This document shows, one piece after another, positions 1-64,000 of a DNA stretch of 64,000 bases. Under the pieces are notes generated by a model. The model saw only the letters and a program-made list of their open reading frames with translations. It ran no database searches and was not told the origin of the DNA. The translations under genes and the position numbers were made by a program. Each line of letters opens with the position of its first letter. Position 1 is the first letter of the stretch. This DNA comes from Candidatus Altimarinota bacterium (GTDB taxonomy: Bacteria > Patescibacteriota > Gracilibacteria > BD1-5 > UBA6164): positions 1 through 64,000 of the forward strand of contig JAQVDN010000001.1 in NCBI GenBank assembly GCA_028698305.1, given 5' to 3'.

Positions 1-147
1 CTACTAGGGTAAATGCTTGGTTTTTATTTTTATTCATAGTTTTTAGTTTAAAATAAATACTAATAAGTAAATTATTAGTATTTATAAGAGTTTTACAAGT
101 GTTTTTTTGGTTTTGGATTGATTTTTATTAGTTTTAAAGTTTAATAA
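1..147. other. Left-edge non-coding stretch with an AT-rich hairpin
   Basis: No coding frame could be supported here. Positions 53-66 and 72-85 form a perfect 14-bp inverted repeat around a 5-base loop. It lies downstream of the RNase J stop codon and could serve as its 3' hairpin, but a clear T-tract is missing. Confidence 0.4.
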
Positions 148-2085
148 TTAAACTTCTATAACCATTGGTATAATCATAGGCTCTCTATCAATTTTTTGTA
201 ATAAAAACTTTTCTAAATCATCTTTTATTATTTTAATCAAATCTTTTTCTTCCATATCTGGAACATCCTTAACTGTATTTTCATATAATTCTTTAGCTTT
301 TTTTATTATAAGTCTATGTATAAATCTAACTTCTTCTAAATAAACAAGTCATCTAGATTCTAGTTTTATATGTCACAATATAGCTTTTGTTTTTTTATCA
401 ACCTTATACATTATAACTAAAACTCAAGAATTCATCATCTTTTCTCTAGCTTTGATTACATGACTTGTAGCAAGTCACATTCCGTGACCATCAATAATGA
501 TTTCAGCAACAGGTACTTTAATCTTTGATTTAAATACATTTCAATTATTTGGAGCAAAATCAACTATATTACCATTTTCAAGCATAAGTATATTGTCTTC
601 TTTCATACCAATATTCATTGCTGTATTTTTATGAGCGGTTCTAAAATATAGATCTCAAAAAACTGGCATAAAGTACTTTGGTTTAACCAAATTAATCATT
701 ATTTTTTGTTCTTCTTGAAATGCATGTCATCAAGTATGAACTTCTCAATCATCTTTTGTAATAACATTAGCTCATAGTTTTATAAGTTTATTGATTATTC
801 AAACAACTGATTTTTCGTTACCTGGAACCACACTTGAAGAAAAAACTACAGTATCACCTTTAATAATTTCTACAGCATTATGTTTTCATTCACTCATTCT
901 AGCAAGAGCTGAAAATTGTTCTCATTGACTTCAAGTTGTAATAATTATTTGCTTATGAGGAGCAATTCATTCAGTATTTTTTGGAGTCATCTTTTTAACA
1001 ACTCCAGGTTTTATATTAAGATAACCAAGTTCTTTTGCTATTGCGACATTTTCAACCATACTTTTACCACTCAAAAATATAGTTTTTTCATATTTTTCAG
1101 CAATATCTATAAGTTGTTGAACTCTTGAAATCCATGAAGAAAATGTAGCAATTATAAGTCTTCATTTATGATGATTTGAAACTATTTTTTCAAGCTCTTC
1201 TCAAACATTTTTTTCACTCATAGAAAATCATTTTCTAATTGATCAAGTAGAATCAGACATAAGAAGAGATATTCATCTAGAACCTATTTCAGCAATCCTA
1301 TCCAAATCTGCTGGGCTATCTATAGCAGGAGTAAAATCTATTTTAAAATCTCAAGTATGAACAAACTTAGTACCTCAAGGAGATTCTAAATAAACTCAAG
1401 CACAATCAGGAACACTATGATTTACTTTAAAAAATTCTACATTAAACTGTCACATTTTAATCTTTTCTTTACTTCAAGCATCAACTTCAATCAAAGTTGA
1501 ATAAGGTAATAATCAAGCTTCTTCCAATTGTTTTTTAACAAGTCCAATTGTAAATTTTGTACCATAAAGTGGCGGACATCAAACTGCAGGATATACATGT
1601 TTTAATGATCAAATATGATCTAAATGACCATGAGTTATAATAAATCATTTTATATTTTTTTTATACTTTGATAAAAAAGATACATCAGGAATACTATAAT
1701 TTACTCATAGCATATCCGAATCTGGAAATTGTATACCACAATCGATCAAAACTATATCTTCTCAATATTGAGCCATTCACATATTTTTTGATCAAGTTTC
1801 ATTATTTCATCAAATTGGTATAAATCTAGTATAACCTTCTCTAAGAGATGGAAGATAAAATTTTGTTTCTGGAAATCTTGATATAAATTTTCCTCTTATT
1901 TCACCATCAATTTTTACTTGTTTTTGATTTTTATTTTTTGAATTTTCTTTTTCAATCTTTTCAATATTTTGAGTAGTACCATCTAATCATTCATTCATCA
2001 ATATATGTTGGTCTACAATATCATTTCAAGTTAAATTTTCAAACGAATCAATTTCTTGATCTAATTCATCTAAAAAGTCTTTCAT
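148..2085 (-). CDS. rnj: Ribonuclease J
   Basis: This is an RNase J family metallo-beta-lactamase/beta-CASP ribonuclease of 645 residues, expected to combine 5'-3' exonuclease and endonuclease activity in mRNA turnover and rRNA maturation. The zinc motif HGHLDH is at about residues 152-157, preceded by the typical 'IGGNNETGSKNMG' segment with its glycines encoded by TGA. A beta-CASP domain and the usual C-terminal domain follow. The protein is longer than the usual 550-560 residues because of a charged N-terminal extension of about 80 residues. The ATG at 2085 is the only plausible start near the extension. It is separated from the upstream peptidase gene by a terminator hairpin, so it probably has its own promoter. 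Confidence 0.95.
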
Positions 2086-2260
2086 CAACTAATAATTATT
2101 TAATAAATTAAAATACATATAAAAATAACAAAGCTATTTTTTCAAGCTTTATAGTCACAAAAATAATTATACTTTAAAAGTATTTTCAAACATGTTTTTA
2201 GAATATTTGTGAAGTTTTTTATATTTTTCAAAAAGCATTTTTCTTTTTTTATATTTATTT

Positions 2261-2290
2261 AAAAAAAGAAGTTACTTTTGTAAAGTAACT
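2261..2290 (-). terminator. Terminator of the pilin/zinc-peptidase operon
   Basis: A 9-bp stem (2270-2278 with 2282-2290) with a 3-base loop is followed, in the minus direction, by a run of T. It sits 10 bases beyond the peptidase stop codon. Confidence 0.7.
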
Positions 2291-2299
2291 AAAGTATAT

Positions 2300-3172
2300 C
2301 TATTTTTTTAAATACTGCAAAAAATTTTGTAAAGAATATTCTATCTTTGTGATATCCCGATAATAATCCTTTATATCTGTGATTGTACTATAATTATTTG
2401 TTTTAAATTCATCATTTCTAAAAATATAATTTGAAAAAAAATCATATTTTTTCTTAAGAAATTCTGAAGATTGTGATTTTTCATAAAAATCACTATTATG
2501 TAAAACATAATAAATAAAGGTTTCAGCAAAGTCTTCATATTTATTTGTCATAGCATAACCTGAAACAAAATCAGATTGTTGCATTGATGGTTTCAATGTA
2601 GTTGTACTAAGCCAAGAAATATCATAAAAAGAATCACTTAAATCTAAACTAACTTTTTTTTCTAAGATATATAAATCTAAAAAATGTCAAAACTCATGAA
2701 TAGTTACAGCTAAAGATTCTCAAACACTCATATCATAAATACCAAAAATATATAATGATTTATTTTTCATCTTACCTCTAACTTCTCATTTTTGTTTATT
2801 TAGAAATAATTCTAAAAAAGAAATCTTTGGTTCTATAATTTTTGAATTTAAAAATGTATCAATAGAATCTATATATGGCTTAAAATCAGATTCAGAAAAT
2901 AAATTTTCTGGTATAAAATTATATTTAAATTTTGCTGCAGAGGCTAGATTGGAAATTATTTTTTCCTCTACTTTTTTATCTAATTCTTCTAAATTAAAAT
3001 TGTCGCTATCTTGGTTTAATGAAATAGGACTTATATATTTTTCTTCTATTACACTATTTTCAAAATCATTTTTTCATCAAAAAAAATAGTTTTTTGCTAT
3101 AAAAATCAAAAAACTAAAAACTAAAGTTAAAATACATATTTTAAAAAAATCTTTTTTAAAATCAATCTTCAT
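2300..3172 (-). CDS. Membrane-anchored HExxH zinc metallopeptidase
   Basis: This 290-residue protein has an N-terminal membrane segment (about residues 8-25) and then an extracytoplasmic domain with the zincin motif HEFGH at residues 159-163 (its glycine is TGA). About 50 residues later comes NKYEDFAET, whose Glu213 or Glu217 fits a third zinc ligand of the gluzincin type. It is likely a surface protease, but the substrate is unknown. It is the last gene of a tight operon, 4 bases after a VirB2-like pilin gene. Processing of pilus or surface proteins is therefore an inference from context only. A start at the internal TTG (2596) would lose the catalytic motif and is rejected. Confidence 0.8.
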
Positions 3173-3176
3173 CAAA

Positions 3177-3575
3177 CTAAATAAGAGAATAAAATAATCT
3201 AACTAAAAGGTTTATAATAAAAGAAGCTGATATTATTAATAAAAATCAAATAATTGACCATTTAATTATATCCTTTGCTTTATTAACTTTTTCATCTTCT
3301 CATGCACTGATCGTCATAGAAAAAGCACCATAAACTATTCATAAAACTGATGCAATTCATAAAAATAATGATATATTTATAGTCCATTTTTTAATTGTAT
3401 TATCAAATCATCATCAAATCTTTGCATCAGTTCATACTAGTTTCGAATCACTTAAACAATTATCTAAATTTGTTCAAATTGATTGACCTTCAGAGTAATC
3501 ACATGCTCAAAAAGTAGATGGTAAGAATAATAAGAAAATAATTGTTATAACTAAAGAATAAAATATCTTTTTCAT
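3177..3575 (-). CDS. VirB2/TrbC-like T4SS pilin
   Basis: This 132-residue protein has a cleavable-looking signal peptide, a short extracytoplasmic stretch with two Cys, and two transmembrane helices separated by the charged loop GEDEKVNKAKDIIK. That signature (a Gly-Asp-Glu-Glu-Lys-like loop before the second helix) is characteristic of the type IV secretion pilin-like proteins common in CPR genomes. It is one of six such genes in this window. It lies in a tight operon, 10 bases after the upstream gene and 4 bases before the zinc peptidase. No T4SS ATPase is visible here, so assignment to a secretion or conjugation pilus is inferred. Confidence 0.75.
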
Positions 3576-3585
3576 AAAAATAAAA

Positions 3586-3960
3586 TTATATACGTAAACT
3601 AGCAACGATTTTTACAAGACCCCAAGCCATAAATATCATAAATATTCAAATTATAGCATAAACTAAATGTAACCAAGCTTTTTTAAATTCTTCAGGATTT
3701 CATTTTGCAGTAGCAAATTTTATACCGATAAATATAAAAACTCATATTGCTAAAACCATTACTAATGAAAAAAATTCAGTTTTAACCCAAACAAATAATG
3801 GTCATAAGATACTAGATGTTGTATTTCAACTAGTTCATCAAATAGGAGAAGATGTAGTATCTAATAATGTATTTTTAATAGTAGAGTCTCAAGCAGAATA
3901 TGTATTAGTATAAAAAGCTAAAGACAAGATATAAGATATATAATATAATATTTTTTTCAT
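3586..3960 (-). CDS. Small secreted/membrane protein, pilin-operon member
   Basis: This 124-residue protein has a signal peptide, a Ser/Thr-rich linker and two hydrophobic helices separated by a short charged loop (ATAKGNPEEFKKAW). Topology and size match the VirB2-like neighbours, but the canonical DEEK loop is diverged, so the family assignment is weaker. It is co-transcribed with its neighbours (5 bases after the upstream stop, 10 bases before the next start). It could be a minor pilin or an inner-membrane VirB3-like partner. Confidence 0.65.
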
Positions 3961-3965
3961 AATTT

Positions 3966-4517
3966 TTATTTTATTGCATTAAATTCATTTGTTCAAGTTT
4001 GTTCCCAATCAGTATATCAAGATGGTAATTCAGGGTAATCTCAATAAACCTCTTTTGTATCATATAAATTTCATTCTACCATAAAATTTATTGTTGTAGT
4101 AGAAGAAGAACTTGGCAAATTTGAATTTGATCACGAATTATTTATCCTAATATTGTTTAAAAAATTGATAATTCACCATGAAGAAATTGATAACAAAACT
4201 CAAACAAGTGACCAAATAATCCATTTTTTTGCTTTATTTGCTTTTTCTTCATCTCAAGAAGATAATAAATAAAGAACTCAACTAAAAATAAGTGCAAAAA
4301 CTGCAAAAACTGCAACTATTTGTATAAATTCTCATATAATATTGGACATAAATCTTGCTCAAATATTATTTGAAATATCTGGAGTTCATGGTTTTTGAAT
4401 ATTTGTATCAACACATCAAGGTAATCATACACAATTTATTTCTGGCTCAGCAGAAAATGTGAGATTTTGATAAGAAAAAGAAAATAAAAAAACAAACAAT
4501 AAAAATATTTTTTTCAT
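3966..4517 (-). CDS. VirB2-like pilin with a C-terminal extension
   Basis: This 183-residue protein has a signal peptide, two transmembrane helices flanking the loop SSGDEEKANKAKKWI, and a roughly 65-residue Ser/Thr/Asn-rich tail after the second helix. The core matches the T4SS pilin family. The tail is absent from the shorter paralogs in this window and would probably be exposed on one side of the membrane. It sits second in the minus-strand operon, 16 bases after the 306-residue gene. Confidence 0.75.
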
Positions 4518-4533
4518 TTTAATATATTATTAA

Positions 4534-5454
4534 TTAAGTATACAATATATATCTAACTATTGAAACTAATAAATATGATGACAATGCTACAACCATAGCA
4601 TAAATTCAAGACATAAATATAGATTTTCACTTACTAAGTATCTCATCTTGTCAATTATGAAAAACTATATATCAACCTCAAACTGTCATCATAAGTATTG
4701 ATAATGTTCAAAGTGCTATCATCATTTTTTGAATAAGTGTTCATAAAAGCCAATTTACTCTTTCTTCTGTATTATTTCATTTTGAAACTATTCAAGGTGA
4801 AATATCATTAACATTAATAATAAAATTTGTACTAGTTAAATCATCTGGTCATCATCATTTTGTTCAACTATCTGCAGCTTTTGTATTAAGATTTTCTGCA
4901 CATTTTGCTCAACACTTTCAATCAGTTTGTCAAGAAGCAAGTTTTCAAGCTTCTGTTAAATTTCAATCTTTATCAACATATCATGCAGCTTGAAGATTTG
5001 ATAAATTATCTTTTGTAAAAGTATTTTCTTTAAGATTATTATTATAATATGAAGACGAATTATGATCTGTTGTTTCAGACTTTGCTCAGGAAATATAATC
5101 ATTTCAAGTGTATTTTTCAGAAGTTGAAGTTGTAGAATTTATAGAATTATTTATAACTGAATCCTCTCAAAGTCAAAATGTTCAAGATGGTATTGAATTA
5201 TCTAAATCTGTTGTTGATGATGTAGTACTTGTAGAACCTCATGAAAACATAGAACAATCTCATCAGGTTGAACATCAAATCACATCTCACCCTTCGTCTG
5301 AAGTAATTTTTTGTCAATTTTCATATCAGTAATAACTTCCTCAACTAACAACAGTATATGTACCATCTGAATTAATTTTTAAGTTTACTTCTTCTGCAAA
5401 AGAAAAATTTAAACTAATAAAAAACAATAATAAAAACAATAATATTTTTTTCAT
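4534..5454 (-). CDS. Secreted membrane protein heading the pilin operon
   Basis: This 306-residue protein opens the operon. It has a signal peptide, a long Ser/Thr/Gly/Asn-rich extracytoplasmic region with several Cys (for example KCGAKCAE), and two C-terminal transmembrane helices separated by a loop with Gly-Gln-Asp-Glu. The C-terminal layout resembles the VirB2-like pilins downstream, so it may be a pilin-fold protein with a large exposed N-terminal domain. Many glycines are TGA, which breaks the frame under the standard code. No enzymatic motif is visible. Confidence 0.7.
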
Positions 5455-5558
5455 AAAAATAAAATTAGATATAGATTATACGAATTTTAACAAAAAATTA
5501 GTTTTTTTCAAAAAATAATTATTATTTAATAAGTTTTTTAAAAGAAAATATAAAAAAT
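5455..5558. promoter_or_regulatory. Divergent intergenic region
   Basis: This 104-base AT-rich gap separates the minus-strand pilin operon from the plus-strand glycosyltransferase, so both promoters should lie in it. No convincing paired -35/-10 elements could be assigned by eye. Confidence 0.35.
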
Positions 5559-6707
5559 ATGAAAATTGCAATATTACATGAAATGCTTATAAAGCTTGGT
5601 TGAGCTGAAAAAGTAGTTGAAAATTTACTTTCTATTTTTCCAGATGCTGATTTATTTACTCTTATATATGACGAAAAAAAAGTAGGAAAAGTATTTCCAA
5701 AAGAAAAAATAAACTCAAGAGTTTTCAATTTAAAAAGTCAAAAAATATATAATATAACTAAAAAACAAAGATTTTGTTTACCTTTTATGGCAATAAGTGT
5801 TGAAAGTTTAGATTTTAGTAACTATGATTTAGTTATTTGTTCTAGTTCATGATTTGCTCATGGAGCTATAACAAAACCTGAAACAAAATTTATAGTATAT
5901 TATCACTCTCCTGCTCGTTATATGTGGGATTGGACAAATGAATATAAAGCTGATTTATGATTAAACTCTTCTTGGAAATCTATATTTTTAAAACCAATTA
6001 TTAATAAATTATTTTTACATCTTAGAATCTGGGATGTAATAGCAAGTAATAGAGTTGATATTAGTCTAGCGAACAGTAAAAATACAGCTAAAAGAATACA
6101 AAAATATTATAAAAAAGATTCTATCTTACTTTATCCTCCTGTTGAAACTAATAGATTTGCAAAAAAATTAAACAAAGATTTGTATTTTGAAAATATTTTT
6201 GAAAGAAATAATTATTATATAATCATTTCTGCTTTAACAGAATTTAAAAAACTAGATATAGCAATAAAAGCATTTAATAATCTAGAAGAAAATCTGCTTA
6301 TAATTTGAGCTTGAGATTACAAAGAAAATCTAGAAAAATTGGTAAAAAAAGAAAACATAAGATTTGCTTGAGCAAGATATAATGATGAGCTTGTTTATCT
6401 AGTTCAAAATTCTATGTGACTAATATTTCCAGGTGAAGAAGATTTTGGGATTGTACCAATAGAAGTTATGGCAGCTTGAAAACCTGTTTTTGCACTAAAT
6501 GCTTGATGATTAACTGAAACTGTTTTGGCTTGAATTACTTGAGATTTTTTTTATGATAAAGATGGGAATGATTTTATAGAAAATTTTAAAATTTTTCATA
6601 AAAACAATAAAGAAAATAAATATGCAGAAGAAAACTGTAAAAAACAAGCTAATATTTTTAGCAAAGAAATTTTTGAAAAAAAATTGAAAGAAATCATAAA
6701 ACAATAA
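5559..6707 (+). CDS. GT4-family glycosyltransferase
   Basis: This 382-residue protein is a group 1 (GT-B fold) glycosyltransferase. The N-terminus has the 'HEMLIKLGGAEKVVE' acceptor-side pattern, and the segment YYHSPARYMWDW is typical of WbaZ/mannosyltransferase-like members. The C-terminal donor-binding half carries the E-x7-E motif (Glu294-Glu302 in EEDFGIVPIE). It probably adds a sugar to a lipid-linked glycan at the cytoplasmic membrane. The O-antigen-ligase-like gene follows within 60 bases, which supports a surface-polysaccharide role. The specific sugar cannot be read from sequence. Confidence 0.9.
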
Positions 6708-6730
6708 AAATTTTACATTTTTATTGTTTT
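6698..6730 (+). terminator. Hairpin overlapping the glycosyltransferase stop
   Basis: A perfect 13-bp inverted repeat (6698-6710 and 6718-6730, 7-base loop) includes the stop codon itself. It may terminate or attenuate transcription before the next gene. Confidence 0.5.
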
Positions 6731-6765
6731 ATTTATTATATAAGAAATATAATTAAATATAGATT

Positions 6766-8010
6766 ATGAATTTATTTACACTTTTAACAAGATTTGCTGT
6801 TATAATATTACCTTTTTATGTATTTATAGCAGTATTTTTATGATATATTACTTGAATTGATAAGATAGGTTTTTTATTTAAAGAGTGACTTTTAGTTGCT
6901 ATATTTTTCAGTTTAATCTATGAATTTATTAAAGCAAAAAGATTACCTAAACTTGATATATTGGATTACTTAGTTTTATCATATATGATCTATTGAGTTT
7001 GAATAACATTATATAATTGACTTGGTTTAAATAGTATAATCTACGGTTGAAGATATGATTTTATGTTTTTAATTACGATGATTATTTATAAGCATTGAGT
7101 AGAATTTCTAAAAACAGATTTCAAAAAACTTGTTACTCTTTTTGTGTATTCTTGAGCAATGGCCTTACTTTTTGGTATACTTATTAAATTTAGATTAAAA
7201 GAAGAATTTTTAGTAGAATTTGGTTATGTTGATTATGTAAGCAATTGGGTTTTTAGTTGATGAGTTCCTGTCTATCATTGACTTGAAAATTCTTGAATTA
7301 GAAGATTTCAATGAATACTTGATTGACCAAATGCAATGGCATATTTTTTAATTATTTTTTCTTGAATGTTCTTATATATTCAAAAGAAAAAAAATGAATT
7401 TTATGTTTATTTTAGTATTATTTTTTTATTTTGGCTTATACTATTAACATATTCTAGAAGTGCTTTACTTTGAATTTTTTCTGCATGATGATTGATTCTT
7501 TTGATAAATTTAAAATACATATATAAACACCATAAAAAAATATTTATTTATGTGAGTTCAATTATGGTATTTTTATTAAGTATATTGGGAATAATTTTTC
7601 AACATCAATTAACAAATATCATTTTTAGACCCTCGTCAACAACAGGACATTTTCATAGGATGGAGATTTGATATGAAAGATTTTTAGAAAAACCACTTTG
7701 AGCATGACTTGCTGAAGCATGACCAGCATATAGAAATATTTATCCTGAAAAACAAACAAAAACTGATGAATTTTATTATATACCTGAAAGTTGGTATATA
7801 CAAGTTTTGATAGAATGATGAATAATATTTTTTATATTATTTTTAAGTATATTAATAAATATATTGCTTAGATTATATAAAAAATCTATTATAATTTTTT
7901 GAATATTTTCTGCAATCTTAGTAATGAATATTTTTTTACATATATTTGAAGCAACTTATTTGTCAATGTTATTGTTTATTTTTATTTGATTAATGATAGC
8001 TAAAAAATAA
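6766..8010 (+). CDS. O-antigen ligase/polymerase-like membrane protein
   Basis: This 414-residue protein has roughly ten hydrophobic helices and one large extracytoplasmic loop in the second half (about residues 275-345). The helix TYSRSALLG before the loop and the segment HFHRMEIGYERF inside it fit the Wzy_C family (O-antigen ligase WaaL or polymerase Wzy). Family members join or polymerise undecaprenyl-linked glycans on the outer face of the membrane. Located directly after a glycosyltransferase, it likely handles the same surface glycan. Ligase and polymerase cannot be told apart here. Confidence 0.8.
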
Positions 8011-8050
8011 AATAAAAGGGTAAAATTTAAATTTTAACCCTTTTATTTTA
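8007..8050 (+). terminator. Long terminator abutting the next start codon
   Basis: Arms around 8007-8020 and 8038-8050 pair, and the intervening bases (8021-8037) extend the stem. The 3' arm ends at the first base of the next ATG (8050), so terminator and gene start are juxtaposed. Read-through transcripts would have the start codon at the base of a stem. Confidence 0.6.
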
Positions 8051-9885
8051 TGAAAAAAATTATTAGTTACCTCTTAATAAGTATTTTTTGTTTCAATATT
8101 TTTTGAATAAATAATATATTATGATTTGATGAAGAAGAAAATTATGTAAAGGAAATAGCACTAAAAAAATGAGAACTTAGTAAATCAAAAAAATGAGACC
8201 AATATGTAAAAGCTATTGATACTTTTATAGAAGCAAATGAAAACAATGAAAAAAAACTACTTGAAATAAATTCTAGATTAGAAAATATAATATATTCTGG
8301 TGAGTTAAAAAATAATGATTTATGAAATACTATTAGATACTTAAATGCAAAAGTAAATATAGCTATTATAAATATAGAAGAAAATAAAATAAATACTATT
8401 TTAAATCCTACAATAAGTGAATCTGATAAGAACATAGCTAGTGAAAGAATACTTAAACTACAATGAAATCTTGCAAACTCAAGTAAAACATTGATAGAAA
8501 AACTTACAAAAGAATTTGAAAGTTTAAATAATTATTCTGAAACTTGAAATCTAAAAATATCTCTAGATATAGATGAAAAAAATATTTGAAAAATTAACTC
8601 AAGTATAGAATTAAGTAATTATGAAGCTACAGCAAATAATTTTGATTCTCAATTAAAATGACAATTAAAAGCTATTTTAGATGCTATTCCAGCTTGACAA
8701 GAACAAATAAAATTTGAATTAAATACATTTGTTGATTTTATTTCAAAAGATGGAAATATATATTTATTATTAAAAGATCTAAATATATTAAACGATAAAT
8801 GAATTGAAGATGAAGTAAAATTATTTATAAATACTTTTGAAAATCTTGCTAAAGAAAATAAATATATAGTTTTTGAAGACAAAAATTCACAAATGTCTAT
8901 TGAATTATTAAAAAGTTTAAATCCAGCAACTTTATGAGCAGATATAAATAAAACTCTTAGTGAACCTTTATTTGAAGCATATAAAAAAGAATGAAATAAA
9001 TATTATATAAAACCTACAAAATATTCTTGTGATAAAATAAAAGAATTAGAAAGTAGATTTGACCCACTTTATTGAAAAGAGTGTAGCGATAGTCAATATA
9101 AAGATATGTTAAAAGATTTCAATGATTTATGAATTATATATTTAATTATAGACTGAGAAAATAATACTCTATGATTTGATGGTAAAAAAGATAGTCAAAT
9201 AGAAAAAAATTCTTGATATATAACATTTAATAATAAAGAAATATTAAATGCAAATTATGAAATAATTCCAAATCAAAATAGATATCCAAATGAATTTTTC
9301 AAAGCAAATTACCTATCTAGATCAAATATTAAAGTTGATTTTTATGCAGATGGTTGAGATTTAGATACAAAATTATATATAAAATTAAATTCTAATAACT
9401 TAATAAGTTCTATTGATTTAAAATCTAAAATGTATGAAACAGAACTAGTTTCAAATATAAATGTAGCTAATCAAAGTATTAGTTGAAAAACTACTTTTTC
9501 TGAAAATTGAGAAAAAATATTTGAAGTTGACACGACTTGAAAATATACAAAAGAAACTTTAGAGTTAAATAATAAGTTTAATATAAATGATAAAAATTTA
9601 AATAATTATTTATGAAATAATATATCTTGAAACCTAAATATAAAAACAGATGTTTCTTCTTGAAAAAATAATTTTTATATGATTTTTGATATTATTTCAA
9701 ATAATTCTAAATTAATAAAATTTGAGATTGATAATAAAGCAAATAGAAAATCTGGAAACTATGAAATTAAAACTCCAACAAATACAATAGATTACAAAGA
9801 AGCTTTCTGAATACCTGATTATAATGATGAATATTATTATGATGATAGTTATTATTATGAAGACGATTACTATTATGATTATTAA
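8050..9885 (+). CDS. Secreted helical protein with an acidic Tyr-rich tail
   Basis: I do not recognise this 611-residue protein. It begins with a signal peptide. The first half (to about residue 300) is rich in Lys/Glu/Asn/Leu heptad-like patterns and is probably helical. The second half looks like one or more small beta domains (FYADGGDLDTKLYIKL). It ends in a tail of alternating Tyr and Asp/Glu (about residues 590-611). Its N-terminal module (GDQYVKAIDTF and following) resembles the whole of the next gene's product (GNKYIKALDLY and following), so the two are probably related. Strong terminators flank it. A cell-surface role is inferred. Confidence 0.7.
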
Positions 9886-9915
9886 AAATAAAAGTGGAAA
9901 ATCCACTTTTATTTT
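9885..9915 (+). terminator. Rho-independent-type terminator
   Basis: A perfect 14-bp stem (9885-9898 and 9902-9915) with a 3-base loop runs into a long T-tract, directly after the stop codon at 9883-9885. Confidence 0.9.
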
Positions 9916-9929
9916 TTTTTATTTTTTAC

Positions 9930-9957
9930 TTGACATTTATATCTTAAATTGTAGAAT
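9930..9957 (+). promoter_or_regulatory. Sigma-70-like promoter, TTGACA-16-TAGAAT
   Basis: A consensus -35 at 9930-9935 lies 16 bases before TAGAAT at 9952-9957, about 33 bases upstream of the next ATG. It falls between a terminator and the gene, as expected for an independent promoter. Confidence 0.65.
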
Positions 9958-9990
9958 ATAATAACATTTTATAATATAAAACATTATTAT

Positions 9991-10344
9991 ATGAAAAAAT
10001 TTTTAATTATTTCTTTATTTATATTTTCATTAATGTTTACCTATTCGGCTAGTGCTGATTGAGTAACAACAAAAAATAAATTATTCAAAGAAATCACTTT
10101 AAGTAATTCAAAGATACAAAAAGATTATTGAAATAAATATATAAAAGCTCTAGATTTATACTTCACGAAAATAAGATATTATAATAATAAAAATGAATTA
10201 TTAAATCTCGAAAAAAAATTAGAGCCTATTATTGTAAAATACAATAATAAATCAAACCTTTCTATCAAAGAACAAAAACAATTTAACATGATAAAAAATA
10301 TATATTATAGATCTAAAGTATTATCTAATTATTATTTAAAATAA
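9991..10344 (+). CDS. Small secreted helical protein
   Basis: This 117-residue protein has a clear signal peptide (through about residue 22, ending in SASA) and a mature part rich in Lys, Asn, Tyr and Leu, predicted helical. The pattern GNKYIKALDLYFTKI, followed by a Leu/Glu heptad stretch, parallels the N-terminal module of the 611-residue protein upstream. The function is unknown. It is transcribed alone, with a promoter just upstream and a terminator just downstream. Confidence 0.7.
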
Positions 10345-10376
10345 AAGAACCATTTTAAAAATGGTTCTTTTATTTT
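10338..10376. terminator. Bidirectional terminator between convergent genes
   Basis: A long inverted repeat (arms about 10338-10356 and 10358-10376) has A- and T-runs on both sides. It overlaps the stop codons of both the small secreted protein gene (plus) and the giant gene (minus). Confidence 0.8.
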
Positions 10377-13300
10377 ATTATATAGTCACTGTCTACTTTA
10401 TACAAAACAGAGGCTACATCTCTTGAAAAGTTTTTATCATATAGTTTTATTACAACATATTCATTATAATAATCATATTTTAATAAATAATTTGAGTTTA
10501 AAGTATTTATTCTTCAATCATTAAATATGATAAATAATAGTTCTTTTTTATCATCATTAACTCTATAAATAACTAAACTTCATGGATTATAAGATATATT
10601 TTCAGGAGTGATATAATAATTATAATTTGTTGAATTTAAAAATTTAACATAAATTCAAGTATTTTTTGTATTATCAAAATCTTCTGTAACAACAACTGAT
10701 TTATTTCAATTAACTTTTATAGTTTCATAAAATAAATCCTCATTTCAGTCCTTCAATATTATCTTTGGATAAACTTCATTATTTAGATTGTTATTAGAAG
10801 AAATTACATCAATTAAATATTTATTATCTAATAAATTTATTTTTCAAGTTTTTTCACTAACATTTGCTATTAAAGCATTATTTTTTTCTATTTTTAATCA
10901 AGATTTATCGTTTCAAATATTGAAAATATAAGATCAATTATTTGTCAAAGCAGTATTATTTCAAGATTCATTTGATAATTTTGAAATCATTGTTCATCTA
11001 ACCCTATATAAACTTACAGGTTCATCACTCAGATCTTCACTTATAATTCAAGAAATATTAGTTCAATTATGACTATTTATCTCTGGTACTGGACTATAAA
11101 CCTCAAAATTAACTTCTTTATAAGATTTATTTCAATTCAAATCGATAATTGTAAATCAAACTTTTTTTGTAAATATACTATCAAAAATTCATAGATTTAA
11201 AAATATCTTTTTATCATCCAATTTAATTTTTAAATTTTCCATATTATCAGAATCTGGATCATTTTTTGGATTTCAGTCTCAAGAACTATCTTTTTCTAAA
11301 TCAAAATCTATAAATATATTAGATAATCATACATCTTCATAAATATATTTTGTTAAATCAAGAGTTTGTTTTTGATAAACTGGAACTCTAATAGTTCAAA
11401 TAGTTAATTCTGGTGAATTATTATCAGCTTGAGATTGAGGAGATAATAATAACTGATTACTTATTGTTCAAATTATATTGTCCTTAAAAGAAGTAATTTT
11501 TGAATAATAAAAATCATTATTTCTTGTTGTTGATATCAAATACCTTTGAGATTCATATCATAAATTATATAATTCCCAATCAGAAATATATTTAAAATTT
11601 AGTGATAATTCTGAATCATCATAATACTTTAATTCTATATATGTAGTATCTTTTAATTCATAGTCGTTACCAATATATGAAATAATAGTTCACGGTAATA
11701 AAGGTATTCCTATAAGACTTCTTATATCACTTCCTTCATATGTCTTTTTAGAACCATTTCTTATATATCAATTTCCAGTTATTCAAACTATATTTATAGT
11801 TGAGTTTATTTCTATATGCCTATTTTTCGGTATTATAATAGTTTCTATATCATTACTTCAACTAATAACATATTTTAAAATTAAAGAATTATTTCAAGAA
11901 TATATCTTAGTTCAACTAGAAAGAGTTACCACTTTACCATTATCTATGTTTGTTTTTATATTTGAAAAATCATCTGTAATTACCTTAACTCATTTTAAAT
12001 CTCAAACCTTATCTATATAAACTATGTCTTTTAATTCATTATAAACTTTATTTTCTCAAATCTTATTTATATCTCATATAGAAGATACAGAATCTACAAT
12101 AGATTTTTTTCTAAAAATAGGAGAATAATTTAAATAATTTTCATTTAAAAATTTATCAACTATATTATAAAATTCAAGTCTATAATTATTTATATTATTT
12201 TTTGCATCAAAACTTATATTTATAGTTCAAGCAGATGATACATTACTTACTGCATTATTTATTGCCGATATATATTTTGATCAATTTAAAAATTTATTAT
12301 CTTTTATACTTACAACTAATGGATTTTCATTTAAATAAACTTTTTTAGATTTTTTATCTAAATTTTCTTTTAAATATAAAACATTATTAGAAAAATATAA
12401 TAAATCTTCGTCACTATCCTTATCAAAATCTATTATTGTAGTTGTTTCATTTCAAATTAATTCATCTTTATAATCAAAAAGCCTATAAGATTTATTATTT
12501 TCTAAAATATATATTCATTCATAAACATAAGAATATTCTCAATTATTTGATTTAGCACTACAAGAATTTACATTAGAATCACTATCCAAATTTGTATTTA
12601 CTGCCAATAAATTAGAAGAAGTAGATTTTGTTTGTATAGAAGATTTTTTATAAGACTCTAAAGCAGTGTCTACCTTATCAACTAAATCATTTCAAATTTG
12701 TTTTAATTCATTTTTATAAGAATTTTCATCATCATAATTCAATAATTCACTTGTTTTTTCAAATACCTTAGAATTATATTTTTCAAGCATAGAATTATAA
12801 ACTAATACATTTGAATCATTAGTATAAGAAACTTTTTTAATATTTGTATTTAAATAATTGTTAAAAGATTTTTTAAACTCTTTATTTTTAATTATTTCAG
12901 TATTTATAATATCTTTTAAAGTTTCAAATTTATCAAAATTATTTTGTTGCAATTCTGAAATCAACTTATCTTCTTTTGAAAAAGTATAATTAGTTACATT
13001 ATCCCATAAATCAAATAACTCTTCAAATCTAGGATCATCCGTAAATTTTTTACTTGATAATGACTCTAAAACTAATTTTTTAAATTCAGTATTACTAACA
13101 GTTACATCTTTATTTTTAGACATAAAATCAACTCATTTTAATATATTTCTATTAACTATAGATATAACTAAATCTTCAATTAGTTTATTATCTTTAAGAG
13201 AAATATTACTATTTATTCCATCATCTCAAATATTTATATCAATATTTGATGGTATAACTGATCTAAAATCTAAATCGGCAATATTTATGTTAAAAATATT

Positions 13301-16300
13301 TGTAAAATCAGATGTAAAACTATTTATTGGCATAGCAACTTGTCTAGCCATTTCAACTAAGAAATCAACATCAAATTCTAAATTAACATATGTAGTAATT
13401 TGTATAGCATCAACAAATGGGAATGAAAACTGAGGAAGACTCAGATTTAAAAAATCAGTAGGTAGATATCAACTTCTTTCAGTTAAAAATGCTATTTGAT
13501 CTCAAGCTCTCCACTCAGGGTGAAAAGGTGAAGATTTTAAAATACACATTGCTTTAGTAACCAATTTTAAAATATCTAAGATAACTTCTAAAGAAGATAA
13601 CATTTTTGGAAGAGTTGGTGGAGGTGGTAGATCTGGTAATTCTACAGTAGGCAAACTTGGGAGATCTGGTAATTCTGGTAATTCTATAGTAGGCAATACT
13701 GGTAAATTTGGTAAAGTAATACCTGCTGATGGAGTATCTGGTAAATAAAGTTTTGGTAATTCTGGTAACAAAATAGGTCTAGGACTAATACTAAATTCAG
13801 GTAACATTATATTTAATGATGCCCTAATATTATGTAAATCTAAAATAATATCTGGCCATTTTGGAAATTCTATCACTGGTATTTCAGGAACAATCATACT
13901 AATTATTTCAAATTCTGATTGAAGAGCATCTTGTCTTTCATTCTTACATTCTTTACATTCTTGTTCATAATCAACAAATACATCTATAAGTAATTGCCAA
14001 GATTTTAAGATAGATTTCATCAATATAAATAACTCAACCCAAGCTTTAAATCTTTCTCAATTATTTCAAATCCATCAACCAAGTATAGAAGAAATTCACT
14101 CAATATTACATAAGATTTGCTCTAAATAATATTGTTTTTTATTAATATATTTATTAATTTTTTCAGGAATTTCTTTATAAGTTTTTAGAACTTGCAAATT
14201 TGCTTCTAGAGAATTTACTAAATTTGAAGCATCTATATTTACTTTTTCAGCTAATGCATTTTCATCAATACATCTTTTTTGTTCCTCTGGATTTGTAAAA
14301 TTACAAGTTTTTCATAATGTCCAAACTGATGTTGCTCTATTTAATTCTGATTTCCGAGAATCATAAGTTGCTTGCCGTGTAAAAATTGTTTTATCAATTT
14401 CAGTTAATGAAACCCAAGGCAATGATATATCAACAGTTGCTTGTTCTATTTTTACAAGTGGCAAAGATCATAAAAATTCATATGCTTCTCTTATTCAAGA
14501 ACTATATTGTTTTGCTTTATCAACTAATTGAGAAGTAAGATTATTAGCATCAGTTGCTAATCATTTAAGAGTTGAATTTGTTATATTATTTGTATCTATA
14601 GGAGTTGAAATATTATCTAAATTAATAACATCATTTTCTGTTCTATTTTTATTTCAACTATTATATAACCAATTTGATTTATTTTGTTCCCAATCTAAAT
14701 CTGTATCATATATTCAAGAAAAATCTGGTAATATAATAAATAATGTTGGAAAATCTGTCAATTTATTTGCTATTTCTTCTATCTGTCTAGTTACCCAATT
14801 CATAAGAAATCATGGAAATGCTTGAACTCTTTTTTTAACTATTTTTGTTACATCAGAAAAATCAACATTAGAATTACTTGGATCAATTGATACAGAGATA
14901 GGAGTTCAACTTCATCATCAAATTGAAAATAAAGGACCATTTCAAACATTTGAATTATTTCAAGTCCAAACTGCATCTTTTACATTTCATAAACTAGAAT
15001 ATGTTCCATTTCCATTTATATAATTATAATAATTATTTACATAACTTTGATCTATGAAGTTTTGAGTATCAGATGAACAATTTCAATTTATAACTCAAAA
15101 ATTGTTTCAATAAATTGGATAACCTTTTGAAGCTGGATTACCTTCAGATCAATCATTACTACATCAAACTATTGGCTTTGCAATAACGATACAATTTCAT
15201 CATGGGAAAAGTGGTGCAAGTCAAGGCATCACAGAATTTCATGCTACAGATGCTGGAGCACCAAAACAAGCTGCCATTCAAACTCAACCAGTTAAAGTTG
15301 GTGAAACAAATAATCTAAAAAAATTTGTAGGTGAATTAATTCATATGCTTCATCAAGCTCAATCAGGTCAACAAACAGGTCAAGGAATATATGTTTGTGA
15401 AGTTGCGGGCCAAACACTAGGTAAACAACAAGGCGAATTTCAACAAGTAGTTTGTTTTCAAGTTAATGCTGAAAATATAGGAATTCATTCATCTATATTT
15501 AATCAATCTCAAATTAAACTTCAATTAAAAACTGGATCACTTCAAGAAGCTAAAGGAGCCCAATTTAAAGGCGTTGAAATACAAGATCAATTATTAAATC
15601 AACAACTTAAACTATTTACAAAATTTTGTATATTATCAAGTCAAGAATCAATACTATTTCATGTATTTCATAAATCAAGTGTTATTGAACCATCTAAATT
15701 AAAATCATCTTCGTCATCTGGTATTCAATCATTGTCTATATCAGAAAACATATCAGATAATGATTTTTTAGAATAATCTTTTAAAGTTTGTGTATTTTTA
15801 GTTAATTCTTCTATATAATCAGGAATTCCATTTCAATCATTATCAAGAGTATTTTTTTGTAAATCCTCTGGTAATGGAGTATCATCACAAACAGGATTTT
15901 TAATTCATTTATTATATATTCTAGTTGAAACTGATCTAAAGATTTCAACTGGAGTTCAACAATTTTCTATTGTATCTTTTAATATTATATCTCAATATAA
16001 ATCATTTCAAGATTCTCACTTTTCAAATAATCAAACTTGCATTTGAGAATATTTTAAAGGTTTAACTACTGCTGAATAATTTATTGTTATAGTTTCATTA
16101 TTTGCCAAAGAAAAATCATCGATTAAAAAATCATAACTATTATTTGGTTTTTTGGCTTGTAGTTTTTTTGAATTAAATATCGTAGATTCATCAAGTGTAA
16201 AATAATCTAAAACATCTTCTACATAAACAAAATTTTCAAGTCTCTTTCATGAAGTATTTGTTATTCTTATTTCTACATCAACCTTATCTCAAGTAGATAA

Positions 16301-19300
16301 AAATTCTCAATTCCTATCTAAGAATATCTTTTCAACTCTTACTCAAGCAGCTTCTGAATAATCAGATTTTATAAAAGTTGTTTGATTTATAGTTTGAGGA
16401 AGATTAATCAATGAATCTATATTTGTAATATCATTAAATTTAAGTGAGTAGTTTTTAGAATAAGCAATTTGTTCAAAAATAAAACTATTTACAAGTTCAT
16501 AATCTATTTTTTCTTGATCTGATTTTTTTGTTCCAGATTTAATGGATTTTTCCAATTCAGAAAGATATTTTTCATTTGATAATAATAATTGAGTATTATC
16601 ATAAGTTGTATCAACTTGATATAATCAATCATAATAGATTAATCCTCCATCTCTTCTAATATCTTTGTTTAAAGTTAATCAATAATCTTTACTAACATTT
16701 AATTTAGTAAAAGTTGGATTTGAATTTGTACCATTAATTCAATAAAAAATATTTATTTCTCAAGCATCATCTAATGTAATAATATCAGAAACTCAATCAT
16801 TATCCATATCAAAACTTTCTGCTCTGATTATATTTCAATTTAAATTAAATTTATTTGCAAGTGAGATCCTAGAAAAATCCTTATTTATATTATTTAATAA
16901 ATATGGTTTTCAATCTTCTCAAACAAAGAAAATATCATCATAAGAATCTCATGTAAAATCTCAAACTTTAAGCAATTCATGATTTCATAAATCAATGATA
17001 TGTGCCAAATCTCACATATCTAAAAATCTAGATTCGGCTTGTACATTTTGTAATAATTTTAAATATCAATCATATTTTAAAAGTAGTATATCTTCTCTAT
17101 TATCATTATTATAATCAAATACCCTATATCAAACTAGATTTTCATCATCATTTATTAAGTCTCAAATTGTAGAATCAAATTGTTTTAAACTTGTTGAATT
17201 ATTAAATGTTTTTCTAATTTGTTTTAAACTAATAACAGGATCTCATATATTTATAGAAGAAAAACTCATATTTTCTTTTAGTGATTCTCATACACTTTTT
17301 CATGATGAAAAAGATAACAATGTTTTATTTGTATCTCACCATCAAAGTCATCATTGTTGTTTAAAGTTTTCAAAATAAGAATTATCTCATTTAGAAAAAG
17401 TATTTAATGAATCTTTTGAAGAAAAAGGATCATTGTAATATATTACAAGAGATTCATTATTGTCTTTTCAATTTATATATGATCAATAAAATGAAGACTC
17501 TATATAAAGCATAATACTATTTTGTATAGTTTTCATTTTTGTATCAAAAGATGTTTTATCTCTTGATATATTAATTTGAGAGTTTACAAAATTAAATATC
17601 AATTTTCAAACAATATTAGAACCTGATTTTAAAGATATTTCTAAATAATTTGCAGTGCTAGTTACAACTTCAAAATCTATATTTGCTCTCCTTATTATAT
17701 TTCATTTTTCATCTATTTCTAAATAAGTTTTTCAAAGCTCATCTCTCAAATAAAGTCTCGAATCAACATTATAAAATTTAAAATTGGAAGAAATATTTTT
17801 TCCTATTATAGAAGTATCTTTTGTATCTATACAATCTCAAATACTTGTATCACAAACTTTTAAATTAGCTTTCTTTGGAAAAGCATAATGTATTTCTCAA
17901 ATATTTGTATTTAGTGAACTATTAAATAAATCTATATATAATTTTGTGTCATTAAATGAAACATTTAAATTAATATCTTGTGATAAATCATTTGGTGCAT
18001 ATAACTTATTTAATCATCAATTATTTGATATAGAAAAAACATTATTATATGAATATGGGTTATTAACTATAGAAGTTACAGCCAAAGCTCTACTATTTTT
18101 ATCAAATATTAAAGTTCAAGCTAAATAATCTTTTTGATCTATATCTCAATAACTAGCTCAAAGTAAAGTTGTATAAATAGAATTATAACTAGTTTTTGAA
18201 ATCTTATCTTTATTCCAAATATAAAATGTTTCTATTTTTGCAGCATTTTCTCATACTCAAACAACTTCCAATCTTCAAGATTCATCCTCAATCATAAATT
18301 TATTCAAAGACAAAGAAGGATTTGTAGAAACTTTGAAATATCAAACTCATGGATTTATAGTAGAAAAAACTTTAAAACTTGTTTTTCATTCTGTAACCGT
18401 ATTAGTTTTTTTATCAAAAGTAATTATATGAGTATATTCTGGTAATATTTCAATATCTACTTTTGTAGAATTATCAGTAAAAACCAAATTGTTGTATCTA
18501 TCTTTAAGCTCTATATTTACTGTTGAATAATCATTACCAGATGCATCTAATTTATTTTTTGATAAAACCAAATCTATTTTCATTGCTTTTTCAGGCAATA
18601 TATCAATAGTTTGAGTTATTATTTTTCATAATCATTCTACCTGTATCTCAACAGGAATATTTCTTCATGCAAGAGTTTTAGTTCTAAATTCTACAACTCA
18701 AACTCAATTAATAATTTCAAAATATGGTTTTTCTAATTCAATATAATTTGAATTAGCTGTCATATAAACTCTTGAATTTAAATTATTAATTATCTTTCCT
18801 GCTTTATCTCTAATTTCTATTTGATATTTATATTTTCATCATCAAATATACATATCACCATTTAAAGATTTTGTATTTATTTCAAAATCTTCTATAACAG
18901 AAGCTTTCTTAGATTCTGAAACAATTATATTTCATAAAGAATCTAAAACAGATATATTTATATTATTACTTCATACTTTTGAATTAGATTTTAACCTAAA
19001 AATCTTATATCACTCATAAGTAGTTGTCAATAAATTATCCTTATTGTTATCAACAAAAACAAGACTTTTCCCATCTATTGACATTTTAACATCATAAAAT
19101 GTACCACTAGTAGGATTATCAAATTTATCAAGTATAGTTACATAATTTGTAGAAACACTTCATTCATTTTGTAAATAATTTGTTCACAAATTTAAATCTA
19201 ATTTAGAAGGAATTTCAGGAATAACTTCAAAAGTTTTTTCAGAATATAAAGAAGACTTATCTCTTATTTTTAAAGTATAAGTTCAAGCTTTTTGGATAGA

Positions 19301-22300
19301 AAATAATGACTTGAAATCTGAAATATTATCTATATCCAATTCTTGTATTAATTTATCATTATTAAATAATTGGATATTTATAGGATAAGATATAGGTAAG
19401 AAATCTTTAGAAGAAGAAATGTTTTCTAATCTTATAACTAATTTTTCTTTTGAAACAGAACTATTATTAATAAGATTTTTACTTATATCTATATTTGATT
19501 TATATCAATCAAGTAAAAAAATATTATCCTTATCACTTACCAACACAGATGATTTTGCTATATTTGTGATCAATTGAGAATCCTTATTTTCTAAAACATA
19601 AGAAGATAAGAATAGACTTTCTCATCTAACCTCTAATTTTAAAATATTAGATTCTAAATCAACAACATTATTATTTTTATTATCATCTATACTTATTTTT
19701 GCTCTCAAATATACATTTATATCTTTATCTTTAAATGATATACCATATTTTGCAATTCAACCATCAACTCTAATTGTTATATCTTTAAAATTTAGATAAT
19801 TATTAAGTATCTCTTTATTATTTTTATAGATATCATCTATATCATAAATAATTTTTTTATTTGTTTCAGAAAGATCTTTTGTTAAGTCATTTTTAGTTTC
19901 TACTTTTACTATCTCAAAAGAAACATTTGTAGAATTTAAATAAGTTAAATTTTTTCCATCTGATCATTTTAAAGTCGCTTTTAAAGAAGCATTTTTATTA
20001 TAAAAATACTTAGGGGAATCTGATTCTAATAATATACTTCCTGAAGTTAATTTAGATTCTAAACAATCATTTACTCAATTTTTATTTACATCTCAATTAC
20101 ATTCTTTTAATGTTTGTTTTTCTTCATTTGATAAAAGACTTGGTCAACAAGCTCAATCAGAAATAGAGATTGTAGGTGGAACCATATCTGCTAACCGACA
20201 CATAATAGCTGGTATCCATTCCCACAATGGAACACCTTCGGGCGGAGCACATTTAAAAATATTTTCTTGAGAATTAGTTCATCTTCAAATATTTAATCAT
20301 AATAATTTTGCTGACAAATCTTGATTTCTTCAAATAATATCTGAATATGGATTTACATTTTTAGCTTCTGGATCAACTCAAACATACATATTAGATGTAT
20401 CTCATGGAGCTCATAAATAAGCTATTTCATAAGATTTTTTATTCTTTGGTAAAAAATATTTTTCATCATTATCAAACTGATTTGATAAATAATTTTCAAA
20501 AACAAATCAATATTTTGAAGAAACTGAATTTAAGTTATTCCAATATATTGCAAATACAAGCATATCGTAATAACTAAGAGTTTTTGATTCTCATGATATA
20601 GTTATAGTTTTACTTGGCTTATTTTTTAAATAATTTTTTAAATCAAGTCTTTCTCATGTTTTTACTATGCTGTTAAATTCAGCACTTTTTTTATCTAAAA
20701 TATTATCTAACTCTAAAGAAACACTAGATAAAGTAATATTATTAATGTTTTTTAATTTTAACCTATATAAGTAAGGATAATATATCTTTGAAAATGATCA
20801 ATCTACTTGTAAAAAATCAACATATCTATCTTTATCAACTGCCAAAGAAGGAGTAACCATAGATTCTATTTGTTCTGAAAGTTCTTCATTTGTTGGAGAT
20901 TTATGAAAAACATAAGGTTTCTTAATAGTCTTATAATCATATCTATGACTTGTCCATCAACTTCATTGTGTATTAGTAAAATTTCATGATAATATATTAT
21001 TTGATACTCATTCTAAGTTATTTACTAAACTTGATGTTGATGATCCAGAACACTCACAAGAATTTCATAAACAAGATTGAGTATATCAAACTTCTTTTTT
21101 TAAAACTCAATCCAAATAAATAGATTTTTTTTCACAATATCATGCTTTTAAAGTTGAAAGATTTTCTTCATAAGAGATATTTAAATTATATGTTTTATTA
21201 ATTCAATTTGAATCAGTTATACATTTCCATCATGGAATATTCTTATTCAAAATATTTGAATTAAAAGTAGGAATTTGATATGTATTTACCAATTCTGATG
21301 TCAAAGAGTTAAGTTGAACTTCCCATTTATCTGCCAAAATCAAATTTGTATCATAACACATTTGAGTATTTGGTATTTTTGAAGAATCAGATATTTCTTT
21401 TGATCATCTAATATCATATAACGGAACTATTGCTCCCTTATAATCAATATTATTATTTAAAATTAAATTTCATTTAGTAGATTCATCTTTATTAAGATTA
21501 AAAGGGGAATTTCTTCACCATAATCATTCAAGTGAATTTCATGATTGTAAATTTGTATAACAAATATTTCAAAATAAACCTAGATCATCTTTATCTGGCT
21601 CTATATTATAAATATTAGTTCATCTATTTGATTCAACCAATTGACCTGAACTTGATAAACTTCATCTATATATACTACAATTTCAAGCATAATCTATTTC
21701 TGAAACTTTTTTTCAAAACAAATAATTTACATATTTTTCAGTTTTTAAATTATCTTTATACTCATATGAAACAGGTACAATTAATGAAGCTGGAATCTTA
21801 TCTACTAAATTATCTATTTGCGATTCTAAATCATCACTTAATTCCTTTAAGATCTGATCATTAACTATATCAAGAACATTTATAAAGTATGGTATAAAAT
21901 CAACATTAACTTCTTGTCAATAATTATATCTTCAAGCATTAAACACGTTCTTTCTCATCTCTGAAATAGAACCAGGAGAAAAAATCTCTAAAAATTTTTT
22001 AACAGAATTATTTATAATATATCTTGATTGTATATCTGGAATATTATTTAAACTTGTATCAATATTGTTTAAAAGAGAAGTATCTATATCTGGAGTTACT
22101 TTTTTTGCTAAATCTATTATCGTTTTAGAAGAATCTGACAATAATTCTTGTTTTATCTTATTTGCCAAATCTTTTGTAAATCTATTATAAACTATATCTT
22201 CTTTATTTTCCAAATAAGATTTATATCAAACATAAGAATTATAATTTATAGATTTTGATTCTCTAAAAGCATCAAAATAAAATACATAAGGTTCATAATC

Positions 22301-22975
22301 TTTATTTAATCACTCTTCTTGATTTCAATTAATAATATTTTTTTCTATATCATAAAATCCTTCTCAAGTATAAAAATCATGATTTTTGGAAAAGTAATCT
22401 TTTAATGCTTCTATATCAGAATCAAAATTTCAAGTATTTGGAGATATAACTCAATGCCAAATTTCTGGTTTAATTCAACTTATATTATCATTACTATATT
22501 CATATTTAGATGTATTTGTATCAAAAATATATGATTTATCTTCAAAATCAGTATAAGGTAATATAGTTTTTGATACTTCATTATTCTTATAAACCTCAGG
22601 TAAAGGAATATTTCAAATAAAGATACTTCAAACCAATTTTGATTTAAAATCAACTTTATTAAGTCAATTATATCACTCATAATATAAAGCTTCATTCATA
22701 GAAGCAATATCATAAGGAGTTGCAGTTTCAGGAAAAGGCAAAACCACTACTTTGGTATTTTCCAAAGTATTAGTAATATCCTTGCTATATTTATTAATTT
22801 CAGAAGATACTTTTGAATAAGTTTCTTCATCAACGACAATAGAAACTAAGTCATAATATTGAGTTCATGAAGCTGAAGCAAAAAAATCAAAAAATGGTAC
22901 TCTAAAAGTAATACTAAAAAGTAATGAAAAAATCAAAAAACTTGATGTAAATTTTTGAAATTTTGAATATATCAT
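10370..22975 (-). CDS. Giant secreted surface protein, about 4201 residues
   Basis: Read with TGA as Gly, the frame stays open for 12,606 bases. The start at 22975 and stop at 10370-10372 are in the same phase, and all sub-fragments checked share it. The N-terminus has a signal-like hydrophobic segment (residues 10-32), then the stretch TKVVVLPFPETATPYDIAS with IFIGNIPLPEV, faintly like gingipain-type (C25) folds. FG-GAP/VCBS-like repeats lie near residues 1950-2060 (FDYNNDNREDILLL, FDMDNDGVSDII) and 3511. Calcium-loop motifs of the DNDGIPD type lie near 2378 and 2415. A Gly/Cys/Pro-rich stretch is around 2500-2610 and a Leu-Pro repeat region around 3060-3125. No transmembrane anchor is obvious at the C-terminus. 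It is likely a filamentous adhesin-like protein. Confidence 0.85.
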
Positions 22976-23002
22976 AATACTTTTTTAAATTGATAAATAA
23001 AC

Positions 23003-23044
23003 AAAAAAAGAGTTTTTAACATTTTATTAAAAAAACTCTTTTTT
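23003..23044 (-). terminator. Terminator downstream of serS
   Basis: Inverted repeats at 23003-23017 and 23031-23044 form an A-run/GAG stem and a CTC/T-run stem with a 13-base loop. They lie in the 113-base gap between serS and the giant gene, so the giant gene probably needs its own promoter. Confidence 0.7.
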
Positions 23045-23088
23045 ACAATACTTTTGTACTACTTTTTTATACAAATTTTATATATTTC

Positions 23089-24348
23089 TTATATAATTTT
23101 CTTTCCTCACATAAATGGAACTAAAACTTCAGGAATAATTACATCTCAATCAACTGTTTGATAGTTTTCAATTATAGCAATTAAACATCTTCAAATAGCT
23201 GAAACTGTACCATTTAAAGTATGAACATATTGAAGATCTCAATTATTATCTTTATATTTTATATTTAACCTTCTTGATTGAAATTCTCAAACATTACTAC
23301 AACTTGTAACTTCTCTATATTTTTGTTGACCTGGCATCCAAGCTTCTAAATCATATTTTTTCATAGCTGGGTTTCCTAAATCACCACTACAGATATTCAT
23401 TTTATTATAAGGAATACCTAGATCTTGCCGAACTTCTTCTTCAACTCAAACCATAAAATCATGCATAGCCTTACTTTCATTATTTTTACAGAAAACTACC
23501 ATTTCAACCTTATCAAATTGATGTCATCTAAGTATACCTCTAGTATCTTTTCAAGCACTTCAAGCTTCTCTCCTAAAACAAGGACTATAAGCAACATACA
23601 TCTTTGGTTTTTCTAAGTCTAAAACCTCGTTAGTATGATAACTAGTAACTGGAACTTCACTTGTACCAACTAAATACAAGTCATCATCTCAAGGATTTAC
23701 ACTATATATACCATCTTCTCAAGCAGGAAAAAATCATGTCCCAAACATAGCTTGTTCTCTAACTAAAACTGGTGGCAAAATAGGTTCAAACCCTTTTGAC
23801 ATAAGCTTAGATACTACAAAATTAATTATAGCAAATTGTAATAAAACTAGATCTCATTTTATATACCAAAAACGAGCTCATGAAACTTCACTTCATTTAT
23901 CTATATCTATCCAACCCTTTTTTTCTCAAATTTCCCAATGTTCTTTTGCTTTAAAATCAAATTTTGTAGGTTCTAAAAAACTTTTTTCAACTATATTTCC
24001 ATCTTCGCTATCTCAAACAGCGGCTGTTTCATCAAGTAGATTTGGAAATTTATAATACATATTTTTCCAAGCTTCTTCAACTTCTTTTTGTTTTTCTTCT
24101 AAAATAGATAATTCATCTCAAACTTTTTTCATTTCTGCAATTTTTGCAGGCCTTTCTTCATTTGATAATGTAGGTATTTCCTTACTTACTTTATTTTTTA
24201 AAGCTCTATATGAGTCTACTTTAATTATTAAATCCAATTTTTCTCTATCTATCTCTAAAAATGTATCTAAATCCAATTTTAAATTTCTTTTTTTAATAAC
24301 ATCAGCTACTAAATCTGGATTATTTCTAATAATTTTTATATCTAACAT
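23089..24348 (-). CDS. serS: Seryl-tRNA synthetase
   Basis: This 419-residue class II synthetase charges tRNA-Ser. It has the N-terminal tRNA-binding coiled coil (about residues 1-105), then motif 2 ([18 protein letters not shown]) and motif 3 ([19 protein letters not shown], with the family's conserved Gly and Arg). The segment [13 protein letters not shown] is the serine-binding TxE loop. Length is normal for the family. Several motif glycines are TGA, for example in GFFPAGEDGIY. It lies downstream of smpB but behind a terminator, so it probably has its own promoter. Confidence 0.97.
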
Positions 24349-24410
24349 TCAACTTATTTTAAAAACTAAACTTGTCTCATTATAGACAAAAAAAGAAAAA
24401 ATCAAAAAAA

Positions 24411-24435
24411 AAGACAAGATATGATATCAAGTCTT
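24411..24435 (-). terminator. smpB terminator
   Basis: An imperfect 12-bp stem (two mismatches) is followed in the minus direction by a run of T at about 24404-24410. It overlaps the smpB stop codon. Confidence 0.65.
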
Positions 24436-24895
24436 AATTTATATATTTTTTCATCATTATTTTAGCTTCACGATCCATAGTTTTCTCTTTTAATACTTGT
24501 TTTTTATCATAATTTTTTCTTCATTTAGCCAATCAAACTCTAAGCTTAATCAAACTTCAAGAAAAATACAATTCTAAAGGAATTATAGAATAACCTGGCT
24601 CTTTTGACTTTCAAGAAAGATATACAATATCTTTTTTATGAAGTAAAACTTTTCTAATCCTATCTGTTTCAATTCATGATTTATTTGCGATAGTTTTCCA
24701 AGCTGAAACATGCATACCTTTAACAAATAATTCTGAATTAACAACAACTATATAAGATCACTTTAGATTCACATGTCAACTTCTTATACTTTTAACCTCA
24801 TATCATCTAAGTTCCAATCATGCCTCATAAGTATCCAAAATTTCATAATCAAAATAAGCTTTCTTATTTTTTGTGATAAAATTATCTTTAATCAT
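24434..24895 (-). CDS. smpB: SsrA-binding protein SmpB
   Basis: This 153-residue protein binds tmRNA and brings it to stalled ribosomes. The start KKAYFDYEILDTYEAGLELRG, the central EVKSIRSGHVNLKGSY and the basic C-terminal tail DREAKIMMKKYIN follow the family closely, with the Gly positions encoded by TGA. Its start codon overlaps the stop of the upstream M23 peptidase gene by 8 bases, so the two are probably translationally coupled. The tmRNA gene itself was not found in this window. Confidence 0.96.
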
Positions 24896-26048
24896 TTTTT
24901 TGAAATATGTTATATTGATTTTCTAATATATATTTTTCATTTTCTCACTTAAAATACCAATCCCAAGACATATATTCATCTATTGAATAAGGTATTTTTC
25001 TAATATCATTATATGGATTTTTTCTAAGCTCCATATGTAAATGATAATCGGTATAATTTTTATCTGGAACTCAACTTATTCAAATGTTTCACAAAGCTTG
25101 TCATCTAAAAACCATATCTCAAACTTTTATGTTTGAATAAACTTTATCTAGATGAGAATAAAAGGCAACATCTCCCTTCATAGTTTTTATCCAAACTTGA
25201 TTTCATCTAAGTATATCTAAATTTTTAACTTTATCATTTTTTGTTAAATTATTTCACATTTTTATTTTATCTAAATCTGAAAATGTAAAATCATTAACTA
25301 TTCTTACAACAATTCAATAATCTAAAGAAACTACTGTTTCTCAAAAATCTCCATCAAAATCCCATCATTCATGAACTCAGTCAGTATATTCTGATCTATA
25401 AGGTCTAGCAGAATTTGGCAATTTACTAGAAATAGTAGTTAGATTTACTCATTTTAATGGTATAAAATATTTTTGTTCTCTTTTTTTCAATATATCAGAT
25501 ATAAAATTATGCATATATTGAAGTTCTGATAAATTTCTATTTTTAGACAAATAATTATATTTATCTAAATGTAAATTTTTATTGTAAGAAGAAAAAGGTT
25601 CTAATAATTTAATTGCTTGATCTAGACTACTTAGATATAAATTTAATCTTTCATTTGAATAATCTATATATTTTGAATATAATTCGACATTTTTTGTTAA
25701 ATTAAATGAAGTTTGTATCTCTAAACCATCTTTAATAAAAAAAATATTAATCTTTTTTTTATCACAATTTTTATCAAGCAAAAAAACATCAAAAATGTAT
25801 GAATTTCATCATTTTTGAACAAATTTTCAATTTATACCACAATCTCATGATATAACTACATTTTCTAAATTTTCTCTTGATTTTATTATAACTCTATTTT
25901 TGTTTAAATTTAAACTATCTATAAATAAATTATTAGATAATTTAAACTCTATTTCTCATAGATTTCAGGCAAAAACTAAAGAATATCAAAATCAGATACT
26001 AAAAAACGATACTATTAATATCCAAAAAGAAACAAGTTTTTTATTCAT
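24888..26048 (-). CDS. Secreted M23 (LytM-type) peptidase
   Basis: This 386-residue protein has an N-terminal membrane or signal segment (residues 4-27), a domain of about 170 residues of unknown type, and a C-terminal M23 endopeptidase domain. The zinc ligands are His226 and Asp230 (in GVHEGWDFDG) and His338, with partner His336 (YHLHMEL). M23 enzymes cut peptidoglycan cross-bridges or glycine-rich peptides, so this one may remodel the cell's own wall or attack a host's. The central part corresponds to the LytM beta-sheet core (QVWIKTMKGDVAFYSHL). The gene overlaps smpB by 8 bases and follows thiI by 48 bases. Confidence 0.88.
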
Positions 26049-26096
26049 AAATAATTATTTTTTATAAATATGTGTATTAATTATATTAAAATCTTA

Positions 26097-27593
26097 TTAT
26101 TTTCAAGTTTTAATTCTACATCAGCTATCATCTAAAATTGGTTTAAATATTTTTATATTATTAAAACCTTTACTTTTTAATAATATTGCTTGGTTTTTTG
26201 ATATCATTCATTTATTACAATAAAATAAATAAGTCTTTGTTTGATCAAGTTTTCAAAACTCAAATTCTAAATCAAAAAATGGGATTTTTAATATATCAAA
26301 TCATTCTATTATCAATGGATTTTCTTGAGACTTTTGTTCTTCTCTTACATCAATAACAACTTCATTACTTCAAATAATATGACTAGTTTCAATTTCTAAA
26401 TCTCATGATTTTTCTACTTCTAATACTTCATCTATAAATTGAATTTTTTTATTATTTATAGCTTTTTCAAGTAAAGAAAAATCAAATTTTTTTTCTTCAT
26501 TTAAAACTTTTTCAAGTTTAGCTCAAGTTGCTGGTTTATCTGAAATAACTGCACAATATTCAGGCATATTACAAGCAAATTCATAAGTTCAAATCTTCAT
26601 TGACTGATCAATTATTTCTTGTTTATTAAATGAAATAAGAGGTCTTAAAACAAGTGTTTCTGCTGCCTTATCGATAACAAACATATTTTTAAGTGTTTGA
26701 CTTGAAACTTGTCATAAACTATCTCATTTTATTATTGCATAATACTCATTTTCTTTTGATAAAATATCTGCAACCATCAAAAACAATCTTTTTAATATTA
26801 TTCATCTATATTTATGATCCAAATCCTTAACTATATGAGATATAACTTCTTCAAAATTAATAGTTATAAATTTAGCTTTATATCAAGAAGAAAAATTTTT
26901 CCAAATATAATTTGCTACTTGTTTTACTCAAGTTTCATGAGCGATTCATCAAAGATTAAAAAACAAATAATCAACCTTACATCATCTTTTTATCATAGAA
27001 TATGTTGAAACTCCTGAATCAAATCAACCTGAAATAAGGCTTATAACCTTATCTTGAGTTCAAACAGGATATCAACCAATTCAAACAAATTTATTCTTAA
27101 CTAAATAAACCTTATCTTCTTTTATCTCAATATTTATAGTTATATCTGGATTTTTAAGTTTAACTTTTGCATTTTTTGCTCTTTGCAAAAGACCTCCTCA
27201 AATATATTTTTCTGCATCAATTGAAGAAAAACTATGATTTCAATTTCTCCTTACCCTAACAACAAAACTCTTATTTTCTATATCACTTTGATAAAAATTT
27301 GAAGCTTTTTCAAATATATCATTTATTGAATCAAAATCTTCTTCAATAACCTCCAAAAAACTTTCTATTCAAGGCATCCTAGAAAGTGTAGTTATCAATG
27401 ATTTATATTGAAATGTTGTCAACTCTGATCATACAATTATTTCTTGTCTATCCCGAAAAAATTTTGCTTTTATGGAACTATCAATTTTTTTAAATGCTAA
27501 ATTGCAATTTGTTTGTAAAAAACTCAAATATTTTTTTCTAACTGGTTTTGATTTTATCAAAATTTCTGAAAATGGTTTTACTATAAATTTCAT
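26097..27593 (-). CDS. thiI: tRNA 4-thiouridine synthase ThiI with rhodanese domain
   Basis: This 498-residue protein has the full E. coli-type layout. There is an N-terminal ferredoxin-like/THUMP region (residues 1-170), a PP-loop pyrophosphatase domain (SGGFDSGVST, about residue 187), and a C-terminal rhodanese domain whose persulfide Cys459 sits in FYCNKGMIS. The segment [10 protein letters not shown] carries the conserved Cys proposed to form the catalytic disulfide. ThiI adenylates U8 of tRNA and transfers sulfur to form s4U; thiazole synthesis is a second role when the rhodanese domain is present. It is co-transcribed after an O-methyltransferase (3-base gap), which suggests a small tRNA-modification operon. 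Confidence 0.95.
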
Positions 27594-27596
27594 AAA

Positions 27597-28151
27597 TTAA
27601 TCTTTTATTATCATAAGTATTCAATCATCTATATCAATTGGAATGATATTATATTTTATTTTTATTCTTTCTAAATAATCCCGAAGTGTTGTCATCTTAT
27701 CTTTAAATTTTAAAACATCATCAATTATGATAATAGATCAAGTTTTTGCTTTTGGAAGACATAATTCTAAAAATTCTCCACTTCTTTTTTTCATACCATC
27801 TATAAAAATAAAATCAAAAAAATCATCTTGTAATTTTGGTATTTCATCAAGAGCATTTCATAATATTGCAGTAATTATGTTTTCAACTTCAGCAATTTTA
27901 AAATTTTCAAGTGCTTCATTATGAGATTTTGGAGAAAAATCAATAGTAGTTAATTTTCAATTATTTTTTTTAAGTTCAATTGCAAAATTTATACCACTAA
28001 ATCAATTAGCTGTTCAAATTTCAAGCATATTTTTAGTTTTTGATACTTTTATCAAATCCCTTAAAAATCTTACATTTACATCACTAACATTAGGGACTGT
28101 ATTTTCTAGTCAATACTCCCTTAATTGTTTTAAAAATAATTCTATATTCAT
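27597..28151 (-). CDS. O-methyltransferase, TrmR/YrrM-like
   Basis: This 184-residue class I SAM-dependent methyltransferase belongs to the PF01596-like group. Motif I is LEIGTANGFSGI, the acidic SAM-ribose residue follows in KLTTIDFSP, and the metal/substrate motif is FIFIDGMKKRS with IIIIDDVL further on. The C-terminal IDDGILMIIK matches the 'GDG-hydrophobic' ending of TrmR-like proteins, which methylate 5-hydroxyuridine at the tRNA wobble position. The family is slightly short here. The 3-base spacing to thiI supports tRNA as substrate, but catechol-type substrates cannot be excluded. Confidence 0.8.
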
Positions 28152-28221
28152 AATTTTCTTATTAAAATTTTTGTAAATTTAACTATTTTTTGTTTTTTTG
28201 CAATGTTTTGCTAAAAAAAAT

Positions 28222-28250
28222 TTGTATTTTTTATAAATATTAAATATAAT
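28222..28250 (+). promoter_or_regulatory. Promoter TTGTAT-17-TATAAT
   Basis: A -35-like TTGTAT (28222-28227) lies 17 bases before a perfect TATAAT (28245-28250), about 37 bases upstream of the first of two pilin genes and inside a divergent intergenic region. Confidence 0.7.
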
Positions 28251-28286
28251 AGATTTTGTTAAATTTAATTTATAATAAAAATAGTT

Positions 28287-28625
28287 ATGAAAAAAAGTTT
28301 ATATGCTGTTGCATGAGTTACATTAACTGCTTTAAATCAAGCTAATGCAGCTATTAATCCAGGATGAGTAAGTAACCAATGAATAGTTTCTACTTGAAGA
28401 GCTGATGAAGTAATTCAAAGATATGTTACAAATGTACTTGGTTTTTTATATTTAATCGCTGTATTATATTGATTATGGGGATGATTTAATATTTTAACTG
28501 CTGGTTGAGATGAAGAAAAAGTTAAAACTTGAAAAACTGTTATTATAAATGCTCTTATTTGAATAGTTGTTATATTCTTAGTTGGTACAATAGTTGAATT
28601 AGTTATTAAAGCTATAGTTTCTTAA
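28287..28625 (+). CDS. VirB2/TrbC-like T4SS pilin
   Basis: This 112-residue protein has a signal peptide ending near ANAA, then two transmembrane helices separated by the loop TAGGDEEKVKTGKTVI. It is the cleanest match in the window to the T4SS pilin family abundant in CPR bacteria. It is followed after 10 bases by a paralog, and the pair has its own promoter and terminator. A major pilin of a surface appendage or DNA-uptake/secretion apparatus is a reasonable inference; no partner ATPase is in view. Confidence 0.8.
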
Positions 28626-28635
28626 TAAGAAAATA

Positions 28636-29004
28636 ATGAAAAAAACAAAGACAATATTATATTTTATGATATTGTCTACTTTTTTTAAAGTAGGCAATGT
28701 ATTTTCAGACTTTTGAACATGAAACATTAATCCATGATTAATGTGAAATTTTAATAATGCCGATATTGTTATTCAAGACTATACTCAATATTTATTATGA
28801 TTTTTATATCTATTAGCTGTTTTGTATTGAATTTATTGATGATTTAAAATACTGACTGCTGCTGAAGATGATGAAAAAGTAAAATCTTGAAAAACTATTA
28901 TTATACAAGCTATATTATGAATTATTATTATATTTTTAGCTGGACCAATTGTAGATTTATTCTTATGAAATGGTTGAAATGATGTAAGTATAATTTGAGA
29001 ATAA
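28636..29004 (+). CDS. VirB2/TrbC-like T4SS pilin paralog
   Basis: This 122-residue paralog of the preceding gene shares the block LLGFLYLLAVLYGIYGGFK and the loop AAEDDEKVKSGKTIII. The mature N-terminus differs, and there is a short C-terminal extension with Gly and Asn. Tandem duplication followed by divergence suggests major and minor subunits of one fibre. It is co-transcribed with the upstream copy. Confidence 0.8.
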
Positions 29005-29036
29005 AAAATAATCCTTTAAAAAGGATTATTTTTTTG
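29003..29036 (+). terminator. Terminator of the pilin pair
   Basis: An AATAATCCTTT/AAGGATTATT stem with a T-run begins at the stop codon. Confidence 0.85.
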
Positions 29037-29107
29037 TTTAAAAAAAACTAGAAAAATAGCTTTTTTCCTATATAATAGCTTAAATTTATTATTTTTATAG
29101 ATAAAAA

Positions 29108-32787
<3,680 letters not shown>

Positions 32788-32788
<1 letters not shown>

Positions 32789-32820
32789 AAAAATAAATCC
32801 TTATAAGGATTTATTTTTTT
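32788..32820. terminator. Bidirectional terminator between leuS and rnhA
   Basis: A near-perfect palindrome (AAATCCTTATAAGGATTT core with A- and T-runs on both sides) overlaps both stop codons of the converg­ing genes. Confidence 0.85.
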
Positions 32821-33553
32821 ATATTTTAAGAGTATTTATTTCTCTTTTCGCACTATCAACCATATACATAGTTTTACAACCTGGACAAGAAAGATAATAC
32901 TCATAATAATAATTTTGAGTCTTTGTTTTGCTTGTATGTTTTGGTGTTTTTTTCTCTACTGGAGTTCCACATTTACGGCAAGAATCTCAAGCTTTTAATA
33001 CTTTTATATTTTTATCTACTAACTTTTTATCTAAAGAGTCTTTTTTTTGTAAGAAACTATTTGTCATTTTTTGTAATTCTTCTTCATTTGGTATGTAATT
33101 AATATCGTCAAGTAAGTTGTCCATGTTCATAGCTAGAGTAGCTAATTCATCACACCTTTCATTCTCTAGGTGTCAATTATGTCATTTTACCCAATGAAAT
33201 TTTACTTCATGTTTATCAACTAAATCAAGCAATTTTTCCCATAAATCATAATTAACTGCTTTTTCTGTTTTAGTTCTAAACCAATCATTTTGTTTCCATT
33301 TCAAAGCCCAACCTTTTTCTATTCAATTAATTGTATATTGAGAATCTGTATATAAATTAACTTTTGATTTTTTTGTAAGTTTTTCAAGTCCAGTTATAGC
33401 TCAAGTTAATTCCATCCTATTATTTGTTGTTAGTTTATAACCTGCACTAAACTCTTTTTTGATTCATTTATAACAAAGTATAACTCAATAAGCTCATTTT
33501 CAAGGATTTGGATTTGAACCTCAATCTGAAAATATGTCTACTTCTGGAAGCAT
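32819..33553 (-). CDS. rnhA: Ribonuclease HI with C-terminal zinc ribbon
   Basis: This 244-residue protein starts with a canonical RNase HI domain: DIFSDGGSNPNPGKGA with Asp10, NNRMELTGA with Glu48, and YTDSQY with Asp70, then the handle-region WKQNDWFRT, HWVKGHNGHLENERCDELA and the last acidic residue. RNase HI removes RNA from RNA-DNA hybrids. About 90 extra residues follow, carrying two Cys pairs (SCRKCGTP and SCPGCK) that form a zinc-ribbon-like module, unlike the usual 150-160-residue enzyme. The module may help bind nucleic acid; that part is inference. Confidence 0.93.
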
Positions 33554-33584
33554 TTTTTTGTATTTTAAAATCTAATTTATTTAA

Positions 33585-33618
33585 TAGAAAAATCATTCTT
33601 AAAAGAATGATTTTTCTA
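33585..33618. terminator. Perfect hairpin between the 849-residue protein gene and rnhA
   Basis: A 16-bp perfect inverted repeat (33585-33600 and 33603-33618) has a 2-base gap in the middle. It lies just downstream of the minus-strand 849-residue protein gene. Confidence 0.75.
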
Positions 33619-33633
33619 TACCCATAGTAAATA

Positions 33634-36183
33634 TTATTTTATAATAAATACTTCTGGTGTTTTTAGTTGTATTTCACTATCATATTCTATAATCATAGAT
33701 GATGAATCATATCAGCTTACTGACATATCTACTCAATATATACTTCCATCAACTGGATTTCAAGTAGAAATATTAAATGCTCTAAAATTATTTAAATCAT
33801 ACCTTTTTGCAATTAAATAATCACATGGAGGAGAAACATAATAAGGACATTTTGGAATACTAGAACTTGATCATCAAATTGTATTATAAGAAATCAAACT
33901 TCATTTAATAAATAATTGATTATTTGCTGTTCATGTATCTGAATAATAACTTGATCAATCTCAAGAAATTATACTCTTTTGAGTAACAATTGTAGATCAA
34001 ATAAATTTAACATTATCTTTAATAAATATATCTCACTTAGTTCAATCATCTTTTTTTAACACGATTATTGCCTTCACTTCTCATGGAACTTTAAGTATAT
34101 CTCATCATATAAATAAATCTGCACCATCAACTATTATAGTATTAATTCAAGACGGCCAAGATGTTAAACTATAATTAGTAGATTTATACAATACTCAATT
34201 TACACTTTTTCAATCTCATAAGATCTTATACTTCTCAACATTTTTTCTAATATTTGTTAATATCTCGTTCTTTGATAATTTTCATATAAAATCTATATTT
34301 CATTCAGTTGTAACTCAAAAATTATTATCAGATCAATGAGCTATTCATGATACTTTAATTTGATTATTAGTTAAACTATTTAGATAATTTCTAACCAATG
34401 ATGGATATTTTACATTTATACTTCATCATATCTTATATTCAATAATTGAAGAATATCTAATATCAAAATTTGATAATAATGGTCTTACTACTTTTGGAGT
34501 TGACTTAAATCAATTTGATAATGATTGTGATGTGATATATGGTCAAATATTATTTATTCTTATATTTGAAGCTGTGTTTGGATCACAAAGAGGAGATGTA
34601 CTATAAGATATATAACTAGTATTATCAGCATTTGGTCTTAGATATCATATACATTCTTGTGCTCAAGTTGTAGAAGATATATCTTGAAAACTTAAATTAA
34701 AATTTCTTATTGTTCAAGAATTTATTACATCCAATTTATGTTGAACCTTTAAGTCTTCTATATTTTGTGATCAACTAGTTTTTGAAATATTTACAGTTGA
34801 ATTAAATGTAGATTCAATATCTCTCAATAAATTAAAATTTCTACTATTAGTTAAACTTGTAACTTCAACAGAAGGAATAAAAGAAAAGTTTCAAATAAAT
34901 TGTGAACTATAATCTATTCATGAAGACAAAGTTTCTCAAACTCATGTATTTCACATCAATGCATCAACTTTTACTTTTAAATTTGATATACTAATATCAT
35001 TATTAATTGTTGTATAACTATATCAAGATTTTGTAGGAGCATATGAGGATATATCCAAATTATAATTTGCATCACTCTTATATCAATTTCATGTATTTAT
35101 TAATCATGAAATTAATCAAAATGGATTATTTGAATAAACAATGGCATTTCAAAGATCTAAATTTAAGATTTGATCTCTATCTACATTATTATTCAATCAT
35201 ATATTAACAGATACATTTTTAATTCAAGCTTCATTTACTACTAAATTTCAATAAGTATCTTTTAATGTAAAATTAATATTATGTTTATCTTTTCAATCTC
35301 AAAGCTTATTTCAAGAAGATTTAGAAAAAGTAGTTGCTGATGTAACTCATATATTATCTGTTGATAAAATTGTTGATGGAATGTTAGAAACAACTTTTAT
35401 CGTTCAAACATCTGATGTATTTCAAAATTCATCAGTAGCAACAAAAGAGTAATCTTTTGCTTTTCTAAAATCATGATTAAAATTACCTGATGTTAAATAT
35501 GTAGTTCTAGAAAGATTATTCCAATTTTCGACTTCAATCTTACTTATTAACTCAGGAGTTGATAAAGAAATAGAATTATTTGCAGCAATTGGTTTAGAAA
35601 AATTTAACCAAACAGAGCTTGAAATATCTGGAGGTGTAGTGTCTAAATCAATATTATTAATACATATCCATCATAGATTTTGACTCCATGCACATCAATT
35701 TATCTTTCAAGTAGTTCTATTATATATTACACTACCATTAGTAATACCAGTATTTCAAAAATATATCCAACCAGAAGCATTTGACCAAGCATATCATTCA
35801 AATCTAAAATTGTTTGATCAAATATTTTTAATAATAACCTTAGGTACTAAAGGTCAAGAAGTTCAAGAAAAATAAACATTTCCTATATCAAATGTAACCC
35901 ATCAATAACTCGAATTTGTAGTAGATGATAGATTTTGTAACCAAAATCATCCAGTAATTCAAAAATCTCAAGTTCATGAAGCTAAATTATAAGTATTTGT
36001 TAATATTTTAGTTCAATTTATAGTATCATTTGGAAAAACAAGTTTTCATCCATATCATTTTCATGTAGTATCTTCAGATACTACTCATTTAATTAATATA
36101 TTATTTGCAATCGTAGCTGCATATGAAACATTAAAGAAACTGAATAAGATTAATCACAAGAATCAAATTATATATTTTTTCAT
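33634..36183 (-). CDS. Large exported protein, beta-rich
   Basis: I do not recognise this 849-residue protein as a named family. It has an N-terminal signal peptide (residues 4-25) and a Ser/Thr/Asn/Gly-rich beta-type sequence. The first 330 residues include a Trp/Cys stretch (GCAWSQNLGWICINN). The C-terminal 200 residues contain NTIIVDGADLFIGGDI and KGDIFIKDNVKFIGSTIVT, a repeating pattern like a right-handed beta-helix or adhesin stalk. The protein ends without a sorting motif or membrane anchor. It shares an operon-like layout with the Cys-repeat protein upstream (20-base gap). A surface or matrix role is inferred. Confidence 0.75.
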
Positions 36184-36203
36184 AAATAAATATTTAAATA
36201 ATA

Positions 36204-37229
36204 TTAATTAGAGTTTTCAAAGAATGAATTACATTGAATAGATATTTCTCTATTATAAATAGTAGAACATCTTTTTTTATTTTTCTCTGAAATAGCAAGT
36301 TTAAGAAGTACATTATCATAACATTGATTCTTATAATCAACCAATTTTATTTTTTCACATATATCTAAATCTTCTTTTGATATTGCTTCTTTTAAAAAAT
36401 ATAAATCATTAATTTGTGATAATGAATTTTCACATTTCTCTTTTTTATCAGAATCTAAAATCTTATTACATAATGAAATATTTTCAGTTGAAATAGCATT
36501 TTCTAAATTTAAAGTATCTTGACAAGTTATTTTTAAATCTTTATTTTTTATACTAGAACATAATTTAATGTCATTTTGATTTAAAGCATTATTTAAAAAA
36601 GAAATATCTTCTTTATTATTAATAGTATTTTCACAATATATTCTATCATCTCAAGTTAATGTCTTACAATCTGTTATTTCTGAATTTTCTCCAGAATTTT
36701 CTATATTTGTAATAACAAAAAAAGATTTACATTTATTTAATATATTTAAATCAACTATTTTTTCACAAGATTTAATATCTTTTAAACTTAAAGCTATATT
36801 ATAATTAATATCATCTTTGCAGTTTTCTTTTAGATAATCATTATTAACTAAATCACAATATTTAATATCATTATTTAAGCTAGCATTATATAGATTTCAA
36901 TTATCTAAACATTTATTTTTTAATTCTACATCTTCCAACTCACTACAAGCATCTATTTTTCAACTAGTTCAAGCATCATTTATTATTTGAATATTTTTCT
37001 TTTCAAGAATTAATTTTTTTACTCTTTCCTCTTCGATTAAATCTAATCTTTTATTTAATTCAATTTCACTTATTGTAGTTCAACTTAAATTCTTTTCTGG
37101 GAAAATATTATTTAAAGCATCATAAGATTGATTCAATAAATATATAAAAATTGATAATACTATAATTAAACCTAACATAGAAACAGAAATTATTATATTT
37201 TTCCTATAATTACTATTTTTCTTTTTCAT
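36204..37229 (-). CDS. Membrane-anchored protein with eight Cys-pair repeats
   Basis: This 341-residue protein has an N-terminal transmembrane anchor (residues 11-33), a coiled-coil-like segment (about 45-90), and then eight repeats. Each contains the pattern Ile/Leu-x-x-Cys-x(10-11)-Cys, for example IKYCDLVNNDYLKENC and ISLCNKILDSDKKEKC. The repeats recur every 28-40 residues, separated by Leu/Asn/Glu-rich helices. All Cys pairs are regularly spaced, which suggests one disulfide per helical hairpin. I know no named family for it. It lies between the exported 849-residue protein and superoxide dismutase. Confidence 0.75.
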
Positions 37230-37324
37230 AAGATTATAAATATTAAATAATACTCCCAAATTATATCATATATCAAATATATATCAAATATTTATTTTTA
37301 AATTATAGATACTAATATTAATTT

Positions 37325-37900
37325 TTATTTAAAATTATTATTTACAAAATCCCAATTAACTAGATTCCAAAAATTTTCTACATATTTTGGTCTAGCATTT
37401 CTTGTATCTATATAATATGCATGCTCCCATACATCTACAACTAAAAGAGCTTTTTTATCTGTTGTTAGAGTTGTTGCTGCATTACTTGTATTATAGATTT
37501 CTAGTTTATTTTCAGAATTTAAAACAAGCCAAGTCCAACCTGAACCAAAATTTCAAATAGCACTTGCACTAAATTTTTCTTTAAAGTTTTCAAAACTTCA
37601 AAAATCTCTATCAATCATTTTTCATACTTCTCCATTTGCTACTCCTCATGCATTTGGTGATAAACAATTCCAATAAAAAGTATGATTCCAAACTTGTGCT
37701 GCATTATTAAAGATACCTGCACTTGATTTTTTAATTATTTCTTCAAGACTCATATTTTCAAATTCAGTTCAAACAATCAAATTATTTAGATTTGTAACAT
37801 AAGCTTGGTGATGTTTACCATAATGATATTCAAGAGTTTCAGCTGAAATATAAGGTTCTAAAGCATTTTTTTCATAAGGTAATTTTGGTAATTCAAACAT
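37325..37900 (-). CDS. sodB: Superoxide dismutase, Fe type
   Basis: This 191-residue protein dismutates superoxide to H2O2 and O2. Metal ligands are His26 (EYHYGKHHQ), His73 ([11 protein letters not shown]) and the Asp/His of DVWEHAYY. Gln69 and the [16 protein letters not shown] block are characteristic of the iron rather than manganese form. Length is standard and no signal peptide is present, so it acts in the cytoplasm. The 214-base gap upstream should hold its promoter; a TATAAT-like sequence (37924-37929, minus) is the best -10 candidate. Specificity for Fe over Mn or cambialistic use rests on sequence pattern only. Confidence 0.95.
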
Positions 37901-38114
37901 ATTTTTATAGTTAATAATTAAGTATTATAGAATTCAAATATATTTAATAATTTTCTTACATAAACTCAAAAACTCGGCAATTTATAAAGTAAATTGGGAC
38001 TCATACAATTTTCGTTTATTACAAAAATTTATTAAATATAAATTATCTAAAATATTACTAAAATAGTAATCATTCTCATTTTAAAATCAAGAAAAAAGAT
38101 AAAATTATATAATT
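37901..38114. other. Intergenic region upstream of sodB
   Basis: It contains a -10-like element near 37924 (minus), a small hairpin near 38054-38070, and a Fur-box-like dyad TGAGAATGATTACTA (minus, 38064-38078). The dyad is about 165 bases from the sodB start, so a role in its control is uncertain. No gene was seen. Confidence 0.4.
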
Positions 38115-38123
38115 TTATCTTTT
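38090..38123 (-). terminator. Terminator of the FemAB gene
   Basis: A palindromic AAAAGATAAAATTATATAAT-type stem overlaps the stop codon and ends in a T-run in the minus direction. Confidence 0.7.
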
Positions 38124-39014
38124 AATTTTTCTAAGTAATTGTAATAAACTGTATTTAAATTTACTATTTATAAATATATATGATTCACTTACTTTTATTA
38201 TATTTGCAGTAAATTTTGATTTAAAGTCTGTAACTCATCTTAAGTGGCTGCTTTCTTCTCATGAACTTGCAACTCATAAAAAATCATATATTTTACAATC
38301 TAATTCTTTTGCCTTGCAAATAGCTGTCCATTGAAGTAAATATGGACTCATTAGATTTCTATAATTTGCATCACTAGTAGATGCTCAATAATAATAAATA
38401 GCTTCTTCTCAAAAAAATGTAAATATACCAGCTGAAATAGCTTTTTCTTCATAATAAGCTATAAACAATTTTGATTCTTTAATACTACTTAAAAATGATA
38501 TATAATAATCTAAACTATTTCAATTAAAATTATCCCTAGAAGTAGTTTCAAGCATAAGATTATAAAAAATCTCTACATTTTCTTTTGTTTTTTCGACTTC
38601 TTTTACTATTACTCATTTTTTCTCTGCTAATCTTATATTGTATCTACCTTTTGGTTTCATAAGTGATAAAATATCATCTAGACCTAAGCTTAAATCTATA
38701 ATTGCAGTATAAGGAGTTATAAATTTTTTATAATAATTATTTGTAAATCATAATAAATTTAAAGATAAATTATTATGATAATCTATAGTTTCAAATTGAA
38801 TAAATAATGATTTTTCATTTTTACAAAGAGATTTAACTTTATCTAAAAAAGTTAAATCTATATTTTGTTTATTTACTCATAAAACAAATAATCAAAATTG
38901 TCCAAGTCAAATACTTCTTTTTTCAATAAAAACATTATCAATTTCTATAATTTTTTCGATTTGTTTTGATTTTAAAAGCATTTCTTGCCAAGATTTTGTT
39001 TGCCAAATTGACAT
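38115..39014 (-). CDS. FemAB-family peptidyltransferase
   Basis: This 299-residue protein has the double GNAT fold pattern of FemX/FemA proteins, which add amino acids from aminoacyl-tRNA to the lipid II peptide and so build peptidoglycan cross-bridges. Diagnostic segments are MKPKGRYNIRLAEKKGV, the YYEEKAISAGIFTFFGEEAIYYYGAST block and the C-terminal YDFLGVAS. Length matches the shorter bacterial FemAB-like proteins. It would work with cytoplasmic lipid II and charged tRNA. The added residue cannot be predicted. Confidence 0.88.
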
Positions 39015-39043
39015 AATTTTAAAGAATAACGGGATAATAATAG

Positions 39044-39161
39044 AAATGTGCAAAAACAAGAAGTTCGAGGAAGAAAAATTTTTTTGAAAGGAGCTTACTT
39101 GATAGTAAGTGACTGAGAAATAAATTTTTATGACGAAGAAATTCGAAGTTTTTTCGCATTT
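39044..39161. repeat. Nested palindromic element, about 118 bp
   Basis: Four sets of arms nest around one centre. 39044-39057 pairs with 39148-39161 with one mismatch. TTCGA at 39064-39068 pairs with TCGAA at 39143-39147. An AAAAATTT arm near 39074-39081 pairs with 39122-39129. The apical stem CTTACT (39094-39099) pairs with AGTAAG (39104-39109) around the loop TGAT. The element fills the gap between the kinase stop codon and the FemAB gene. It could be a REP/MITE-like repeat or a structured RNA; the strand cannot be decided. Confidence 0.6.
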
Positions 39162-39163
39162 TC

Positions 39164-40348
39164 TTAAGTGTTAATTAGTTCTATATAAGATTTTTTAGTT
39201 CCTGTTTTTGCATCAATTTGTAAATGTTCTAATATGTCTAAGATGACTTGTTTTCCATTTTTTTCATCAAATTTAAAAACTAGATAATAATCTCAATTTT
39301 CCATTTCATCAAGACATACCAAAACTCAAGATATAAAAAATGTTCTTCTAAGTCTAGAAACTTCGATTATATCTCTTGGAAAAAGTTCTTTTAAATTAGA
39401 TAAGGTATTAAAATCTATAAAAAATTTCATTGTATATCTATCTTGATATACTTTTTTATTACTCGAAGGTCAAAAATAAGTAAAAAAATATCTGTTAAAA
39501 CCTATTTTTCTTATTTTAAGTATTTCTCAAGTTTTTTTAAAATTTGAAGTCCCTGGATTTAAAAAGTAATCTGTTTGCTCAGTTTTTCAAACATAACTTC
39601 ATCATAATTTATATACAATTTCATCTATAACTCATTTTACATCTTTTTGTAAAACTTTAAATCTAAGTTTTGTTTCTTTTATCTTAGCATTTTTTGCTTC
39701 AAGTTCAGGAATATAATCATTTATCAATATAACATTTGCATTTTTCTTTGTAGGCTCTATATATTTTTTATGCATTGGAGAAACTACATCAAGAAAATAA
39801 CTAAGTATATCTTTTGGTTTATCTCAAGTTCTCTCAACATCTCTAAATAATCTTCTAAGTATCTGGCTATGTGCTCATAAATCAACAAATATTTTAAAAT
39901 CTCATAACTTAGAAATTTGATCCGTTAGAGCAAAAAGTCATTCAACAATTATTATCTTACTTGATCTTATCTTTATAGCATCCATTTTTGGATCATTTTT
40001 AAAATCAAAATCAGGTATCATTACATCATTTCCTTTTTTTAAATCTTTTAAATGTTTAAAAAATAAATCTAGATTCAATACTTCTGGTTGATCAAAGTTA
40101 TAACGAGGATGTTCTTTCATAAAACTAGGTCATCTATAATAATTATCCATAGATAATATTTGAGAATCTGAAAAAAAATCATTTAATCTTTTAGCTACAG
40201 CACTAGTTTTTCAACTAGCAGTTCAGCCCGCAACAAGTATAACAAAAACTCATTTTGCTTTAACAAGTTTTGCTTCTATTTCTTTTTTTATTATTTCTAC
40301 TCAAGAATCTAAAGTATAAGTTTCTATATTTGTTTTTTTAAAAATCAT
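39164..40348 (-). CDS. Uridine kinase-like P-loop domain fused to a CYTH-like domain
   Basis: This 394-residue protein has an N-terminal nucleoside-kinase domain with Walker A VAGGTASGKTS, DNYYRGPS and PDFDF as in uridine/phosphoribulokinase proteins, and IIIVEGLFAL as the Walker B region (to about residue 210). The C-terminal half resembles the CYTH/triphosphate tunnel fold, with alternating basic and acidic strands and the closing block VCLDEMENGDYYLVFKFD followed by KKSYIEL. The first ExExK-type motif is degenerate. A kinase-CYTH fusion is known from plant TTM proteins; the bacterial role is unknown. The gene starts 1 base after ruvB ends. Confidence 0.8.
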
Positions 40349-40349
40349 A

Positions 40350-41360
40350 TTATTTTTTTAAGTGATTAATAGCTTCAATAGTTATTTTTCTACCCCTAGG
40401 AGTTCTCTCTATAAAACCAATTTGTAGAAGATAAGGTTCAACTACATCTTCTATTGTTGATTCTTCTTCTCAAATAGCACTAGAAAGTGTATTTAATCAA
40501 ACAGGACCTGAATTAAATTTTTCCAATATAGTAGTTAAATATTTTTTATCTAGATAATCAAGTCAAAGTTCATCAATACCTATATCTAAAAATATTTCAT
40601 CAATTATTTTATCATCATTTAAATCTTTTCAAATAGTATGATAATCTCTTATGATTTTTAATAATCTATTTGCGATTCTAGGTGTTCATCTAGATTTTCT
40701 AGATAATGAATCCAAAACATATTCAGAAAGCTTTAAATCAAGTTTAAATGAGTTTTTATGAATTATTTTTGATAACTCTTCACTGTTATAAAAATCTAGT
40801 TTTAAAATATTTCAAAATCTATCTCTAAGCGGATTTGAAAGAGCAGATAATCTAGTAGTTGCTCAAATCAATGAAAATCTTTTTAATGGTAGCTTTACAC
40901 TTTGTGCTCAAGTACCACTTCAAACCATAATATCTATTTGAAAATCTTCCATTGCTGTATAAAGTATCTCTTCAACTTGTGGTCTCAATCTATGAATTTC
41001 ATCTATAAAAAGTATATCTCATTCTTCTAGATTTGATAAAATACTTACTAAATCAGATTGTTTTTCTATAGCAGGTCAGCTAGTTGATCTAAGGTTTGAT
41101 TCCATTTCATGGGCTATAATATTTGAAATAGTTGTTTTTCAAAGACCTGGAGGTCAATAAAAAAGTATATGATCAAGACATTCTCATCTGATTTTTGAAG
41201 AATTTATAGAAACACTTAAATGCTTTTTTATACTATCTTGTCAGACATAATCTTCCAGTTTCATTGGTCTCAATACATTTGAAAAATAGTTTTTATCACT
41301 TGTGTTTTCTACTGGAGTTACAACTCTAGAGCTATTTTCTTTTTTACTTGACTCTATCAT
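40350..41360 (-). CDS. ruvB: Holliday junction branch migration helicase RuvB
   Basis: This 336-residue AAA+ ATPase drives branch migration of Holliday junctions with RuvA. Walker A is FYGPPGLGKTT, Walker B is LFIDEIHR, and the sensor segment [20 protein letters not shown] is intact. The C-terminal winged helix ([20 protein letters not shown], then [17 protein letters not shown]) follows the family. Many of the motif glycines are TGA codons. Partners ruvA and ruvC are not in this window. The neighbouring kinase gene follows with a 1-base gap, so the two are probably cotranscribed. Confidence 0.97.
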
Positions 41361-41468
41361 AATTTTAATTTGAAATTTATATATTTTGTATATATTTTAT
41401 AGATATAAATAATTTTGTAAAGTTAAAATAATAATTTAAAATTAATAATTTTTTAAAAAGTACATAAT

Positions 41469-41510
41469 TTGCAAATTTGAAGTTTTTTGTTATAATGAGA
41501 ATAATTATTA
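41469..41510 (+). promoter_or_regulatory. def promoter with Fur-box-like operator
   Basis: TTGCAA (41469-41474), a 16-base spacer and TATAAT (41491-41496) form a good sigma-70-type promoter about 29 bases upstream of def. Immediately after the -10 lies TGAGAATAATTATTA (41496-41510), which matches the Fur consensus core TGATAATNATTATCA at nearly every position and would block the start site. In such AT-rich DNA a chance match is possible. Confidence 0.5.
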
Positions 41511-41524
41511 TTTATAATAAAAAA

Positions 41525-41995
41525 ATGTTAAAAATTGAAACTTGAAATGAAAATCCTATACTTAGAAGAGTAGCAGATAAGATAACAGATAAAAACTTTA
41601 ATAAAGCTATTAAATTGGGTCGTGAAATGTTAAAATATATAAAAGACCCTGAAAATGGTTGAGTTTGACTTGCTGCTCCCCAAGTATGACATAGTATAAG
41701 ACTTATAATAGTAAGCCTACTAAAAAATCGGGAAGATGAAAACTTCAAAACAATCATGATGATAAATCCTGAGATATTAGAACATTCTAATAGTACTGAA
41801 TGTGATAGTGAGTGATGTCTATCTGTACCATGAGAGAAATGAGATGTTGAAAGATTTAAAACAATAAAATTAAGTTATATAGATGAAAAAAAATCTAAAA
41901 AAACTCTAATTTTAGAATGATTAAGTGCCAGAATAGTACAACATGAAATAGATCATCTAGATGGTAAACTATTTACTGATTATTTAGACAAATAA
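41525..41995 (+). CDS. def: Peptide deformylase
   Basis: This 156-residue metalloenzyme removes the formyl group from nascent N-terminal Met. All three signature motifs are present: GGVGLAAPQVG (motif 1), EGCLSVPG with the metal-binding Cys (motif 2), and QHEIDHLDG with the two His ligands and catalytic Glu (motif 3). Several of their glycines are encoded by TGA, strong evidence for the recoded UGA. It is transcribed alone, divergently from ruvB. The enzyme normally uses Fe2+, which makes the Fur-like site in its promoter notable. Confidence 0.97.
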
Positions 41996-42026
41996 AAAAA
42001 ACACTTGTTAGCAAGTGTTTTTTTTA
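41995..42026. terminator. Bidirectional terminator between def and secY
   Basis: ACACTTG and CAAGTGT arms with a TTAG loop are flanked by A- and T-runs, right between the two convergent stop codons. Confidence 0.9.
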
Positions 42027-43295
42027 TTAATTGAATTTAGAGTAATCATACATTTTCATTTCTGCATCGACCTTTCTAACTATATCAAGTATAACTGAAA
42101 CAATAATTATTAATCAAGAAGCAGATATTATAAAATCTACTGTTTGACCTCACATTAATTTTCAGATTACATATGGTAATACAGCTATTAAAGCTAAGAA
42201 ACCTCATCAAAATAAATTTAGATGACCTGAAACTTTAGTTAAATAAGCAGATGTTTCACTTCCTGGTCTTATTCATGGTATATAACCTCATCTTTTTTGA
42301 ATACTTTCTGCAATATTATCAGTATTAAATGTAATTGATACATAGAAAAATGAAAATCAAATTACAAGCAAAAAGTAGAACAATATAAATACCCAAGAAG
42401 GATTAGTCATACTAAAATGTGCAACTAAGAAATTTCAAATATCAACCATTCTTTGGCTATCTGAACCTAACATTATTTGTCATATAATTGATGGAAATGT
42501 AATCAACGATACAGCAAATATTATAGGAATCATTCAAGCTTGATTTATTCTTATAGGAAAATAAGATTTTTCTTCTCTTCATGTTCTCGTATAAATAACA
42601 GGAATTCTTCTATTTCATTCAGTAAATTTAATTATTACATAGATTATAACCAAAGTAGCTATTAATAATCATGTAAAAAGTGGATATGTTCATGCACTAA
42701 TATGTGACATGATAACTGATGGAACTCAAGCTAAAACTCAAGCAGTAATTATAACAGATATACCATTACCAATTCATACTTCTGTCATTAATTCTCATAA
42801 CCACATCAAAAATACAGTACCAGCTGTAACAATAGTCATAGCCATAAGAACAGTTTTAGTATCTGATAAATCTATAATTGTACCTCATGCTAAAGTATTT
42901 AATAAAACTATCATACCATAAGATTGAACAAATGCTAAAGGTAGAGTTAACCATCTAGTCATCTTAGTAATTTTCTTTTGTCATTGTTCTCATTCTTTTT
43001 GTAAATCTCAAATTTTTGGAACTATAACTCAAAGTAATTGGATTATAATTAATGCATTAATATAAGGTGATAATCACATTAATATAATAGAAAAATTTGA
43101 TAGTCCTCCACCCATTAAAGCACTAAAAAAAGACAATCATTTATTTGCTTCTATAATAGCTGCCAATTTAGTAGTATCCACTCAGTAAACTGGTATAACA
43201 GATAAAACCTTGTAAACAAGCACTAATAAAAGAGTAGCAATAATTTTTTTTCTGATGCTTTTGTTTCAAAACACAGATTTTAGACTCTTAATCAT
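42027..43295 (-). CDS. secY: Protein translocase subunit SecY
   Basis: This 422-residue protein has ten transmembrane helices and forms the channel of the Sec translocon. Helix 2 begins near the plug region (FSALMGGGLSNFSII). The cytoplasmic loop before helix 5 has the usual charged stretch, and KFTEGNRRIPVIYTRTG is the conserved segment after helix 5. The late-loop block ESIQKRGGYIPGIRPGSETS is intact. It is the last gene of the ribosomal cluster but is preceded by its own hairpin, so expression may be reduced relative to rplO. The usual downstream adk, map and infA genes are not found here. Confidence 0.97.
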
Positions 43296-43346
43296 AAGAT
43301 AAAATTAATTATAAATTATTATAATTTTAATTATACATAAAAAAAC

Positions 43347-43377
43347 AAAAAAACCAAACTAAAAGCTTGGTTTTTTT
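43347..43377 (-). terminator. Hairpin between rplO and secY
   Basis: An 11-bp A-run/CCAA stem pairs with TTGG/T-run around a 9-base loop. It looks like a rho-independent terminator or attenuator inside the cluster. Confidence 0.75.
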
Positions 43378-43379
43378 AA

Positions 43380-43835
43380 TTATTTTGTTTCAATTTTTCC
43401 TCAAGCTTTTTCAACAGCTTCTTTAGCTGAAGCAGAAGCTTTATCTACAACAACAGTTAATTTAGCTTTTAATTCACCTTTAGCCAATAATTTTACTTCT
43501 AAATTTTTGTCTCTAATAACTCTATTTGAAAGTAAAACTTCTTTATTAACTTCAGTAATTCATTTAGAAGCCAAAACTTCTAAATCAGATAAATTAACAA
43601 TGTTATATTCTTTTGTAAACATAGCATTTGAAAAACCTTTTAATTTAGGCATTCTTCTAAATAAAGGAGTTTGTCCTCATTCAAACCAAGCAGCTGTACC
43701 ACCACCAGATCTTGAATTTTGACCATTCATACCTCTACCACAAAATGTTCATTTTCATGATCCATTTCATCTACCTAATCTTTTTGAAGTTTTTCTTGAT
43801 CATGCAGTAGCTTTAACGTTATTTAATGATAACAT
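43380..43835 (-). CDS. rplO: 50S ribosomal protein L15 (uL15)
   Basis: This 151-residue protein binds 23S rRNA late in 50S assembly. The Gly-rich, basic N-terminal tail (KRLGRGNGSGKGTFCGRG, SRSGGG) and the block [16 protein letters not shown] are diagnostic. In most bacteria rpmD (uL30) sits just upstream; here rpsE is the direct neighbour (26-base gap), so uL30 is missing from the locus. Confidence 0.96.
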
Positions 43836-43861
43836 AGTTTAATATCGTTAATAAATATTTA

Positions 43862-44335
43862 TTATTTGAAAGATGATAAAGCTTTCATTGTAGCTTTAGC
43901 ATTGTTTATTAAATTTGTTGAACCGTATCTTTTAGCTAATACGTCAGTATAACCTGCAGTAGCTAAAATCTTTCTCATAGCTCCTCAAGCAATAATTCAT
44001 GTACCTTCTGAAGCTGGATGAACCATAACTTTAGCAGCTTTGAATTTAGCTTCAACATTATAAGGAACAGTACCTTCAGCAATTTTTACAGTAATTAATC
44101 TTTTTTTAGCATCAGCCACAGCTTTTGCGATAGCATCAACAACTTCCCAAGATTTACCAGTTCATAAAGCTACATTTCCTTTACCATCACCGATAACCAT
44201 AACAGCTCTGAATCTAAGTTGTCTACCTCAAGAATTAACTCTAGTTACTCTATCAATAGAAAGTAATTCTTCTTTGAATTCTTTTCTTGGTTTTTGAAAT
44301 TTTTTATTTCATTTGTCTTTTCCAGAAAAAGCCAT
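43862..44335 (-). CDS. rpsE: 30S ribosomal protein S5 (uS5)
   Basis: This 157-residue protein is involved in decoding accuracy. The N-terminal domain has the VTRVNSGGRQLRFRAVMVIGD block and GNVALGTGKS. The C-terminal domain has HPASEGTGIIAGGAMRKIL. Glycines in both motifs are partly TGA. It sits between rplR and rplO in the usual spc order. Confidence 0.97.
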
Positions 44336-44355
44336 ACTTTTTTAGTATTAAATAA

Positions 44356-44697
44356 TTAAAATTTAAGTCCACCTTCTCTTAGAGCTTCAGCAAGAGCTTT
44401 TACTCTACCGTGGTAAGCGAATCAACCTCTATCAAAAACTACATCTTCAATTTTTAAATCAAGAACTTTTTTAGCCATTTCAAGTCAAACTTTTTTAGCC
44501 ATTTCAGTTTTTGTACCTCATTCTAATTTTAAATCAGAAGCTGAAGCAAGAGTTTTTCATGCAGTATCATCAATAAGTTGAACAGAAATATGTGCATTAC
44601 TTCTGAAAACAGATAATCTAGGTCTAGCAGCAGTACCACTTATTTTTGCCCTAACTCTGTTTTTTCTACTTAATCTTTTTAATGTTTTTTGTAACAT
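44356..44697 (-). CDS. rplR: 50S ribosomal protein L18 (uL18)
   Basis: This 113-residue 5S rRNA-binding protein has [19 protein letters not shown] at the start, [17 protein letters not shown] in the core, and the C-terminal [20 protein letters not shown], all diagnostic. Length is typical. It lies in spc order between rplF and rpsE. Confidence 0.97.
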
Positions 44698-44730
44698 CTT
44701 CTAATATTTTATGATATAAAGTTAAGTTTT

Positions 44731-45270
44731 CTATTTAGAACCAGTTTTACCAGCTTTTCTTCTGATATGTTCTCAAACATATTTAATTCATTTTCCTTTA
44801 TATGGTTCAGGTTTTTTCTTAGCTCTTACTTTAGCTGCAAATTCTCCAACTAATTGTTTATCAATTCATGTAATGTGAAGCATATTTTTTGCTTTTTCAT
44901 CTAATGCAACTTTTAAACCATTAGGTACAGGCATATCAACTTTATGTGATAAACCAATACTTAAAACAAGAGTATTTCCTTGTACTTCAAATTTGTAACC
45001 AACTCAAATAACTTCTAAGCTTGTTTTATAACCTTCAGTAACTCATACAACCATATTATTTAATACAGCTCTAGTTGTTCACCATAAAGCCTTAGCCTCT
45101 TCTCATAAAGGTTTTACAATTAAATTATTTTCTTCTTTAGATACTTCTACTACATCTGAATGAGTAAAAGTTAATTCTCAAAGAGGTCCTTTAACTTTAA
45201 CATCTCTACCTACTAAAGTAACTTCTACTTTATCTGATAAGACTATAGGTAATTTACCAATTCTAGACAT
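44731..45270 (-). CDS. rplF: 50S ribosomal protein L6 (uL6)
   Basis: This 179-residue protein carries two alpha/beta L6 domains. It begins MSRIGKLPI, shows TTRAVLNNMVVGVTEGYKTS in the middle and ends KPEPYKGKGIKYVGEHIRRK followed by KAGKTGSK, all matching bacterial uL6. It stops with TAG, confirming that TAG remains a stop in this code. Confidence 0.97.
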
Positions 45271-45338
45271 TTTTTTATAAATTATAAATATAAATCGGAT
45301 CAATGAATAATCATTTCTCGTTTATATGTTTATAGTGA

Positions 45339-45734
45339 TTAATATACTTCACAAAGTAATTCTCCACCTACATTTAAACTTCTAGCTTCATAACCAGTAA
45401 CAACACCTTTTGGAGTTGAAATTATGTATATACCATGACCATCTCTTGATTTTTTAATATCAAGTGCTCAAATATATATTCTTTGTCCTGGTTTACTTAT
45501 TCTTTTTAAAGTTGGAACGTATTTAGTAGTTCTAACATCGTTAAGAGTAAGCATAATAGATTTTTTATTGTTTCATTCATCAACAATTTCAAAATCTGCT
45601 ATATATTTATTTTTCTTAAGAATTTTAGAGATATCTGATTTAATTTTAGAATAAGGAACTTTAACTTCGATTATTCTAGCTAAATAAGCATTTCTAATTC
45701 TTGTTAATAAATCTCCAATAGGATCTATTATCAT
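45339..45734 (-). CDS. rpsH: 30S ribosomal protein S8 (uS8)
   Basis: This 131-residue protein nucleates the central domain of 16S rRNA and, in E. coli, represses the spc operon. [16 protein letters not shown] at the start and [20 protein letters not shown] near the end match the family. A 68-base gap separates it from rplF. Confidence 0.97.
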
Positions 45735-45776
45735 AACAATAAAATTAATAACTAAATTTATTTTTTTAACTAATTA

Positions 45777-46001
45777 TTACCAACTTGATTTTCTAACACC
45801 TGGTAATTCTCAAGCATTAGCTTTTTCTCTAAAACATATTCTACAAATACCGAAAGCTCATAGATAACCTCTTGTTCTTCAACAAGCTGTACAACAGTTA
45901 AAAACTTTTGTAGCATTTTTTGGTTTTCTTCAGTCTACGATAGATTGTAAAAAGCTTTTTTTAAGCTTACTAGCTTTAGCTATTTTTGCTTTTCTAGCCA
46001 T
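45777..46001 (-). CDS. rpsN: 30S ribosomal protein S14, zinc type (uS14)
   Basis: This 74-residue protein has an intact zinc site: CTACGRTRGYLGAFGICRIC carries two CxxC pairs, and the first Cys is preceded by an additional Cys. The C-terminal GVRKSSW is the family ending. It is slightly longer than the usual 61 residues owing to its N-terminal part. Confidence 0.95.
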
Positions 46002-46027
46002 TTTTTAAAAATTTTATAAACTAAATT

Positions 46028-46564
46028 TTATTTAGAAAAAGGAAATCACATCATAGTTAATAATTCCTTTCAAGCTTCTTTATTTTTTGCAGTAGTTTTA
46101 ATAGTAATTTGGATACCATGATTTTTAACTACATCATCTTGCGGAACTTCTAAAAATATAGAATGTTCTTTTATTCAGAAATTGTAATTTCCTTGTGCAT
46201 CAAAACCATTTTTATTTACTCATCTAAAGTCTCTAACTCTAGGTAAAACGGCATGAATTAATTTATCAAGAAAATCATACATTCTGTCTCATCTCAAAGT
46301 AACACTTAATCAAACAGGCATTCAAGCTCTTAATTTAAAGTTAGAAACTGCTTTTTTAGCATATCTAACAGTACAAGCTTGTCCTGCAATTAAAGTTAAA
46401 TGTTCTTGTAATGAAGAAAAATCTTTATTACCTGTTCTAACATATGTTCAAATTCACATGTTTAAAACTACTTTTTCAAGTTTTGGAATTTCCATAACAT
46501 TTGAAATATTTAGTTTTTCTTTTAAAGCAGGAGATATTTCTTTTAAATATTTTTCCTTAAGCAT
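46028..46564 (-). CDS. rplE: 50S ribosomal protein L5 (uL5)
   Basis: This 178-residue 5S rRNA-binding protein contacts the P-site tRNA. The segments [34 protein letters not shown] and [13 protein letters not shown] fit, and GNYNFGIKEHSIF is diagnostic. The C-terminus KELLTMMGFPF is normal for the family. Confidence 0.97.
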
Positions 46565-46596
46565 TTGTCTCAAGTTTTACAAAATAAACTTTTAAA

Positions 46597-46947
46597 CTAT
46601 TTAATAATATATTTTTTAGCTTCACCACCTTTTTCTTGTAAAGCTTTTTTTGAAAATCTGAATTTTTTAGTAACTCATTTTTCTTCAATTTTTACGAATC
46701 CAACTCTAGTTGGTTTTTCTGTAAATGGACAAATTAACATAACGTTAGAAGCATCAATAGCTTTTTCCATTTTTATTATTTGTCCTGGATTAGTACCTTG
46801 TCTTTTTAAATGTCTTGTTACAACATTGATATCTTTAACGATAACTTTGTTAGTATCAGGAAAAGATTGTAAAACAGTAGATATTTGACCTCTGTCTTTA
46901 TCTTTACCAGACATAACTTGTACTTTATCTCAAGTTCTTATTTTCAT
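46597..46947 (-). CDS. rplX: 50S ribosomal protein L24 (uL24)
   Basis: This 116-residue assembly-initiator protein has the KOW motif at the start (KIRTGDKVQVMSGKDKDRG), then NVVTRHLKRQG and GFVKIEEKGVTKKFRF. The ATG at 46947 restores the start of the KOW motif; the internal ATG at 46914 would remove it. Confidence 0.96.
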
Positions 46948-46966
46948 AATTTTTTACTTATAATAA

Positions 46967-47335
46967 TTATAAAACTTCTGGAGCTAAACTCACGATTTTT
47001 TGATAACCTTTTGCTCTTAATTCTCTGGCAACAGGACCAAATATACGAGTTCATCTTGGATTATTGCTGTCATCAACAATAACACAAGCGTTATCGTCAA
47101 ATCTTACATAAGATCCATCTTTTCTTCTAATTTCTTTAGATGTTCTAACTATTACAGCTTTTACTACTTTTTTCTTTTTAACTGTTCCATCTGGAGCAGC
47201 TTTTTTAACAGCACAAACTATAACATCACCTATAGAAGCATATCTTCTGTGTGAACCTCAAAGTACTTTTATACATAGTACTTCTTTAGCTCAAGAGTTA
47301 TCAGCAACTGACAATCTTGATTCTGCTTGTATCAT
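46967..47335 (-). CDS. rplN: 50S ribosomal protein L14 (uL14)
   Basis: This 122-residue protein forms bridges with 16S rRNA and binds Rsf[39 protein letters not shown] and [20 protein letters not shown] are diagnostic. Length is exact for the family. Confidence 0.98.
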
Positions 47336-47359
47336 AGAATACGATTCTTAAAAGTTAAA

Positions 47360-47587
47360 CTAATTTTTTTCTATAACTTCCCATCTTTTTAATTTAGATG
47401 TTGGTCTAGTTTCTTTAATTGTAACAATATCTCATTCGTTGTAAGAATTAGCTTCATCATGAGCATAAAACTTACTAGTTACTCTAAATCTTTTTTTATA
47501 TTTAGAATCATTTTTGTATGAATGAACAGATACTACTACTGTTTTATCCATTTTAGTGCTTGTAACTACACCTTTTTTTGTTCTCAT
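47360..47587 (-). CDS. rpsQ: 30S ribosomal protein S17 (uS17)
   Basis: This 75-residue OB-fold protein binds 16S rRNA helices. RTKKGVVTSTKMDKTVVVSV and KFYAHDEANSYNEGDIVTIK match the family; the C-terminal TRPTSKLKRWEV is conserved. It ends in TAG. Confidence 0.97.
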
Positions 47588-47612
47588 AAATGTAATATTT
47601 TTTTAAAAATAA

Positions 47613-47837
47613 TTAACCTATATTTAAACCTTTTGTATTTGCAACAGTTTTTACTTGTGCAATATATCTTCTTAAAGCTTTGATTAAATGAGTTTGTTTT
47701 AATTCTCATACTTCTTTCTTCATGCTTAATACATAAAGATTTTTAGCAGAAGTTGATAATTCAGCTTTTAAAGCTTTTTCATCCAAGTCATTTAATTTTT
47801 TAAGTTCTTTTAAGTTTAAGTCTTTAATTTCTTTCAT
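47613..47837 (-). CDS. rpmC: 50S ribosomal protein L29 (uL29)
   Basis: This 74-residue two-helix protein lies near the exit tunnel. MKEIKDLNLKELKKLNDLDE and GELKQTHLIKALRRYIAQVK are typical. A short C-terminal tail extends beyond the usual 65 residues. Confidence 0.93.
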
Positions 47838-47848
47838 TTTAAAAATGA

Positions 47849-48253
47849 TTAATCAACTATTATTTTAGTTTTAACAGGTAATTTGTATGAAGCAAGTCTA
47901 AAAGCTTCCCTAGCAATTTCTGGAGTAACTCATGTTATTTCAAATAACATTCTTCCAGGTTTTACAGGGGCTCTATACATTTCAACAGATCATTTACCTC
48001 AACCCATTGGTACTTCTAATGGTTTAGAAGTGAAAGGTCTATCTGGAAATATTCTAATCCAGATTTTTCCTCATCTTTTAACGAATCTAACCATAGCTCT
48101 TCTAGCTGATTCAATTTGTCTAGATGTAATAAAACCTCTAGTTGTAGCTTTAATTCAGTAATCACCGAAAGCTAAATTTGAACCTCTAACAGCAACTCAT
48201 TTTAGTCTTCATCTGTGGGCTTTTCTATATTTTGTTCTTTTTGGTTGTAACAT
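47849..48253 (-). CDS. rplP: 50S ribosomal protein L16 (uL16)
   Basis: This 134-residue protein organises the A-site region. It begins MLQPKRTKYRKAHRGRLKG and carries ITSRQIESARRAMVRFVKRG and GGGKGSVEMYRAPVKPGRML-like blocks, with several glycines as TGA. Length is normal. Confidence 0.97.
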
Positions 48254-48298
48254 TTTCTAGTACAATTAGTATATAAAAAAACGTGAAATGTCAAGTTT

Positions 48299-48931
48299 TT
48301 ATTTTTTATAGATGTCACCTTTGTATATCCATACTTTTAAACCTATAGTTCCATAAACTGTTTCTGCTCTAGTAGCAACATAGTCTATATCAGATCTAAT
48401 AGTTTGAAGTGGGACAGTTCCTTCTTTAAAAGTTTCTTTTCTAGCAATTTCAGCTCAATTTAATCTTCAACCTACTTTTACTTTTATTCATTTTCAACCT
48501 TTTTCTAAAGTTTTTGCAATAGCTTGTTTAATAGCTCTTTTGTAAGGCATTCTTTTTTCTATTTGATTAGCTATCATGAATCCTACAATTTTTGCATTTA
48601 AGTCAGGATTTTTTATATCTCTAACTTCTAATTCAATTCTTTTTCAAAGTTTTTTTGTTAATAAAGCAACTAATGTTTCTTTATTTTCTCATGTTTTCCC
48701 TAAAATAAGAACAGATTTAGCAGTATAAACAACTATTTCTATAGTATCTTGATTCTTAGAAACTAATATATCACCTAATGGAATACCTTTTAATTCTTTA
48801 CTAAGAATTTGTCTAACTTTTAGATCCAAACTTAGAGAATCACTATAAGTTTTTTTATCTTCAAACCAAGTTGATTTCCAAGATTTTATATATGGTATTC
48901 TAAATGCTATCGGATTTACTTTATGTCACAT
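48299..48931 (-). CDS. rpsC: 30S ribosomal protein S3 (uS3)
   Basis: This 210-residue protein with a KH domain helps form the mRNA entry helicase. [11 protein letters not shown] at the start (Gly2 is TGA), the KH-domain region ([15 protein letters not shown]) and the C-terminal [20 protein letters not shown] with [14 protein letters not shown] are diagnostic. A structured intergenic gap of 174 bases lies upstream. Confidence 0.97.
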
Positions 48932-49105
48932 AATTTAATGTGTTAATAATTATAATTAATAACTCTAATTTCTCAGCAGTTATTCTACCAGTAATTATTT
49001 GTTAAATAATATCATCATAAATTTATACAAATTTTTGTGACATTACTTATACGAGTGTATAAATAATGTCAACGAATATATTTCTTGCGAAATCTATTCG
49101 CATCA
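48932..49105 (-). promoter_or_regulatory. Structured gap between rplV and rpsC
   Basis: Two good hairpins lie in this stretch: 49073-49100 (stems CGAATA/TATTCG and TTTC/GAAA) and 49039-49070 (stem GACATTA/TAATGTC, inner ATAC/GTAT). This is unusual inside an otherwise compact operon and may be an attenuator, an RNA-processing site or a ribosomal-protein binding leader for rpsC. Confidence 0.5.
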
Positions 49106-49432
49106 TTATTTAACTTGTAATTCTAATTTAACATTAGAAGTTCTTTTTAAAATTGGGTGCATTCTACCTCTTGAAACAGGATTTCATCTTTTATATACTA
49201 TTCATTTAGTAATAATAAGAGCTCCTATTTTTAAATTCTCTTCTTTTTGTGAGTCGTTATTTACAGCATTAGCTATAGCTGAAGACAAAATTTTGTATAA
49301 TAAATCTGCTCATTTTTTTGGTGCAAATTTTAGAAATTTTGAAGCTTCAACAGCATCCATACCTCTAACAACTTCAGCAACTACTCTTAGTTTTTTCGGA
49401 GAAATTCTTATATTTTTTCCGTATGCTTTCAT
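49106..49432 (-). CDS. rplV: 50S ribosomal protein L22 (uL22)
   Basis: This 108-residue protein lines the exit tunnel. ISPKKLRVVAEVVRGMDAVE and the tunnel-loop/terminal region KRGNPVSRGRMHPILKRTSN match the family. It begins right after a 72-base gap following rpsS. Confidence 0.97.
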
Positions 49433-49504
49433 AGCTTAATTGTGGCTAATAAATAAATTTATACCCTTCTTTCAGGGATGGTTAGATTTCTCTAACTCGT
49501 GGGC

Positions 49505-49771
49505 CTATTTTTTGTTTCAAGCATGACCTCTGAATGTTCTAGTCATTGAAAATTCTCATAATTTGTGTCATACCATATCTTCAGTAACAAATACTGGAGT
49601 ATGAACTTTACCATTGTGAACTCCAAAAGTATGTCATACAAATTCTGGAGCAACAGTACAAGCTCTTGACCAAGTTTTAATTACACCTTTTTTTCATGAT
49701 TCATTCATTGCAACTACTTTTTTCATTAGTCTCTCATCAATATAAGGTCATTTTTTTAAACTTCTTGTCAT
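49505..49771 (-). CDS. rpsS: 30S ribosomal protein S19 (uS19)
   Basis: This 88-residue head protein has MTRSLKKGPYIDERL, TWSRACTVAPEFVGHTFGVH and GHKLGEFSMTRTFRGHAG, all family blocks. Its end is TAG after GNKK. Confidence 0.97.
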
Positions 49772-49796
49772 AAGTTGTTTTTTATAAAAATTTAAA

Positions 49797-50642
49797 TTAT
49801 ATCATTAATTTACCTTTTCTTGTTCTTAATATCCATTTAGAACTAGTTTTTTTTCTGCTTCTAGTTTTACCTCATAAAGCAATTTTTCACCAAGGTGTTT
49901 TTGGAGCTTTTAAACCGATTGGGTTATGTCATTCTCAACCTCAGTGTGGATGATCAACAGGATTCATAGATTTACCAAGAACTGTTGGTCTTTTTCACAT
50001 CCATCTAGATCTACCTGCCTTACCAATAACTATTTGGTTATGGTCGATATTTGATACTTGTCAAAGAGTAGCATAACATTTTTTATGAACTAATCTTATT
50101 TCTCCTGAAGGCATTTTTACTTGTGTATATTCACCTTCTTGAGAAGCAATTGTACCAAATGAACCAGCAGATCTAATAGAAGAAGCACCACTTCAAACTA
50201 TTAATTCTAAATTGTAAACTTGCATTCCTGTAGGAATATTTCAAATTTCCATTCTATTACCATTTTCAAGAGAAGTTTTTTCAGCAGTAACTATTGTGTT
50301 ACCAACTTTCATATCTTTGTGAGCGATAACATATCTTCTTTCACCATCTTTATAACAAACTAATGCGATGAAAGCTGATCTATATGGATCATATTCGATT
50401 GTTTCAACTCTAGCTTCGATTCCTTTTTTATCAACTCCGTAGAAATCTACTAATCTATATCTTTTTGCATGACCACCTCATTGGTGTCTAACTGTAATTG
50501 TTCAAGTATTATTTCTACCTGAATGTTTTTGTAATTTTACTGTAAGTGCTTTATAAGGTGAAGAAGTAGTTATTTCTTCAAAAGTATTTACAGACATTCA
50601 TCTTCTACCCGGAGTAGTAGGTTTAAATTTTTTAATTCCCAC
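49797..50642 (-). CDS. rplB: 50S ribosomal protein L2 (uL2)
   Basis: This 281-residue core protein supports peptidyl-transferase activity. Diagnostic blocks are GIKKFKPTTPGRRGMSV at the start, VGSGASSIRSAGSFGT, and SMNPVDHPHGGGEGH containing the conserved His and Gly residues. The start is GTG at 50642: it is in frame, immediately precedes the conserved GIKKFKP, and no ATG is available upstream. Confidence 0.96.
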
Positions 50643-50664
50643 TGTCTTATTTTTAAGAACTAAA

Positions 50665-50961
50665 TTATTTTGTAATTGTAAAATCTAAAGTAGCTTTTGC
50701 ATCTTTTAATGTAACATAAGCTTTTTTACTAGATCTTTTTCTTAATTGCATTCATTTTTTTCTACCATACTTGAATTTTTCTCTAGTATGAAGAACATTA
50801 ACACTATCAACATCTACTCAATAGATTTCTTTAATTGCTTTTTTAATATCTATTTTAGTAGCATCATCTGAAACTTCGAAAACATAAGCATTTTTAACTA
50901 AACTTAAGTTTGCAGTTTTTTCAGTTGTTATAGGTTTTTTTAATATTCTAAATAATCTCAT
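50665..50961 (-). CDS. rplW: 50S ribosomal protein L23 (uL23)
   Basis: This 98-residue exit-site protein is a docking site for trigger factor and SRP. KKPITTEKTANL, VNVLHTREKFKYGRKK and the terminal AYVTLKDAKATLDF match the family. It lies 22 bases upstream of rplB. Confidence 0.96.
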
Positions 50962-50984
50962 ATTTATAATTGTTTAGATTAAAA

Positions 50985-51608
50985 TTATTTTGCTAAATTA
51001 TCTAAATTAGTTAAAGAATCTTTCACTAAAACTAATGTTTTATATTTTAATAAATCTTTAATATTTAAATAATCTACTAATATGCTTTTAACATATGGTA
51101 AGTTTGAAGCAGATTTTTCAATAACTTCATTTTTTGCTGAAATAGCAAGTAAAACATTTTTTTCATATGGTAATGCTTTAATAACAGTTTCCATATTTTT
51201 TGTTTTAACATCTTTAAATTCAATTTTATCAACAATAATTAATTCTTTATTTGCTAATTTTGAAGATAATACTGTAAATAAAGCTTTTCTTCTTTCTTTT
51301 TTATTCATAGAAAGAGTAAAGTTAGCATTGTTTCTAGGACCAAATGCAACTCAACCTTTTTTTCTGATTGGTGATCTATTTGCCCCCATTCTAGCTCTAC
51401 CTGTACCTTTTTGTTTATATATTTTTCTTGTAGACCCTCTTCTGTCTCATCTAGTTTTAGTATGTGCAACAACCATTCTATTATTAGCTAGTTGATATAC
51501 TAAAGCTCTGTGAACAAGTCCTTCATTTAGTTCTAATCAAAACACTGAAGAGTTTAATTCGATTTCTCAAATTGCTTTTCAAGCTTGATCAAATAAATTA
51601 GTTTTCAT
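50985..51608 (-). CDS. rplD: 50S ribosomal protein L4 (uL4)
   Basis: This 207-residue protein lines the tunnel and, in E. coli, regulates the S10 operon. The extended loop TKTRGDRRGSTRKIYKQKGT with GRARMGANRSPI and the block GGVAFGPRN-like region (here KGGVAFGPRNN) are diagnostic. An ATG at 51608 gives the full N-terminus, whereas the internal ATG near 51308 would leave a truncated protein. Confidence 0.96.
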
Positions 51609-51628
51609 GTGTAGTTTAATATAAATAA

Positions 51629-52234
51629 CTAAAAAATAATATTTACGAATGAATTTCTTCATCCAGGAACACCTCATCTTACACCAATAACTCCAATTTC
51701 TTTATTAACTAATTCAACTGGTACATTTTTGATTGTAAATTTAGTATTACCTAAGTGCCCATGCATTTTCTTACCTTTCATAGTTCTAGTAGGATGTCTA
51801 TTACCAATAGAACCAAGAGCTCTATGGAATTTAGAACCATGTGTAGCAGGACCTCAATGAAAGTTATGTCTTTTCATAGCTCATGTAAATCATTTTCATT
51901 TTGAAAATCATTCAACACTTACTTTTACATCACCTTCTAAAACATCTAATGCAACAACTTCTCAAACATTGTATCTTCCTTTTTCTTCAGTAGAAACTGG
52001 AAACTCTTTGATTTTTGAAAAAGAACTTTTATTTAAAGTTGTTTTTCATTCTGCTAATTCTGCATTAGCTCCATTTTTTAAAACTCAAACGATTATTGCA
52101 TCATAACCATCTTTTTCAAGAGTTTTAAATCATACTACTCTAAGTTCAGGAACTTGTAATAGAGTTACAGGGATAAATCTATCTCCTTTAACAACTCTAG
52201 TCATTTCTAACTTAGTAGTTATAATTCAAGCCAT
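51629..52234 (-). CDS. rplC: 50S ribosomal protein L3 (uL3)
   Basis: This 201-residue protein binds near the peptidyl-transferase centre. [20 protein letters not shown] at the start, [20 protein letters not shown] and [15 protein letters not shown] are diagnostic. It is the first gene of the cluster: rpsJ, which usually precedes it, is not found upstream. Confidence 0.97.
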
Positions 52235-52258
52235 ATAAAATACAGTTTACAAATATAA

Positions 52259-52311
52259 AGTTAGAGGTTAAACAATATTTGCAAGCAAACAGTTTAACTT
52301 AACCTCTCATA
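52259..52311 (-). promoter_or_regulatory. Leader hairpin of the ribosomal operon
   Basis: AGAGGTTAA (52263-52271) pairs with TTAACCTCT (52299-52307), with an inner TTAAAC/GTTTAA alternative. It lies in the roughly 100-base 5' leader of rplC. Position and shape recall the S10-operon leader that L4 controls in gamma-proteobacteria, but the structure itself is not homologous by eye. Confidence 0.55.
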
Positions 52312-52345
52312 AAAACTTTTCGTGATATTTCTAAAAAGCTTCGTG

Positions 52346-52373
52346 ATTATATAAAAAAGTTAAAAAATGTCAA
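52346..52373 (-). promoter_or_regulatory. Consensus promoter of the ribosomal operon
   Basis: On the minus strand TTGACA (52373-52368), a 16-base spacer and TATAAT (52351-52346) form a perfect-hexamer sigma-70 promoter about 110 bases upstream of rplC. Two copies of ATCACGAA (minus; plus coordinates 52319-52326 and 52340-52347) spaced 21 bases apart overlap the -10 and start region. Confidence 0.85.
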
Positions 52374-52486
52374 AAGAAAAATTTTATTTTATCTGTTATA
52401 TAATATATATGTAGATAAATACAATATTTTTTTGACTAAAATTATATTTATTTATACTTAAAATAATTAATATTTTAAAATACAAA

Positions 52487-54109
52487 ATGACAAAAAAACT
52501 TATTAGATTAGAAGAAGTAAATTTAACTCTAAATGAAGATGAAAACTTACTAAAACAAAAGATACTAAAAATATTAAACATAAAAGAAAATGAATTATTA
52601 AATTTTGAAATAGTAAAAAAGGCTGTTGATTCTAGAGATAAAAATAAGATACTTTTTGTATATTCTCTAAATATAGACACAAATGATAATGAAAAAATAA
52701 TATCTTCAAAAAGTCCTATTTTTCAAAAAAATTTAAAAAAACACAAGATAAGACTTATAGAACCTTTTATATACTCTATTAAAAAGGTAGATACAAAAAA
52801 AGTAAAACATCGCCCAGTTATAGTTTGAAGTTGACCATCTTGATTACTTTGTGCAACTATATTGGCTGAAGCTTGATTAAATCCAATAGTTTTAGAAAGA
52901 TGATCTGAGGTTAAACAAAGAGTTATAGATGTTTATAACCTATTTACAAAAAGAGAATTCAAAAAAGATAGTAATGTACAATTTTGAGAATGATGAGCCG
53001 GTACTTTTTCTGACTGAAAATTATATACGCTTGTAAATGATCCTAGAAGTAAATACATTTTTAGTGAATTTGTAAAATCTGGGGCTCCTGAAGAAATAAT
53101 GTATAGTGCAAGACCTCATATTGGTACAGATAGACTTAGATGAGTTGTTAGAAATATGAGAAAAAAAATCATATCTCTATGATGAGAAGTTAGATTTGAT
53201 ACTCTAGCAACAGATATAGAACTTGAAAATGGAAAAATAAAAAATGTAGTTTTACAAAACTGAGAAAAAATAGAAACTGATGACTTGATAATTGCTATAT
53301 GACACTCTGCTCGTGATACATACGAAATGTTGTATAATAGATGAATGGAAATAAAACAAAAACCATTTGCTGTTTGAGTTAGAATAGAACATAAAAGGGA
53401 GATGATAAATAAATCTCAATATGGTGAATCCTGCACTCATATAAAACTTTGAGCCGCAAGTTATAAATTGGTAAGCCATGACCCAGAAGAAAGATCAGTT
53501 TACAGTTTCTGTATGTGTCCAGGTTGACATGTAGTACTTGCAGCTAGTGAACCTTGAATGTTGACAGTAAATGGTATGAGTGAATATGCTCAAAACTCTA
53601 TAAATTCAAATAGTGCCTTACTTGTAAATGTAAATCCAAGTGACTTCTGAAGTGATCATCCTCTTGCATGAGTAGAATTTCAAAGAAAATGGGAAAAAGC
53701 GACATTTGAAGCTGGATGATGAAACTTTAATGCACCTGCTCAACTTGTATGAGATTTTTTAAAAAATATTCCTTCAAAGAAAATATGAAGTATAGATACT
53801 ACATATAAACCAGAATTAACATTTACAAGCCTAAATAATTGTTTGCCAGACTTTGTAATTAATGCTCTTAGAAAAGCACTTCCAGAACTGGATAAAAAAA
53901 TAAAGTGATTTGCAAATCCTGATGCTATACTTATATGAATAGAAGCAAGAACATCTTCTGTTATTCGTATGTTTCGTGATGATAATTGCGAATCAAACTT
54001 GAAATGAGTTTATCCAACTTGAGAATGAGCTTGATATGCTTGATGAATAACTTCATCTGCTATTGATTGACTTGTAGTTTGAGAAAAAATAATTGAAAAA
54101 TATCTATAA
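52487..54109 (+). CDS. FAD-dependent oxidoreductase, COG2509-like
   Basis: This 540-residue protein has an N-terminal domain of about 105 residues, then a dinucleotide-binding fold (VIVGSGPSGLLCATILAEAG at about 110-130, ERGSEVKQRV next). GGAGTFSDGKLYT, IGHSARDTYEML and the C-terminal GVYPTGEGAGYAGGI match the uncharacterised FAD-dependent dehydrogenases of COG2509. The fold is known to bind FAD; the substrate is unknown. The gene is divergent from the ribosomal cluster and is followed by a perfect palindromic terminator. Confidence 0.88.
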
Positions 54110-54143
54110 AAAATAATCGTAATATTACGATTATTTTTTATAG
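54104..54143. terminator. 40-bp perfect palindromic terminator
   Basis: The palindrome 54104-54143 (core ATCGTAATATTACGAT with A- and T-rich flanks) serves two convergent genes and overlaps both stop codons. Confidence 0.9.
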
Positions 54144-55031
54144 ATCAAATCATATTAAAATAGTTGCATCATATTCTCAAACTTTTTTAAATTTTTTAAT
54201 CAAATAATTATGAACCTCTAATCAAGGAGAACTAGAAACCGTTGAAGGTCGTCTAATTTCATGAAAACTAACCGCTGGAAATATAACCTTATTACCTAAT
54301 TTTAAAACTATTAAACTATCTGGATCTCTAAGTTTTTCATCATGTGTAACACAAAAAAGAACCTTTCTTTTAAGACACTCATATACTCAATGATTCCTGT
54401 CTTCTTCATGAGAAAAAATAAATTTTCTATCTTCATTATTTAATAAAACACACTCTAATATTCAAGGAATTGACAATAATTTTTTCATTTCATTTTCAAT
54501 AATAATTTTTTCAGTCTCTGTTTCTTTGTCTTCTAAAAGTTGATTAATACTAGTCACTTCTTGTCTTTGTTTGTCATCCATCAAAAATAAACCATTAATT
54601 ATCTTATAAACTTCTCAAACATTAGGTATGTATTTTGCTTCAAAATCTCAAGAAGCTCAAGCAGATGAACGAGCAAAAAATGTTCAATAATCAAACATAT
54701 AGTGAAAAATATTATTCTTTGAATATGCCATATCACGAATATTTTTATAATAAATATTCATATGATACATAGAAAATAATCAATTTCTAACCTTTATAAG
54801 AATTTTTTCATTGGATACAATAAAATAAGATTTATACCAAAAAAAATATTCTATAAAAAATATTAATATAACAATGATTAGAACAGATAATATTTGCAAT
54901 AATATTTGTCATCTAAATATATAAATAAAAATAATACTACTTAAAACTCAAATCTTTATAAATGATAATAAAAAATTTGAAATAAGTATAAGTTTATGTT
55001 GATGTTTTTTAAGTAAGATTATGTCTTTCAT
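54138..55031 (-). CDS. Membrane protein with a PH-like (bPH2) domain
   Basis: This 297-residue protein has two N-terminal transmembrane helices (about residues 14-65) and then the segment YFFWYKSYFIVSNEKILIKV with RNGLFSMYHMNIYYKNIRDM, typical of bacterial PH-like domains that follow membrane anchors. A charged, helical C-terminal half of unknown type comes next. It lies 1 base after mscL in the minus direction, so they form a two-gene operon. The function is unknown. Confidence 0.65.
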
Positions 55032-55032
55032 A

Positions 55033-55428
55033 TTATTTTTTTAATAAATCTCTAATTTCTTCAAGTAACAAAATATCATCAGCTTTTTTAGGAGCTTCAA
55101 CTTTGACTTCTTCTTTTTTAGAGATTTTTTCAGAAGTTTTTGATAATATAGAAACAAATATAAATATAGCAAATGCAATAATTATAAAATCAAATATAGA
55201 TTGTAAAAAATTACCATAAGTTATAGAACTATCTCAAATAGTATATTTTAATGATGTAAAATCTACTCATCATAAAACTATTCAAAAAACAGGAGTTATT
55301 ATATCTGCAACAAGTGAAGAAACTATTTTACCAAAAGCAGTTCAAATAACAACAGCAACTGCTAGATCGATAACATTTCCTTTTAATGCAAACTTCTTAA
55401 AATCTCAAATAAATTTTTTACAAAACAT
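55033..55428 (-). CDS. mscL: Large-conductance mechanosensitive channel MscL
   Basis: This 131-residue channel subunit relieves osmotic downshock. FKKFALKGNVIDLAVAVVIG is the N-terminal helix and TM1 with the gate, TM2 follows (QSIFDFIIIAFAIFIFV), and the C-terminal helix carries KKADDILLLEEIRDLL. Length is typical. Gly residues in TM1 (GTAFGK) are partly TGA. Confidence 0.95.
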
Positions 55429-55445
55429 AATAATATAATTAATTA

Positions 55446-55729
55446 TTAAAGTAATTTAATTGTAATGTTTTTTGGTAATTGTAAAGATATTTTTCAGCTT
55501 ATATTTCATGGTAATATTTCTGGTTCTATACTATAATCTAGGATTGGTTTAAGATTTTCTGTTGTTTCTTGTGTTCAATCATTGTCTATATCTTTTGAAT
55601 ATATTACTGCAGTATCATTATCGTTTAATACTTCTGTCCAGTTTATATCTAGTTCTTGTTTTCAATTTATTGTTTCTAGATTTCATAGCATAACTGTTCA
55701 TGTTCAGTTGTTTTGAAAATCATATACTA
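55446..55729 (-). pseudogene. Truncated cassette copy D of the 58.5-62.4 kb gene
   Basis: The minus strand encodes, without a start codon, residues homologous to the segment FQNNSTGTVMLGNLETINGK of the 1304-residue protein, through DYSIEPEILPGNISGKI. It then diverges to end SLQLPKNITIKLL and a TAA at 55446-55448. It lies beyond a terminator hairpin (55731-55762). It is the most downstream and shortest of three decayed copies. An internal ATG could allow a shorter product, which I consider unlikely. Confidence 0.7.
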
Positions 55730-55730
55730 A

Positions 55731-55762
55731 AAAATAAAGGAAAATAATTTTCCTTTATTTTA
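55731..55762 (-). terminator. Terminator between small gene C and cassette D
   Basis: An AAATAAAGGAAAAT stem pairs with ATTTTCCTTTATTT. The same hairpin recurs at 56897-56930 and 57995-58026, one per array unit. Confidence 0.8.
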
Positions 55763-55765
55763 AAT

Positions 55766-56212
55766 TTAATCTCTACATAGTTTTGATATTACTTCTTCAA
55801 AAATAAATAAATTATAATCATCATAATATAATCTTTTCTCATATGGAATATTATATCTAGGATATGCAAAATAATTATGTTTATATATAAACATATTAAA
55901 TAGTGATTCTAACTTAAATCAAAATATATATTTTTCTTCTCAATTATAATTACTTACATAATAACAATTTTTAATTGGTTTTATATCCGCACCATACCTT
56001 TCATTAAACTCATTAAGTGAAAAAAATCTTTCATCACCTTCTTTTATTGTTTCTAGTATAGGTTTAGCTTTCTCTAATTGTTTAAAATTATAGTTATCTA
56101 TATATATTCAATATCATTCTCTGACTATAAATAATATTAATAAAATTAAAAATCATATTTTAAATACTTTTATATTTATCAATTTAACAATTTTTTTAAT
56201 TTTTTCCTTCAT
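55766..56212 (-). CDS. Small membrane protein C of the cassette array
   Basis: This 148-residue protein starts MKEKIKKIVKLINIK, has one transmembrane helix (about residues 18-35), then a soluble domain with NFKQLEKAKPILETIKEG, FNERYGADIKPIKNCYYVSN and FGFKLESLFN, and a C-terminal Cys. It is paralogous to the proteins at 56934-57386 and 58029-58517. In this copy the Tyr-Ile repeat of the others is replaced by FNMFIYK. The function is unknown; it is probably surface-facing. Confidence 0.75.
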
Positions 56213-56217
56213 AATTT

Positions 56218-56897
56218 TTATTTAATTTTAAAATTCTTAATCAATTGTTCTAGTAGTTTGTTTATAACTTGAAAATCTTTATCTACATAATTTTCTCAGT
56301 TTTTTATTTCTAGCATATAGTATCAAGTATTTGGTATCTTTGTTGTCCATCACTTTTTTAACTCTAAACTTAGTTTATACATTCATGGTTCTAAATCAAC
56401 TATTTTATAGTTTCATTTATTATCTAGTTCTATGTATTGTTTTTCTTCTTTATTTTTATGTTTTTTGTTTTCTTTTTTGTCTTCTTTTTTATCTTTTCAT
56501 TTATTATTTTCTATTGTTTCTTTGTCTTCTTGTTTTTCTAATACTAGTTTTGTAGTTTTATTTAGTATTTCTTTTTCTAGTTGTTTTACTATTTGACTAC
56601 AATTTTTATTTCATATCTTTTTACATATTTCTTGTGGTAAATATAGTCATATTTTTCAACTTATATTTCATGGTAATATTTCTATTTCTGGTTCTATACT
56701 ATAATCTAGTATTGGTTTAAGATTTTCTGTTATTTCTTGTATTCAATCATTATCTAAATCTTTTAAATATATTACTGCAGTATCATTATCGTTTATTACT
56801 TCTTGCCAGTTTATACTTAGTTCTTGTTTTCAGTTTATTGTTTCTAGATTTCATAGCATAACTGTTCATGTTCAGTTATTTTGAAAGTCGTCTACTA
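56218..56897 (-). pseudogene. Truncated cassette copy C
   Basis: This 680-bp minus-strand fragment is homologous to the C-terminal about 220 residues of the 1304-residue protein. It starts abruptly at VDDFQNNGTGTVMLGNLET with no start codon and ends in LLEQLIKNFKIK and TAA. The middle has a shorter Lys/Glu linker than the parent. An in-frame ATG inside GTVMLG could start a protein of about 210 residues. It is followed after 5 bases by small gene C. Confidence 0.75.
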
Positions 56898-56930
56898 AAA
56901 AATAAAGGAAAATAATTTTCCTTTATTTAA
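56897..56930 (-). terminator. Terminator between small gene B and cassette C
   Basis: The stem AAATAAAGGAAAAT/ATTTTCCTTTATTT is located between the small gene and the start-less cassette, so cassette C is probably not transcribed from the upstream unit. Confidence 0.8.
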
Positions 56931-56933
56931 TTT

Positions 56934-57386
56934 TTATTCTTCACATGGATTTGAAATAACTCTTTCAAATATTTTTTTATTTATATCTTCTATACATTCT
57001 GGAGATCAATCACAAAAAATTTGTATAGGAGCATCATAACCAGGATATACAAAATAACTTTTTTTATATATATATATATATATTAATGATTCTAATTTAA
57101 ATCAAAATATATATGGATATTTTCAATTATAATTACTTATATCATAACAATTTTTAATAGGTTTAATTCAAGCATTATATCTTTCATTAAATTGTTTTAG
57201 ATTATAAAAATCTTTTGTATTTTCATCTATAGTTTCTAGATATGGTTTAACTTTTTCTAACTGTCTAAAATTATACATATCTACATAAACTGCATAAGAT
57301 TCTCTCAGTATAAATAATCATAACAATATAAAAACTATTATTTTAAAATATTTATTTTTAACTATATTTTTAATTTTTTCTTTCAT
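56934..57386 (-). CDS. Small membrane protein B of the cassette array
   Basis: This 150-residue paralog of gene C has a start (MKEKIKNIVKNKYFKII), a transmembrane helix, NFRQLEKVKPYLETIDEN, KPIKNCYDIS and a Cys-containing tail. A (TA)9 tract (57065-57082, plus coordinates) encodes the Tyr-Ile stretch. The tail has an extra Cys pair (FCDGSPEC) not found in A or C. It directly precedes the terminator of its unit. Confidence 0.75.
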
Positions 57387-57405
57387 AATTTTTTATTATT
57401 ATATA

Positions 57406-57995
57406 TTATTTAATTTTAAAATTCTTAATCAATTGTTCTAGTAGTTTGTTTATAACCTGAAAATCCTTATCTATATAATTTTCTCAGTTTTTTATTTCTA
57501 ACATATAGTATCAAGTTTGTGGAGTTTTTATTGTCCATCATTTCTTTAACTCTAAACTTAGTTTATACATTCATGGTTCTAAATCAACTATTTTATAGTT
57601 TCATTTAGTATCTAGTTCTATGTATTGTTTTTCTTCTTTGTTTTTACTTTTGTATTTTTTATCTTCTTTTTTATATTTTTCTTTTTCTTTATTTTTTCTG
57701 TTATTATCTTCTTTTGTTTCATCTATTGTTTCTTTATATTCTTGTTTTTCCAATACTAGTTTTGTAGTTTTATTTAGTATTTCTTTTTCTAGTTGTCTTA
57801 CTATTTGACTACAATTTTTATTTCATATCTTTTTACATATTTCTTGTGGTAGATATAGTCATATTTTTCAGCTTATATTTCATGGTAATATTTCTGGTTC
57901 TATACTATAATCTAGGATTGGTTTAAGATTTTCTGTTGTTTCTAGATTTCATAATATAACTGTTCATGTAGAGTTATTTTGGAAATCGTCTACTA
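57406..57995 (-). pseudogene. Truncated cassette copy B with an internal deletion
   Basis: This 590-bp fragment starts at VDDFQNNSTGTVILGNLET and ends FKIK TAA, homologous to the 3' end of the 1304-residue gene. Relative to the parent it lacks about 108 bp (36 codons, in frame) between two copies of GAAACA, the mark of a short-direct-repeat deletion. The parent's TVMLGN has become TVILGN, so the internal ATG is gone and no start remains. Confidence 0.8.
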
Positions 57996-58026
57996 AAAAA
58001 TAAAGGAAAATATTTTCCTTTATTTT
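57994..58026 (-). terminator. Terminator between small gene A and cassette B
   Basis: AAATAAAGGAAAATATTTTC-type hairpin, the third copy of the same element, directly downstream of small gene A. Confidence 0.8.
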
Positions 58027-58028
58027 AA

Positions 58029-58517
58029 TTAATCTCTACATGGATTTGAAATTGTTTCTATAAAATCATTTTTAATTCTATCTCAAGGTCAACCTGAATA
58101 ATACATTGGATCAAAAGGTAAATCATACTTAGGGTATGCAAATAGCTTTGTTCTATATATATATATATATATTAATGACTCTATTTTAAATCAAAATATA
58201 TATTTTTCATCTCAATTATAATTTATTACATAATAGCAATTTTTAATTGATTTTATATCTGCATTATATTTTTGATTAAATTCTTTTAAACTATAAAATC
58301 TTCCATCAGTTTCTGGTATAGATTCAAGTATAGGCTTAGCTTTCTCTAATTGTTCAAAATTATATCTATCTATTGCTATCTTATCTTTTTCAAATGTAAA
58401 ACTATATATTGCAACTAATATAAAACTCAATATTAATAATAATAAAAATCATATAAAAAATTTAATTATTATTCTGAAATATTTATTCTTAACTATATTT
58501 TTAATTTTTTCTTTCAT
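58029..58517 (-). CDS. Small membrane protein A of the cassette array
   Basis: This 162-residue paralog has MKEKIKNIVKNKYFRIIIKF, one transmembrane helix (about residues 15-40), NFEQLEKAKPILESIPETDG, NQKYNADIKSIKNCYYVIN and a C-terminal SNPCRD. A (TA)9 tract (58154-58171) encodes its Tyr-Ile stretch. Its start lies 5 bases after the stop of the 1304-residue gene, so it is probably co-transcribed with the parent. The first copy in transcription order, it is likely the functional one. Confidence 0.78.
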
Positions 58518-58522
58518 ATTTT

Positions 58523-61500
58523 TTATTTAATTTTAAAATTCTTAATCATTTGTTCTAATAATTTGTTTATAACTTGAAAATCTTTGTCTACATAATTTTC
58601 TCAATTAGTTATTTCTAGTATATAGTATCAAGTATTTGGTGTTTCTGTTGTCCATCATTTCTTTAACTCTAAACTTAGTTTATACATTCATGGTTCTAAA
58701 TCAACTATTTTATAGTTTCATTTATTATCTAGTTCTATGTATTGTTTTTCTTCTTTATTTTTATCTTTGTGTTTTTTATCTTCTTTTTTATATTTTTCTT
58801 TTTCTTTATTTTTTCTGTTATTATTTTCTTTTGTTTCATCTATTGTTTCTCTATCTTCTTGTTTTTCCAATACTAGTTTTGTAGTTTTGTTTAGTATTTC
58901 TTTTTCTAGTTGTTTTACTATTTGACTACAATTTTTATTTCATATCTTTTTACATATTTCTTGTGGTAGATATAGTCATATTTTTCAGCTTATATTTCAT
59001 GGCAATATTTCTGGTTCTATACTATAATCTAGGATTGGTTTAAGATTTTCTGTTGTTTCTTGTATTCAATCATTGTCTAAATCTTTTGAATATATTACTG
59101 CAGTATCATTATCGTTTAATACTTCTATCCAGTTTATATCTAGTTCTTGTTTTCAATTTATTGTTTCTAGATTTCATAGCATAACTGTTCATGTAGAGTT
59201 ATTTTGGAAGTCGTCTACTAGTATATTATATGTTCAAGAGTTAGTTTTTGTATCATCAAAATCTACTCTAATATTTTCTCTTGATATATTAAAAGTATCA
59301 GTTTGTCATGATGATGTAGTTATTCATTCTAGTTTTGTATAATAATCTCATCATGCTATCATTAAGTCATAGTTTTCATCTGTTTTACCATTTATTCCTA
59401 TACTTAGATTTTCTAGTTTTTGTGGTAAGTAGATTTGTTTAAAAGTATTTTCAGTAGTTTCTCAAGCATAGTTTACTATTACTCTAGTTCAAGGTATTTC
59501 TTCATATATTTCTCAGTTTTTATATCATGTTTTGTTTCAGTTTATATCAGTAAGTAATATATCAGAATTTCAGTTTAGAGTATAGAGAGTATCTATATCA
59601 TTGAATCATATTAAAGAAGTATTATCAACAAAAGCTTCATCTATAGATACAATTCATATTTTTTCAAATTTATCCCGATTATATCAAAATACTGAATATG
59701 TATTATTTGTTATATCTATTTCTATATATTGATTATAAGCAAAAAATTTTTTTCATAATTTATTTTCAAAGAATGGGTATGGTGTTATATTGTCCCAAAT
59801 ATATATTTTATTTCATTCTACTTTATATGGTATAACAGCATGTCACACATCAATACATGATTTTCAAAATAAATTACATCCGTTTTTTCATCTAAAATTT
59901 AATATATATTTTCAAGGATTATTTTTTACATTATTTAGTATATCTATTGGAGTATCATTTTCTAATGATAAAGTCATTTTATCATCAAAATTACTTTCTT
60001 TTTGATATAATTGTAATGCTAAAATTGATTTCAAATTATCATCCAATCATATTAATTGATAATTATTATTGGTATCATTTTTTATATTGATTTTATCAAA
60101 AATATATCAATTTCATATATTATTACTAAAAATAGGAAAATTTCTTTCTAATATTTCTGGTTTATGATATTGGGTTAAAGCACTTAGTCAAAGTCAAAAA
60201 CATATACCATCAGAAAAAATAGTAGGTTTATCATTGTTTAATCACAATGATTCAAATGCTGCAAAATACTCTCTTTCATCTCAATTAAATGATTCAATTG
60301 GAAATACCATATCCATTATTTCCCATTTTGTTCAAGAATTTTTCTCTCTTGTATCCTTAAAAAATCCATCTTTTCAACTTATTCATCAAGTTAACTTAGA
60401 TATATCAGGACTAGAATTCACAAAACTAAACCCATAAGGATATGGCTCAAATCATTCAAAAAGTGAAAAATCTATTTCCCAAGCTTGATTTGTACTATAA
60501 TCAACTACTTCACTTGTATTTCAATTATTATCTGTAATTTTTACTTTCCAAGTATAGTTTCATTCTCAAAGATATGGTATAGTTATAGTTCATGTTCATG
60601 AAAATATTTCTATACTATCAGTATACATAGGTATTGTTTGTCAGTGTTTATATACTTCAAAAATCATATTGTATGAATTTGTTGTATCATTTTGTATACT
60701 TGCTTCTAGTATCACTCAACTTCCAGATTGAAACTTACCTATTGTAGTTCATACTTCTATTTCTTCTCTTTTTTCAATATATGGTGATTGTATATATTGT
60801 TTTAAATTTGTTGGTATTGGGATTTCCTCCTCTCCATTTGACTTAATAATCTCCACACTATGTATTATAGGTGTCTTTGTTGTATCATTTTCATCTGGTA
60901 TTAGATGGATCTCATAATACAATCTATCTGTAGTTTCTCAAAACATACTCACTAGATCTATATCTGTTTTACCATCTAATTTCTCTTTTTCTATACAACG
61001 GTAATTGTAATAATAATTATCTGTATTATTTGGTTCTTTATTACTTATACAAAATATATAATCTGTATTTTCTGGTAATTCTGAGTCTACTTTTATCTTT
61101 ATAAATTCTTTACTTTCTCCATTATATATTTCTCTACTCTTGTATACATTTTCTTCTACATAATAATTATTATCTGTTCCATCCTTCTTTATCCTATATA
61201 CTACTGATTTACTTTCTGGTGTATTATAATATCATGGTTTAGTTACTGTTTTAAAATAATATATATATTCTTCATCATTTGCAAGATAATAGCTATCAAT
61301 TTGAGTTATTATAGTTCAAGTTTCTTCTGTTCCATCTTTTCTTATCTTTCTTATCCTATAATCATTTGGATCTTCTTGATTTGGATCATAATTTCTTATA
61401 ATATTTGTATGATAGTATATATATTGTTCATCAACAAACATTATTGCATTATCTTCTTCTTGTCAGATTGTTTCTGGTGATTCTGGCATATATTGTTGTC

Positions 61501-62437
61501 AATATGAATCTGGTTTTAGTCTCTTTATCTTATTACTATCATTTGGATCTGTATAGTAGATATATTCTTCGTTTGATGTGAAATCTGGGTAATATAAACT
61601 AGATATATATGCAATTGGTATATCATAATTTTGTTCCAAGCTTCAATTTAGTTTTGTCATATATAGATATCAATCTCACCGATCTTCATAACCATTCTTA
61701 TAATATATTTTTTCTTCATCTACATAATATATTTCATTTGCTGATATATTTGTTATCTTTTCTGATTGATTCATAAATGAATAAGGACTATCTGCTCTTA
61801 TTTTATATATTCATTGTTCTCCATATCTCTTACTATAATACAAATATCCATCCTTATAATATGGTCTTCATAATACTGATTCTTGTATTAATGTTTCTCA
61901 TTGTGAATCTGCTTCCCAATCATTTTTTGCCCTACATATATAATTATAATAACAACTATAATATACATATTGCTCATCTATATGATGTATACTAAAATTA
62001 TATGGACTTATTCAGCTCAATACAATCATTCATCCATAATATGCTTGACTTCCAGTTTTTGGTATCTTGTACAAGCTTCCATCTTGTCTTGCATTTTGAT
62101 AGTATAGAAATTCTCACTCTATATAATAATTTGAATCATTATTTATTAAATAATTATAATTTCCATAATTATCATTTCCATATAATACCATCTCTGCTTC
62201 TTCTTTTTTCTTACCTTTTTCTAGTCTATATATATTATTATCTTTTATATAGTATACATAGTTTCAATCTATTATTACTTTTCATATTATACTATTTTCT
62301 ACTTCATAGATCTTCTCTCACGATATCTTATCAAATCTATATTCTATTTGTTCTTTGTAGATATTTTCTGCACTAGCATTATTTACTCACAAAAAAACAA
62401 CTATCATTGATAGCATTAATAAAAAAATCTTTTTCAT
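58523..62437 (-). CDS. Large secreted protein: propeller-like repeats, papain-like domain, repeat-derived C-terminus
   Basis: This 1304-residue protein has a signal peptide (residues 1-25). Residues about 30-460 carry repeated YYIxxGxxYRIxxDG patterns (for example EYIYYFKTV and VYRIKKDGT) like the DUF5050 beta-propeller family. After an Ig-like stretch, residues 735-890 show a Cys/His/Asp signature: Cys746 in SDGICFGLGL, His866 in DVGHAVIPYKV, and Asp near 882 in IYIWDNITPYP, typical of papain-fold peptidases. The C-terminus has a Lys/Glu-rich linker and a domain with GMYKLSLELKKGW, ending LLEQMIKNFKIK. TGA Gly codons occur throughout. Target and function are unknown. Confidence 0.8.
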
Positions 62438-62488
62438 AGTTCAAGATTTTAAAAAAATAAAAACTATTTAACACTAGGAGATACTTTT

Positions 62489-62515
62489 ATTATATGTTTT
62501 TTTAAACTCTTGCAA
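62489..62515 (-). promoter_or_regulatory. Promoter of the 1304-residue gene
   Basis: Minus-strand TTGCAA (62515-62510), a 15-base spacer and TATAAT (62494-62489) lie about 52 bases from the start codon. Confidence 0.55.
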
Positions 62516-62523
62516 ATTTATTT

Positions 62524-62552
62524 TGTCGCTTTAAATCAATATTAAAGCGACA
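62524..62552 (-). promoter_or_regulatory. 11-bp inverted repeat upstream of the promoter
   Basis: TGTCGCTTTAA and TTAAAGCGACA form a perfect dyad with a 7-base spacer, 9 bases upstream of the -35. It has no T-tract, so a protein-binding operator fits better than a terminator. Confidence 0.5.
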
Positions 62553-62671
62553 TTAAAATTATATTAAAAAATTTTAAATCTGTTAGAAGCTTAATTAAAG
62601 GAAAAAAAGAAAAATTGTATAAAATAATTGATATAAATTTATAAAATAATAACTTCTAATAAAACATTTTT
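62553..62671. other. Divergent intergenic gap
   Basis: AT-rich, no gene seen. It separates the array's parent gene (minus) from pheS (plus). Confidence 0.4.
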
Positions 62672-62699
62672 TTGATTTATTATCTATTTTTTCTATAAT
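62672..62699 (+). promoter_or_regulatory. pheS promoter TTGATT-16-TATAAT
   Basis: TTGATT (62672-62677) and TATAAT (62694-62699) are separated by 16 bases and lie 29 bases upstream of the ATG. Confidence 0.7.
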
Positions 62700-62728
62700 C
62701 ATAAAAATAATATTTTATAAATAGAAAA

Positions 62729-63794
<1,066 letters not shown>

Positions 63795-63796
<2 letters not shown>

Positions 63797-63991
63797 GTTA
63801 AGACACAAAGAGATTTTGAAAAAATTGATTTGTTGACTTAACTTATACTGAACTATATTAGATCTAAATTATGAAATAATTTAGATTTCTAATAAGAATC
63901 AGTATAACAAAAAGAAGTTTTACTTCTTTTTTTCTTGCTAAAAAAAAAGTATAAATTATATTATAAACATTATAACATTAACTTTATAAAT
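63795..63991 (+). other. Strongly structured region downstream of pheS
   Basis: Stems lie at 63795-63802/63837-63844 and in a long hairpin at 63843-63907 (arms TTATACTGA/TCAGTATAA, inner TATTAGA/TCTAATA and CTAAATTAT/ATAATTTAG). An AAGAAG/CTTCTT terminator with a T-run (63912-63934) follows. It may be a small RNA gene or an extended 3' end. A plus-strand ATG at 63992 could start another gene beyond the window edge. Confidence 0.5.
63912..63934 (+). terminator. Terminator downstream of the pheS region
   Basis: AAGAAG and CTTCTT arms with a TTTTA loop precede a T-run. Confidence 0.8.
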
Positions 63992-64000
63992 ATGTTTTTA

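What the first reader, a model, noticed from the sequence alone, without database searches (positions are those of the whole stretch)
10370..22975. A 12.6-kb single gene for a 4201-residue secreted protein
It fills about 20 percent of the window in what is probably a very small genome. FG-GAP-like and calcium-loop motifs suggest a calcium-stiffened adhesin, and the N-terminal block has faint likeness to caspase/gingipain folds. Such giant proteins are plausible host-contact factors in episymbionts. The single-ORF claim depends on the code-25 reading.
Basis: partly seen in the sequence, partly recalled or inferred. Interest (0 to 1): 0.7.

Follow-up and report, generated by a model that had tools for sequence, protein, structure and literature searches.

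The report
Giant exported protein conserved in Gracilibacteria
This tiny, probably host-dependent bacterium carries one 4,201-residue exported protein that turns out to be a single-copy core gene found in every relative of its order and most of its class, so it is probably a fixed part of how these cells build their surface or hold their host rather than an odd local adhesin.

Summary
The ORF is real: 10370-22975, minus strand, table 25, 4,201 codons, no in-frame TAA/TAG, 209 TGA codons, many of which orthologues write as GGN glycine. It has a conserved export signal, no internal repeats, no transmembrane segment and no known anchor. The N-terminal block is present in 60 of 60 genomes tested from the order, with no evidence of a second copy. 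Full-length, collinear orthologues of 4,000-4,417 aa occur wherever the contig allowed (one is frameshifted), and relatives of about 3,800-5,600 aa (one 7,874) are found in at least 150 of 192 genomes of the class, in both TGA=Gly and standard-code lineages. None was found convincingly in other Patescibacteria. No Pfam or NCBIfam family covers it apart from FG-GAP. The N-terminal domain resembles the gingipain/PorU fold (Z 9.8/8.3), but that segment has no cysteine, so it is not a cysteine peptidase. In two families lacking the giant, its modules are separate exported proteins: N-domain plus FG-GAP protein in one operon, the central block alone in another. Best reading: a fused, calcium-stabilised exported scaffold of the cell surface or host-contact layer. 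Sequence is solid; function is inferred.

The parts
10370..22975 (-). Single giant gene, 4,201 aa, table 25 (TGA=Gly), ATG to TAA
   Evidence: orthologues
22868..22975 (-). Export signal peptide, residues 1-36 (h-region LIFSLLFSITF, A-x-A-like cleavage site, A35 invariant)
   Evidence: sequence; same pattern in 18 orthologues
22343..22864 (-). N-terminal alpha/beta domain, residues 38-211, motifs (L.G..hhG.hPLP), (PY.DF), (EIWHGVI); gingipain/PorU-like fold without cysteine
   Evidence: stand-alone in family f16
20036..22864 (-). Conserved N-terminal block, residues 38-980 (invariant C433, C540, C909, C926, C943)
   Evidence: alignments A1/A4; AlphaFold2 mean pLDDT 74
18296..18580 (-). Ig-like (invasin D3 / Big_1-like) domain, about residues 1466-1560
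   Evidence: Invasin_D3 in 13 of 19 and Glyco_hydro2_C5 in 15 of 19 orthologues, best E 5e-7; window protein below the Pfam cut-off
16736..17128 (-). Three FG-GAP blades with calcium-type loops at 1954, 2006, 2058 (residues 1950-2080)
   Evidence: PF13517 30.5 bits vs cut-off 26.9; 19 of 19 orthologues; loop Asp invariant
15986..16378 (-). DUF11-like beta domain, residues about 2200-2330 (tentative)
   Evidence: DUF11 in 2 of 19 orthologues, best E 0.0017
15716..15844 (-). Two thrombospondin-3-like calcium loops (DNDGNGIPD, DIDNDGIPD), residues 2378-2420
   Evidence: motif scan and conservation
13226..15658 (-). Central Cys- and Pro-rich block, residues 2440-3250; most conserved part; stand-alone protein in family f7
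13301..14338 (-). Class-wide core of the central block (CxxC, PDI..D, helices around the Pro-rich rod), residues 2880-3225
   Evidence: alignment A9
13604..13888 (-). Pro-rich rod (LPxLPxLPELPDLPSLPTVELPDLPPPPTLP), residues 3030-3124
   Evidence: sequence; alignments A2, A9
12341..12463 (-). Isolated FG-GAP-like blade (IIDFDKDSDEDLLY...LYLKENL), residues 3505-3545
   Evidence: five invariant Asp; matches the last blade of the stand-alone FG-GAP protein of f16
10373..12298 (-). C-terminal part, residues 3560-4201, weakly PKD/Ig-like; no transmembrane anchor, no LPXTG; conserved end VLYKxxxxYIxK
23089..24417 (-). Upstream neighbour serS; same neighbour in the genus and several other genera
6766..10344 (+). 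Convergent neighbours: Wzy_C O-antigen-ligase-like protein, exported 611-aa protein, exported 117-aa protein; recur in several genera, not universal

Best explanation
It is a lineage-specific giant exported protein that serves as a core scaffold of the cell surface or host-contact layer. Shown from sequence: it carries a cleavable Sec-type export signal, is one uninterrupted polypeptide, is collinear in its relatives, and is built from separable modules (N-terminal C25-like domain without cysteine, Ig-like domains, FG-GAP propeller-type blades with calcium-type loops, Cys- and Pro-rich central block, C-terminal beta domains). In two families without the giant, modules of it exist as separate exported proteins, so the giant is a fused assembly or the others are split ones. 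Inferred: calcium and disulphides stiffen it, the FG-GAP blades at 1950-2080 and 3516 form one propeller with the central block inserted, and the chain acts as a structural element between the small cell and its surroundings or host. How it is held at the surface is unknown.
For: Export signal conserved in 18 orthologues. N-block in 60 of 60 genomes of the order, extra matches being pieces of the same gene or one inverted duplicate within a single contig. Full-length collinear orthologues, 270 invariant positions. Found in at least 150 of 192 genomes of the class, both codes. Central-core tree keeps families f1, f12, f13 and f20 each as one clade, as expected for vertical descent. FG-GAP and conserved Ca-type loops. 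Conserved Cys. Split forms: f16 operon and f7 central-block protein. Surface-glycan genes next door in several genera. Published precedent: giant, mostly surface-targeted proteins in Vampirococcus (1,392-4,163 aa, PMC8080830) and Strigamonas (PMC13059738).
Against: No experiment shows surface location or a role in contact. No anchor (TM, LPXTG, SLH) was found, so it could be released. Within the genus it is 63-67% identical while SerS is 91%, so it changes faster than housekeeping genes, as a host-facing adhesin would. The central-block model is poor (pLDDT 61). Families f7 and f10 lack a recognisable giant.
Confidence: 0.55

Rival explanations
1. A host-specific adhesin: its main job is to bind a particular host surface, with the propeller and Ig-like domains as the binding end.
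For: Adhesion-type domains; faster change than SerS; the literature reads large CPR proteins this way.
Against: One collinear gene in every member of the order, across lineages that probably have different hosts; no repeat expansion; 270 invariant positions.
Confidence: 0.22
2. An envelope-spanning conduit or secretion-like machine fused into one chain: central helices and the Pro-rich rod form a passage or stalk, other domains the outer cap.
For: The most conserved part is the central block; modules are separate, partly co-operonic exported proteins in f7 and f16.
Against: No transmembrane segments; hydrophobic helices carry charges and look amphipathic; no structural match to a known machine (poor model).
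Confidence: 0.13
3. A secreted enzyme or self-processing polyprotein whose N-terminal peptidase-like domain cuts the chain or host proteins.
For: Best fold matches of the N-domain are C25 peptidases RgpB and PorU.
Against: No cysteine in residues 1-432; His174 not invariant; PF01364 does not match the protein; no enzyme family found.
Confidence: 0.06
4. An assembly or genetic-code artefact: separate genes joined by misreading TGA.
For: Open only when TGA is read as Gly.
Against: Giants of the same architecture are open under the standard code in other families; Gly conserved at TGA sites.
Confidence: 0.01

Closest known systems
Giant surface proteins of Vampirococcus lugosii and Strigamonas (Absconditicoccaceae)
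   Same: Very long, mostly surface-targeted proteins in code-25 relatives; Vampirococcus' longest is 4,163 aa, about the size of the code-25 relatives found here in family f13 (4,133-4,596 aa stop to stop); PMC8080830, PMC13059738.
   Different: The passages read there describe them as lists of large adhesion-type proteins, not as one orthologous single-copy family; identity with our family was not tested, as those sequences were not at hand.
Huge proteins (over 5,000 aa) of Peregrinibacteria (PMC11573180)
   Same: That survey found this group enriched in uncharacterised huge proteins; our family includes standard-code members of 5,000-5,600 aa and one of 7,874 aa.
   Different: No family, domain order or conservation is given there in the passages read; whether they are the same proteins was not tested.
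Giant ORFs of Omnitrophota (PMC10066038)
   Same: Giant, presumably surface or contact proteins of ultra-small bacteria.
   Different: Those reach 39,678 aa, have many transmembrane helices and are described as poorly conserved; this one is conserved, collinear and has none.
C25 peptidases (gingipains, PorU)
   Same: N-terminal alpha/beta domain matches their fold over 118-134 residues.
   Different: No cysteine in the segment, no match to PF01364, and only part of the fold is covered.
FG-GAP / integrin-alpha-type propellers
   Same: Three consecutive FG-GAP blades with Ca-type loops plus a fourth far downstream.
   Different: The blades are separated by about 1,450 residues holding the central block.

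Membership tests
Peptidase family C25 (gingipain-like) | C25 alpha/beta fold | tested here: inconclusive
   VIA-align Z 9.8 (RgpB, 123 aligned, 2.8 A), 8.3 (PorU), 6.8 (Kgp); best unrelated row 7.5; partial coverage; Foldseek E only 0.19 or worse
Peptidase family C25 (gingipain-like) | Catalytic His/Cys pair | tested here: not met
   No Cys before residue 433 in the window protein; His174 replaced in some members
Peptidase family C25 (gingipain-like) | Match to the Pfam model PF01364 | tested here: not met
   No C25 match in the window protein or in 37 N-blocks; the phylum search with PF01364 rang nowhere, controls included, so it says nothing
FG-GAP repeat proteins | FG-GAP repeats above the curated cut-off | tested here: met
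   PF13517 30.5 bits vs 26.9; seen in 19 of 19 orthologues
Invasin/intimin-type Ig-like adhesins | Invasin_D3 or Big_1 domain above cut-off | tested here: inconclusive
   Seen in 13 of 19 orthologues, best E 5e-7; window protein 15.6 bits vs cut-off 33
Repetitive giant adhesins (RTX/LapA or Big-repeat type) | Tandem repeats of one domain | tested here: not met
   Self-comparison finds no internal repeats at E<=1
Cell-wall-anchored surface proteins | LPXTG/TM tail or SLH domains | tested here: not met
   No C-terminal hydrophobic segment, no LPXTG by eye, no SLH by Pfam
Giant conserved family described here | Export signal, N-domain, FG-GAP, central CxxC/Pro-rich core and C-terminal part, in this order | tested here: met
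   18 full-length orthologues of the taxonomic order; class members collinear

The most novel reading that the evidence does not exclude
A class-defining extracellular machine: several exported subunits, still separate in families f7 and f16, were fused into one 4,000-5,600-residue chain that forms the permanent contact or transfer apparatus of Gracilibacteria in the wide sense, with the Cys/Pro-rich central block as its conserved working part inserted in a propeller.
Probability: 0.15. Interest if true: 0.85.

Novelty: new variant of a known kind. Interest (0 to 1): 0.66.

Why it matters
How Gracilibacteria, Absconditabacteria and Peregrinibacteria hold on to or feed from other cells is unknown, and their large proteins have so far been listed as assorted adhesins. 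A single orthologous giant present in every genome tested from the order and most of the class gives one concrete gene to label, localise and solve. Its split forms in two families show which modules to express separately. It is also a clean case of a giant ORF in an ultra-small genome being a conserved core gene, unlike the poorly conserved giants of Omnitrophota.

Tried and rejected
Whole-protein family searches: NCBIfam nothing; Pfam only FG-GAP above cut-off; PDB sequence search only spurious hits. PDB profile searches with the N, central and C blocks gave nothing credible. Foldseek against PDB and viral models: nothing significant. Central-block model searched with VIA-align: best Z 7.1, long helices, so unspecific; the model itself is poor. 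C25 in the phylum by PF01364: nothing rang, controls included, so uninformative. The other four proteins of the f7 cluster (op2-op5) show no relation to the giant; the third f16 operon protein (Ig/PKD with C-terminal TM) likewise. The order-level profile alone missed the f7 relation; only the class-wide profile, the reciprocal search and the profile-profile comparison showed it. The terminator scan around the gene found none by its rules, although a short inverted repeat is visible by eye after the stop codon. Weak phylum hits outside the class (G375, G395, G489, E 6e-4 to 3e-6) were treated as noise.

Full report
Observation. The ORF is on the minus strand at 10370-22975. Under table 25 it runs from ATG to TAA over 4,201 codons with 209 TGA codons and no internal TAA or TAG. 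Under table 11 it falls apart. The code is supported by orthologues: where the window has TGA, they mostly have glycine, often as GGN. A chance run of this length is out of the question (about 10^-150), and 18 orthologues are open over their whole length.

What the protein looks like. It begins with a conserved export signal with an A-x-A-like cleavage site. There is no internal repeat, no transmembrane segment beyond the signal, no LPXTG tail and no SLH domain. Pfam finds only an FG-GAP repeat above its cut-off (2006-2066), present in all 19 aligned members. Ig-like (invasin D3/Big_1) likeness near 1466-1560 is seen in most orthologues but is below cut-off in the window protein. Calcium-type loops lie at 962, 1954, 2006, 2056, 2378, 2412 and 3516; most are strongly conserved. 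The central block 2440-3250 is the most conserved part, with conserved cysteines, a CxxC pair and a Pro-rich rod.

How far it reaches. The N-terminal 979 residues match in 60 of 60 genomes of the order: 36 of the same family (6 of them of the same genus, the window's own included) and 24 of two other families. Further matches are pieces of the same gene, and one genome shows an inverted duplicate on one contig that looks like an assembly effect. Of 20 regions fetched, 18 hold a full-length orthologue of 4,000-4,417 aa; one is cut by its contig, one (G007) is broken by a frameshift after 851 residues. Identity is 29-67%, with 270 invariant positions. A pattern-based scan of 84,980 species found 52 loci, whose records are named Gracilibacteria, Patescibacteria or simply bacteria. 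In the tool's class, the central profile hits 133 and the N-terminal profile 150 of 192 genomes. This includes families without TGA codons in the gene (standard code, ORFs up to 5,617 aa and one of 7,874 aa) and another code-25 family, f13. Nineteen of twenty fetched class members were long enough to compare, and their matches line up with the window family in the same order along the chain. In 379 genomes of the phylum only class members match convincingly. A tree of the central core keeps families f1, f12, f13 and f20 each together.

Separable modules. Families f7, f10 and f16 lack a recognisable giant in this search. In f16 (two genomes), three overlapping genes for exported proteins lie together: a 637/641-aa protein with the giant's N-domain (hhalign probability 98.7-99.4), a 577/554-aa FG-GAP protein, and a 1,434-1,696-aa Ig/PKD protein with a C-terminal membrane segment. 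The FG-GAP protein aligns to the giant in two collinear parts: the blades near 1923-2075 and the isolated blade at 3513-3540. Single matches are weak (E about 1e-2 to 5e-6), but they recur. In f7, 11 of 12 tested genomes have a ~1,000-1,350-aa exported protein related to the central block. Reciprocal profile search and profile-profile comparison agree (E 1e-12 to 1e-23), and 2,000 local shuffles score at most 4 bits against 46-51. It sits in a five-gene cluster conserved in 9 f7 genomes, but the other four proteins do not match the giant. Whether the giant is a fusion or the others are splits is not decided here.

The gingipain likeness. AlphaFold2 models the N-block with mean pLDDT 74. Its closest solved structures by VIA-align are RgpB (Z 9.8) and PorU (Z 8.3), then a designed protein (7.5) and Kgp (6.8); Foldseek alone gives nothing. 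The matched region is about residues 40-350. The protein has no cysteine before C433, and H174 is not invariant.

Neighbourhood. Upstream lie serS, smpB, an M23 peptidase and thiI; downstream, convergent, an exported 117-aa and a 611-aa protein, a Wzy_C protein and a glycosyltransferase. serS and the surface-glycan genes recur in several genera, not in all. Within the genus the giant is 63-67% identical, SerS 91%.

Mechanism. Best reading (0.55): a fused, exported, calcium- and disulphide-stabilised scaffold of the cell surface or host-contact layer. Shown: export signal, single chain, conservation, modules. Inferred: location, calcium, propeller with inserted central block, contact role. Rivals: host-specific adhesin (0.22), fused envelope machine (0.13), enzyme or polyprotein (0.06), artefact (0.01).

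Known and new. Giant surface proteins in this part of the tree are known: Vampirococcus (PMC8080830), Strigamonas (PMC13059738), huge proteins of Peregrinibacteria (PMC11573180); the giants of Omnitrophota are described as poorly conserved (PMC10066038). In the passages read I found no description of one orthologous, single-copy family across the order and class, nor of its split forms; the held library is incomplete. I therefore rate it a new variant of a known kind.

Noticed in passing
window 29108-32788 (+): Leucyl-tRNA synthetase of 1,226 aa with an inserted alpha/beta serine hydrolase domain (PF06821, residues 251-434) right before the editing domain.
   Followed up: no
window 58523-62437 (-): A second large protein (1,304 aa) with no Pfam match.
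   Followed up: no
L134:4269-13152 and L135:3829-12494 (family f7): Conserved five-gene cluster of exported proteins near an ssb-like and a murB-like gene; the first is related to the giant's central block, the fourth carries a HELVH (zincin-like) motif.
   Followed up: partly
L167:7120-15791 and L168:2-7825 (family f16): Three overlapping exported-protein genes carrying the giant's N-domain, an FG-GAP protein and an Ig/PKD protein with a C-terminal membrane segment, next to a recF-like gene.
   Followed up: partly
L040 / L076 (G007): Orthologue broken by a frameshift after 851 residues; the rest (3,494 aa) is open in another frame, so either an assembly error or a recent lesion.
   Followed up: no
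L020 / L067-L068 (G035:C37): Contig holds two inverted copies of the gene with identical scores, probably a palindromic assembly artefact.
   Followed up: no
window 8050-10344 (+): Two convergent genes for exported proteins (611 and 117 aa) without any family; they recur beside the giant in several genera.
   Followed up: partly

What the first reader, a model, noticed from the sequence alone, without database searches (positions are those of the whole stretch)
55446..62437. Tandem array of decayed copies of the 3' end of a surface-protein gene plus its partner gene
Units of about 1.1 kb repeat: [3' fragment of the 1304-residue gene + small membrane-protein gene + identical terminator hairpin]. 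Only the first fragment is attached to a full gene; three others start abruptly at the same point (VDDFQNN) without a start codon. Near-identical blocks next to variable linkers look like silent cassettes for gene conversion or a recent amplification. One copy shows a 108-bp deletion between GAAACA repeats.
Basis: seen in the sequence. Interest (0 to 1): 0.7.

Follow-up and report, generated by a model that had tools for sequence, protein, structure and literature searches.

The report
Array of displaced partner (immunity-type) genes
A tiny, probably host-dependent bacterium carries a surface protein with a possible cysteine-protease domain and, behind it, a row of older versions of that protein's membrane partner gene, each with a start-less scrap of the big gene; the layout resembles the 'immunity gene archives' of bacterial warfare systems and has not been described in this group, as far as the papers searched show.

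Summary
In a Gracilibacterium (TGA = Gly), a 1304-codon gene (A) is followed by a small membrane-protein gene (B), a terminator, and start-less copies of A's 3' end, each with a complete B and terminator (units of 1225, 1098 and 1168 bp plus a partial tail). The copies are not decayed: frames are open and dN/dS is about 0.2. It is not simply a recent amplification. The B genes are much more diverged (dS 0.5-0.6) than the tails (0.15-0.25). The junction (terminator|VDDF) recurs in a second species, and B3 is closer to that species' active B (74% aa) than to B1 (59%). The same layout, with array-specific breakpoints, recurs across the family. Within genomes, A paralogues share near-identical flanks around a hypervariable core with an invariant Cys/His/Asp; B's ectodomain covaries with this distant core, not with the adjacent tail. 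The 7-kb locus sits between pheS and mscL, which are adjacent in four congeners; a fifth has an Rhs toxin-type gene beside mscL. In another genome a tail+B cassette lies inside an Rhs orphan array. Best reading: a polymorphic effector/immunity-like locus whose array archives displaced partner genes. Toxicity and immunity are inferred, not shown.

The parts
58523..62437 (-). Gene A, 1304 aa under code 25: apparent signal peptide, variable N-terminal region, Ig-like region, core with invariant C746/H866/D882, conserved pre-tail, tail with a weak SdrD_B-like match
59636..60469 (-). Hypervariable core of A (aa 657-934); Cys codon ~60200-60202, His ~59840-59842, Asp ~59792-59794; possible papain/transglutaminase-like Cys-His-Asp enzyme, by motif only
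58523..59220 (-). Tail T0 of A, the segment repeated in the array, starting TAGTAGACGAC (VDDFQNN)
58029..58517 (-). B1, 162 aa active partner gene: long N-terminal helix with probable membrane anchor, small Cys-containing beta domain
57993..58026 (-). Terminator hairpin 1, abutting orphan tail T1
57406..57995 (-). Orphan tail T1: start-less, open frame, 108-bp in-frame deletion between AGAAACA repeats
56934..57386 (-). B2, complete orphan partner gene, 150 aa
56897..56928 (-). Terminator hairpin 2, abutting T2
56218..56897 (-). Orphan tail T2: start-less at VDDF, open frame
55766..56212 (-). B3, complete orphan partner gene, 148 aa; 74% aa identical to the active B of another species (L044), 59% to B1
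55731..55761 (-). Terminator hairpin 3, abutting T3
55487..55729 (-). Orphan tail T3, truncated at the locus boundary; frame continues into native mscL upstream DNA and stops at 55446
55487..62640 (.). Approximate extent of the segment absent between pheS and mscL in four other genomes of the genus

Best explanation
The locus works like a polymorphic effector/immunity locus. A is an exported surface protein with an exchangeable N-terminal region, an Ig-like region, a hypervariable core with a Cys/His/Asp set that suggests a cysteine protease, and a near-constant tail. B is a membrane-anchored partner on the outside of the cell that matches the core; it is most likely a self-protection (immunity) protein, less likely a receptor or anchor. 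When a new A core + tail + B arrives by homologous recombination, for example between a donor's orphan tail and the resident's active tail, the old B is pushed downstream with a start-less remnant of its A gene and its terminator. This builds an array of retired but complete B genes. Shown: the array anatomy, its recurrence, open frames, B/tail divergence contrast, mosaic A genes, core-B covariation, the locus-free pheS-mscL junction in relatives, and the Rhs associations. Inferred: export and topology, enzymatic activity, toxicity, protection by B, expression of orphan B genes, and the displacement mechanism.
For: Recurrence: A + B followed by (tail fragment + B)n in several genera of the family, with array-specific breakpoints, mostly after a hairpin-like sequence. 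Same junction as the window in another species (L044). B lineages cross species. B dS 0.49-0.63 vs 0.15-0.25 for T0-T2. Identity collapses within B and recovers at the terminator. Paralogues L041/L042 and L044/L045 share high nt identity (about 0.8-1.0) on either side of a core at about 0.6. B ectodomain covaries with the core (Mantel r 0.47, p 0.002; r 0.34, p 0.009 without outlier L055; stays at p <= 0.04 after controls) but not with the adjacent tail or taxonomy. B genes directly after an A gene: 13 of 13 scored complete; about 20 of 30 orphans complete, some 9-14 bp apart with the tail gone (my tally). pheS-mscL adjacent without A in four congeners. Rhs links: Rhs_assc_core (E 8e-23) beside mscL in G002; orphan Rhs fused in frame to an A-tail followed by B in G033, 96% identical over 819 bp to a cassette of the A array there; Rhs fragments next to A arrays on G033 C1 and G005. 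Precedents: MafB cassettes without start codons (PMC4287609), V. cholerae arrays by effector displacement (PMC5361080), papain-like interbacterial toxin with coevolving immunity protein (PMC12136450).
Against: No toxin or immunity family matched A or B. The core had no relative by sequence in the PDB and no interpretable fold match. The variable part of A is internal, whereas known polymorphic toxins are variable at the C-terminus. The covariation rests on 12 loci and a modest correlation. B dN/dS of about 0.5 does not prove selection on orphan copies. The C6 paralogue has four tandem 56-63 aa ORFs instead of B. Orphan intactness could also reflect recent displacement.
Confidence: 0.55

Rival explanations
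1. Silent-cassette variation: start-less tails are donors that gene-convert the 3' end of A, with B carried along, to vary a surface structure.
For: Start-less open tails with low dN/dS; mosaic informative sites, p 0.03; a C6 fragment 97% identical to this tail over 88 bp; mafB-CTs without initiation codon are called potentially silent cassettes.
Against: The tails are A's near-constant part; the main variation between units is in B. Complete B genes persist after the tail is lost. A's variable core is absent from all cassettes.
Confidence: 0.17
2. B is an anchor, chaperone or receptor partner of A in host attachment; the arrays are by-products of recombination at repeated tails.
For: SdrD_B-like tail in most members, RCC1 repeats in the C6 paralogue; B modelled as a long N-terminal helix plus small ectodomain; core-B covariation fits any co-adapted pair.
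Against: Persistence of complete B genes without an A, and repeated association with Rhs loci, fit a stand-alone protective role better.
Confidence: 0.2
3. Plain tandem duplication followed by slow decay.
For: Some orphan B genes are frameshifted or truncated; the C6 array holds a short decayed tail.
Against: Open tails with dN/dS about 0.2, junction shared by two species, recurrence with different breakpoints, B older than the tails.
Confidence: 0.06
4. Metagenome assembly artefact (strain variants chained together).
For: The window comes from an unnamed draft genome of 18 contigs.
Against: Units differ by far more than sequencing error; similar arrays appear in independent assemblies, one of 4 contigs.
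Confidence: 0.02

Closest known systems
Neisseria MafB/MafI islands with mafB-CT cassettes (PMC4287609)
   Same: Secreted multidomain protein, small partner gene immediately downstream, then start-less 3' cassettes each followed by a partner gene
   Different: MafB cassettes carry the variable toxin end; here they carry the near-constant tail. No MafB-type family match in A
Vibrio cholerae T6SS orphan immunity-gene arrays by effector displacement (PMC5361080)
   Same: One effector locus followed by retired partner genes, sometimes with effector 3' remnants; alleles do not cluster by strain
   Different: A appears to have a signal peptide and is not a VgrG/T6SS protein; tails are homogenised within an array; hosts are Gracilibacteria
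Rhs / CDI orphan toxin-immunity modules (PMC3150448)
   Same: Orphan 3' modules; genuine Rhs genes share a chromosomal slot and an orphan array with A/B cassettes
   Different: No RHS repeats were matched in A
Cpe1/Cpi1 papain-like protease toxin and immunity protein (PMC12136450)
   Same: Cys/His/Asp protease effector idea; partner and effector divergence correlate
   Different: Cpe1 acts in the cytoplasm; no relationship to the A core was tested or found
Borrelia vlsE silent cassettes (PMC11499132)
   Same: Expressed surface gene with an adjacent array of cassettes lacking expression signals
   Different: vls cassettes vary the expressed surface domain; here the partner gene varies and remains complete

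Membership tests
Polymorphic toxin system (general) | Small partner/immunity gene directly downstream of the large secreted gene | tested here: met
   A followed directly by B in the window and most homologous loci; immunity function not shown
Polymorphic toxin system (general) | Variable toxin at the C-terminus after a constant N-terminus | tested here: not met
   Variable region is the internal core; the tail is near-constant
Polymorphic toxin system (general) | Stand-alone 3' cassettes with partner genes | tested here: met
Polymorphic toxin system (general) | Effector and partner coevolve | tested here: met
   Mantel r 0.47, p 0.002; r 0.34, p 0.009 without L055; n = 12
Polymorphic toxin system (general) | Toxic activity neutralised by the partner | not testable with these tools
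   Needs expression assays
MafB | N-terminal DUF1020 domain | tested here: not met
   No such match in the Pfam scan of A
Rhs | RHS/YD repeats and Rhs-associated core | tested here: not met
   None found in A; found in loci L107 and L113
Papain-like cysteine protease | Cys-His-Asp/Asn catalytic set | tested here: met
   C746, H866, D882 invariant in 15 of 15
Papain-like cysteine protease | Fold or family match | tested here: inconclusive
   Model pLDDT 77.7; order of elements compatible, but no Pfam, PDB or Foldseek match to a papain-like protein
vls-type antigenic variation | Cassettes carry the variable surface domain | tested here: not met
   Cassettes carry the near-constant tail; B varies

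The most novel reading that the evidence does not exclude
Gracilibacteria carry an undescribed surface effector/immunity system in which the variable effector domain is internal and the constant tail serves as the recombination handle. Each replacement of the effector leaves its partner gene behind, so the array is an ordered archive of past immunities, some of which may be switched by slippage of a (TA)n tract.
Probability: 0.35. Interest if true: 0.8.

Novelty: new variant of a known kind. Interest (0 to 1): 0.6.

Why it matters
[quoted passage not shown] It gives a testable candidate for how these probably host-dependent cells attack a host or compete for one, and shows how a constant C-terminal tail can act as a handle for swapping the variable parts on either side of it.

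Tried and rejected
T3 as an old native gene end: rejected, its last codons are mscL upstream DNA. Tail as a toxin domain: not supported; it shows SdrD_B-like matches in most members and is near-constant. B as a pilin: only a meaningless Foldseek match (probability 0.03). Identifying the core by PDB profile search, Pfam, NCBIfam, PADLOC and two Foldseek libraries gave nothing usable. Homologues outside the family: none in the other two families of the order. Literature searches found no paper describing such a system in Gracilibacteria; the PTD-repeat locus of PMC6851277 is a different phenomenon.

Full report
What is there. The window lies in a 1.29-Mb, 18-contig genome, 24% G+C in the window. 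TGA falls at glycine positions (for example in MscL), so code 25 applies; named homologous loci are Gracilibacteria MAGs. On the minus strand, gene A (62437..58523, 1304 aa) is followed by B1, a hairpin terminator, and units of [start-less copy of A's 3' end + B + terminator]. Each orphan tail begins at TAGTA directly after the terminator's T run. Unit lengths are 1225, 1098, 1168 and 284 bp, and the 108-bp deletion is exact and in frame.

Not decay. All tails are open; pairwise dN/dS among T0-T2 is 0.21-0.26 (pairs with the short T3 give 0.36-0.42), and all B genes are complete. Orphan-to-orphan comparison (T1/T2) gives 0.21, unlike a neutral relic; gene conversion from a working copy or a recent working past could explain this equally well. 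Tail dS (0.15-0.25 for T0-T2) is well below B dS (0.49-0.63), and identity falls within B and recovers at the terminator. Informative sites are clustered in the tail (p = 0.03) and in B + terminator (p = 0.002), a sign of mosaicism.

Not a one-off. A homologues occur in 13 of 48 genomes of the family and in none of the 29 genomes from other families of the order. Most are followed by B, and several by tail-B arrays. In L044, another species of the genus, the orphan starts at the same codon after a closely similar terminator. Other arrays start at their own points (L042, L048, L049; all three orphan copies at one point in L052), which suggests repeated founding events. The B tree interleaves species, with weak support at many nodes; B3 groups with L044's B genes.

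Modular A genes. L041 and L042, in one genome, are about 0.91-0.99 identical at nt level over their first ~480 codons and mostly 0.94-1.00 over the pre-tail and most of the tail, but about 0.6-0.7 over the core; L044/L045 show the same pattern. A and its C6 paralogue share an Ig-like stretch at up to 0.98. The core has an invariant Cys, His and Asp in all 15 copies, in motifs GxC[FYL]G[LM] and [GAKR]HxV...DN/DS, with the Cys at the start of a helix and the His in a strand of a medium-confidence model. That is a motif-level argument for a papain/transglutaminase-like enzyme; no family or fold match confirms it.

B matches the core. Across 12 loci, distances between B ectodomains correlate with core distances (Mantel r 0.47, p 0.002), not with the adjacent tail (0.04) or taxonomy (0.08). 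The result holds without the outlier L055 (r 0.34, p 0.009) and with controls for taxonomy, pre-tail or Ig region (p 0.001-0.036 with and without L055). The sample is small and the pairs are not independent. This is the pattern expected of a co-adapted pair; it does not by itself distinguish immunity from anchoring.

Chromosomal context. pheS and mscL are adjacent, without A, in G001, G003, G004 and G005. The window carries about 7.15 kb between them; T3 ends at a short A[CT]ATTTTT match with native sequence. In G002, mscL is preceded by an Rhs C-terminus (Rhs_assc_core, E 8e-23) and a 119-125 aa predicted membrane protein at a contig start, while pheS lies near the end of another contig; that both belong to one slot is inferred. 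In G033, contig 16 holds an Rhs gene, Rhs orphans, and an Rhs-core/A-tail fusion followed by a complete B; 819 bp of that cassette are 96% identical to one in the A array of the same genome. Rhs fragments also lie beside A-array units on G033 contig 1 and near the end of the L040 array. Contigs 1 and 48 of G033 share a 127-bp identical end, so the array may continue from one to the other (inference).

Mechanism. Displacement explains the shared start point: in a donor whose orphan tail pairs with the recipient's active tail, recombination inserts a new core-tail-B and leaves the old tail, now start-less behind the donor's terminator, with its B. Complete B genes outlast the tails (gaps of 9 and 14 bp between complete B genes in L043 and L051). 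By my tally, 13 of 13 B genes directly after an A gene scored as complete (in two, L048 and L053, the automatic start-codon call differed from the hand-set start), against about 20 of 30 orphans; a few orphan cases are ambiguous. This resembles immunity archives in V. cholerae (PMC5361080) and start-less MafB cassettes (PMC4287609), but the cassette carries the constant tail because A's variable part is internal.

Limits. Toxicity, neutralisation, export, B topology and expression were not tested. The core fold is unresolved. No read data were available. The statement that the system is undescribed rests on four searches of an open-access library only.

Noticed in passing
window B1 and B2 (19-nt TA tract coding IYIYIY); L040 4137-4624, L045 2338-2809, L058 1118-1581: A (TA)n tract inside B. 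Lengths 13 and 19 are in frame; 15, 21 and 21 in three orphan B genes are frameshifted, with the rest of the gene still readable in another frame. Possible slippage switch or early decay.
   Followed up: partly
L009 (own genome C6) 260-4175: Paralogue with RCC1 repeats, an SdrD_B tail and four tandem 56-63 aa small ORFs with hydrophobic stretches in place of B, then a hairpin-like repeat and a short fragment 97% identical over 88 bp to the window's tail.
   Followed up: partly
L107 (G033 C16) 1-9442: Rhs gene with several Rhs orphan fragments, the last fused in frame to an A tail and followed by a complete B.
   Followed up: partly
L040 4193-4624 and 5868-6299: Two B translations are identical, frameshift included, about 1.7 kb apart: a recent duplication of a two-unit block, or an assembly repeat.
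   Followed up: no
window 10370-22975, minus strand: A 4201-aa open frame with an apparent signal-like N-terminus; not analysed.
   Followed up: no
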